Shown here piece after piece: positions 1-40,367 of a stretch of DNA of 40,367 bases. The notes below the pieces were generated by a model. The model did no database searches, was not told where the DNA came from, and saw only the letters and a list, made by a program, of their open reading frames with translations. The stretch lies in the NCBI GenBank assembly GCA_019455105.1, contig JACFMZ010000004.1, positions 1 to 40,367 on the forward strand, read 5' to 3'. How positions within the stretch are numbered: position 1 is the stretch's first letter; every line of letters starts with the position of its first letter. The translations under genes were made by a program, and so were the position numbers. Source of the stretch: Bacteroidota bacterium. Lineage in GTDB: Bacteria > Bacteroidota > Ignavibacteria > UBA10030 > UBA8401.

Positions 1-1176
1 TGGCGAAGCAGAATTATGTTCTGCCTGAACATATAAATTTTCGATATTAAATAAATTATAGCCTTTAATGCCTAATTGGTACGCTAATTTATTTCCCCAG
101 TATCCACGATTATGGATATATTCATTATAACTCATTTCATCTATCAATAACTGCCCATAGGTTATTAAATTTTCTGGTATTTTATATTTTATGTTAATAC
201 CCATTAACACATTATCAGGAGAGCCCAGTGAATATTCAATCGGACGAAAAAATATTACAGGGTTTAAATATTGCCAATCAAATCCCCGATATCCATATGT
301 AGAATCCATTTCTTTCCAAATAACCGATTCAAAAAAACCAATTGAAAGACGATTCGTTACATTCCAATCTAGATAATGAAAGACACCGTATTTTTTTTGC
401 CATACATGATTAATACTGTTAAATGCCGAATCAATATCTTGAAACTGAGCCCACATAATAAAATATTGCAAATCACCGAAGTAACCATTTAGTCTTAAAA
501 AGGGATAATTAAATCCTATGTCTGAAAGTAACATCGATCGATATCCGTCTCCGATAAAATTTTTATCGTGCCCGAATTGAACAGAAAAATAACGAGAAAT
601 GTTATACAATAAAAATCCTGAAGCATAGCCATAATCGTATACCCCCGGAGTATTTAATCGTCGAAATCCCTGACCGGGAATAATCAAATCCTTATTAACA
701 ATTGAATCAAGATAATTGGGAAATTTCGCTAGTGTTTCAAAATATTGAGCTCGCACAAATAAATTCTCTTCTATTCCAGCATTAAACTCAACTCCGCGAC
801 TGTTAACCCATGAGGTTTTATTATTATAAAAATCTTGTTGTAGAATAAAATCCGGAAAGAAATCTGCTGTCCACCAATACGATTTTTTTTTTGATTCAAA
901 GAGATGTTCATCAAATATTTTTCTTTCAACCCATGAATTTCCCTGATAATAAAAATTATTTCCTACTCTAAATATCGAATCAATGCTGATATTTATCCCG
1001 GAATGTGATAGATCCATCGGAAGTATTGACGAATGCGATAAATTTGAGTCTGAATAAATGTAAGGTGAAATACGATTCAAAACGTTATGAGCCAACGGAA
1101 TACTATAGGTTTGTGAATAAGATAAATTCAGGCCAACTACAGCAAAAAAAAATATTTTGAATATTTTATGAAACAA
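1..1176 (-). CDS. RemB/Wzi-like outer-membrane protein, partial (C-terminus beyond window)
   Basis: My own translation of the minus strand gives 392 codons open from a TTG at 1176-1174 to the window edge; no in-frame ATG lies between the upstream stop (1209-1207) and the first residues. A signal peptide is visible (basic MFHKIFK, a hydrophobic run, then SYSQ at about residues 19-22). Residues 201-219 carry FGHDKNFIGDGYRSMLLSD and residues 305-322 carry NPVIFFRPIEYSLGSPDN. I recall both as hallmarks of the RemB gliding-motility family, which is related to capsule-assembly Wzi barrels. Aromatic-rich alternating strands fit an outer-membrane beta-barrel. It is the last visible gene of the exopolysaccharide run, 46 bases after the GT4 gene. 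Role in binding or anchoring polysaccharide is inferred; the family call is fairly firm, the start less so. Confidence 0.72.
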   Translation of the reverse strand, partial: MFHKIFKIFFFAVVGLNLSYSQTYSIPLAHNVLNRISPYIYSDSNLSHSSILPMDLSHSGINISIDSIFRVGNNFYYQGNSWVERKIFDEHLFESKKKSYWWTADFFPDFILQQDFYNNKTSWVNSRGVEFNAGIEENLFVRAQYFETLAKFPNYLDSIVNKDLIIPGQGFRRLNTPGVYDYGYASGFLLYNISRYFSVQFGHDKNFIGDGYRSMLLSDIGFNYPFLRLNGYFGDLQYFIMWAQFQDIDSAFNSINHVWQKKYGVFHYLDWNVTNRLSIGFFESVIWKEMDSTYGYRGFDWQYLNPVIFFRPIEYSLGSPDNVLMGINIKYKIPENLITYGQLLIDEMSYNEYIHNRGYWGNKLAYQLGIKGYNLFNIENLYVQAEHNSASP

Positions 1177-1222
1177 ACTTTTTAATAAATTATATTTATG
1201 ATTTTTTTATTGTATTGAGAAA

Positions 1223-2341
1223 TTACTCTGAAAGAAGTTCGCAGTATCTTTTTTCTAATGTTTTAATAATTTTATCAAGGTTAAAACATTCTTCTGCTTT
1301 CTTTCTAGAATTTTTACCAAATCGTAATCGTTTAGATGGTTGAAGGAGTAAATATTTCATCGCCTTATATAATTCTTCAGGTTTTCTTGGCTCTACTAAA
1401 ATACCATTAAATTCATTTTTAATGAGTTCGGGGATTCCGCCAACATTTGTCGCAATGATTGCCTTCTCCATCGCCATTGCTTCTATTATCGCAATTGAAA
1501 GCCCTTCATGCAATGATGGTAAAACAAAAATATCAAATATTGCCAGATAACTATTAATATCTTTTTGTGTTCCTGTAAAAATAACAGAATTATTTATTCC
1601 CGAATTTTTGGCCTCTTTTTCTAATTCCTCTCGATAATTTCCATCTCCAACCAGCACGAGCTTTATTGTCGGGAATTCATTTACTAATTGTTTTACCGCC
1701 TTAAGCAAATATATATGTCCTTTGCGGATATCTAATCTGCTTATACATCCAATAATCGGGATATCCTCTTCTATTATTAATATTTTTTTTAATTGTTTAT
1801 TACTATCATTTAATTTAAAGCGGTTTAGATCCACACCATCATACAGCACTTCAATTTTATTCTTTGGAATTTTCCCAATGCTAACCAAACAACCTTGAAC
1901 TGCCTGTGAAATTGCAAAAATTTTGTTATCAATAAAATGAGTTAAACGATAAAGCCAATGAATAAAAAAATATTTTTTTTGCCAATTCGAAGTATTGTGT
2001 TCGGTTGACACACAGATTTTTATTCCGGCAATTTTGCCCGTTATTCTTCCAATCAGTATTGCATTGATTAAATGATTGTGAAGAATATCAAAATGTTCAG
2101 CGAATAATATTTTTTGAAATTTAATTATGCGAAATAAAAGAAAATGAGAATAATCAGGCAGCGCTATAACTTTAATCCCTGCAGATTCAAATTCTTTTCG
2201 CAGCGTGCCGTTTCCTTTTAAATAACAAATAGAAACATCAAATAGATGTAAATCAATTTTTCGTAAGGAGGAAAGAAGCAGTTGTTCAGCACCGCCGATG
2301 TCAATTCCCGAAATAAAGTGAAGTAATTTTATTCTTTTCAC
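1223..2341 (-). CDS. GT4-family glycosyltransferase
   Basis: 372 residues, the usual length for a GT-B fold retaining glycosyltransferase. The N-terminal half has the acceptor-side motif GGAEQ at 16-20. The C-terminal half has the nucleotide-sugar motif SRLDIRKG (201-208), VGDG (231-234) and the EX7E pair E279/E287 in HEGLSIAIIEAMA, followed by GGIPE. These are typical of GT4 (Glycos_transf_1). It would add one sugar from an NDP donor to a lipid-linked repeat unit at the inner membrane. The start is GTG, directly after the stop of the deacetylase gene (TAAGTG), so the two are likely translationally coupled. It is the only clear glycosyltransferase in the visible part of the locus. Sugar specificity cannot be read from sequence. 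Confidence 0.9.
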   Translation of the reverse strand: MKRIKLLHFISGIDIGGAEQLLLSSLRKIDLHLFDVSICYLKGNGTLRKEFESAGIKVIALPDYSHFLLFRIIKFQKILFAEHFDILHNHLINAILIGRITGKIAGIKICVSTEHNTSNWQKKYFFIHWLYRLTHFIDNKIFAISQAVQGCLVSIGKIPKNKIEVLYDGVDLNRFKLNDSNKQLKKILIIEEDIPIIGCISRLDIRKGHIYLLKAVKQLVNEFPTIKLVLVGDGNYREELEKEAKNSGINNSVIFTGTQKDINSYLAIFDIFVLPSLHEGLSIAIIEAMAMEKAIIATNVGGIPELIKNEFNGILVEPRKPEELYKAMKYLLLQPSKRLRFGKNSRKKAEECFNLDKIIKTLEKRYCELLSE

Positions 2342-3115
2342 TTACGAAATGCCTTTCAGTAGTTTCCATAATACGGTTTCTCGTAAATAATAGAATAATG
2401 AGGAGCACTTAAATTTAAATTTCAAAAGAGAATCATTAAGATAAACCCCTGTTCTTCTTAATGTATAAACAGTATTTGGAATATTGCTTCGAGGTGGCGT
2501 TACAACGGCAATACAATATCCTGCTTTTTTTACCGCATCAATAACAAAATTCTCTAAATTTCCATAAGGATAACAGAACGATATTACTTCTTCACTTATA
2601 TATTGTTCAAGAATCTGTTTAGATTTTGTCAACTCCTTTTCTACCAATTCTTTTGAAAGTTCTGCTAAATAAGGATGGCTAAGCGTGTGTGAGCCGAATT
2701 CTATGCCGGCTTTCTGCATTTCTTTTATTTGTCGTTCGGTTAATAAGAAATCAATATCTTCAGGCTGATACAATTTAGGGGAAGAAGAAAAATATAAATC
2801 ATTCTCGGAATTTATATAACCGGCAGTTAAAAATATTGTTGCCGGCACATTTAATTTTTTAAGAATTGGGAAAGCATATAAATAATTGTCCCGATATCCG
2901 TCGTCAAATGTAATGCAAAATACATTCTTTGGCGATTTCCCAATCAAAATATAGTCGCGATACAATTGTTTAAGAGTTATTGCCTTCCAGCCTTTTTGGA
3001 GGAAATATTTTAATTGAAGTTCAAACTGACCTTCTGTTACAGCAAGCGTCCCTCGAGTAACAGCAATATCATGCGGTAAGATTCTATGGTATGCGAGAAT
3101 TCGAAAATGATTCAT
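2342..3115 (-). CDS. Polysaccharide deacetylase (CE4 family)
   Basis: 257 residues with the NodB-homology signature: TFDDG at 69-73 (catalytic and metal Asp71/Asp72), SHTLSHP at 142-148 (metal-binding His143/His147) and FCYPYGN at 180-186. CE4 enzymes remove N- or O-acetyl groups from amino sugars in a metal-dependent way. No signal peptide is obvious, so it may act on lipid-linked intermediates on the cytoplasmic side, or on another small amide; this is inference. Its ATG overlaps the end of the methyltransferase gene by four bases and its stop abuts the GT4 start, so it sits in the middle of a coupled run. Substrate unknown. Confidence 0.88.
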   Translation of the reverse strand: MNHFRILAYHRILPHDIAVTRGTLAVTEGQFELQLKYFLQKGWKAITLKQLYRDYILIGKSPKNVFCITFDDGYRDNYLYAFPILKKLNVPATIFLTAGYINSENDLYFSSSPKLYQPEDIDFLLTERQIKEMQKAGIEFGSHTLSHPYLAELSKELVEKELTKSKQILEQYISEEVISFCYPYGNLENFVIDAVKKAGYCIAVVTPPRSNIPNTVYTLRRTGVYLNDSLLKFKFKCSSLFYYLRETVLWKLLKGIS

Positions 3116-3873
3116 TGAGGTTTCTTTAGAAGATAAATATTTGAAGAACTTCCGAATAAATAACTTAATATATGACGTTGGTTATTTGATAATCTTTTTC
3201 CGAAGAATCCATATCCGCTGCAATAAATTGCAGATGATTTAATTTCTTTAATAACCCAACCCTTTCGATTAAAAAGATTTTTCCAATAATACCTGCTGAA
3301 ATAGAATATTTGTGTAAAACAATTATCCTGTTTCGATAAGGCATGTGGAATCAAAGCTTTAATAATTTTTTCTTTTAACGTGAATTTTTTTGTCCTCTGA
3401 ATTATTGATTGCTCATGTCCAAAAAGTAATGACGATTTACTTATCACGGCAATAATCATTTTAATCAAAAATACATAATGATAGATAAGATTCCATAATG
3501 CATATCCAACCGATGGAATAATATGCACAGCATATCCGCCGGGTCGAAGTACGCGCATAATTTCCTCTTGAAATGAAATTTGTTCTTTAACATACATTAA
3601 AGAATGAGATGAAAAAATTAAATCAAACATTTCTCTATTAAAAGGGAAATGTTCCCCATCATATAATTCAACGTTAAAAACACGTGAATTCGAATAAATA
3701 CTCTCTTTAACATCTATTGCAGTTACTAAATATCCTTTCTCCGAAAACATTTTTGCCTGCCATCCCGCTCCGGCACCAATGTCAAGTATATTTGTAATCT
3801 TTAATGGATACAATAATTCCATTACTTTCTCAAGTTCATATTTTCGAAGCTCTCGTAAATAGTTCTCATCCAT
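3112..3873 (-). CDS. Class I SAM-dependent methyltransferase
   Basis: 253 residues. Motif I, DIGAGAGWQ at 31-39, and a later ELYDGEHFPF / FDLIFSSHSLMYV stretch followed by VLRPGGYAV match the Methyltransf_11 fold. It probably methylates a sugar or a lipid-linked glycan, judged only from its place among polysaccharide genes. The central part (about 125-215) contains hydrophobic and basic stretches that might contact the membrane. The ATG overlaps the flippase stop by one base (TAATG), which indicates coupled translation. Target atom and substrate are not predictable. Confidence 0.82.
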   Translation of the reverse strand: MDENYLRELRKYELEKVMELLYPLKITNILDIGAGAGWQAKMFSEKGYLVTAIDVKESIYSNSRVFNVELYDGEHFPFNREMFDLIFSSHSLMYVKEQISFQEEIMRVLRPGGYAVHIIPSVGYALWNLIYHYVFLIKMIIAVISKSSLLFGHEQSIIQRTKKFTLKEKIIKALIPHALSKQDNCFTQIFYFSRYYWKNLFNRKGWVIKEIKSSAIYCSGYGFFGKRLSNNQRHILSYLFGSSSNIYLLKKPQ

Positions 3874-5387
3874 TACAATATCTTAAAATTCAAATGTCGA
3901 AATATTATCTGAATTAAATCAGTCTTATATATTTTAAATATTCCAAAACATACACCAAGCAAGCAAAGATATATTAAGCTCAATAAAATTATCGAGGTTA
4001 TTGATGAGGATAGCAAAACAATACAACTAACGGCAATAAATGAACTAATTGATATTTTAAGTAAAAAAACATAATCATAGGTATATCCAATGTAATATGA
4101 GGCAAGATAATATTCGATAATTGTCGATAAAACAAATGAACTGCCAATAACAGCAATTGCGCCAACAATTTTATAATATGGGATAAATAAATAATTTATT
4201 ATAACACTCAAAATTCCTATACATAAACGAACAGCTAAAACCTTATTTTCCTGCTTCAAAGAAAATAAGATAGTTGCATTAAAATCTCTTGCAAACAACG
4301 CTACAGCAATAATATTAATCGACAAAAATGTTCTAAAAACCGGTGCTGCTGCCAAATATTTATCGGAGTACAGCAGCGTAATTATTTTTTCGGCAAACAG
4401 GATACAAAATATGCTGACTGGAATTATGACTAATTGAAAATATTGAATAACAATTTTCCTCGCATAGTGTAATTTAGACTTATCTTTTGTCGCCAACTCG
4501 GAAGCAACAGAAAGTCCAATTCCGGTAAATCCAAGGGCAAACAATGATTCAATCATTACCTCAAGAGAATAGCCTATATCGAAATAGGCAACGTCTGATA
4601 CTGCTCCTAAATGGTGGCTTAATAACAATATGCCTGCATATTTTCCAAGCAAAAGTGCTATAATTGAATTAAAGTAAATTGATATGCTAAACGATAAAAC
4701 AGACTGATACTCAAGCTCTCCTTTTTCTTTCGATAAAGATTTATTTAAAAAGATTATTAAAACAAAAAAAGTTAAGACTCCAATAATTGAATAAAGAGTC
4801 AGTAATTCTAATAACCCATATCCTGAATAAAGAAGTACGACAGTGATTCCGATAGTGGTAAGACGTGATAAAAAATTTATAAAAAAAATTAATGCAGTTT
4901 TAAAGTGTGCAATAAAATAACTGGATAGAAAGTTAATAAAACTTTGAAAACTGATATAACTTATGATATATACTGCATATTTTGCCGCATATGGATTATT
5001 AAAAATGACTTTAATTTCATCCTTAAAGAAGTAAAATATTATACACACAATTAATATAATTAAAGTTCTTAATTTAAAGAGAAAGAGCGTCAGTGATCTA
5101 ATATTTTGATACTTCTTTTCTGCATTATATTGTGAGACGTACTTTACTAAAGTATCATCAAATCCTCCGGAAACAATGAGAATTAATAGTGCTGCAATAC
5201 TCATTGTAGCAACATATCCGCCGTAATCATGTGGAACCATCATACGTGCAATAATTAAACTTAACAGATAGGTTAAGCCGATATCTGTTATCTTCCCCAG
5301 ATGATTCCAAAAGAACCCATCAATTGATTTACGTAAAAGACTCATTGATTTATTTAGTAAACTCCAATAATTTTCCGCTTCCGGCAT
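3873..5387 (-). CDS. Wzx-type lipid-linked oligosaccharide flippase
   Basis: 504 residues, almost entirely hydrophobic, with about 12-14 predicted membrane spans. The N-terminal region has the polysaccharide-biosynthesis (MOP superfamily) pattern, with GFFWNHLGKITDIGLTYLLS followed by ARMMVPHDYGGY. Members flip undecaprenyl-linked repeat units across the inner membrane. Two starts are possible: ATG at 5387, which overlaps the preceding gene's 3' end by 38 bases, or ATG at 5345 (MSLLRKS), which begins just after that gene's stop and gives 490 residues. Neither has a well-spaced Shine-Dalgarno site, and the second fits family N-termini better. It pairs functionally with the Wzy-like and Wzz-like proteins nearby. 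Confidence 0.85.
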   Translation of the reverse strand: MPEAENYWSLLNKSMSLLRKSIDGFFWNHLGKITDIGLTYLLSLIIARMMVPHDYGGYVATMSIAALLILIVSGGFDDTLVKYVSQYNAEKKYQNIRSLTLFLFKLRTLIILIVCIIFYFFKDEIKVIFNNPYAAKYAVYIISYISFQSFINFLSSYFIAHFKTALIFFINFLSRLTTIGITVVLLYSGYGLLELLTLYSIIGVLTFFVLIIFLNKSLSKEKGELEYQSVLSFSISIYFNSIIALLLGKYAGILLLSHHLGAVSDVAYFDIGYSLEVMIESLFALGFTGIGLSVASELATKDKSKLHYARKIVIQYFQLVIIPVSIFCILFAEKIITLLYSDKYLAAAPVFRTFLSINIIAVALFARDFNATILFSLKQENKVLAVRLCIGILSVIINYLFIPYYKIVGAIAVIGSSFVLSTIIEYYLASYYIGYTYDYVFLLKISISSFIAVSCIVLLSSSITSIILLSLIYLCLLGVCFGIFKIYKTDLIQIIFRHLNFKIL

Positions 5388-6903
5388 TGATGGTCAGCCA
5401 AAAACCATATTTTCCATTCATATTAACTACCGGAAATTGTTTTCCATTCTCTGATAGATTTTTTATTATAATCTGCTTCATACTGGAAAGAAATTTTGTT
5501 TCATCTAATTCAATAAAGAATTTTTCTTCTTTCAGCCGATTTTTATTAACAACGATCATAAATATATTTGGCAATTTTTGATGTTCAAATATTCCAATTA
5601 GAGCTGCATTGTTATTAATATTTTTAACGATTTTAAACTGACGCTCCTTCTCCGATAATATGGAGTCTTGAGTATTAATTTCCTTGATCCCATACCTACT
5701 AAATCCATTAGTATTTTTACTTGAAAACATTTTTTCGGTTAATTTACCGGAATCATATTTTGTACTTCCGTGATACGTACCGCGTGAAGTTAATTGTAGC
5801 AAAATATCTCCTATTGACAAAATTTCACGATTGAGAGTTGCAATAACAGGATATAAATCTGTTTCATTCCCCAATGCATCTAAAACTGCATTCTCTTCAT
5901 GCCATCCATTATTATTAATTGCTAGGGGAGGATTCCAAAAATTATAATACAATATCCCCTTACATCCGTATGCCAGTGAAGCATAAACTTGCAATCGAAT
6001 ATCGCTTTCTTTTGCTCTTCTGTAATATCTATGGGAATACGAACTCCAATGCTTATGAACTAAAATCCAATTCCAAAATGGAATATTTGTTTCAACGGAT
6101 TTTTGTCTGAATATTTCTAAATTATAATAGAAATCATTCGTCCAATCAGAATTTATTTCATCATTGAATTTTGAAGCCTGCACATCATCCCAAACCGGAT
6201 AATTATCATAACTTAATACTCGAGGCTTTGCTAATGTGATCCATTGAGAAACATATGATTCATAATTCCGGACAGCTGATGCCCCAAAAATATTTACATA
6301 AAAGAGCTTCTTATTAAACCATGAATTTGTATCATCTGTTGAAAACTTCTGAGACCAATTTGCAAAATACGAGAACTCAGATTCTTTCGGCTCATCAACT
6401 GAAATACCGTAACAATATCTCGAATCATATATTCTTTCCAGAACAGCAGGCGTGCCATAATCAGCAGCATTCTTTATTCGATAATCATAAGTAATAAAAG
6501 ATATTTTTTGCCGATTTGATTCTCTATTTATTTGCTCCAATGCATTAAGAAAATTATTGTAATAAGTTCTTTCATTTGACGGCGTAAGAGTCGGAGTAAA
6601 CGATGAACGTATTATTGTGAAATCTGCATTAAATATTTTTTTTATAAACTCATACAGGAATACAGCTGTTGGCTCCCGATAATTATTATTTTTAGAATCA
6701 AATATATATCGCGGAATATTATTTGCGACAATCGGAAACCGATAACCGTCGACTCCCGGAAAATTCCACTGATGTTTTAACATAATATTTTGCTGGGCAG
6801 CTAAATTAGAATTTAATAAAGCTGCCAAGCTGAATAAAACAAATCTTAACCGTATATCAAGAAATTGAAAAAATAATTTCCTATTTCGTTTATCTACATT
6901 CAC
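5350..6903 (-). CDS. Secreted TIM-barrel glycoside-hydrolase-like protein of the polysaccharide locus
   Basis: 517 residues from a GTG start, five bases after the Wzy-like gene. A signal peptide is likely (basic start, hydrophobic RFVLFSLAALL, then NLAAQQ near residue 37). Successive segments look like beta strands of a TIM barrel: ISFITYD (134-140), YCYGISVDEP (163-172, with acidic D170/E171), PRVLSYDNYP (227-236), PFWNWILVHKHW (275-286) and a motif from R303 to Y320 ending in AYGCKGILYYNFW. The last resembles strand 8 of GH-A-like barrels, where an ALAYGAKGI-type motif is common. The C-terminal 150 residues look like a beta-sandwich. I do not recognise a named family. It could trim or degrade the exported polysaccharide, or be a non-catalytic binder; the function is inferred from context. 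Confidence 0.6.
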   Translation of the reverse strand: MNVDKRNRKLFFQFLDIRLRFVLFSLAALLNSNLAAQQNIMLKHQWNFPGVDGYRFPIVANNIPRYIFDSKNNNYREPTAVFLYEFIKKIFNADFTIIRSSFTPTLTPSNERTYYNNFLNALEQINRESNRQKISFITYDYRIKNAADYGTPAVLERIYDSRYCYGISVDEPKESEFSYFANWSQKFSTDDTNSWFNKKLFYVNIFGASAVRNYESYVSQWITLAKPRVLSYDNYPVWDDVQASKFNDEINSDWTNDFYYNLEIFRQKSVETNIPFWNWILVHKHWSSYSHRYYRRAKESDIRLQVYASLAYGCKGILYYNFWNPPLAINNNGWHEENAVLDALGNETDLYPVIATLNREILSIGDILLQLTSRGTYHGSTKYDSGKLTEKMFSSKNTNGFSRYGIKEINTQDSILSEKERQFKIVKNINNNAALIGIFEHQKLPNIFMIVVNKNRLKEEKFFIELDETKFLSSMKQIIIKNLSENGKQFPVVNMNGKYGFWLTINAGSGKLLEFTK

Positions 6904-6908
6904 TTTAT

Positions 6909-8255
6909 CTATAATATTAAATCCGAAAAAGAAAGTATGGCATTGTCTTGTTTATCTTTCAGAGCTATTTTTTCTGCAGCCTTTATCGTAGAAACGGCAA
7001 ACCCAGCATAAATCCAAAATGAAAATAGCGATATAAACGTATGATAAAAAAAACCCTGGATAAGATATGTTGCTAACAGAAAGCTATGACCGATTAACAA
7101 CGGTTTGTAGAAACGATCATTAGTATTTTTTATTGATCGAACAAGCTCCTTAAAGAAGCTGTAAAAAAACCAAATGAACCCGATTAAACCAAAAATTCCC
7201 TGTTCACAAAATACTTCAAGAAACCAATTATGCATTGAAACGGTAAATCCCTTTTGTTCATACATCTCAAGCGTCATGGACATAGCATTTTGCATATAAT
7301 TTGAAGCATAAAAATTTTGAAAATTTGTATATCCAATACCGAACAACCAATTTTTTTTAAGAATATCAATACCGCCAATTAGAATTTGTAATCTATTAAA
7401 AGTAGATAGTTCTAAAACGGCAGATTGTGCATTACTTTCAATACGAAGAATAAAAATTATAATAATAGCAACAATACAAATTATTAAAACTACGCTAATC
7501 GTAAGAAACTCTTTTTTTCTATTCTTTAATAAAAAAGCAAAGACGATTATCCCAAACATTAAAGTCAAAAGGCTACTTCGTGACAAGGTTAATACCAGAC
7601 AAATTAACGCTAATAGGCAAAAAATTATAAGATGATTTTTTCGAAAAGTATTAGTTGTATCAAAAAAATAAAAAGACAGCATATAAAAAATTCCGAATAA
7701 AAGAAAACGTGCAAAAATATTCGGATCATGGAATATAGACGATAATCTTGTAAAGCCAAATAATGACGGTGAAAAAAATGAGAGAAGAACTAAAATAATT
7801 GAAAGAATAATGGTCCAGTAGAACGAATAGATCAAATAACGAGCTATGCGCACCTGAAGAGTTTTTGTATCAAACCAGAAGGGAATAACATAGAATGTAA
7901 CAATGAGAAGAGGATAGGTAAGAACGCTAAACAGCGCTCTTGTAAATATCATTTGAGATTTAAGTAAAGAGAATACAACAGATATAACTATCGTCACCGT
8001 ATAGAGCAATAGTGGTTTTTCAAAATTTAATGAAGGAAAACGTAATAGCGCTTTTTGCTGAGATAAAATGATAAGGGTATAAATTGCAATATATCCTATA
8101 ATAAATCTTAATAAAGCATGTCTTATAATATTAAGTATTGTATTATCAGTAAAATCAAATATTGGCAAAAAGAGAGTAAGGAAAAGAATTAATTGAATTG
8201 GCGTTATTGAAGAAATAGAAGTAATGATTGACAATACTATTTTTTGAATTTTCAT
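6909..8255 (-). CDS. O-antigen polymerase/ligase-type membrane protein (Wzy/WaaL family)
   Basis: 448 residues with about 10-12 membrane spans. It has the LTLSRSSLL motif (222-230, R226) in a membrane segment and the large periplasmic loop ending in SMHNWFLEVFCEQGIFGLIG (340-359). The His342-Asn and Glu residues there are the signature of the Wzy_C/O-antigen ligase family. Members either polymerise repeat units at the periplasmic face or ligate glycan to an acceptor. With a Wzx flippase and a Wzz-like protein in the same run, polymerase is the better guess. It follows the Wzz-like gene after a 78-base gap. Confidence 0.82.
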   Translation of the reverse strand: MKIQKIVLSIITSISSITPIQLILFLTLFLPIFDFTDNTILNIIRHALLRFIIGYIAIYTLIILSQQKALLRFPSLNFEKPLLLYTVTIVISVVFSLLKSQMIFTRALFSVLTYPLLIVTFYVIPFWFDTKTLQVRIARYLIYSFYWTIILSIILVLLSFFSPSLFGFTRLSSIFHDPNIFARFLLFGIFYMLSFYFFDTTNTFRKNHLIIFCLLALICLVLTLSRSSLLTLMFGIIVFAFLLKNRKKEFLTISVVLIICIVAIIIIFILRIESNAQSAVLELSTFNRLQILIGGIDILKKNWLFGIGYTNFQNFYASNYMQNAMSMTLEMYEQKGFTVSMHNWFLEVFCEQGIFGLIGFIWFFYSFFKELVRSIKNTNDRFYKPLLIGHSFLLATYLIQGFFYHTFISLFSFWIYAGFAVSTIKAAEKIALKDKQDNAILSFSDLIL

Positions 8256-8333
8256 TACTTTTAAAAACTTTTTGTTATTAAACTAATTTTATGCGCATTA
8301 GAACAATTTTCAAAAAATATCGAGAATAAGTTT

Positions 8334-9554
8334 TTATCTTTTTTTAATATGAAAATCCTGTTTAAGCGTTGTATAGATCGTCAGAATTTTCTGATATTTT
8401 TGAGGGGACAAAACTTTAATATTTTCCACGTGTTCTAAAATAAGAACTATCGCAATCGAAAATACAAAAGAACCAAAGAAACCTACAAATGCAATAACAA
8501 ATCTTAATGGTTTTGCTTTTTTGGTAGGAATTATTGCTTTATCAATAACAAGAATACTTGGAGTTTCTCTCTTTTCCTGAATTTTTGCTTGTTCAAGCAA
8601 TGTAACAACAATTTTTAATAATTCTGTTTGTATTTGAATTTCTCTGTACAGTCGAACATATTTTAAGGCAAGCTCCGGAGTTTTTGAAAAAGGAATAAAA
8701 ATATTTTGTTCTTTTGACTGTGTTCCATCAATCATTTCATTAAAAGATTTATTGATTTCGGCAATTTGAATTTTTAATTGTTTAATTTCGGGTGAATCTT
8801 TGTCGAACATCTTTTCTTTAATTCCTAAATCAATTTCCTTCAATACTAACTCAGATTTTAGTTCCGCCGCAGACTTTATTGCTGCCTGTGTTTGAGCATC
8901 AATACTATAGACTCTGTATTTCTCTTGAAAATGCTCCATTGAGTCTTCTAATACACTAATATCATGGAAGGTTTGCCGATAACGATTTTCAAGATGTTCA
9001 CGACTATTTTTTGCTGCCTGTGCATTAACATTAGTGTAAACTTTATTCAGCATTTCGATATAATATTCCGTTAACTGTGTCGCAAACGCCGGATCTTTAT
9101 CATAAATACCTAAGGTAATTATTTCAGCCAATATATTTGGCGTAATTACCGTATTGCCTTTTAGCACTTCACGGGCATCTTCAATCTTCTCAACACGATA
9201 CCTCTCTAAAAGTTTAAATTTTTTGATAATAGAATCTTGAACAGTTTGAGAGTTAAGCAAAGCTGTTAAATAATTAATTTCGCCGCCGCCGCTTGAAGGC
9301 ATTGCAAAATCTGCTAAACTGCCAAGGCTCGCAAAAGCACCGGATGATTTTAGTAAATTCCCAACGTTTAAACTAGATGAAGACGCCCCTTTAATACTTG
9401 AATATGCTATATAGTATTTCGGTAAAATAAGAGCTATAACTATTGACAAAATCAGACCTAAAAGTGTCGTGAAAAATATAAATTTTCGCCTTTTCAGAAG
9501 TTTTAATAAAAAATCTAAGAAGATTTCGCTTGCTTTATCTGAATGAGTATCCAT
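8334..9554 (-). CDS. Wzz/GumC-type chain-length determinant (polysaccharide co-polymerase), no kinase domain
   Basis: 406 residues with the Wzz architecture: a short cytoplasmic start, TM1 at about 26-48, a long periplasmic region rich in predicted helix and coiled coil (about 180-320), and TM2 at about 353-376 preceded by the basic KKAKPLRF segment. Such proteins control glycan chain length and couple Wzy to the export channel. The C-terminal tail after TM2 is about 30 residues, with no Walker motifs or Tyr-rich cluster, so there is no BY-kinase fusion and no separate kinase in the window. The gene follows the Wza-like gene by 22 bases. Confidence 0.87.
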   Translation of the reverse strand: MDTHSDKASEIFLDFLLKLLKRRKFIFFTTLLGLILSIVIALILPKYYIAYSSIKGASSSSLNVGNLLKSSGAFASLGSLADFAMPSSGGGEINYLTALLNSQTVQDSIIKKFKLLERYRVEKIEDAREVLKGNTVITPNILAEIITLGIYDKDPAFATQLTEYYIEMLNKVYTNVNAQAAKNSREHLENRYRQTFHDISVLEDSMEHFQEKYRVYSIDAQTQAAIKSAAELKSELVLKEIDLGIKEKMFDKDSPEIKQLKIQIAEINKSFNEMIDGTQSKEQNIFIPFSKTPELALKYVRLYREIQIQTELLKIVVTLLEQAKIQEKRETPSILVIDKAIIPTKKAKPLRFVIAFVGFFGSFVFSIAIVLILEHVENIKVLSPQKYQKILTIYTTLKQDFHIKKR

Positions 9555-9576
9555 AGTAATTTCTTATAAATTATCT

Positions 9577-11184
9577 TTACTGTTTAATCAATAAATACAA
9601 TGTTGCTACGGTTCCTAAAATTCCAAACACTTTGCTGTACACATCTAAATAATAGGCAAAAGTGCGATACGGTTCTTTTGGTATCCAGACATAATCACCT
9701 TCTTCAATTGTTGTTTTCCCCGGATCTACCCATTGACGCGTTGAGGCTTTAATAATCTTTATATCGCCGGAACGGGCATCATCAGTTAATCCGCCGGCTT
9801 TTTGAATGTAATATTTATAATCCTTCCCTTCTGCAAAAAGAATATGTCCCGGTGTTATCACCTGACCAAAAACATACACGGTTTTTTTCTTCACAGCAAT
9901 GTTTATATAATCGCCGTCGCGAAGAAGAATATCTTTCGCCGTATTTTTATTTTGGAAGAGATCATAAAAATCTGCCACTACTAATTCCCGATTAATACGA
10001 ATATCGGTTTCAAGATAATAATACGCACTGTCCTCAGAAGTAAGTCCGCCTCTGCCGCTTTCTAACCGCTCGATGGAAATATCACTCGGGTTAACAGAGC
10101 GGCGAAAGAGTTGTGAATTATTAAGTGATGCTCTTTCGGTAAATCCCCCTGCCAACGCAATCACTTCGCTTAAATATGTTGAGTCTTTGGTAATTGGATA
10201 AAATCCCGGAAACTTTACCTCTCCATGAATTTCCACCTTGGCATCCCTATTATTTATATAAATAGGATAAACAGTAATTCTATCACCGCGGTGAAGGATA
10301 AAATTCGGTTCGCTGCCATTGATAATTTTTCTTAAGCTGACATGAAATGTTGTTGTTTGCTGCAAGCTGTCAATTCTTGTGATAACAATATTATCGCTGT
10401 CGGCAAGAGATGTTGTGCCCCGCGCAATTTTTATTGCAGTAAGTAAACTATCCCCTTCAGCATATTCATATTGTCCTTCCTTATTTACTGCTCCATAGAC
10501 ACCAAAGAAATCACTTTTTATATTTTTTTTAGGAGCAATAACCACATCACCATCCCTCAGTAAGGGATTATATAACGTATTTAGTGTTGCATAATATTTT
10601 TCTAAGTCAGCCGATGAGGTTGTTCCGTTCTTATGAAGAATAATAATGTTACGCTGCGCAATAAGAGAATCACGTTTTCCTTTTTCATCAAGATAATTTA
10701 CCACAGCATCAACACGCTGAGTTGACTGTACATAAAATGTCATTTCATTTTTTACAGCGCCTCGAAGAGTAACACTGAAGGTGCGCGGCTGCAATAACGT
10801 AAAGGAAGAAATTCCCGATAAGTATTTCTTTTTAATTTCTTGCAATGCCAGTGTTTTTGCTTCTTCTAATGTCTTACCGGAAATATTGAATTCGCCGACA
10901 GTCGGAATAATAACTGTTCCTTCCGGCGTAACCGGTACTTGAAAATTTATCGGCGCCGCCGCCCAAATATTTACGCTGAAAACATCCCCGGGTCCCACAA
11001 TATATTCCTTCGGGTCAACCGGTCCGTCTTGAATTGCCGTTCGCAGTAACGGCGATTCCGTTTGTTTCATCTGAGTCTGAGGCGTAGTGTTATTATTCTG
11101 CCGGTCAGAATTTTTATCAAACAACTGAGCGTGGCCGTTTACGGAAAGAAGAAAAACAATTACAATGCTGGTAAATATTCTCAT
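9577..11184 (-). CDS. Polysaccharide export outer-membrane protein (Wza-like, SLBB repeats)
   Basis: 535 residues. A signal peptide ends near residue 20 (SVNGHAQ); no lipobox Cys is present, unlike enterobacterial Wza. A Poly_export domain begins at YIVGPGDVFSVNIWA. It is followed by several SLBB-type repeats, recognisable by GAVNKEGQYEY, GEVKFPGFYPI and GQVITPGHILF, each followed by an ARG or AGG turn. The protein ends in a hydrophobic helix (VFGILGTVATLYLLI) near the C-terminus that could insert in a membrane. It should form the outer-membrane/periplasmic channel that works with the Wzz-like protein encoded next. It lies nine bases after the dTDP-glucose dehydratase gene. Confidence 0.9.
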   Translation of the reverse strand: MRIFTSIVIVFLLSVNGHAQLFDKNSDRQNNNTTPQTQMKQTESPLLRTAIQDGPVDPKEYIVGPGDVFSVNIWAAAPINFQVPVTPEGTVIIPTVGEFNISGKTLEEAKTLALQEIKKKYLSGISSFTLLQPRTFSVTLRGAVKNEMTFYVQSTQRVDAVVNYLDEKGKRDSLIAQRNIIILHKNGTTSSADLEKYYATLNTLYNPLLRDGDVVIAPKKNIKSDFFGVYGAVNKEGQYEYAEGDSLLTAIKIARGTTSLADSDNIVITRIDSLQQTTTFHVSLRKIINGSEPNFILHRGDRITVYPIYINNRDAKVEIHGEVKFPGFYPITKDSTYLSEVIALAGGFTERASLNNSQLFRRSVNPSDISIERLESGRGGLTSEDSAYYYLETDIRINRELVVADFYDLFQNKNTAKDILLRDGDYINIAVKKKTVYVFGQVITPGHILFAEGKDYKYYIQKAGGLTDDARSGDIKIIKASTRQWVDPGKTTIEEGDYVWIPKEPYRTFAYYLDVYSKVFGILGTVATLYLLIKQ

Positions 11185-11193
11185 GAAATTCTC

Positions 11194-12207
11194 TTATCGC
11201 TTTGAATATTGTGTTTCATAATATTTTAAATATTCGCCGGACATCACCCGCTCCCACCATCTCCGATTGCCGACATACCAGCGCACCGTCTCCACAATTC
11301 CTTTTTCAAATGTATGAGCAGGTTCCCAACCGAGTTCATTCTTAATTTTTGAGGCATCAATGGCATAGCGCCGGTCGTGTCCGGGGCGGTCTTTTACATA
11401 GGTAATAAGTGATTCCGGCTTCTGAAGTTCTTTTAAAATTGTTTTAACAATTTCAATATTCGGTTTTTCGTTGTTTCCGCCGATGTTATAAACTTCGCCG
11501 AAAACTCCTGTATGCAGAACCGTGTCAAGCGCCGAGCAATGGTCTTCAACATACAGCCAGTCGCGGACATTCATTCCATCGCCGTACACCGGAAGCGGTT
11601 TATCGTTCAGCGCGTTGGCAATAATTAACGGAATTAATTTTTCAGGAAATTGATACGGACCGTAATTATTCGAGCAGCGCGTTACAATTCCAGGAAAACC
11701 GAAGGTGTGTTGATACGCCAAGACCAGCAAATCAGATGATGCCTTGCTTGCCGAGTACGGACTGTTCGGGTGAAGCGGCGTCGTTTCGGTAAAAAATCCC
11801 GCAGCGCCGAGCGAACCGTACACTTCATCGGTAGAGACATGAAGAAATTTTTTTATACCGGCTTCACGACTGACTTCTAATAAAACATTTGTGCCGACAA
11901 TATTGGTGTGAATGAAAACAGACGGTCCTAAAATACTTCGGTCAACATGTGATTCCGCTGCGAAATGTACAACTGTATCAATCTCATATTTTGTGAAAAT
12001 ATCATTCACTTCGGATTTATTTGTAATATCCCCTTTTACAAATGTATAATTTGCAGAATGCTCAACTTCAGATAAGTTTTCCAAATTTCCGGCATATGTT
12101 AATGCATCAAAATTAATAATGTTATACTGAGAATACTTTTTCAGCATAAAACGAACAAAGTTACTGCCAATGAAACCGGCGCCGCCGGTAACGAGAATAT
12201 TTTTCAT
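11194..12207 (-). CDS. rfbB: dTDP-glucose 4,6-dehydratase
   Basis: 337 residues, standard length. Rossmann motif GGAGFIG at 8-14 binds NAD+. STDEVYG at 125-131 gives Thr126, Asp127 and Glu128, the catalytic trio of the dehydratase, and YSASK at 151-155 gives Tyr151 and Lys155. [11 protein letters not shown] near 275-285 is also typical of the RmlB family. It converts dTDP-glucose to dTDP-4-keto-6-deoxyglucose, precursor of rhamnose and many other deoxy sugars. It is the first gene of the exopolysaccharide run, after a 136-base gap. The partner genes rmlA, rmlC and rmlD are not in the window. Confidence 0.95.
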
Positions 12208-12343
12208 GAATTTACAATTAAGATTGTGAGACTTGAGAATTTACAAAATCATCACTGGTTTTCAAAGAAAACTCTTACCAAAGATGAGCAATAAAAATCG
12301 TAGCAATGTGGCGGGTATTTTTCTCCTTATTTCTGCGATAAAT
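12208..12343. other. Intergenic region between argS and the exopolysaccharide operon
   Basis: 136 bases that separate the argS stop from rfbB. A ten-base direct repeat GAATTTACAA occurs at 12208-12217 and 12237-12246, and a small perfect inverted repeat GTTTTC-AAA-GAAAAC lies at 12258-12272. No convincing rho-independent terminator or -35/-10 pair was found. It is the natural place for the promoter of the polysaccharide operon, and the repeats could be operator half-sites, but this is a guess. Confidence 0.3.
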
Positions 12344-13993
12344 TTACATTTTTTCCGGATAAGAAACACCTAAAATTTTACATCCGTTGGCAATAACTAT
12401 TTTTGCCATTAAACAAAGTGTTAATCGCGCCTGCATAAGATTTTTATCGTCATTAATAACGCGATGTTCGTGATAAAAACGATGAAATGATTCCGCCGCT
12501 TCTTTAAGATATGTTGTTAAACGATGCGGTTCGAATGAAAGCGCGCATGATTGAATAATTTCAGGCAACTCAATAAGAATTTTCAGTAAATCAATTTCTT
12601 CTTTTTCTTTTATTAATGAAAAATCTGTTCTCCGTAAATATTCACCGGCATCGGGCGGCGTAAATCCTTCTGAAACAGCATGGCGCAGAATGCTGGCAAT
12701 TCGCGCGTGGGCGTATTGTAAATAATAGACAGGATTTTTATCGGACTGTTCTTTTGCAAGTGCTATATCAAATTCCAAATGTGTATTGGCGCTCCGCATA
12801 ACAAAGAAATAATGCACGGCATCCACGCCGACAAGATCAATTAAATCATCCAGCGTAAAAACTTTTGCATTGCGTTTAGACATTTTAATAAGTTCATCGC
12901 CGTTTACAAACGAAACCATTTGATGAATAATTACTTTTACCGAATCAGTCTTATAGCCCAGCGCTTCCACTCCGGCAAGAACATCGGGAATGGTGGCAAT
13001 ATGATCTGCACCGAAAATATCTACAATTAATTCAAACCCGCGTCGAAATTTTTCCCGATGGTACGCAATATCGGGAAGGCGGTAGGTCGGCTCGCCGCTG
13101 CTTTTTACAATCACGCGGTCTTTCTCGGCGCCGAATTTTGTCGCTCGAAACCAGACTGCCCCTTCGGCATCATAAGCTAAATCCGCTTTACGGAATTCTT
13201 CAATCACTTCCTGTATTTTTCCGGTTGCGTACAGTGAATCTTCATTATAAAAAACATCATGCCGCACGCCGAGCCGTTCGAGTGTTTCTTTAATTTTTGT
13301 GAAGCACCATTCTTCCCCTGCTTTTTTGAAATAGAGTTTCTCGTCATCACTCTGTTTAAGAGTATCTCCTTTTTCTTTCACTATTTCTTTTGCAATATCA
13401 ACAATGTAATCTCCCTTATAGCCCTCTTCGGGAAACGGATAGTCTTCACCGAGTTCCTGCCGGTACCGGGCATAAATACTTTCCGCCAGCATACGCATTT
13501 GATTTCCGGCGTTGTTAAAATAATATTCACGCGTTACATCAAATCCTGTCCATTCGAGCAGTTTAGAAATTGCCGCGCCGAGAATTACCTGTCTGCCGTG
13601 CCCGCTGTGAAGCGGACCGGTGGGGTTTGCGCTGACCCATTCGACATTGGTTTTTTTACCGGCGCCGGCTGCGGATTTTCCGAAATGCTCTCCCTGCCGA
13701 AGAATTTCTTTTGACTGTTCAATAAAATATGACGGCGAAAATTTAAAATTAATAAATCCCGGCCCGGCAATTTCAATGGAGGAAATTTCGGGAAACGCTC
13801 CTGATAATTTTTCCACAATTGCTTTTGCCGTTTCGCGCGGATTTTTCTTTGCCACTTTGGCGAGAAGCATTGCCGCATTGGTTGTTAAATCGCCGTGTGC
13901 TTCAACTTTTGGTTTTTCAAAATTTATTTCTATTTCGGGAAGCTGTAATTCTGAAATGACGGTTGAAATTTTTTGCTTAAGCAGATCTTTCAT
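12344..13993 (-). CDS. argS: Arginyl-tRNA synthetase
   Basis: 549 residues, near the usual 550-580. It has the N-terminal Arg-tRNA additional domain (residues 1-90) and then the class I HIGH-type motif in NPTGPLHSGHG (HSGH at 129-132). KMSKRNAK provides a KMSK-like motif; many arginyl-tRNA synthetases lack the canonical form. The C-terminal anticodon-binding DALR domain includes YLQYAHARIASILR and HRFYHEHRV. It charges tRNA-Arg in the cytoplasm. Its ATG overlaps the rsfS stop by four bases, which indicates coupled expression with that gene. Confidence 0.97.
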   Translation of the reverse strand: MKDLLKQKISTVISELQLPEIEINFEKPKVEAHGDLTTNAAMLLAKVAKKNPRETAKAIVEKLSGAFPEISSIEIAGPGFINFKFSPSYFIEQSKEILRQGEHFGKSAAGAGKKTNVEWVSANPTGPLHSGHGRQVILGAAISKLLEWTGFDVTREYYFNNAGNQMRMLAESIYARYRQELGEDYPFPEEGYKGDYIVDIAKEIVKEKGDTLKQSDDEKLYFKKAGEEWCFTKIKETLERLGVRHDVFYNEDSLYATGKIQEVIEEFRKADLAYDAEGAVWFRATKFGAEKDRVIVKSSGEPTYRLPDIAYHREKFRRGFELIVDIFGADHIATIPDVLAGVEALGYKTDSVKVIIHQMVSFVNGDELIKMSKRNAKVFTLDDLIDLVGVDAVHYFFVMRSANTHLEFDIALAKEQSDKNPVYYLQYAHARIASILRHAVSEGFTPPDAGEYLRRTDFSLIKEKEEIDLLKILIELPEIIQSCALSFEPHRLTTYLKEAAESFHRFYHEHRVINDDKNLMQARLTLCLMAKIVIANGCKILGVSYPEKM

Positions 13994-14391
13994 TTTTTTG
14001 CTGATCGTTTCTTTGCTGCGGGTTTCGGTTTCTTTGCCGGTTCTTCTTTATCGTGCACGTGCTCAATGTTTGCATCGTTCCATAATTTTTCAAGATTATA
14101 AAAAGAACGAAGCTCGTTATGAAAAATATGAACAACAACATCCACATAATCCAAAAGAATCCAGCGTCCTTCGCGGTAACCTTCTCGCCGAATCGGCTTA
14201 TCGCCGACAGCGCGGCCCGCTTCTTCAATGGCATCGGAAACTGCCCGCGCCTGCGAATCGGAATCCACAGAGCAGACAATAAAGAAATCCGTCATGGAAG
14301 TGAGTTTCCGCAAATCTAAAATGGCTACATCATAAGCTTTTTTAACGAATGAAGCTTGCGCTAACTTTTTAGCAAGTGTTTTTGAAGTCAC
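13990..14391 (-). CDS. rsfS: Ribosomal silencing factor RsfS
   Basis: 133 residues. The RsfS/Iojap core is clear: DVAILDLRKL, TDFFIVCS (34-41), SQARAVSDAIEE and GRWILLDYVDVVVHIF followed by LRSFYNLEKLW (75-104). RsfS binds ribosomal protein uL14 and blocks subunit joining when nutrients are scarce. The last 18 residues are a Lys/Ala/Pro-rich tail, probably disordered. The start is GTG with an AAGGAG site four bases upstream, which supports it. The gene lies ten bases after the LytR_C gene and overlaps argS. Confidence 0.95.
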   Translation of the reverse strand: MTSKTLAKKLAQASFVKKAYDVAILDLRKLTSMTDFFIVCSVDSDSQARAVSDAIEEAGRAVGDKPIRREGYREGRWILLDYVDVVVHIFHNELRSFYNLEKLWNDANIEHVHDKEEPAKKPKPAAKKRSAKK

Positions 14392-14401
14392 GATTCTCCT
14401 T

Positions 14402-14854
14402 TTATTTCCATGGCTGAAGTTCTTGAAAATCTTTTCCGATGATAACGGAAGCCGTTACAAGGTGTCCGCTGCTGAACTGAGTCACGATATTTTCTGCAGA
14501 GATGCCGAGCTGCCGTGCCAGCCGCGCCGAAAGTTCCGGCTTTCCGATTCTGTCAATCACCATGGAATGTTCAATGGTAAACGATTTATAATTTCCCATT
14601 TCCACTACATCATATCCTGCTTTGCGGCAAAAATTCATCAATGTTTGTCCCACGCCGTTTACGCCGCAGCCGTTTAAAATATTAATCTGTATTGCGGCAA
14701 AAGTGGTATCATCAACAGGATTTCCTGTATTTTTTTGCACGGGACTTTCAATCGCATCGCCGAAAAATATTCCGTAGAGTTGAAACAGACAAAATGCGGC
14801 GAGGCATACGATAACAGTATTAAGCAAAAGCGATTTTTTCAATTCGTCTTTCAT
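14402..14854 (-). CDS. LytR C-terminal domain protein, membrane-anchored
   Basis: 150 residues. One membrane span near the N-terminus (about residues 10-30, with TVIVCLAAFCLFQLYGIFF) is followed by a linker and a LytR_C domain (about 53-147) that begins IQINILNGCGVNGVG. In this domain family, known from the C-termini of LCP cell-wall proteins, the NGxG turn and a later hydrophobic run are characteristic. Here it stands alone without the LCP catalytic domain. It should face the periplasm. Its function is unknown; it is expressed ahead of rsfS and argS. A hairpin ends about 20 bases before its ATG, so transcription may depend on read-through. Confidence 0.75.
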   Translation of the reverse strand: MKDELKKSLLLNTVIVCLAAFCLFQLYGIFFGDAIESPVQKNTGNPVDDTTFAAIQINILNGCGVNGVGQTLMNFCRKAGYDVVEMGNYKSFTIEHSMVIDRIGKPELSARLARQLGISAENIVTQFSSGHLVTASVIIGKDFQELQPWK

Positions 14855-14874
14855 TCTTGTTTTTTAAAATAAAG

Positions 14875-14903
14875 AACCGAGAAAGCCGGCAGACTTCTCG
14901 GTT
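14875..14903 (-). terminator. Probable rho-independent terminator of the small exported-protein gene
   Basis: A perfect nine-base-pair stem, AACCGAGAA (14875-14883) with TTCTCGGTT (14895-14903), has an 11-base loop. On the minus strand it is followed by a T-rich tract (ctttatttt). It lies 31 bases after the stop of the upstream gene and about 20 bases before the LytR_C start. Confidence 0.6.
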
Positions 14904-14933
14904 ATGCTTAATAAAAGTTCTTTACAAAAAATA

Positions 14934-15428
14934 TTATTCCCCTTCGTAGCGTTGTAATCCGGTAAACCAATTTGAATATGGATTATAGAACGAATCATAA
15001 AGTCCATACGGATTTTGTTGATAGGATAATCGTAAGAATGTATTTTTCCACGGCTGATACGTTATTTCCGCCCGCGAAATTGAGAGTGAATTAAACTGCT
15101 GCTGCGTCCGGAAATCAAAAGAACTAAACGGCGAATTTTGAAGGCTGATATCCACCAACGCATAGAGATTCGGCGCAAATTGATAAAGCATAGTGTTGGT
15201 ATAGCGTTGAAGCGCTAAATTTTTTCCTCCCGCCGTCATATACGACATTGAATAGGCGTGATGCATTTGAAAATTATTTGGATTGAAAAACGAAAACCAG
15301 CTGTCTTCCGGCTTAATAAACGAATCGGAGACATTGGATTTAATTTCTGTTTGATTTTTAAATTGAGAAAATAACGAACTGCCTGCCAGCATTGTTACGG
15401 CAATAACCAACAAAAATATCTTTTTCAT
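14934..15428 (-). CDS. Small exported protein of unknown function
   Basis: 164 residues with a textbook signal peptide (MKKIFLLVIAVTMLAGSSLFSQ, cleaved near residue 22). The mature part is rich in Gln, Asn, Tyr, Phe and Ser, with alternating patterns such as LYALVDISLQ, AEITYQPWKNTFLRLSYQQ and NPYGLYD, which suggest amphipathic beta strands, so a small outer-membrane or periplasmic beta protein is possible. I recognise no family. It stands apart from its neighbours: a strong-looking promoter precedes it and a terminator follows it. A Met-rich patch (QMHHAYSMSYMTAGG) lies in the middle. Confidence 0.65.
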   Translation of the reverse strand: MKKIFLLVIAVTMLAGSSLFSQFKNQTEIKSNVSDSFIKPEDSWFSFFNPNNFQMHHAYSMSYMTAGGKNLALQRYTNTMLYQFAPNLYALVDISLQNSPFSSFDFRTQQQFNSLSISRAEITYQPWKNTFLRLSYQQNPYGLYDSFYNPYSNWFTGLQRYEGE

Positions 15429-15493
15429 TTCTCGCCTCGTTTCATTGTATCACGCATTCCGAAATTAAATATTCATGAAATGTTTTCTACACT

Positions 15494-15522
15494 AAATTAA
15501 AGAAAACCGTTTCGTTTGTCAA
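15494..15522 (-). promoter_or_regulatory. Promoter for the small exported-protein gene
   Basis: On the minus strand a perfect TTGACA (15522-15517) is separated by 17 bases from TAATTT (15499-15494). The predicted transcript start is about 60 bases upstream of the ATG at 15428. Spacing and the -35 match are ideal for a primary sigma factor. No experimental support. Confidence 0.5.
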
Positions 15523-15540
15523 TATAGACGGAATGGAGCG

Positions 15541-16290
15541 CTACTTTGTTCGTGCTTTCAGCGCTTCTTCAGCTTCCTGCAATTGTTCCAGCGTATTCAC
15601 TCCGCGAATTTCATTATAATCATCCGTCATCAGCGCGCTGACGACAAGTTTCTTTTTATAAAAATATCCGAACACATCGGTTAGATAATATTCGTTCTGC
15701 GCATTGTGAGGACTGATATGCTGAAGCGCGGTAAAAAGATATTTATTATCAAACAGATAAATTCCGGAATTTATTTCTTTTACTTTTTGCTGCTCTTCCG
15801 TTGCATCTTTATGTTCAATAATGCCGAGAACGTAACCGATTTTACTTCGAAGAATTCTACCATAACCGGCCGGTTCTTCCAGTTCAGCGGTAAGAATAGT
15901 TCCGACGGCATTATTATCCCAATGCTGATCAATTAATTTTTCAATTGTGGATTTTCGAAGAATCGGAACATCTCCCGAAAGCACCAGCACATCGCCGGTA
16001 TAGGTGCGAAGGAGAGGCTCCGCCTGCATTACGGCATGCCCTGTTCCCAGCTGCGGCTCCTGCATGGCAATTTCAATTTGCGGATACACCGATTGTAAAT
16101 GTTCAATCACCGAATCACGCTGAAAGCCGACAACGGCGACAATTCTTTCTGAACCAAGCGAACGGGCAAGTTCGACAACATGTTCAATCATCGGTTTGCC
16201 GTTTACTTCAAACATTACTTTTGCTTTACTCGGATCATTCATGCGGGTTCCTTTTCCCGCCGCCATAATTATTGTTGCAAATTTTCCCAT
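15541..16290 (-). CDS. Short GlmU: N-acetylglucosamine-1-phosphate uridylyltransferase domain only
   Basis: 249 residues. The nucleotidyltransferase signature AAGKGTRM (10-17) is followed by KAKVMFEVNGKPMI, QEPQLGTGHAV (UTP/uracil loop), VLSGDVPIL and later EINSGIYLF and NEYYLTDVF, all characteristic of the GlmU N-terminal half. Full GlmU is about 456 residues; this protein stops where the left-handed beta-helix acetyltransferase domain would begin. It should make UDP-GlcNAc from GlcNAc-1-P and UTP. The missing acetyltransferase activity may come from the GlmU-like protein encoded at 35248-36519. It lies seven bases after panC. Confidence 0.88.
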   Translation of the reverse strand: MGKFATIIMAAGKGTRMNDPSKAKVMFEVNGKPMIEHVVELARSLGSERIVAVVGFQRDSVIEHLQSVYPQIEIAMQEPQLGTGHAVMQAEPLLRTYTGDVLVLSGDVPILRKSTIEKLIDQHWDNNAVGTILTAELEEPAGYGRILRSKIGYVLGIIEHKDATEEQQKVKEINSGIYLFDNKYLFTALQHISPHNAQNEYYLTDVFGYFYKKKLVVSALMTDDYNEIRGVNTLEQLQEAEEALKARTK

Positions 16291-16297
16291 TATCTTC

Positions 16298-17149
16298 TCA
16301 GGTTGTAATCAGAATATTATCAATAAGCCGCGTTGCTCCAAAGCGGACAGCAAGCGGAATAAGTATTGTTTTTCCTTTTTCAATAGTTGAAAGATGCTGT
16401 AATGTTTCGGAATCAACAATTTCAATATAATCAATCGCTGTATCTTTCTTTGCCTCAATCATCGTTTTCATTTCGTTGATGATGCGGTGAGAATTGGTTT
16501 CACCGGTTTCGATTTTCTTTTTGGCAAACTGAAGCGATTGAAAAAGAACTGATGCATCGCTTCGCTGTTGTTCAGTGAGATACACATTACGCGAGCTCAT
16601 TGCTAATCCGTCGTGTTCTCTCACTGTCGGAAGAATTTCAATGGTTACGGGAAGATGAAGATCGCGCACCATTTTTTTTACAATCACCGATTGCTGTGCA
16701 TCCTTTTGCCCGAAGAGGGCAACCTTTGGCTGAACAATATTGAAAAGTTTCAGTACAATTGTTGTAACACCGCGAAAGTGTGTCGGACGAAATTTTCCTT
16801 CTAAAACAGAATTCATTTCATAAACATCAACGTATGTTAAATATCCGTTGGGATATAGTTCTTCATTCGAAGGAATAAAAAGAACGTCACATCCCGCTTT
16901 TTCAGCAAGCTGTTTATCCCGCTCAATATCGCGCGGGTATTGCGAAAAGTCTTCCGTTGGTGAAAACTGTGTGGGATTAACAAATATTGAAACAACGGCA
17001 ACATCCCCCAACTCTTTTGCGCGCCGGATTAGCTGCAAATGACCTTCATGAAGAAAGCCCATTGTAGGGACAAGAACAATTTTCCGGTTTGTATTGCGAA
17101 ACGGCAAAAGTATGGTTTGTAGTTCTGAAATGGACGAGCAGGTGTTCAA
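16298..17149 (-). CDS. panC: Pantothenate synthetase (pantoate-beta-alanine ligase)
   Basis: 283 residues, standard length. VPTMGFLHEGH (27-37) carries the HIGH-like motif; FVNPTQF, FGQKDAQQ, and REHDGLAMSSRNVYL (the KMSKS-like loop) are diagnostic. It joins pantoate and beta-alanine with ATP in pantothenate and CoA synthesis. The start is a TTG at 17149, supported by GAGGAG seven bases upstream; the next in-frame ATG (Met30) would cut into the active site. It is probably the first gene of a unit with the short glmU. Confidence 0.96.
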   Translation of the reverse strand: MNTCSSISELQTILLPFRNTNRKIVLVPTMGFLHEGHLQLIRRAKELGDVAVVSIFVNPTQFSPTEDFSQYPRDIERDKQLAEKAGCDVLFIPSNEELYPNGYLTYVDVYEMNSVLEGKFRPTHFRGVTTIVLKLFNIVQPKVALFGQKDAQQSVIVKKMVRDLHLPVTIEILPTVREHDGLAMSSRNVYLTEQQRSDASVLFQSLQFAKKKIETGETNSHRIINEMKTMIEAKKDTAIDYIEIVDSETLQHLSTIEKGKTILIPLAVRFGATRLIDNILITT

Positions 17150-17221
17150 ACGGAAAGCTCCTCATCTTTTCGCTCGTTGTTAAAAATAATTCTCTTTAGT
17201 TCTCCGCTGCAAGGAATAAAA

Positions 17222-17227
17222 ATTATA
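17222..17227 (-). promoter_or_regulatory. Possible -10 element for panC
   Basis: A perfect TATAAT on the minus strand lies in the 105-base gap between arginase and panC, about 70 bases before the TTG start. No good -35 hexamer is present at 16-18 bases, so the call is weak. Confidence 0.25.
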
Positions 17228-17254
17228 CGTTGATTTTTCCAATTCATTCTTAAT

Positions 17255-18157
17255 TCAAAAAATTTTTTTGCCGAATCCGGATTGCATTAATTCAACGGCA
17301 AATTCTGCAGATTGATTGTGATGATCCAGAATGGGATTGGCTTCAACAATTTCCAAAGAATTCATCCGCTTTGATGCTGCCAGCGATTCCATAATTAAAT
17401 GCGCTTCGCGGTAGTTGAGCCCTCCTTTTACCGGTGTGCCGACACCGGGACAAATTGAAGGATCGGTTGCATCCAAATCAAAACTGACGTGAATAAAATC
17501 TACATCTTTTAATTTTTGAAGCGCTTTGGTAATAATAACTGCCATGCCGTGCTTATCAATATCTTCCATTGTAAAAATATTGATACCGGAATTTTTAATG
17601 ATTATTTTTTCGCCCTCATCAAGATCGCGAATGGCAATCATGACGACATTTTTTGGTTCTACTTTTTTGAAATCTCCACCGACAGATGTTAATTCCAGCG
17701 CACCGAGACCGATGGAGGCGGCAAGAGGCATACCGTGAATATTTCCCGACGGAGTGGTTTCATCGGTATTCATATCGCCATGCGCATCCACCCAAATAAC
17801 GCCGAGTTGTTTATGTTTCTTTCTGCAGTAATTGGAAACGCCGGCAATGGTTCCGATAGCAATAGAATGATCGCCGCCGAGCACAAGAGGAAAATTTCCT
17901 CCTTCAAGAATTTTTTCTACTTTTCCGGAAAGAACCGTGCAGGCGCGGACAATTTCAGAGAGATATTTCAGTTTCGGGTTCTTTACTTTCTGCAGTTCAG
18001 GGTTTTTTACCGGAATATCCCCTTCATCGGTAATTGCATGCCCTAGTGATTGCAGTTTTTCGGATGCACCGGCAATGCGAATTGCCGAAGGTCCCATATC
18101 AACGCCGCGCCTGCCGGCACCGAGATCCATCGGAACACCGAGTATATGAATATTCAT
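17255..18157 (-). CDS. rocF: Arginase
   Basis: 300 residues from the ATG at 18157; a longer reading would use a TTG at 18172, but neither has a Shine-Dalgarno site and MNIHILGVPMDLGAGRRG fits the family N-terminus. Manganese ligands are all present: GGDHS (His97), VDAHGDMN (Asp124, His126, Asp128) and SFDLDATDP (Asp227, Asp229). The SGNIHGMPLA segment binds the arginine alpha-amino/carboxylate end in arginases and separates it from agmatinase. It hydrolyses arginine to ornithine and urea. It lies 21 bases after accD, at the end of the sprA-porX-tsaE-tsaB-accD run. Confidence 0.92.
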   Translation of the reverse strand: MNIHILGVPMDLGAGRRGVDMGPSAIRIAGASEKLQSLGHAITDEGDIPVKNPELQKVKNPKLKYLSEIVRACTVLSGKVEKILEGGNFPLVLGGDHSIAIGTIAGVSNYCRKKHKQLGVIWVDAHGDMNTDETTPSGNIHGMPLAASIGLGALELTSVGGDFKKVEPKNVVMIAIRDLDEGEKIIIKNSGINIFTMEDIDKHGMAVIITKALQKLKDVDFIHVSFDLDATDPSICPGVGTPVKGGLNYREAHLIMESLAASKRMNSLEIVEANPILDHHNQSAEFAVELMQSGFGKKIF

Positions 18158-18178
18158 AAGTTCAGATTTCAATTAAAT

Positions 18179-19021
18179 TTAATTCGCCATCATTCCAATA
18201 AGATTGGAAATTGTTCCTTTTAATTCTTTTCGTGGAACAACCATATCTACAAAACCTTTTTCTAATAAAAATTCTGCCCGCTGAAATCCTTCGGGAAGGT
18301 CTTTGCCGATTGTTTGTTTAATAACGCGGGGACCGGCAAAGCCGATAAGCGCATTTGGTTCAGCAATATTTACATCACCGAGCATAGCGAAGCTTGCTGT
18401 TACGCCGCCGGTTGTCGGGTCGGTCATTAACGATATGAAAGGAATTTTTGCTTCGTGAAGTTTTGCCAGAATAGCGCTCGTTTTTGCAAGCTGCATTAAG
18501 GAATATGCCGCCTCCATCATTCTTGCGCCGCCGGAAGCAGAAATGATAATTAAAGGTGATTTGGTTTTCAGTGCTTTTTCCGCCGCGCGAAATATTTTCT
18601 CGCCGACGACCGAACCCATGCTTCCGCCGATAAATCCATAATCAATACAAGAAATCACTATCTTCTTTTTATTTATTTTTCCCGTGCCGTATCGATTCGA
18701 GTATTGAAGTTTTTTTTTTATAATGGTATCCTTAATCCGTTCGGTATATTTTTTTGTATCAACAAACTTCAGCGGATCTTTCGATGTCATTTTTGCGTCG
18801 AGTTCCTTGAAACTTTTTTCATCAAAAAGAATGGAAAAATAATCGGTGCTGCTGATGCGAAAATGATGATTGCATTTTACGCAGACCCAAAGATTTTGTT
18901 CCAGCGCCTGCCGATGAAGAATTTCACCGCAGGAAGAACATTTTACCCACATCCCTTCCGGTATTTCTTTCTTACGGTTTTCGGTTGAAATATTTTCTTT
19001 AGAACGTCGAAACCAAGGCAT
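18179..19021 (-). CDS. accD: Acetyl-CoA carboxylase carboxyltransferase subunit beta
   Basis: 280 residues from the ATG at 19021 (MPWFRRSK), which has AAAGGA about seven bases upstream; a 27-residue upstream extension overlaps tsaB and is unlikely. A zinc ribbon is formed by Cys28, Cys31, Cys47 and Cys50. The carboxyltransferase core has DYGFIGGSMGSVVGEKI, ISASGGARM and DPTTGGVTASFAMLGD, then AEPNALIGFAGPRVI, the acetyl-CoA binding site of the beta subunit. It works with AccA (not in the window) to make malonyl-CoA for fatty acids. Confidence 0.96.
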   Translation of the reverse strand: MPWFRRSKENISTENRKKEIPEGMWVKCSSCGEILHRQALEQNLWVCVKCNHHFRISSTDYFSILFDEKSFKELDAKMTSKDPLKFVDTKKYTERIKDTIIKKKLQYSNRYGTGKINKKKIVISCIDYGFIGGSMGSVVGEKIFRAAEKALKTKSPLIIISASGGARMMEAAYSLMQLAKTSAILAKLHEAKIPFISLMTDPTTGGVTASFAMLGDVNIAEPNALIGFAGPRVIKQTIGKDLPEGFQRAEFLLEKGFVDMVVPRKELKGTISNLIGMMAN

Positions 19022-19073
19022 GGTAAATCCTTTCACTGTTGATAGAACAAAATATCCAAGATGAAGTTTAATT

Positions 19074-19691
19074 TCAACGATTTTTCGGCATCGTTGCAAC
19101 AAATTCGCGAATATAGAGCGGTTCTAACTGCTCAAAATCCGTTAATTTGAGTAATTCAAATTTTCTTTCTGCCAGCATTGCAACAGAAACAGGATGACAC
19201 GCAGTCTGTTCATACTCAAATCCGTTTTGTACTGCTTCGTGCAGAACATTTTTTTTCGGCTGAATATCGTACGAAGATTCCCGATGTATCTCTGCCTGCG
19301 TAAAAGAATATTTTGTAAAATACACTTCATCCCGTTTTGCATCAATCATTGCACAATATTTTTTTATGCTGATATTTTTTCTCCGGTATTCTTCCGCCAG
19401 CGCATCTAACGTAGGAACCGGAAGAAGCGGAAGATGAACAGCATACGCTAAACCTTTTGCCGTGCTTACTCCGATTCGCAAACCGGTAAACGAGCCCGGA
19501 CCGATTGAAACGGCAATTCCCTTCAGCATTTTTAAGGAAACAGATGATTGACGTAGAATTTCATCAATAAGTAACAATAATTTTTCTGAATGGATATTCT
19601 TTTCGGCAAGAACTCGTGAAGCAATTTCCTGCTGATTTTCAACAAGCGCTGCGCCGCATACATCCGTTGCTGTTTCAATGGCTAAAATCAT
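19074..19691 (-). CDS. tsaB: tRNA t6A biosynthesis protein TsaB
   Basis: 205 residues. It belongs to the ASKHA fold, like TsaD but without the metal ligands. MILAIETATDVCGAALV and GIAVSIGPGSFTGLRIG (about 65-81), then AKGLAYA, are the family signature. It partners TsaD and TsaE in forming N6-threonylcarbamoyladenosine on ANN-decoding tRNAs. The ATG overlaps the tsaE stop by four bases. The C-terminus is short and variable, as usual for TsaB. Confidence 0.93.
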   Translation of the reverse strand: MILAIETATDVCGAALVENQQEIASRVLAEKNIHSEKLLLLIDEILRQSSVSLKMLKGIAVSIGPGSFTGLRIGVSTAKGLAYAVHLPLLPVPTLDALAEEYRRKNISIKKYCAMIDAKRDEVYFTKYSFTQAEIHRESSYDIQPKKNVLHEAVQNGFEYEQTACHPVSVAMLAERKFELLKLTDFEQLEPLYIREFVATMPKNR

Positions 19692-20116
19692 TCTATACGC
19701 TCAATAATAATTGTTCGTTCATTTTCAGTGCCGCCGTGAGAAAGAAAAACATTACAACGCTTTTTCGGAAGGCGTTGAAGAATATTCTCCGCCCATTCAA
19801 TAACACAGATGCCGTCACCAAAGAGATATTCATCAAACCCGATTTCATCCAACTCGTTTAGCGAACGAAGCCGGTAGCAGTCGAAATGGTAAAGAGGAAA
19901 TTTCCCTCCGGCATGTTCACTGATGATGGTAAATGTCGGGCTGGCAACAATTTCCGTAATTCCCAGCCCCAGCGAAATTCCTTTTGCAAATCTGGTTTTT
20001 CCGCTTCCAAGATCACCGAAGAGAGCCACCACATCTCCTTGCCGCAACTGTGACGCAAAATTTTTTCCTTCCTGAATTGTTTCTTCTTCAGAATATGTGG
20101 TAATTTGCTTCTTCAC
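19688..20116 (-). CDS. tsaE: tRNA t6A biosynthesis ATPase TsaE
   Basis: 142 residues, family length. The Walker A motif GDLGSGKT is at 34-41; ASPTFTII (58-65) and FDCYRL (78-83) follow, then VIEWAE (105-110), all diagnostic of the TsaE/YjeE P-loop ATPase. It drives turnover of the TsaBD complex. The start is GTG and overlaps the porX stop by four bases, so it is probably translated by coupling. The porX-tsaE neighbourhood is, as I recall, common in Bacteroidota. Confidence 0.94.
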   Translation of the reverse strand: MKKQITTYSEEETIQEGKNFASQLRQGDVVALFGDLGSGKTRFAKGISLGLGITEIVASPTFTIISEHAGGKFPLYHFDCYRLRSLNELDEIGFDEYLFGDGICVIEWAENILQRLPKKRCNVFLSHGGTENERTIIIERIE

Positions 20117-21681
20117 TTTTTCGGTTCTAAGGTTATCACCGGAAGAATCATTTCTTCCATTGAAATACCGCCGTGCTGAAAGCTGTCGCGGTATTGATTT
20201 AAATATTTATGATAATCCGTGGGATAGACAAAGTAATAATCTTCTTTGGCAACAATATAATTTGTTGTTACGGTGCGCTGCGGCAGTTTATATTCTTTCG
20301 GATTTTTCAGGAAGATTGACTGCTTATCATCCGATTTTAAGTTTCTTCCGAATTTGTAGCGAAGATTCGTTGAAGCTTCTTTATCGCCGATAACTTTCGA
20401 GCCGCGCAGGCAGCGGACGCTTCCATGGTCGGTAGTAACAATTATTTTTATATCTTTTTTTGTTGCCAAAGTTTGAAACATTGCCAGAAGCGAAGAATGC
20501 TTAAACCACGAATTGGTCAGCGAGCGATATGCCGATTCATCCGGCGCAATTTCTTTTAAGATTGGATCATCCGACCGACCGTGCGCAAGCATATCAACAA
20601 AATTTACAACAATTGCCGTCAGCTTGTTTGAAGCGTATGATAAAATATTCGATTGAATCTGGCGGCCGTATTCAACATCCAGAATTTTAATATATTTTGC
20701 TTCCGGTTTTAGCGGCACTTTTTTTCGCTCCAATAATTTATCGAGCAGCTGTTTTTCGTACTTGTTGTGGCTTGATTCAAGATCATCATCTCCCTGCCAC
20801 AATTCGGGAAACCGCTGTTCCAGTTCTGAAGGAAACAATCCGCTGAAAATTGCATTGCGCGAATAGGGTGTTGCCGTCGGAAGAATGGAATAATAATATT
20901 CTTTCTGCATTGAAAATAAATCGCGCAGATATTCTTCCATTACCAGCCATTGATCCAGCCGCATACAGTCAATCACAAAGAAAAATATTGAAGGTGAAGA
21001 TTGCAGTTTCGGCAGAACATATTTTTCAATAACTTCAGTGGAAAGCGCCGGGCGATTTTCTTTTGCATTAATCCACAGCCGGTAATTGCGTTCAACATAT
21101 TTTGAAAATTCCGCGTTTGCTTCGCGCACCTGATCTGCCAGCATTTTTTGCAATCCCAGTTCAGGATGAAGATCCAGTTCCATCTGCCAGTTAACAAGTT
21201 TAACATAGAGTTCAATCCATTCCGTGTAATCCAGCGGATTAAGAAGCTGGCGGGAGATTGCCGAAAATTGTTCGGTATAGCCGCGTGAAACTTGTTCGCC
21301 CTGAATTTTTTTCCCTTCAATAAATTTTTTGCACGCCAGAAGCACTTGACTTGGATTCACCGGCTTCGTTAAATAATCCGAAATTTTACTGCCGATGGCG
21401 TCTTCCATTAACGATTCGGCTTCGTTCTTCGTAATCATTACAGCGGGAAGCGACGGAGAAATTTCTTTAATCACAGAAAGCGTTTCAAGTCCCCCTTTTC
21501 CCGGCATCATCTCATCTAAAAAAACAAGATCGAAATCTTTTGTCTTTACCAGTTCAATGGCATCTTCGCCGTTGGTAGCTGTTTCAACATGAAAACCTTT
21601 CTCCTGCAGCAGCAGCACATGCGCGCGAAGCAGTTCAATTTCATCATCAACCCACAAAATATTTCCTTTATTCATTTCCAT
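20113..21681 (-). CDS. porX: PorX-type response regulator with PglZ phosphodiesterase-like domain
   Basis: 522 residues. An N-terminal CheY-like receiver domain (about 7-120) has VDDE at 11-14, the phospho-acceptor Asp56 in FLDEMMPG, and Lys106. A helical linker leads to a PglZ domain of the alkaline-phosphatase superfamily (about 230-500), with metal-site candidates Asp238 in VIDCMRLDQW, Thr271 in PTATPYSR and TTDHGS further on. PorX regulates the type IX secretion system together with the kinase PorY and a sigma factor, and its PglZ domain has been reported to cleave oligonucleotides. AAGGAG lies ten bases before the ATG. It follows sprA by 14 bases. A partner kinase is not in the window. 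Confidence 0.92.
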   Translation of the reverse strand: MEMNKGNILWVDDEIELLRAHVLLLQEKGFHVETATNGEDAIELVKTKDFDLVFLDEMMPGKGGLETLSVIKEISPSLPAVMITKNEAESLMEDAIGSKISDYLTKPVNPSQVLLACKKFIEGKKIQGEQVSRGYTEQFSAISRQLLNPLDYTEWIELYVKLVNWQMELDLHPELGLQKMLADQVREANAEFSKYVERNYRLWINAKENRPALSTEVIEKYVLPKLQSSPSIFFFVIDCMRLDQWLVMEEYLRDLFSMQKEYYYSILPTATPYSRNAIFSGLFPSELEQRFPELWQGDDDLESSHNKYEKQLLDKLLERKKVPLKPEAKYIKILDVEYGRQIQSNILSYASNKLTAIVVNFVDMLAHGRSDDPILKEIAPDESAYRSLTNSWFKHSSLLAMFQTLATKKDIKIIVTTDHGSVRCLRGSKVIGDKEASTNLRYKFGRNLKSDDKQSIFLKNPKEYKLPQRTVTTNYIVAKEDYYFVYPTDYHKYLNQYRDSFQHGGISMEEMILPVITLEPKK

Positions 21682-21695
21682 TTCACGTTCTCTCC

Positions 21696-24600
21696 TTATT
21701 GAATTGAAATATGCACATCCAGCCCTCCTTCGTTTGTTGTAGAACCGGGAATTTTAGATCCTCCTTCATCGGGCGCAATTTTCCGGTACCGATAGAAGAG
21801 CGAAGCGGTAACGCGCGAACTTAACACATACCGAATGCGGGGCTCCATTGTTGTGGTGGAAGAACCTTCGCCCGGAATTCCTTTGGTATTCAATGCGCTT
21901 GCTGCTCCGACACCTTTCACGTCATACGTTATGCGGGTATTTTTTGCATAGGTATAAGAAAAGCTGAGATCAACATCGTTCTGCAAAGTTAATCCGAAGA
22001 GCGGAATTTCAAAACCTGAACGTCCGTAACTTGCTGTAAACGACATTTCCCGCGTTGCGCCTTCAACAATATTTTTTGATGCCGGAGTAAGATCGTAATT
22101 CACGTTAGCGCTGTATCGTAAATTTGCGCTCATTGTTCCTTTTAATAATTCCTTAAATGAAATATTCAATCCAATTAACGGAGCAAAACCATAGGCAATA
22201 CGCTGTGATTCAATAATCTTGTCTCCCGTCGAAGCATCAATTTTAAATCCTTTTCGATACGTGGAATTATATCCGTGGTCTAAACTGACCCGTGTTGCGA
22301 ATTTTTTAAAGAGAGCCATTTCTTCTAAACCATCCCATCGCAGCGTATAATTCAAGCGGGGCAGAATATCGCTGAAGAGTTTTTTCAAAATCGGCAGTGA
22401 TTCAAATCCGGTTTCAAATGCTTCGGAAAGTTTTCGATCGTCGGTTCTTTTATCGTTAGTATTGGTAACGAGAGCGGTATATTGCTTTCCGACATCTTCA
22501 ATGCCGCTTTTAAACATAGAAAAAACAAAGACCGGCGGCATAGTAAAAAACGAGCGTTCCACAGAACCGCTGCTTGCAACACTGACAATTGAATCACGAC
22601 CAAACCTGTCTGTTTGTATTCTTCGTGTTTGATTAAAATCCCAACCTAAATTCCAATTAAGGTCAACGCGGGCGCCTTTCCACAAATCGCGGCTGGTGCG
22701 TAATTGTATTTTATTGCTTTGCGAATAGGCATCATTTAAACTGGCGCGGGGCGCCCGTACTTCTTCATCCGCATCAGTACTGAATTTTACAAAAGGAAAT
22801 TTTGAACTGAACGCAACATCCGTAATATTTGCGCTCGGCGAAGTTACTAAACCGAGCTGGTAAGCCCGCGATGGACCGTACGCCGGGTTGGCATTCTGCA
22901 CCAGCGGTGCTCTGCCGAAAAAGTTTGCAAATCCTGGTCTGCCGAGTACTCCGCCGTTCTGAGAATTATTCGTTTGTGTAAAAGAAATATTTATTTTGTC
23001 ATAATCAAAGAAGGGAGTTTTAATAATAATGCGGGCAAGATCCAGCAGCCCTTCTGTTCCGAATTTACTTTTCGGCGCTGCAACAGAATCCGCCGGTGCT
23101 GTATCGGCAGATTGAGTCTCATCTTGAGGAGCGCTTTCAATATCTTCGTTTTCATGACGAGATCTTCTTCTGGAAGGCGCCGGCGCTGTCTCCGTTGCAG
23201 GAGTAATTGCTTTACTTACGGGCCACCATGATTCTACAAATTGTTTAAGAGAAATATCCGTCCCCAGCCCGATGCTGTTACTCCATCCGGTGCTGATTCC
23301 TAAAATTCCCTGCTGAGGATTATACTGCCAGCGATATCCGACTTGGTACCGGCCGCTTAATGAAACATATTTATTCAGATCGAAAAGAGTTATCATGCGC
23401 GGTTTGGTGTTAACGCTAAACGATTGTGTATAAGAATTATCGGTTCCGAAATATATCAGCTGATCTTTCATAAACATCTGATCGAGTATGCTTAAAAAGC
23501 TGCGCTGATTTCCATACCGGTCAAGTTCCAAATGAAGCAGCGTGCTGGCAATATCTACCGAATAATCGCCGGAAAGATTCAGCAGACCGTTTTCGGTCAG
23601 TTTCCAAGAGAATGATAAATTCCGCGATGCCGATAACCCGCGGACAATCGGATTATTTTTTGTTTGATTTCGAAAACGCTCTTCTGTCCGCGAGCGTGCT
23701 AATGAAAAAGATGTATTAAAGTTGGTGAACGGAATGAAATACAACTGCACATTTTTAAATTCCGAAAGAATCGGAATGTCTTCAAAAATATCAAACGGCT
23801 GCAAATAATTATTCGCATCAAACGTGTAGGAATAGGCGATGCGCGCATTCCACTGCCAGGAATTTCTAAATTCAGTTGCCGGCGAGCGATTAATGGACGA
23901 ATTATAATTAAATCCATAATTCAACCGGTTGACAAAATTTTTGAAAAACCAATTCTGCGACGGTACGGAAATACGAAACGTCGGCAGCGCATACGTTTCG
24001 GTAATAGATAAGGTTTGAGATTGTATAATAATTTCTTTCGGATCGGTATTGACGGTACTTTCAATTCTTGTCCGCCGTGCCAGTAATTGTTTATACTCCG
24101 TTGAATCGTGAACTCCTCCCCATTGAAAATCTGCAATCTGCTGATTCACCTGCGCCAGCTCAATTTTCTTTGCATCAATTGCCTGCTGCTGTTGTTCTGA
24201 AGCTTTCGTTACAACAACATCCGAACTCGGCAGATAGAGCGGCGTTGCCATTTGTTCGCTGTGAGAATAACTGAACGGCAGCGAAGTTCCCTGCCAGCTC
24301 TGCGGCAAAAACTTTTCAAGATAAAAATTTGAAGAAAAATTCCAGTTCTTGGATGTTACTCTGCTTCCGACCCGGTCTTCTAACCGATGAAAATACGGAT
24401 CAGTCTGCGAATAGGTAAATGCAACAGAACCCAAATCGGCAAGTTTTAATGTTGTGCTGACGCTGTACGCCCACCCCGGCGTGTCATCCGGATCTATTAA
24501 GCGAAGTTCGTTCACCCAAATCTGTCCGCTGATAACACTCTCTCCGGTGGACGCAGGATTTTCCACACCGATAGAAATATAATTTATTCTCGTTAAGGTC

Positions 24601-27600
24601 GGGTTGCCGAGAACGCTGTACGTAGCGCTGTCCTGACCGTTCGGAACCGGCTTGGTAATGACCGCAGTGGCAGAATCTCTTCCCTGCTTTATTGCCGTAA
24701 GATCGCTGAAAATAATTTTCACATCGTTGCGCGGATCCCAGCCGGGATACACCGGCGCGCGGTATTCATAATAATTTAAACTATCGGAGCCGAACCGAAT
24801 AAACATTTTTGCCGTCGCCTTTTTTGCTTCAGAAGCAAAATGATTATCACCATGCACAAACATTTTCATCTGCCGATAGCTGAAGACATCCAGCGGTTTG
24901 TAGGAAAACCGTTTAATTGCCTGCCGTGTTTCCCCGTCTTTCAAATCATGAAAAAGCAACGCCAGCGATTGCTCATTGCCGAATACCTGCTCGCCCGGTT
25001 TTGTTTTATCCTGCTCGCGCACCACGCCGCTCGGCGTTGTATATCCTTGATTGTAGTTGTCTTCAATATTTACCACTGAAACAGAAAACGAGCTGTCGTT
25101 CTTTTTCAGTTCTTCCCATTGATTGCCGATAAGGTTAAATTCGGCAATGCGAATTTCGTATTCCTGATCGTGATTTGTCATCCACAATCGCACCGTTTCG
25201 ATAAGAGAAAAATCCGGCGCGCCGATTTTATTTTTAAAATCAGAAACAGGAATGCGGTACTGATACCAGCTGTTTGATCCGCCGCCGACGCGATACGGAT
25301 TTGCATCGGTGGTGTCTAAACTTAATTCATACTCAAAATAGTTATTGGATTTATCAACAACGTTATTGCCGTTGAGATCTTCAGTGTCCGGAAAGCGCCC
25401 GATTTCGCTCTGCTTATTATTTTCTGTTCCGTTAATTTTTGTAAAATCCGTTTGACTGTACGCCCAATTGTCTCCCGAAGGATCGCCGGCAAGTTCCGGA
25501 AATTTATCTTTGTTCGCTTCAATAAAATCTTTATACTTTTCCCGCTCCTGATCGTCCGTTAGTCCGTCTATTCCGGTATCTTCTCCTTCGTTCAGAATGC
25601 CGTTGATAATTCCTTTTTCTTCCGTATCAAGCTTTCCGTTCGGAATAACATCTTCGCTGATTGAGCCGAGATCGATGAACACTTTCTTTGTTGAATCAAT
25701 TCCTCCCTTCAGCACCCGCACCCAGATTTCAATATAATTGATATTTTCTTTTATCATATCAACGGTGCTGGTAGAAACCAGATGCTGTATTCCTCCCCAA
25801 TTTTTTTGGGGATCTCGAAGCAGCGTGCTGTCGAGATTCATGGAAAAATTATATTCCCCTCTTTTTAACGGATTAAAATTTATGCTTAAGGTAGTTACCT
25901 GATCCTGACCGCGGGCAACTTTTTTTACCGGCTGACCCTGTGCATCAAAACCGTAAATTTCTGTCGTTAACACCGGCATCGGAGGGTTATACCAAAACGT
26001 ACGAGCTTTGGATTTCATTTTTGTAGTATCATCAACCGGTCGGTTAATATCGGAATCAACATTATATTGATACCGCGGCACACTCATATCGTGCCATTGT
26101 CCGTAGCTGACTCCGAGCGGAATAATGCGTTTGGCTCCTTCAAAGTCATCAATGTAAGCAATTCCTTTTTGACCGTCATCCGGAATAGGACTTTTTTTGG
26201 TATTCGGATCCGGATTCATAAATGCCGCTTCGCCGCGAAGCGTAAATTCCGATTTCGCTTTAGTATCTATCAGCGGCAGCGCATCAATTGCTTTGGTAAC
26301 AAAATTCAATTCGCCGGAAGTCTGGCCGTCAATTCCAAAAATAGTATTGTTAATCGGCTCTTCATTCAAGCGAACTTTATCGGAAAGTGTCTGCTGATCG
26401 AGATTCATAATGGTAAAACCAAATTTCGTTTTTTCCGAAACATCAATATCGCCGTGAATGCCGAGCAGTGTTTTGGAAGCAAGCTGAAACAAATCATTCT
26501 GTTCAAACTTAACGGAAAGATTTGCTCCCGGAACCAGCGCCGCCTGATTTTTAATAATTACCTGTCCGATAATGTAATCGACCGTGTAATCAACATTCGG
26601 CGTCAGCGGCTGTCCGTCGAGCAGAACCTGGACGCTTCCTTCCACTACGTTAAAGCCGAGATTGATTGAATTGGAACTGGAGGCAGTAATTTTTCCGGTG
26701 AGAATAAATTTATTCTTCGCATCATTTTTTTGCGCTTCGGTTACGGTTGTATCATATAAATTATTATACATATACGTTGTATCGTTGGCAAAACCGCGCT
26801 GTTTAAATGCCTGCTGAATTCCTTCCGTAAAAGGTTTTAGCATCGGGAAAATCACTTCTCCCCGTTCCGGATCAATGGTAAAATTCGGAATGTAATCAAA
26901 CTTTCCGTCCGGGCTTCCCGATTTGGATGCGTCGGTTTTATCCAATCCGAAAATTTGCACCCAATTGACGCTGTTCACCGCTTCTTCGGCATCAGCAGCA
27001 GTTTGTCCTGAAGGTGCATATTTAATGGTGAATTCAAAACCGGCTTCCTGAATTTTTCTTCCGCCGAGAGGATAAATATTGCGAAGCTGTAACTGCCATG
27101 CATGCTTATATTGCGGCAGAAGATTTTTTGGTTTTACAAGTTTTAAAACCAACGGCGTACCGTTCGGCGATGGATACTTCGTCATTGTGCCGTAAATTAA
27201 ATCGTCAGAATTTCCTGCGCCGTTTTCAATTCTATAAGCAATGGCAATTGCCTGACCGTCTTGAACGGTTCTATTCATTGTTAAAATACCGGCGTTAAGA
27301 TTAAGACGGTAATCTTTTTCAGGAACAAGTTTTTCCCAAATACCTGTTTCAATACTTCCCGGAACATCCTGCTGTGATTTCCGCTGGTCAGCATACGTAG
27401 AAATTGTATCGTTCGCTTGAGCAACCGTAATCGGCGGAAGATCGATAAATGCCTGCGCTTGATATTTGGACTCAAGATCAGTCTGTCCGTAATACTGAAC
27501 AAAAACCTCAAACTCATTATCCTTAATTTGCACATCGGGACGCGTGATAATGTTTTTTACAAAATGATCTTCAAACAGATTGATGTAAACAGTATCAATA

Positions 27601-28694
27601 AAAAAGTGATCTTTAGAATATTCCCAGGCACGTTTTTCAAAAGTAATTTCCTGGCTTCCGCCGCTTACCGTTTTTTCCTGAATCTGTCCTTTCTTCTGCG
27701 AAGCAATTGCCGTTAATTTTAACGGACCAAACTGAAATCCTGCTTTAATACCGAACAATGCCGAACTGCTGGAAACAAAGGATGAGTTTGTTGCCAGCGA
27801 AACGTTTCCCGCTTCAACACTTTGCACAATTTCATCTTCATAACCGGTGTACTTAATGCGAAGCTGGTTTTCATATTCAAATGTTCGCTGCGTATTCCAG
27901 TCTGCAAGAATATTTAATTTATCGCCGACTGTTCCGCTGACGTTAATCTGTACTTCCTGTCCAAAGTCCGGCTCGTTGCGGGAGTTTCCGTACACGCTTG
28001 TGGTTAATTGATCGGTGGTGGTATTTCGAAATGCCGCCCGAATATCCACCGCGCCGTTAATGGTAAGATTAATGCGGGGCGGTCCAAATATTGAGAAGAC
28101 CGGATTCGCCGGAATTGGAATATCAATATTGGTAATAGCTCCCAGAAGATCGCCAAGGTCGTTTTTTTTCTTTTTTAGGGGATATTCTTTCGCAATAAGG
28201 TCGCTGAAATTTTTTGCAAAATCCTTCTTTGCCCGCATTTTAACATACTCATCAACAGGAATAACCTGCGGCAGGCGAATATCTTTTCCATCAAGCATCT
28301 GACGAACAATAACATATTTTCCGGTAGAATCAAGTTTCACTTCCGTCTGCACAATTGAGGGGGAACCCAGAATAAAAGGATTTGGTTTTTCGTCAAACGG
28401 ATTCGCCGAGAGGTTATCGGTGCGTTGAAACGGAAATTGTTCATTTAAAAATGCCGTATCAAGAGGCACCATTTTTTGTTGAAGCGAATCGTTCGCTGAT
28501 GAAAGCGAATCGGCGGCAGCACTGGAATCCTGCACAAATGGAGAAGTTTTCTTCGCCGTAACGGCTTCTGTCCAATGTTTTGCCGGAGGCGTAAAAATAA
28601 TTAATCCGTCATTTCCATTTACATTGGATTCTACCAACGCAGGAATAATAACAAGCACAATTCCGATAAGAATTAAGAAAAGAATTTTACGCAC
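21696..28694 (-). CDS. sprA: SprA (Sov) type IX secretion system outer-membrane translocon
   Basis: 2332 residues, matching the very large SprA/Sov family. A GTG start gives a signal peptide (KILFLILIGIVLVIIPAL). Diagnostic segments include PRINLTINGAVDIRAAFRN, repeated TATA-like NLSVKFEQNDLF-type strands, YIDDFEGAKRIIPLG, and GQIWVNELRLID before the long C-terminal half of amphipathic beta strands. SprA forms a 36-strand barrel that exports folded T9SS cargo. An Asp/Asn/Gly-rich stretch around 25360-25640 contains calcium-loop-like DxNxDG patterns. A charged, low-complexity insert (about residues 1826-1876, 23065-23215) interrupts the barrel part. It heads the porX-tsaE-tsaB-accD run. No cargo with a T9SS tail was seen in the window. 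Confidence 0.95.
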   Translation of the reverse strand: MRKILFLILIGIVLVIIPALVESNVNGNDGLIIFTPPAKHWTEAVTAKKTSPFVQDSSAAADSLSSANDSLQQKMVPLDTAFLNEQFPFQRTDNLSANPFDEKPNPFILGSPSIVQTEVKLDSTGKYVIVRQMLDGKDIRLPQVIPVDEYVKMRAKKDFAKNFSDLIAKEYPLKKKKNDLGDLLGAITNIDIPIPANPVFSIFGPPRINLTINGAVDIRAAFRNTTTDQLTTSVYGNSRNEPDFGQEVQINVSGTVGDKLNILADWNTQRTFEYENQLRIKYTGYEDEIVQSVEAGNVSLATNSSFVSSSSALFGIKAGFQFGPLKLTAIASQKKGQIQEKTVSGGSQEITFEKRAWEYSKDHFFIDTVYINLFEDHFVKNIITRPDVQIKDNEFEVFVQYYGQTDLESKYQAQAFIDLPPITVAQANDTISTYADQRKSQQDVPGSIETGIWEKLVPEKDYRLNLNAGILTMNRTVQDGQAIAIAYRIENGAGNSDDLIYGTMTKYPSPNGTPLVLKLVKPKNLLPQYKHAWQLQLRNIYPLGGRKIQEAGFEFTIKYAPSGQTAADAEEAVNSVNWVQIFGLDKTDASKSGSPDGKFDYIPNFTIDPERGEVIFPMLKPFTEGIQQAFKQRGFANDTTYMYNNLYDTTVTEAQKNDAKNKFILTGKITASSSNSINLGFNVVEGSVQVLLDGQPLTPNVDYTVDYIIGQVIIKNQAALVPGANLSVKFEQNDLFQLASKTLLGIHGDIDVSEKTKFGFTIMNLDQQTLSDKVRLNEEPINNTIFGIDGQTSGELNFVTKAIDALPLIDTKAKSEFTLRGEAAFMNPDPNTKKSPIPDDGQKGIAYIDDFEGAKRIIPLGVSYGQWHDMSVPRYQYNVDSDINRPVDDTTKMKSKARTFWYNPPMPVLTTEIYGFDAQGQPVKKVARGQDQVTTLSINFNPLKRGEYNFSMNLDSTLLRDPQKNWGGIQHLVSTSTVDMIKENINYIEIWVRVLKGGIDSTKKVFIDLGSISEDVIPNGKLDTEEKGIINGILNEGEDTGIDGLTDDQEREKYKDFIEANKDKFPELAGDPSGDNWAYSQTDFTKINGTENNKQSEIGRFPDTEDLNGNNVVDKSNNYFEYELSLDTTDANPYRVGGGSNSWYQYRIPVSDFKNKIGAPDFSLIETVRLWMTNHDQEYEIRIAEFNLIGNQWEELKKNDSSFSVSVVNIEDNYNQGYTTPSGVVREQDKTKPGEQVFGNEQSLALLFHDLKDGETRQAIKRFSYKPLDVFSYRQMKMFVHGDNHFASEAKKATAKMFIRFGSDSLNYYEYRAPVYPGWDPRNDVKIIFSDLTAIKQGRDSATAVITKPVPNGQDSATYSVLGNPTLTRINYISIGVENPASTGESVISGQIWVNELRLIDPDDTPGWAYSVSTTLKLADLGSVAFTYSQTDPYFHRLEDRVGSRVTSKNWNFSSNFYLEKFLPQSWQGTSLPFSYSHSEQMATPLYLPSSDVVVTKASEQQQQAIDAKKIELAQVNQQIADFQWGGVHDSTEYKQLLARRTRIESTVNTDPKEIIIQSQTLSITETYALPTFRISVPSQNWFFKNFVNRLNYGFNYNSSINRSPATEFRNSWQWNARIAYSYTFDANNYLQPFDIFEDIPILSEFKNVQLYFIPFTNFNTSFSLARSRTEERFRNQTKNNPIVRGLSASRNLSFSWKLTENGLLNLSGDYSVDIASTLLHLELDRYGNQRSFLSILDQMFMKDQLIYFGTDNSYTQSFSVNTKPRMITLFDLNKYVSLSGRYQVGYRWQYNPQQGILGISTGWSNSIGLGTDISLKQFVESWWPVSKAITPATETAPAPSRRRSRHENEDIESAPQDETQSADTAPADSVAAPKSKFGTEGLLDLARIIIKTPFFDYDKINISFTQTNNSQNGGVLGRPGFANFFGRAPLVQNANPAYGPSRAYQLGLVTSPSANITDVAFSSKFPFVKFSTDADEEVRAPRASLNDAYSQSNKIQLRTSRDLWKGARVDLNWNLGWDFNQTRRIQTDRFGRDSIVSVASSGSVERSFFTMPPVFVFSMFKSGIEDVGKQYTALVTNTNDKRTDDRKLSEAFETGFESLPILKKLFSDILPRLNYTLRWDGLEEMALFKKFATRVSLDHGYNSTYRKGFKIDASTGDKIIESQRIAYGFAPLIGLNISFKELLKGTMSANLRYSANVNYDLTPASKNIVEGATREMSFTASYGRSGFEIPLFGLTLQNDVDLSFSYTYAKNTRITYDVKGVGAASALNTKGIPGEGSSTTTMEPRIRYVLSSRVTASLFYRYRKIAPDEGGSKIPGSTTNEGGLDVHISIQ

Positions 28695-28709
28695 AATAGA
28701 TTCAAAATA

Positions 28710-28735
28710 TGTGTAGTATAAACGAAAATTACACA
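28710..28735. promoter_or_regulatory. Dyad overlapping a possible sprA -10 element
   Basis: A perfect six-base inverted repeat, TGTGTA (28710-28715) and TACACA (28730-28735) with a 14-base spacer, lies 16 bases upstream of the sprA GTG. A TATACT hexamer on the minus strand (28720-28715) falls in one arm. No clear -35 box is present. It could be an operator or chance. The rest of the 208-base gap (28695-28902) shows nothing I can name. Confidence 0.25.
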
Positions 28736-28902
28736 GAAAAGGGATAACGACCCGGCGCTCTGCATCAATAAATAAACCTCAGTATCAACTTGCGATTGAT
28801 CGTTCTCCTATGTTGGATTGTTGTAAGAGATGAAAATTTGTATCAAAGTAGAGAAATATCGGAAAACATTCAATATCTGTAATTATTACGGAAAAAATAA
28901 AA

Positions 28903-30249
28903 TTACGGCTCATTGGCTCTTTCAATTAAATTCTTCGGAAGAGATTTGGCAGCTTTTGCCCCGAGATTTTTTAGATTTTCCACGCTTTTAATCAGATTTC
29001 CGTTACCTTCAGAAAGTTTTTTCATTGCATCGGCATAGCTGCTTTTTGCAGAATCCATTTTCTTCCCGACTTCCAACAAATCATTTACAAAGCCGGTAAA
29101 TTTATCGTATAAATTTCCTCCCTGCTTTGCAATTTCCAAGGCATTTCTTGTCTGCTTTTCCTGTTTCCAAATGGAAGCGATGGTTCGAAGGGTTGCCAGA
29201 AGCGTTGAAGGAGTAACAATAACAATTTTTTTATCCCACGCATCGTTAAATAATTCTTGATCTTCCTGCACGGCAACGCCGAACGATGATTCGATGGGAA
29301 TAAACATCAGCACAAGCTCCGGCGAATTTAAAGTTTCTGCTGTTTGATAATTTTTTGCGCCGAGCAATTTTATATGATTTCGAATTGAGGCAATATGTTC
29401 TTTTTTAAATTTCTCGCGCAGCTCGTCCGTTTCCGCCCCGACAAAAGCCTCATACGCCGTAAGGGAAACTTTTGAGTCAATAATTAAATGTTTATCATCC
29501 GGCAGATAGACAATAAAATCCGGCCGTATTATTTCGCCATCAGCATTGCTGGTAGAAACCTGCACTTTATATTCTCGGTCTTTTTCCAAGCCGGAGCGTT
29601 CAAGAATCCGTTCCAGAATCAGCTCGCCCCATGTTCCTTGTTTTTTCGTATCCCCTTTTAATGCTTTTGTCAGGTTCGAAGCTTCTTCCTGAATTTTAAA
29701 ATTCAAATCCTGCAGTTTTCTCACTTCCTCTTTTAAGCTGAATGTTTCTCTGCTTTCGTTGGCGTAGGTTTCCTGCACTTGTTTTTTAAATTCATCCAGC
29801 TTGTCTTTTAAGGGAGAAAGAACCGTTTCAAGATTTTTTTGATTATGCTCGGTAAAGCTTTTTGTTTTTTCTTCAAGAACAGCATTCGCAATATTTTTAA
29901 ATTCAGCCGTTAATTTTGTATTTAATTCTTCCAGTTCTTTTTTACTTTCCGTTAAGCGTTGAAGCAGATTTTTGTTTTCAGTTTCTGCCTGCGCAAGCTG
30001 ACGCGTCAGCTCTTCTTTCTTTTTTCGTTCCGTCTCTAATTCCGTTTCAACGCGCTGAAGGGAGTTTTCCAAATGACTTTTCTGTTCGGTCAGACGCGTG
30101 GTTTCGGTATTCAGTTCGGAAATTTGTTTTTCCGCTTTTTCAAATTCTTCTTTTGAAACGGGAGCGGCGGAAGAGAATTTTTGTTTGGCAAAAAACCAGG
30201 CGGTAATTGCTCCGAGAATAATTCCAATAAGTAAATACAGTAATTCCAT
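28903..30249 (-). CDS. rmuC: DNA recombination protein RmuC
   Basis: 448 residues from the ATG at 30249 (MELLYLLIGIILGAI); a longer reading to 30348 would run into the acyltransferase gene. One N-terminal membrane span is followed by a long coiled coil (about 35-190) and then the RmuC nuclease-like core: LTKALKGDTKKQGTWGE, LERSGLEKDREY, RPDFIVYLPDDKHLIIDSKV, IPIESSFGVAVQ and IVTPSTLLATLRTI. RmuC limits inversion between short repeats in E. coli. It follows the acyltransferase gene by 17 bases. GGAAG about 11 bases upstream is a weak ribosome-binding site. Confidence 0.94.
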   Translation of the reverse strand: MELLYLLIGIILGAITAWFFAKQKFSSAAPVSKEEFEKAEKQISELNTETTRLTEQKSHLENSLQRVETELETERKKKEELTRQLAQAETENKNLLQRLTESKKELEELNTKLTAEFKNIANAVLEEKTKSFTEHNQKNLETVLSPLKDKLDEFKKQVQETYANESRETFSLKEEVRKLQDLNFKIQEEASNLTKALKGDTKKQGTWGELILERILERSGLEKDREYKVQVSTSNADGEIIRPDFIVYLPDDKHLIIDSKVSLTAYEAFVGAETDELREKFKKEHIASIRNHIKLLGAKNYQTAETLNSPELVLMFIPIESSFGVAVQEDQELFNDAWDKKIVIVTPSTLLATLRTIASIWKQEKQTRNALEIAKQGGNLYDKFTGFVNDLLEVGKKMDSAKSSYADAMKKLSEGNGNLIKSVENLKNLGAKAAKSLPKNLIERANEP

Positions 30250-30266
30250 AATTGTTATTTCTTCCG

Positions 30267-31415
30267 TTAATACGGTTTGGTAAAAAAGATATAGACTACA
30301 ACAATAAGAATGGAATATTGCAGCACCTGCGCATACGTCATACTCCATCCTTTTATTCTATTCCAAAGATACGATACCGCAATAGTTGCGGCAACAAGAA
30401 TTATTGTCATTCCAAGCACTTCCGGAACTGTGCGCGTTTTGCCGATAATAAAGGAAAGACTGTGGTCGTTAAAAAACATTCCGTAAATTACCAGCAAATG
30501 CCCCGCGTACGCTACCAGCGATTCGGAGCCGACAATGCTGACGAAAGATTTTTGCGAGTTTCGTTTCTGTTCCCAAAACCACAATCCTCCCAGAAGTGTT
30601 ATAACAATTCCCAGCCGCATAAAAAAGAAACCGGGACTTGAGCGCCAATAATCATGCGGCGGATATAGTTCAATGCCGAAATATTTTGTAACCACCGTGA
30701 GTAAAACAAAAAATATTCCCGCCGTAACGATGCGGAAAAATATTTTCTCTTCAACAGTTTTTTCTTTTTGCCACACAACAAGCTGCGACACAACGCCGCC
30801 GGAAAGCACAAATGCCATCCACGGGAAAAGCGGAAACAGCGAATGATGGTAAGCGCTGAAATAATTTGCAATCGGAACGGCTAAGTATTCATCGAAATTT
30901 TTATCGTACACCAGCGGCGAAAGAAAAATAATAACAAGACTGGAAAAGACAACCGCCGCAAAAAATTTCTTCCTTTCCCTGAAAATTACTACCAACAGCA
31001 GAAGAAATGCCAGGGAAAAAGCAATGCAATGTAATACGTCAACCTTCCAAAAAACATCCAATTCCGCGCTTTCAATACGTAATAATTTTTTAAACGAAAA
31101 AAAAGGAAGATGCAGAGCATACCCCACAAGCCACACCTGAAGAATTCTTCCGATTTGTTTCCAGAACACCGGTGAAAATGTTAAATAGTCATTCCATTTG
31201 CGCTGGGCAACAAGAACAAATGCATAACCGGAAATAAATAAAAATGCCGGAGCAACAAGTCCGTTAATAAAATTGAGAACCTTAAACCACTCTGCTTCAC
31301 GAAATTCAGACAGAAGAAAAGTGTTAAACACATGCACTTCAACCATTACCAGCACGGCGAAGCCGCGAAGCAGATCAATATAAATGAACCGTTTTTTTTG
31401 TTCTTTCTTTACCAT
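30267..31415 (-). CDS. Multi-span membrane acyltransferase-like protein (HGSNAT/DUF1624-like), copy 2
   Basis: 382 residues with about 10 membrane spans. The N-terminus, with YIDLLRGFAVLVMVEVH followed by NGLVAPAFLFISGYAF, matches the membrane acyltransferase pattern in which an Arg and a His lie at the ends of TM1. Other shared segments are GYALHLPFFS, DVLHCIAFSLAFL, HDYWRSSPGFFFMRLG and GSESLVAYAGHLL. It is clearly a paralogue of the gene just upstream. Such proteins transfer acyl groups to sugars or lipids across the membrane. The substrate is unknown. The ATG overlaps the end of the first copy by seven bases. Confidence 0.72.
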   Translation of the reverse strand: MVKKEQKKRFIYIDLLRGFAVLVMVEVHVFNTFLLSEFREAEWFKVLNFINGLVAPAFLFISGYAFVLVAQRKWNDYLTFSPVFWKQIGRILQVWLVGYALHLPFFSFKKLLRIESAELDVFWKVDVLHCIAFSLAFLLLLVVIFRERKKFFAAVVFSSLVIIFLSPLVYDKNFDEYLAVPIANYFSAYHHSLFPLFPWMAFVLSGGVVSQLVVWQKEKTVEEKIFFRIVTAGIFFVLLTVVTKYFGIELYPPHDYWRSSPGFFFMRLGIVITLLGGLWFWEQKRNSQKSFVSIVGSESLVAYAGHLLVIYGMFFNDHSLSFIIGKTRTVPEVLGMTIILVAATIAVSYLWNRIKGWSMTYAQVLQYSILIVVVYIFFTKPY

Positions 31416-32551
31416 GGGCGGGCAAGAAAAAAATAAAATAACAGCGAGGCAATCGTAAATTGAATTCCATAGGCAGCAGAGCGCTTGTGCACTTTAAGAT
31501 AATGCCAAAAATAGGTCAGCACGGAGATAAACATCATGATAAGGAAAAACGCCGCCGTTGCCGATACCACAGTTAATGCAGAATTAAAAAAATAGGTTAA
31601 TCCGACATTCAGCACCGAACCATAAACAATCATCAAATGCACGATATAAATAAAAAGGGATTCGCTTCCTAAAATCTGCGGCAGCTTCCATCTAATGGAA
31701 ACTGAATGTTCAAAAAAATAAATACTGCTGGTAACAATAATAATAAATCCGAGACGCGACATAAAAACAAGCGGACTTGCTTTCCAAAAATCATGAATCG
31801 GATAAAGATGAAGCGGCAGCATTCCAAATCCTGCGCCGACAGCAATAAGCAGCACGCCGCCGATTACCGCTTTCTGCATTACCGCCATAGCGTGACGGCG
31901 TTCTTTTGCTTCAATAAAAACTGACGCAAACACAACTCCGGAAAACACATATGCCGAAGAAGGAAACAGCGGAAACCACGATCCCCCGTCGTCGTTAAAA
32001 TATAAAGCAAGCGGAAAAGGAAAAATTTCCATCCACCGAATTGACCAGACAATCGGCGAGAGAAAAATAAAAATCAGCACAAGCGCTCCGACAATCTTTA
32101 CAAACAGATATTCTCTCTTCACAAAAAATACCAACGCTTCAAGAAATAATAATGTAACGGCAATACACTGAAGCGCATCAACCTGAAACAGCGATAATAG
32201 TTCCGCCGTTGACGCTTCGGCAATAATTTTATGCAGCGAAAAATACGGAAGGTGCAGCGCGTACCCGATAAGAAGAATGGAAAAAAATTTTCCTATTCTT
32301 CGATACAAAGTAAAACCCGGAACAATATGCTGTTCCCATTTTTTTAATGTGGAAACTCCGAACGCAACGCCGGAGGCGAACAAAAACATCGGCGCAACAA
32401 ATCCGTGGAACATATCATAAATATAAAAAAGTGAATGCGTTTTGAATGAAGCATTCACCAGCGCATCAAATGTGTGGCCTTGAACCATAAAAAAGACAGC
32501 AATAAATCGCAGCAAATCAATAAAAAGATAACGCTGTTTGGAATGTGTCAT
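31409..32551 (-). CDS. Multi-span membrane acyltransferase-like protein (HGSNAT/DUF1624-like), copy 1
   Basis: 380 residues with about 10 membrane spans and the same layout as the following gene: FIDLLRFIAVFFMVQGH at TM1, HGFVAPMFLFASGVAFG, GYALHLPYFSLHK, DALQCIAVTLLFLE, HDFWKASPLVFMSRLG and GSESLFIYIVHLMIVYG. The conserved Arg-to-His pair at TM1 and the His in the last IVHLM segment are likely functional. It lies 12 bases after kbl. Both copies appear intact, so this looks like a tandem duplication with divergence. They might O-acetylate surface glycans, but nothing in the sequence names the substrate. Confidence 0.72.
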   Translation of the reverse strand: MTHSKQRYLFIDLLRFIAVFFMVQGHTFDALVNASFKTHSLFYIYDMFHGFVAPMFLFASGVAFGVSTLKKWEQHIVPGFTLYRRIGKFFSILLIGYALHLPYFSLHKIIAEASTAELLSLFQVDALQCIAVTLLFLEALVFFVKREYLFVKIVGALVLIFIFLSPIVWSIRWMEIFPFPLALYFNDDGGSWFPLFPSSAYVFSGVVFASVFIEAKERRHAMAVMQKAVIGGVLLIAVGAGFGMLPLHLYPIHDFWKASPLVFMSRLGFIIIVTSSIYFFEHSVSIRWKLPQILGSESLFIYIVHLMIVYGSVLNVGLTYFFNSALTVVSATAAFFLIMMFISVLTYFWHYLKVHKRSAAYGIQFTIASLLFYFFLARPW

Positions 32552-32563
32552 ACAAAAAAATAC

Positions 32564-33781
32564 TTATGAGAGAACGTTCATCTTTCTGCCGACCGATTCA
32601 AAAGCATTAAGCGCTCTGTCGAGATCTTTTTTTGAAAGCGCCGCAGAAATCTGCACGCGCAGGCGCGCTTCGCCTTTGGGAACAACCGGGAACCACAGTC
32701 CTTTAACATACACGCCATCTTTCAATAACGCTTTGCTCATTTCCTGCGCAAGCGATGCATCGCCGAGCATTACGGGAACAATCGGGTGATCGCCTTCCAA
32801 AATGTGGAAGCCGAGCGCTTTAATTTCTTTTCTGAAGTATGCAGTGTTATCGTGCAGCCGTTTTACAATAGAGCGGTCTTTCATCAGCAAATCAAATGCC
32901 GCGATGCTTGCCATAACAACGGGAGGCGGAAGCGAATTGGAAAAAGTATACGGGCGTGCCTTCTGGCGGAGATATTCAATCAATTCTTTCTTACCGCTTA
33001 CGTAACCGCCGAGCGCACCGCCGATGGCTTTCCCCAGTGTTCCGGAGAGGACGTCAACTTTTCCGTGAACTTTAAAATATTCCGGAGTTCCTCTTCCGCT
33101 TTTTCCCACCACACCAATGGCGTGGCAGTCATCAACAAATAATACGGCATTGTATTTTTGCGCCAGTGCCGCAAGCGTATCTATATGAGCCAAATCTCCT
33201 TCCATGCTGAAAACGCCGTCCGTAGCAATAATTTTAAATCGGTAGTCGGCATTGATATCGGCGTGCAGCAATTCTTCAAGATGCGTAACATCATTGTGAC
33301 GGTAAATTTTTTTGTCGGTGGTTTCGGTCTTACAGAGCCGCATGCCGTCAATAATGGAAGCATGATTCAAAGCATCGGTATAGATAACATCGCGGTATGT
33401 TTCATATCCTAATTTTTCATTCAGCAGCGAAGGGAAAAAAGCATTATTGGCGGCAAATGCCGAAGAAAATAAAATTGTTGCTTCCGTGCCGACAAATTTT
33501 GAAATCTTTTTCTCCAGTTCCAAATGAATCGTCTGGGTTCCGCAAATAAACCGAACCGAAGCCATTCCGTAGCCGTATTCTTTTATCGCTTCAATTGCCG
33601 CTTTCTTAACCACCGGATGGTTCGACATGCCGAGATAATTATTCGATGCCATCATTACAACATTTTTTCCTTTAACGTTCACCGTGCCGGCTTGCGGCGA
33701 AGAAAATGCCGTTTCAAATTTGTAGGTGTTGGCATCGTGGATGCGTTGTATTTCATCAACCAAAAGATTTAAATACTTCAT
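32564..33781 (-). CDS. kbl: Glycine C-acetyltransferase (2-amino-3-ketobutyrate CoA ligase)
   Basis: 405 residues. A fold-type I PLP enzyme of the alpha-oxoamine synthase family. YGMASVRFICGTQ (71-83) is typical of Kbl rather than serine palmitoyltransferase or BioF. VDDCHAIG (216-223) gives the PLP-binding Asp and His, and LSGTLGKAIGG (245-255) carries the Schiff-base Lys251. It interconverts glycine plus acetyl-CoA and 2-amino-3-oxobutyrate, usually in threonine breakdown with Tdh, which is not in the window. AAGGAG lies five bases before the ATG. Substrate could differ in this lineage, but Kbl is the best call. Confidence 0.9.
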   Translation of the reverse strand: MKYLNLLVDEIQRIHDANTYKFETAFSSPQAGTVNVKGKNVVMMASNNYLGMSNHPVVKKAAIEAIKEYGYGMASVRFICGTQTIHLELEKKISKFVGTEATILFSSAFAANNAFFPSLLNEKLGYETYRDVIYTDALNHASIIDGMRLCKTETTDKKIYRHNDVTHLEELLHADINADYRFKIIATDGVFSMEGDLAHIDTLAALAQKYNAVLFVDDCHAIGVVGKSGRGTPEYFKVHGKVDVLSGTLGKAIGGALGGYVSGKKELIEYLRQKARPYTFSNSLPPPVVMASIAAFDLLMKDRSIVKRLHDNTAYFRKEIKALGFHILEGDHPIVPVMLGDASLAQEMSKALLKDGVYVKGLWFPVVPKGEARLRVQISAALSKKDLDRALNAFESVGRKMNVLS

Positions 33782-33843
33782 ACGTTCTCCTTTTTACTGC
33801 AATAGAATTACTGTTTGTAATAACTGCGAAGACAATTCGAAGA

Positions 33844-35232
33844 TTATTTTTTAATCAAGCGAATTGAAAATGAACCGTCTATTTTGTGTTTATGCGGAAA
33901 TGTTTCAACATAACCGTCCGGGCTGACCAGTGTTGAAGAAATATATTTTGACGCATTATCAATTTCAAATTCCGGATGAGCAACAAGAAATTCCCGAATC
34001 ACGTTGAAATTTTCTTCCGGCTCAATGGTGCAGGTGCTGTACACCAGCGTGCCGTTCGGCTTCAGAAGTGTAGCCGCATTTTCCAGAAGCATTTTCTGGC
34101 TTTGCTGCAGCATCATCATATCTTTAAATTCCCGTTTATGTTTAATATCCGGTTTTTTTGAAAGCACGCCGAAACCGGAACAGGGCACATCAACAATAAT
34201 TTTGTCGACAGGTTCGCCTTGATATTCCGCTCCGTCGGCAGCAATGGTTTCCACAATTGTAATGCCGAGCCGTTCGCAGGAATTTTTTACCAAGCCGAGA
34301 CGAGTCGGATATTTATCAACGGCATAAATCTTTCCCTGGTTTTTCATCATCTCGCCGAAAAATGTTGTCTTTCCTCCCGGTGCAGAACATAAATCAATCA
34401 CCGTGTCGCCCGGTTTTACTTGAAGCAAATGAGCGGCAATACCGGCGCTTTCATCCTGCACGGAAAAAAAACCTTTACGAAATGTTTCCGTTTGAGAAAT
34501 ATTTGCCAGCGAAGAGATGGAAACAAAATTCGGAAGAATTTTTGACTGCTCGTACGAATGATTATGCAGACTTAACATTTTCAAAAAATCATCAATAGAA
34601 CTTTTTAAGGTATTAATGCGAAGCGTGAGCGATGGTTTCTGATTATTTGCCTCCAGCAGTTTTTCCGTTTCGTAGAACCCGAAGCGATTTACCCAGCGGC
34701 GCACTAACCAGAGCGGATGCGAATACATGATGGCAAGATAATTCACAGGGTCATTCTGCACATCCGGATAATGAATTCCCTCTTTACTTCGAATAATATT
34801 GCGAAGCACAGCATTCACTAACCCGCCTGCCTTTTCGCCGCGAATACGCTTCATAAATTCAACGGCTTCATTTACCGCGGCGTGATCCGGAACTTTATCC
34901 AAAAATAAAATTTGATAGAGCGCCGCCCGCAGCGTGTTGCGAACAGTGATTTCCGCTTTCGAAAAATTTCCATGAAAAAATCCGTTCAGCACCCAATCCA
35001 ATTTAGACTGCCACCGAAGAACACCGTGAACAATTTCCGTCAACAACGCTTTGTCAAAATCATTAAACTCCGTCGAACGAAATTCCGCATCAATCAATTT
35101 ATCCAGATAAGAATCGGTCCGCTCCACACGATTGAGAATTTTTACGGCAGTTCCGCGAACGCCGGTAAAAAGCATTTTTTGTTCATCTTTTTGTTTTTCA
35201 GTCTCAGCGGTTTCTTTATTTTCTTCACTCAT
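33844..35232 (-). CDS. rsmB: 16S rRNA (cytosine-967-C5)-methyltransferase RsmB
   Basis: 462 residues. An N-terminal NusB-like helical domain (about 25-160, with VLRWQSKLDW and DHAAVNEAVE) precedes the Rossmann methyltransferase domain. Motif I is LCSAPGGKT (281-289). DVPCSG gives Cys351, the release cysteine, and STCTIEPEEN gives Cys401, the catalytic nucleophile. These two are characteristic of m5C RNA methyltransferases. The N-terminus has an extra Glu/Lys-rich tail of about 20 residues. It lies 15 bases after the GlmU-like gene. Confidence 0.94.
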   Translation of the reverse strand: MSEENKETAETEKQKDEQKMLFTGVRGTAVKILNRVERTDSYLDKLIDAEFRSTEFNDFDKALLTEIVHGVLRWQSKLDWVLNGFFHGNFSKAEITVRNTLRAALYQILFLDKVPDHAAVNEAVEFMKRIRGEKAGGLVNAVLRNIIRSKEGIHYPDVQNDPVNYLAIMYSHPLWLVRRWVNRFGFYETEKLLEANNQKPSLTLRINTLKSSIDDFLKMLSLHNHSYEQSKILPNFVSISSLANISQTETFRKGFFSVQDESAGIAAHLLQVKPGDTVIDLCSAPGGKTTFFGEMMKNQGKIYAVDKYPTRLGLVKNSCERLGITIVETIAADGAEYQGEPVDKIIVDVPCSGFGVLSKKPDIKHKREFKDMMMLQQSQKMLLENAATLLKPNGTLVYSTCTIEPEENFNVIREFLVAHPEFEIDNASKYISSTLVSPDGYVETFPHKHKIDGSFSIRLIKK

Positions 35233-35247
35233 AAAATTTCTCCAAAA

Positions 35248-36519
35248 TTACAGCGGCATTCCGCGTTTTCGCCGCTCATCTCGCGTCAGCTCAAATAATT
35301 TAAAGAATAGTTTTTCTTCCGGTTCGGTTAATTGAATTTTTCTGCGAATCATAACTTTTCGCGCAACTTCCATTGCGCGGTCCAGATTATACGTGGTGAA
35401 TGTTTCGCCCGCCGCTCCCCATGAAAATGAAGGAACATACTTCGGCGGAAAGCCCGTTCCGAAGATATTGCTGGAAACACCGATGACCGAACCGGTATTA
35501 AACGTTGAGTTAATCGCCGTCTTGGAATGATCGCCGATGGTAACGCCGACAAACTGCATTCCGCTGTCAACCGGCTCGCCGTTGATATACACTTTAACCG
35601 TACCGTAATTATTTTTTAAATCACTCGTTACCGTACCGGCGCCGCAATTAACCCACGCGCCGAGATACGAGTGCCCCAAAAATCCGTCATGCTGTTTATT
35701 GGAATAGCTGTGCATAATCGTTGCTTCCAATTCTCCTCCCACTTTACACACCGGACCGATGCTGCAGTCGTGATAAATTTTTGCTCCGGCTTTTACAAGA
35801 GAATTGTTGCCGATATACGCCGGTCCCATAATTGTTGAAAACGGAAGCACCTCAACATTTTCACCGATATAGACCGGACCGGCTTCTGCATCTATAACAA
35901 CACCCGGTTTTATCACCACATTGCTGCCGATAAAGATATTTTTTTCATTCAAAAAATAAACTCCGGGATATTTTTTCTTTTGAAGAAAATTTTTCTTTTT
36001 CCGTTTCTTTAAATATTCAAAATCGGCACAGAGCTGCTTTCCGTTATGCTGAATTAATTCCCAGGGATAATTAATCAGCGTAACGCTGACTTCTTCACGC
36101 ATTAACCCGTCAAAATCCGAAAGTGAAAAAAGCCCCATCATATTTTCTTTCAGGCGCTTTAATTTCTCTCCGCTCAGGCGGGCGGCAACAAGAGAATCGC
36201 CCTGAACATACACGACATTCTGTTCGCCGTTCAGCGGAATTTTTTTTGCAAACTGTTCGTCCACAACGGCGCGGCCGTTAATAAAAAGCACGCTATCGGC
36301 GGTCAGCTCGTTCACTTTTAATCCGCTGTTGCGAATACGCATATATTCCGCAAGATAATTTCTTGTATGCAGCACAATATCCGCTTTTAGGTAGTATGAT
36401 AGAACTTTTTCTTTCAGTGAAAGAATACCGCAGCGAAGATTAAAGGTAGGGCGAAAATAGACAAGCGGAAGAAGACGCGCATGATAGAGGTCTTCAAAAA
36501 GACAAATCTGGGTATTCAT
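35248..36519 (-). CDS. GlmU-family protein with left-handed beta-helix acetyltransferase domain (Bacteroidetes-type)
   Basis: 423 residues. The N-terminal half (1-190) lacks the canonical nucleotidyltransferase GxGTRM loop but has LLPLVYFRPTFNLRCG, as in the alternative GlmU-like family of the Bacteroidetes/Chlorobi group. The C-terminal half has hexapeptide-repeat strands: NIFIGSNVVIKPGVVI, GPVYIGENVEVLPFSTI, GPAYIGNNSLVKAGAKI and VGVTIGDHSKTAINS. It is likely an acyltransferase on a sugar phosphate, probably glucosamine-1-phosphate, complementing the short GlmU at 15541-16290. AAAGGA precedes the ATG. Catalytic assignment is inferred. Confidence 0.8.
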   Translation of the reverse strand: MNTQICLFEDLYHARLLPLVYFRPTFNLRCGILSLKEKVLSYYLKADIVLHTRNYLAEYMRIRNSGLKVNELTADSVLFINGRAVVDEQFAKKIPLNGEQNVVYVQGDSLVAARLSGEKLKRLKENMMGLFSLSDFDGLMREEVSVTLINYPWELIQHNGKQLCADFEYLKKRKKKNFLQKKKYPGVYFLNEKNIFIGSNVVIKPGVVIDAEAGPVYIGENVEVLPFSTIMGPAYIGNNSLVKAGAKIYHDCSIGPVCKVGGELEATIMHSYSNKQHDGFLGHSYLGAWVNCGAGTVTSDLKNNYGTVKVYINGEPVDSGMQFVGVTIGDHSKTAINSTFNTGSVIGVSSNIFGTGFPPKYVPSFSWGAAGETFTTYNLDRAMEVARKVMIRRKIQLTEPEEKLFFKLFELTRDERRKRGMPL

Positions 36520-36585
36520 ACAATCCTTTCAGGTGCTTCGAGCTGCTTTTAAAATTGGTACAGCGTTATCTCTTTCTAAAATAAA

Positions 36586-36616
36586 AAACGGAATGCATAA
36601 ATGATACATTCCGTTT
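36586..36616 (-). terminator. Rho-independent terminator after rpmE
   Basis: A perfect ten-base-pair stem, AAACGGAATG (36586-36595) with CATTCCGTTT (36607-36616), has an 11-base loop. On the minus strand it is followed by a T-rich run (tttattttag). The plus strand also has T-rich sequence after it, so it may work in both directions. It lies 24 bases after the rpmE stop. Confidence 0.75.
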
Positions 36617-36639
36617 CGTTTTTCATTGCATAAATATTT

Positions 36640-36855
36640 TTATGCTGTTGCTGCTGCCTTTTTCGCATACTTCTTGTTGAAGCGTTCAACACGACCGGCA
36701 GAGTCAATCAGCTTTTGTTTTCCGGTATAGTATGGATGACACGCAGAGCAGATTTCGACATGGATGTCTCCCATCGTCGAGCGGGTTTCAAATGTGTTAC
36801 CGCACACGCAGGTAACGACCGCTTTTCTGTATTCCGGGTGAATATCTTTTTTCAT
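36640..36855 (-). CDS. rpmE: 50S ribosomal protein L31, zinc-binding form
   Basis: 71 residues from the ATG at 36855 ([16 protein letters not shown]); a reading that extends to 36924 would cover the promoter and is not a gene start. Four cysteines, Cys16, Cys18, Cys36 and Cys39, make the zinc-ribbon C+ form. [13 protein letters not shown] and [13 protein letters not shown] are diagnostic of bacterial L31. It sits between its own promoter and a strong terminator, so it is probably a single-gene unit. No zinc-independent paralogue is in the window. Confidence 0.97.
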
Positions 36856-36895
36856 TTGTTTCTTTCTGTAAATGATTATTAAAAAATGCACTACC

Positions 36896-36924
36896 AAGAT
36901 ACAAAACTCAGAAACGAGTTGCAA
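36896..36924 (-). promoter_or_regulatory. Promoter of rpmE
   Basis: TTGCAA (36924-36919) and TATCTT (36901-36896) on the minus strand are separated by exactly 17 bases. The predicted start lies about 34 bases before the rpmE ATG. The pair sits in the short gap after mltG, which supports a separate rpmE transcript. Confidence 0.5.
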
Positions 36925-36935
36925 GAATTGAGTTG

Positions 36936-37958
36936 TTATCCGTTTTGTGCAGCTCTGGCTTTTCGGTATAAATGAACATTTTTCCGATGTTCTTCATAAT
37001 TTTTTGAAAAACGATGGCGTCCGTTTGCATCGGAAACAAAATACAAATAATTATGTATTGCAGGATATAACGCTGCGATGATTGATTTTCTGCCGGGATT
37101 ATTTATGGGACCCGGCGGTAATCCGTAATGCAAATAGGTATTATAAGGGGATGAAACCGTTAAATCATTTTTTAAAAGCCGCCGCGAATGATCGGATACC
37201 GCATACAGCACCGTCGGGTCTGCCTGAAGCCGCATCCGTTTTTTTAACCGGTTATAATATACTCCGGCAATAATCGGACGTTCGTCATCATACAGCGCTT
37301 CACCTTCAACAATGGAAGCCATCGTCATCACTTCATTCAATGTCATGTTCATCTGTTTCATTCGGCGCTGAAGCGAATCGACAAAAAACTCTCTAAACTC
37401 CGAGACCATACGCTTCAAAACATTATCCTCATCATCCTGCCAGTAAAATTCGTACGTATCCGGCATAAGATATCCTTCCAATGATTTTGCATGATTCGGA
37501 TAAATACCAATGAGCGATGTATCCCGGAAAAAGGAATTAAATTTCGCCGTATCAATACCGATTTCTTTTCTTAAAATTTTTGTAATTTGTCGGTATCGCA
37601 GCCCTTCCAGCACCGTTACTTTAGAATTAATCGTAGAAAATCCGTTTCCCATATCTTCAAGAATATCCATATTTGAAGCACCGCTTGTAAATTGGTATTT
37701 CCCTACGCGCAGACTATGCGTTGTGCCTAAAATTCTTCCGGCAATTTTAAATGTCGTGGAACTGAAAATAATATTATTTGCTTTCAATGATTCCGCCACG
37801 GCATTAAACGATTCACCTTTGCTGACGGTAATAATTTTTGACGACGGCTCAAAAGAATTGGGAAAATAAAAAATAACAAATCCGCCGAGGAAGAAAATAA
37901 TTACTACGATAATTGCGGCAGAGAGTATTTTACGGTTAACGGCTTCTTTTCCGGGCAT
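36936..37958 (-). CDS. mltG: Endolytic murein transglycosylase MltG
   Basis: 340 residues. One N-terminal membrane span (about 10-31) leads to a LysM-like region and the YceG catalytic domain. ASIVEGEA (214-221) carries the catalytic Glu218; [32 protein letters not shown] and [17 protein letters not shown] are family hallmarks. MltG cleaves nascent glycan strands in the periplasm and may set strand length. The gene overlaps the end of the chorismate mutase gene by 23 bases in a different frame. No strong ribosome-binding site is visible, which suggests coupled translation. Confidence 0.95.
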
Positions 37959-38223
37959 TCATTGACTCACGTTCAAGTTTTCGGGATTCATCAATTATTC
38001 GTTCAAATAATCTTCTTACCGCTAAGTCATCCAGCGGACCGGCATTGTGTTTCATAATATTATCCAGCACTTCTTTCTCCCGTTTCGGCGAATACGCTTC
38101 CATTCCAAGCTGTTCTTTAATTTTTCCAATTTCATCAGCATAGCGTGCGCGCTCGTTTAATAGTTCAACCAGTTTACGGTCAATTGCATCAATTTTATCA
38201 CGCCACTCTTCAATGGAAGACAT
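37936..38223 (-). CDS. Chorismate mutase, AroQ type (monofunctional)
   Basis: 95 residues, all-helical AroQ length. Comparison with the E. coli P-protein mutase domain matches Arg8, Arg25, Lys36, Arg48 and Glu49 to the active-site set. The position equivalent to the usual Gln near the end of helix 3 looks like Glu84, as in some other mutases such as yeast. It converts chorismate to prephenate for Phe and Tyr. No fused prephenate dehydratase or DAHP synthase domain is present. It follows trpA by 25 bases, so both aromatic branches are represented here. Confidence 0.88.
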   Translation of the reverse strand: MSSIEEWRDKIDAIDRKLVELLNERARYADEIGKIKEQLGMEAYSPKREKEVLDNIMKHNAGPLDDLAVRRLFERIIDESRKLERESMNARKRSR

Positions 38224-38248
38224 TATGCACCCCTGAAATAAAAATTGT

Positions 38249-39040
38249 TTATACCAATGGTTGAAGAAATTGTTTGGCAGAATCTGTTACCGCCTGCACG
38301 GTTGTATGAGAACCGATTGCCTGAAGCAGCGCCGAACCGATAACAACGCCGTCCGCATAGCGCGTTACAACATCAATTTGTTTTTTTTCTTTAATTCCAA
38401 AGCCGACGACAAACGGCTTGCGGGTGTGCTGCTTTACTCTTTTTAAAAATTCTTCAAAGCCGGTTTCATCGCCAAAGCTGTTTCTTGCGCCGGTTACGCC
38501 GGTAACAGAAACACAATACGAAAAATCCGTTGAAAGGGTATCAATATGCTGAATTCGTTCGCTTGTTGAAGTCGGCGCAATTAAAAAAATATTACTGATT
38601 TCATTTTTGTGAGAATAACGGCAAACCTCTTCGCTCTCTTCCGGAGGCAAATCGGGAATAATTAACCCGTCAACACCCGCTTCACGCGCTTCATTAAAAA
38701 ATTTTTCAATGCCGAAATGTAAAATCGGATTAACATATCCCATCAAGATAATCGGAATGGAAGTCTGCCGTCGCGCTTCGGAAACCCGCTGAAGCACCGT
38801 TACCAGCGACGCGCCGTTTTTTATGGCAACATCAGATGAATGTTGAATCGTCGGTCCGTCAGCCAGCGGATCGGAAAACGGAATTCCGACTTCAATATGC
38901 GTGGCGCCGGCTTTTTCCAATTCCACAATTAACGGCACGGTAACTCCCTGAATCGGAAACTCCGGCGTAATGTACGGAATAAGTGCCTTTTTATTTTTCT
39001 GCTGTAGCTGCTGTAATGCTTCAGAAATTCTTTTGCTCAT
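38249..39040 (-). CDS. trpA: Tryptophan synthase alpha chain
   Basis: 263 residues, normal length. IEVGIPFSDPLADGP (49-63) holds the catalytic Glu50 and Asp61. ILMGYVNPI, GVDGLIIPDLPPEES, FLIAPTST, YCVSVTGVTGAR, and VGFGIKEKKQ then GVVIGSAL complete the TIM-barrel signature with the phosphate-binding site. It cleaves indole-3-glycerol phosphate and passes indole to TrpB, which is not in the window, nor are other trp genes. It begins three bases after the tsaD stop. Confidence 0.96.
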   Translation of the reverse strand: MSKRISEALQQLQQKNKKALIPYITPEFPIQGVTVPLIVELEKAGATHIEVGIPFSDPLADGPTIQHSSDVAIKNGASLVTVLQRVSEARRQTSIPIILMGYVNPILHFGIEKFFNEAREAGVDGLIIPDLPPEESEEVCRYSHKNEISNIFLIAPTSTSERIQHIDTLSTDFSYCVSVTGVTGARNSFGDETGFEEFLKRVKQHTRKPFVVGFGIKEKKQIDVVTRYADGVVIGSALLQAIGSHTTVQAVTDSAKQFLQPLV

Positions 39041-39043
39041 ACG

Positions 39044-40066
39044 TTATAATGAAAGATTTGCCGATGCGGTCTCCGTTAGAGAACCGAACAACTGTTTTTG
39101 AAATTTTCGATATCCTGCTTCTGCAATCATTGCGCCGTTATCGGTGCAATATTCAAGTTTCGGAATAAATAATTTTAAATTATCCTGTTCGGCAGCAGAC
39201 TGCATTGAAAAACGGAGATCGCTGTTGGCGGAAACACCTCCGGCGACGGCAATCTCTTTGATATTAAATTTTTTTGCCGTTGAAATTGTTTTGCTCACAA
39301 GCGTCTGCACTACAACACGCTGAAAACTTGCGCAAAGATCATTCAAAAGTTCTTCGCTGATGAAGGTTTTCCCCGTATCACTTCTCAACTGATGATCGCG
39401 CAAATAATACAGCACCGAAGTTTTTATTCCGCTGAAGGAAAAATCAAAATCATCATCATTCAGATACGGCTTGGCAAACTGAATCGCCAGCGGATTTCCT
39501 TTTTTGGCGTGAAGATCAATCTGCGGTCCCCCGGGATACGGAAGGTTCAGCATCTTTGCCACTTTATCGAACGCTTCGCCAGCGGCATCATCGCGGGTTT
39601 CACCGATAACTTCATAGTCAAAATCATCCCGAATTAAAATCAACTGAGTGTGTCCGCCGGATACTGTTAAATTTAAAAACGGAAATTGCGGAACCGGCTC
39701 TTCAATAAAATTTGAATAGATATGCGCTTCCATGTGGTTAACAGGAATAAACGGAACTTCCAAACCGTAGGCGAACGCCTTTCCAAAATTTACGCCCACA
39801 AGAAGCGAGCCCATTAACCCTGGACCTACAGCGGCGGCAACAGAAGAAATTTCTTCTTGCCGAATACCTGCCTTCTTCACGGCTTCATTAACAATTGGAA
39901 TAATCATTTTCTGATGCGCGCGTGAAGCCAGTTCCGGCACCACGCCTCCGTATTGCTGATGAATCACCTGCGACGAAATAATGTTCGACAATAATTTCCC
40001 GTCTCGCATTACCGCAACGGAAGTTTCATCACACGAAGTTTCTATTCCAAGAATAATAATTGACAT
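39044..40066 (-). CDS. tsaD: tRNA N6-adenosine threonylcarbamoyltransferase TsaD
   Basis: 340 residues. ILGIETSCDETSVAV at the start, GGVVPELASRAH (40-51), the metal ligands His111 and His115 in NHMEAHI, LTVSGGHTQL, and EYCTDNGAMIA near 298-308 (metal Asp) are all diagnostic. It transfers the threonylcarbamoyl group to A37 of tRNAs, with TsaB and TsaE encoded elsewhere in this window; TsaC is not here. It is the first gene of the run tsaD-trpA-chorismate mutase-mltG and is divergent from the lipoprotein gene at 40165. Confidence 0.97.
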   Translation of the reverse strand: MSIIILGIETSCDETSVAVMRDGKLLSNIISSQVIHQQYGGVVPELASRAHQKMIIPIVNEAVKKAGIRQEEISSVAAAVGPGLMGSLLVGVNFGKAFAYGLEVPFIPVNHMEAHIYSNFIEEPVPQFPFLNLTVSGGHTQLILIRDDFDYEVIGETRDDAAGEAFDKVAKMLNLPYPGGPQIDLHAKKGNPLAIQFAKPYLNDDDFDFSFSGIKTSVLYYLRDHQLRSDTGKTFISEELLNDLCASFQRVVVQTLVSKTISTAKKFNIKEIAVAGGVSANSDLRFSMQSAAEQDNLKLFIPKLEYCTDNGAMIAEAGYRKFQKQLFGSLTETASANLSL

Positions 40067-40072
40067 ACTGAG

Positions 40073-40100
40073 AATATAACAAAGAATGAACGAATTTCAA
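40073..40100 (-). promoter_or_regulatory. Promoter of tsaD, possibly giving a leaderless mRNA
   Basis: On the minus strand TTGAAA (40100-40095) is followed after 16 bases by TATATT (40078-40073). The tsaD ATG begins at 40066, only six bases after the -10 box, so the transcript would start at or beside the start codon. No Shine-Dalgarno site precedes the ATG, which agrees with a leaderless message. Confidence 0.4.
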
Positions 40101-40114
40101 TAAGACATATTTTG

Positions 40115-40143
40115 TTGATTTTTTCAATGAGAATGCTGAATTT
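40115..40143 (+). promoter_or_regulatory. Weak candidate promoter of the PBP4-like gene
   Basis: TTGATT (40115-40120) and GAATTT (40138-40143) are separated by 17 bases on the plus strand, about 20 bases before the ATG at 40165. The -10 match is poor. The location between two divergent genes is its main support. Confidence 0.22.
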
Positions 40144-40164
40144 CAAGAAACAAAAAGGAGCGCA

Positions 40165-40367
40165 ATGAAAACACTCATTCCATTTTCAGCAGTGGTCATT
40201 CTTTCATTATTCGGCTGCTCTTCAATCCCGAATATTGAAAAACATTCCCCGGCGGTTAGACATTTTCAACAGCAGATTGATTCCATTCTCTCGCAGCCGA
40301 TTTTTGATGCAACCATTGCAGCCGTTAAAATTATTTCTCTTGATAACAATGAAGTTCTTTACGAACG
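40165..40367 (+). CDS. PBP4-like D-alanyl-D-alanine carboxypeptidase lipoprotein, N-terminal fragment
   Basis: 67 complete codons run off the right edge, with an AAGGAG site at 40155-40160 and an ATG at 40165. The lipoprotein signal peptide is MKTLIPFSAVVILSLFGC, with lipobox LFGC (Cys18). The mature start, with HFQQQIDSILSQPIFDATIA and then VKIISLDNNEVLYER, matches the beginning of peptidase family S13 (DacB/PBP4), where a catalytic SxxK would follow later. The active site is outside the window, so the call rests on the N-terminal pattern. It is the only plus-strand gene here. Confidence 0.65.
   Translation, partial: MKTLIPFSAVVILSLFGCSSIPNIEKHSPAVRHFQQQIDSILSQPIFDATIAAVKIISLDNNEVLYE

What the first reader, a model, noticed from the sequence alone, without database searches (positions are those of the whole stretch)
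5350..6903. Secreted TIM-barrel glycosidase-like protein inside a Wzx/Wzy locus
Between the polymerase and the flippase lies an exported 517-residue protein with GH-A-like strand motifs (VDEP at 169-172, a strand-8-like segment from R303 to Y320) that I cannot place in a named family. A dedicated hydrolase in a capsule operon could trim, release or recycle the polymer.
Basis: partly seen in the sequence, partly recalled or inferred. Interest (0 to 1): 0.55.

Follow-up and report, generated by a model that had tools for sequence, protein, structure and literature searches.

The report
Exported hydrolase-like barrel in exopolysaccharide operon
A bacterium that makes a sugar coat carries, between the genes for the chain builder and the chain flipper, an exported barrel protein that looks like a sugar-cutting enzyme rebuilt with an unusual active site, and its relatives often sit in the same kind of operon.

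Summary
In detail: an exported-looking 517-aa protein (5350-6903, minus strand) lies 5 nt after wzy and 4 nt before the likely wzx start. It matches no Pfam or NCBIfam family above cut-off. A 38-40% identical relative (L006) sits in a matching operon. Of 14 similar-sized relatives examined, 9 lie in Wzz/Wzy loci and 5 do not. Fold evidence, none of it strong alone, favours a TIM barrel related to GH42: profile-profile 31-96% depending on template set, one relative above Pfam's GH42 cut-off, GH42/GH5/GH99 top in structure comparison. Both AlphaFold models are poor (pLDDT 47-49). An adjacent Asp-Glu is the arrangement of substrate-assisted GH123 enzymes, but no kinship to GH123 was found. Best reading: a PslG-like exported glycosidase acting on its own locus's polymer, probably by 2-acetamido participation. 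Activity is untested; a binding-only role is not excluded. New variant of a known kind, moderate interest.

The parts
5350..6903 (-). the gene in question: exported-looking 517-aa protein with a TIM-barrel-like core and a C-terminal beta domain
6796..6903 (-). N-terminal export signal-like stretch, residues 1 to about 36
   Evidence: sequence and hydropathy; cleavage site not predicted
5779..6762 (-). barrel core, residues 48 to 375
   Evidence: alternating strand/helix pattern in low-confidence models; VIA-align 2 Z 11.4 to GH42, GH5 and GH99 chains, pyruvate kinase 11.1
6388..6396 (-). strand-4 motif D170-E171-P172; D170 and E171 invariant in 14 of 14 (P172 in 13); E171 aligns with the Glu and D170 with the Asn of the GH42 Asn-Glu motif (acid/base role of that Glu recalled)
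6205..6207 (-). D233 at the end of strand 6, invariant in 14 of 14
6058..6081 (-). strand 7 (residues 275-282, PFWNWILV): the Glu of the GH42-type templates (nucleophile by recalled motif) aligns with W279 or I280, so it is missing here
5944..5997 (-). strand-8 segment R303-Y320; A311, G313 and G316 invariant in 14 of 14
5353..5778 (-). C-terminal beta-rich domain, residues 376-517
   Evidence: blocks of ten residues from 421 on have pLDDT 74-86 except 54 at 471-480; 381-420 is 27-54;
6909..8255 (-). Wzy-type polymerase (Wzy_C)
3873..5387 (-). Wzx-type flippase; likely true start at nt 5345
8334..9554 (-). Wzz-type chain-length protein (GNVR above cut-off; Wzz just below it)
9577..11184 (-). 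OPX/SLBB outer-membrane export protein (Poly_export, SLBB)
11194..12207 (-). dTDP-glucose 4,6-dehydratase (RmlB)
   Evidence: TIGR01181, 513.7 bits
3112..3873 (-). SAM-dependent methyltransferase
2342..3115 (-). polysaccharide deacetylase (CE4 type)
   Evidence: PF01522 107 bits
1223..2341 (-). GT4-type glycosyltransferase

Best explanation
The protein is an exported glycosidase dedicated to the polymer of its own Wzx/Wzy exopolysaccharide locus, working like PslG of Pseudomonas. It is built on a GH42-like TIM barrel whose active site has been changed: Asn-Glu at the end of strand 4 became Asp-Glu (D170-E171) and the strand-7 nucleophile was lost. The most economical mechanism is substrate-assisted catalysis on a 2-acetamido sugar. 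D170 would hold and polarise the acetamido group, E171 would be the acid/base, and D233 and Y235 on strand 6 would support. Acting in the periplasm near Wzy and Wzz, it would trim or clear nascent or misdirected chains. Shown here: gene position, operon synteny, conservation pattern, absence of an acid at the strand-7 position. Supported but not proved: barrel fold, kinship to GH42, export. Inferred: hydrolytic activity, mechanism, substrate, and role in synthesis or turnover.
For: Operon and synteny: the order rmlB-SLBB-Wzz-Wzy-this gene-Wzx-methyltransferase-deacetylase-GT4 recurs in L006, with a wecB and an FkbM-type gene added and a methyltransferase-like gene not matched by blastp to the window's. 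In the order, 3 of 98 genomes have a match at E<=1e-15, and all three genes lie between a Wzy and a Wzx (in L006 with the FkbM-type gene after Wzy; in L039 the Wzx-side neighbour matches Polysacc_synt below cut-off). In 9 of 14 members whose surroundings I read, the locus holds a Wzz match and a Wzy_C protein. Conservation: D170, E171 and D233 are the only acids invariant in 14 of 14. Fold: L040:6748 passes the Pfam GH42 cut-off (26.1 against 21 bits); profile to the GH42 structure 5xb7 E 2.9e-5; hhalign to five GH42-matching proteins 95.6%, to three of them 66.3%, against 0.1-0.4% for eight unrelated families, 0.3% for GH123 and 0.2% for two reversed controls; VIA-align Z 11.4 to 4uoq (GH42). 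Mechanism precedent: in GH123 the consecutive DE motif is the 2-acetamido stabiliser plus acid/base, tested by mutants (PMC11087588, passages). Role precedent: PslG and its activity contribute to Psl production; inner membrane and periplasm (PMC6813494, abstract and passages).
Against: Both AlphaFold models are low in confidence (mean pLDDT 49.1 and 46.7), so the barrel rests on secondary-structure order and distant profiles. Foldseek's own best hit for the core was KDO8P synthase, a non-glycosidase barrel, and pyruvate kinase scores nearly as high as GH42 in VIA-align. hhalign to the other two GH42-matching proteins gave only 30.9%, and the profile of the nine EPS members alone gave 2.8% against the three-protein set; the template sets of 95.6% and 66.3% overlap and are not independent. 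Profile-profile comparison with GH123 gave 0.3%, so the mechanism is an analogy of motif and not of descent. Evidence for a 2-acetamido sugar in the polymer is thin: within the stretches fetched, a deacetylase like the window's is in 2 of 9 EPS loci, and wecB matches also occur in loci without this gene. 5 of 14 members lie outside such loci as far as their contigs go. No activity has been measured.
Confidence: 0.42

Rival explanations
1. Active glycosidase of the EPS locus, but not substrate-assisted: inverting, with E171 as acid and D233 (or another acid) as base, or retaining with a relocated nucleophile such as the acid near 336-337 after strand 8.
For: D233 is as invariant as D170 and E171; position 337 is acidic in 12 of 14.
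Against: The alignment around 337 is gappy. A consecutive Asp-Glu pair has a tested meaning in GH123 (passages).
Confidence: 0.25
2. A former glycosidase that no longer cleaves and serves as a sugar-binding chaperone or scaffold for Wzy/Wzz and the growing chain.
For: The strand-7 position of clan GH-A has no acid in 14 of 14. In the six-member EPS clade (L035, L036, L037, L038, L062, L063) the N-terminus is strongly hydrophobic and looks like a single membrane anchor, which suits a scaffold.
Against: A dead enzyme would be expected to let the strand-4 acids drift, yet D170 and E171 are invariant even between EPS and non-EPS members.
Confidence: 0.2
3. Canonical clan GH-A retaining hydrolase with Glu on strands 4 and 7.
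For: Barrel and strand-4 Glu agree; distant kinship to GH42.
Against: No acid at positions 279-282 in any of 14 members; the template Glu aligns with W279 or I280.
Confidence: 0.05
4. A transferase that re-joins or attaches chains (transglycosylase or ligase-like) rather than a hydrolase.
For: 7vl0, a beta-1,2-glucosyltransferase of Ignavibacterium album, is among the fold neighbours (Z 10.8); presumably it is the GH35 protein of PMC8861115, a novel glycosyltransferase acting on beta-1,2-glucosidic linkages (title and start of abstract only).
Against: No specific feature points to it; the Wzy_C protein in the operon already covers polymerisation or ligation.
Confidence: 0.06

Closest known systems
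PslG (GH39) of the Psl locus, Pseudomonas aeruginosa
   Same: Exported glycosidase encoded inside an exopolysaccharide synthesis locus; inner membrane and periplasm; contributes to production (PMC6813494, abstract and passages). GH39 and its barrel are recalled.
   Different: In PslG an E165Q + E276Q mutant was used (passage); here no second Glu stands at the GH-A strand-7 position and no GH39 Pfam match appears among 11 members.
GH42 beta-galactosidases (clan GH-A)
   Same: Distant sequence and fold kinship; E171 aligns with the Glu of the strand-4 Asn-Glu motif; strand-8 motif alike.
   Different: Asn before that Glu is Asp here; no acid at the strand-7 position; the window protein itself does not match the Pfam model.
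GH123 beta-N-acetylgalactosaminidases
   Same: Asp-Glu-Pro at the presumed catalytic strand: found in the expected context in all 10 fetched GH123-matching proteins once the frame of L115 was corrected; DE role described in PMC11087588 (passages).
   Different: No sequence kinship detected (hhalign 0.3%); no GH123 Pfam match in any of 11 members.
PgaB (deacetylase domain plus GH153 domain)
   Same: A deacetylase and a glycosidase serve one polymer (PMC5933820, abstract and passages); the operon here also holds a deacetylase with partial similarity to PgaB (92 bits, cut-off 321.9).
   Different: Separate genes; no PgaB chain among PDB matches with E up to 10 or 1; a passage says the PgaB domain has no equivalent of the Glu next to the catalytic Asp of DspB, whereas D170-E171 has one.
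PrmQ (GH16) of a Sphingomonas exopolysaccharide pathway
   Same: Predicted exported glycosidase of an exopolysaccharide pathway, discussed beside a distinct rugose colony form (PMC11340318, passages).
   Different: GH16 is a different fold (recalled).

Membership tests
clan GH-A (TIM-barrel glycosidases) | (beta/alpha)8 barrel | tested here: inconclusive
   Strand/helix order fits and VIA-align Z is 11.4 to GH42 and GH5 chains, but model pLDDT is 46.7 and pyruvate kinase scores 11.1.
clan GH-A (TIM-barrel glycosidases) | acid/base Glu at the end of strand 4 (feature recalled) | tested here: met
   E171 aligns with the Glu of the Asn-Glu motif in two overlapping GH42 template sets and is invariant in 14 of 14.
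clan GH-A (TIM-barrel glycosidases) | nucleophile Glu at the end of strand 7 (feature recalled) | tested here: not met
   The template Glu aligns with W279 or I280 in two sets (a third set misaligns strand 7); no acid at 279-282 in 14 of 14; one D at 278 in L062.
GH42 | Pfam PF02449 cut-off | tested here: not met
   No match for the window protein. Of the 11 members scanned two gave any match; L040:6748 is above the cut-off (26.1 bits), the score of the other was not shown.
GH123 | consecutive catalytic Asp-Glu | tested here: met
   D170-E171 in 14 of 14; role described in PMC11087588 (passages). That they occupy the same place in space was not tested.
GH123 | sequence kinship (PF13320 or profile-profile) | tested here: not met
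   No PF13320 match in 11 members; hhalign 0.3% with the corrected set of 10, 0.04% with the first set, one row of which was in a wrong frame.
PslG / GH39 | gene inside an exopolysaccharide locus and exported | tested here: met
   Locus. Export judged from the sequence only.
PslG / GH39 | GH39 sequence model and Glu pair | tested here: not met
   No GH39 match in 11 members at E up to 10; second Glu missing.
GH153 / PgaB barrel | sequence kinship to the PgaB barrel | tested here: inconclusive
   No Pfam match of that kind and no PgaB chain among PDB matches; fold not compared directly.
any glycoside hydrolase | measured cleavage of a glycosidic bond | not testable with these tools
   needs purified protein and polymer

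The most novel reading that the evidence does not exclude
An undescribed glycosidase family in which a GH42-like barrel has given up its nucleophile and gained an Asp-Glu pair, changing from double displacement to 2-acetamido-assisted catalysis, and in which two or three branches (window with L006; the six-member clade; L039, whose place is unsure) are dedicated partners of Wzx/Wzy exopolysaccharide machines.
Probability: 0.28. Interest if true: 0.6.

Novelty: new variant of a known kind. Interest (0 to 1): 0.42.

Why it matters
Why exopolysaccharide loci carry their own polymer-cutting enzymes is unsettled. In the passages read, PslG is both a degrader and a contributor to synthesis, and the start of one abstract calls the physiological role of such enzymes in biofilm development unclear (PMC9894940, search listing). 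A family that recurs in Wzy-bearing loci, in the window's order at the polymerase/flippase junction, gives an independent test in a different group of bacteria. If the changed active site works as proposed, it would also show how one barrel changes catalytic mechanism, and could give a tool for cutting amino-sugar exopolysaccharides.

Tried and rejected
Rejected: chance ORF (syntenic relative). Viral or plasmid origin: no relatives confirmed in viral contigs (0 of 42 and 0 of 24 pattern matches), none in plasmids, none in PHROGs. Canonical GH-A pair: no acid at the strand-7 position. GH123 membership: no kinship. The Pfam match to T4_Gp59_N (19.8 bits, cut-off 25) covers the N-terminal signal region and was taken as chance.

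Led nowhere: two AlphaFold jobs on 2-row alignments gave pLDDT 49 and 47. Foldseek gave weak mixed hits, KDO8P synthase for the core and alpha-amylase-type enzymes, mostly over short stretches of about 80-110 columns, for the whole. GH123, GH39, GH18, GH20 and PgaB are not among the VIA rows shown; those rows cannot exclude them. The genome-contig scan confirmed 1 of 113 pattern matches. Six paper searches showed no title or abstract start that describes this family; most of their lists were capped, and nothing wider is claimed.

Not counted: the larger, partly matching proteins (for example L003, L004, L020, L021, L032, L045-L052) were left out of the 14-row alignment and their neighbourhoods were not read. 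Of the 17 other Wzz-positive genomes of the family, 15 EPS loci were fetched (not G020, G004); several are cut by contig ends. Among the five members counted as outside EPS loci, L064 has only a 5.2-kb contig, so its wider surroundings are unknown.

Wzy_C was checked by Pfam for the EPS loci not yet tested.
Full report
Observation. The ORF is real and as described, on the minus strand. It begins 5 nt after wzy. The likely wzx start (nt 5345, matching the start of the L006 Wzx) is 4 nt after its stop. The operon reads rmlB, SLBB/OPX export protein, Wzz-type, Wzy, this gene, Wzx, methyltransferase, deacetylase, GT4-type transferase. Pfam gives only a sub-cut-off match to T4_Gp59_N at the N-terminus; NCBIfam gives none. 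The 14 members scanned against NCBIfam show only T9SS-tail-related and unrelated weak matches.

Relatives. The own genome has one copy. By single sequence, 4 of 60 close genomes match at E<=1e-3, the own genome included, and only G015 matches strongly; 2 of 395 match in the phylum at 1e-5, again with the own genome. The same protein as in G015 stands in a named record (L006, Bacteroidetes bacterium DBS2-5.bin30) with the operon order kept, plus wecB and an FkbM-type gene, and with a methyltransferase-like gene that blastp does not match to the window's. By profile, own genome included: 21 of 391 in the class at 1e-5, 11 of 395 in the phylum at 1e-8, and 3 of 98 in the window's order at 1e-15. 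In two other families of the class: 8 of 80 in f14 and 2 of 6 in f60, both at 1e-15. Many of the weaker matches are parts of larger proteins.

Neighbourhoods. I read the surroundings of 14 genes of similar size (440-542 aa) in 13 genomes. Nine lie in EPS loci: window, L006, L035, L036, L037, L038, L039, L062, L063. All nine have a Wzz match and a Wzy_C protein. A Wzx-type protein above the Pfam cut-off is seen in window, L035, L036, L037, L038 and L062; in L006 it is a blastp match of 35% to the window's, in L039 it is below cut-off, and L063 ends before it. Five do not lie in such loci: two in L040, and one each in L041, L042 and L064, the last on a 5.2-kb contig. In the window's family, 19 of 22 genomes have a Wzz match, but only 2 of the 22 carry this gene strongly. 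None of 15 other EPS loci fetched holds a blastp match to it. So the gene goes with certain EPS locus types and is not a fixed part of Wzx/Wzy systems. In the tree, window plus L006 and the six-member clade are each starred (100/99 and 100/100). The EPS label needs 2 changes on the tree; L039 and L042 are long branches whose place is unsure.

Fold. Both AlphaFold models are weak (mean pLDDT 49.1 and 46.7). The strand/helix order of the core model fits an eight-fold barrel with D170-E171 after strand 4 and D233 after strand 6; in the whole protein a beta domain follows. VIA-align on the core ranks 4uoq (GH42), 4lyr (GH5) and a GH99-type chain at Z 11.4, but pyruvate kinase also reaches 11.1. 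For the whole model, 9m0b (alpha-agarase) has Z 11.2 and the best GH42 chains 9.2-9.8. Foldseek alone put KDO8P synthase first for the core. Sequence profiles are a separate line: 5xb7 (GH42) E 2.1e-5 and 2.9e-5; L040:6748 passes the GH42 cut-off; hhalign gives 95.6% against five GH42-matching proteins, 66.3% against three of them and 30.9% against the other two; eight unrelated families and a reversed control give 0.1-0.4%. The profile of the nine EPS members alone gives 2.8% against the three, so the link runs through the wider family.

Active site. Over 14 aligned members the only invariant acids are D170, E171 and D233. In hhalign, E171 pairs with the Glu of the GH42 strand-4 Asn-Glu motif and D170 with the Asn. 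The strand-7 Glu of the templates pairs with W279 in one set and I280 in another; which template Glu is acid/base and which nucleophile is recalled from the family motifs. No member has an acid at 279-282. The 66.3% set aligns strand 7 elsewhere and says nothing about it. A consecutive Asp-Glu pair is the GH123 arrangement, in which Asp stabilises the 2-acetamido group and Glu is the acid/base, with mutants showing little to no or reduced activity (PMC11087588, passages). The ten GH123-matching proteins fetched here all carry DEP in a like context, but show no kinship to this family (hhalign 0.3%).

Role. The nearest described parallel is PslG: an exported glycosidase of an exopolysaccharide locus whose activity contributes to production and whose inner-membrane fraction matters (PMC6813494, abstract and passages). 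The six-member EPS clade has a strongly hydrophobic N-terminus that looks like an anchor. PgaB couples a deacetylase with a glycosidase domain (PMC5933820, abstract and passages), and the window operon also has a deacetylase. A gene like it is seen in 2 of 9 EPS loci within the stretches fetched (window and L006), so it is weak support for an amino-sugar polymer. My best reading is a PslG-like enzyme with a rebuilt, probably substrate-assisted active site. A binding-only or an inverting enzyme cannot be excluded.

Noticed in passing
window 21696-28694 and 20113-21681, minus strand: A 2332-aa ORF matches SprA_N (PF14349, 211 bits); next to it is a response regulator fused to a PglZ domain, as in PorX (name recalled). 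Together they look like type IX secretion parts.
   Followed up: partly
window 2342-3115, minus strand: Polysaccharide deacetylase without an evident signal peptide; its best NCBIfam match is PgaB, far below cut-off, so it may act in the cytoplasm rather than on the exported chain.
   Followed up: no
window 1-1176, minus strand: Open-ended ORF with a signal-like start just after the GT4 gene; no Pfam match. It may be an outer-membrane barrel of the same operon.
   Followed up: partly
window 30267-32551, minus strand: Two adjacent membrane acyltransferase-like genes that resemble each other by eye; the first matches HGSNAT_cat and Acyl_transf_3.
   Followed up: no
L040 4708-8070: One contig holds two full members of the family and a fragment of a third in a row, with no EPS gene match on the contig; possible duplication.
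   Followed up: no
L020, L032, L003: Much larger relatives (about 850-915 aa) end in sequence that by eye looks like a T9SS tail, so the wider family may include surface-exposed forms.
   Followed up: no
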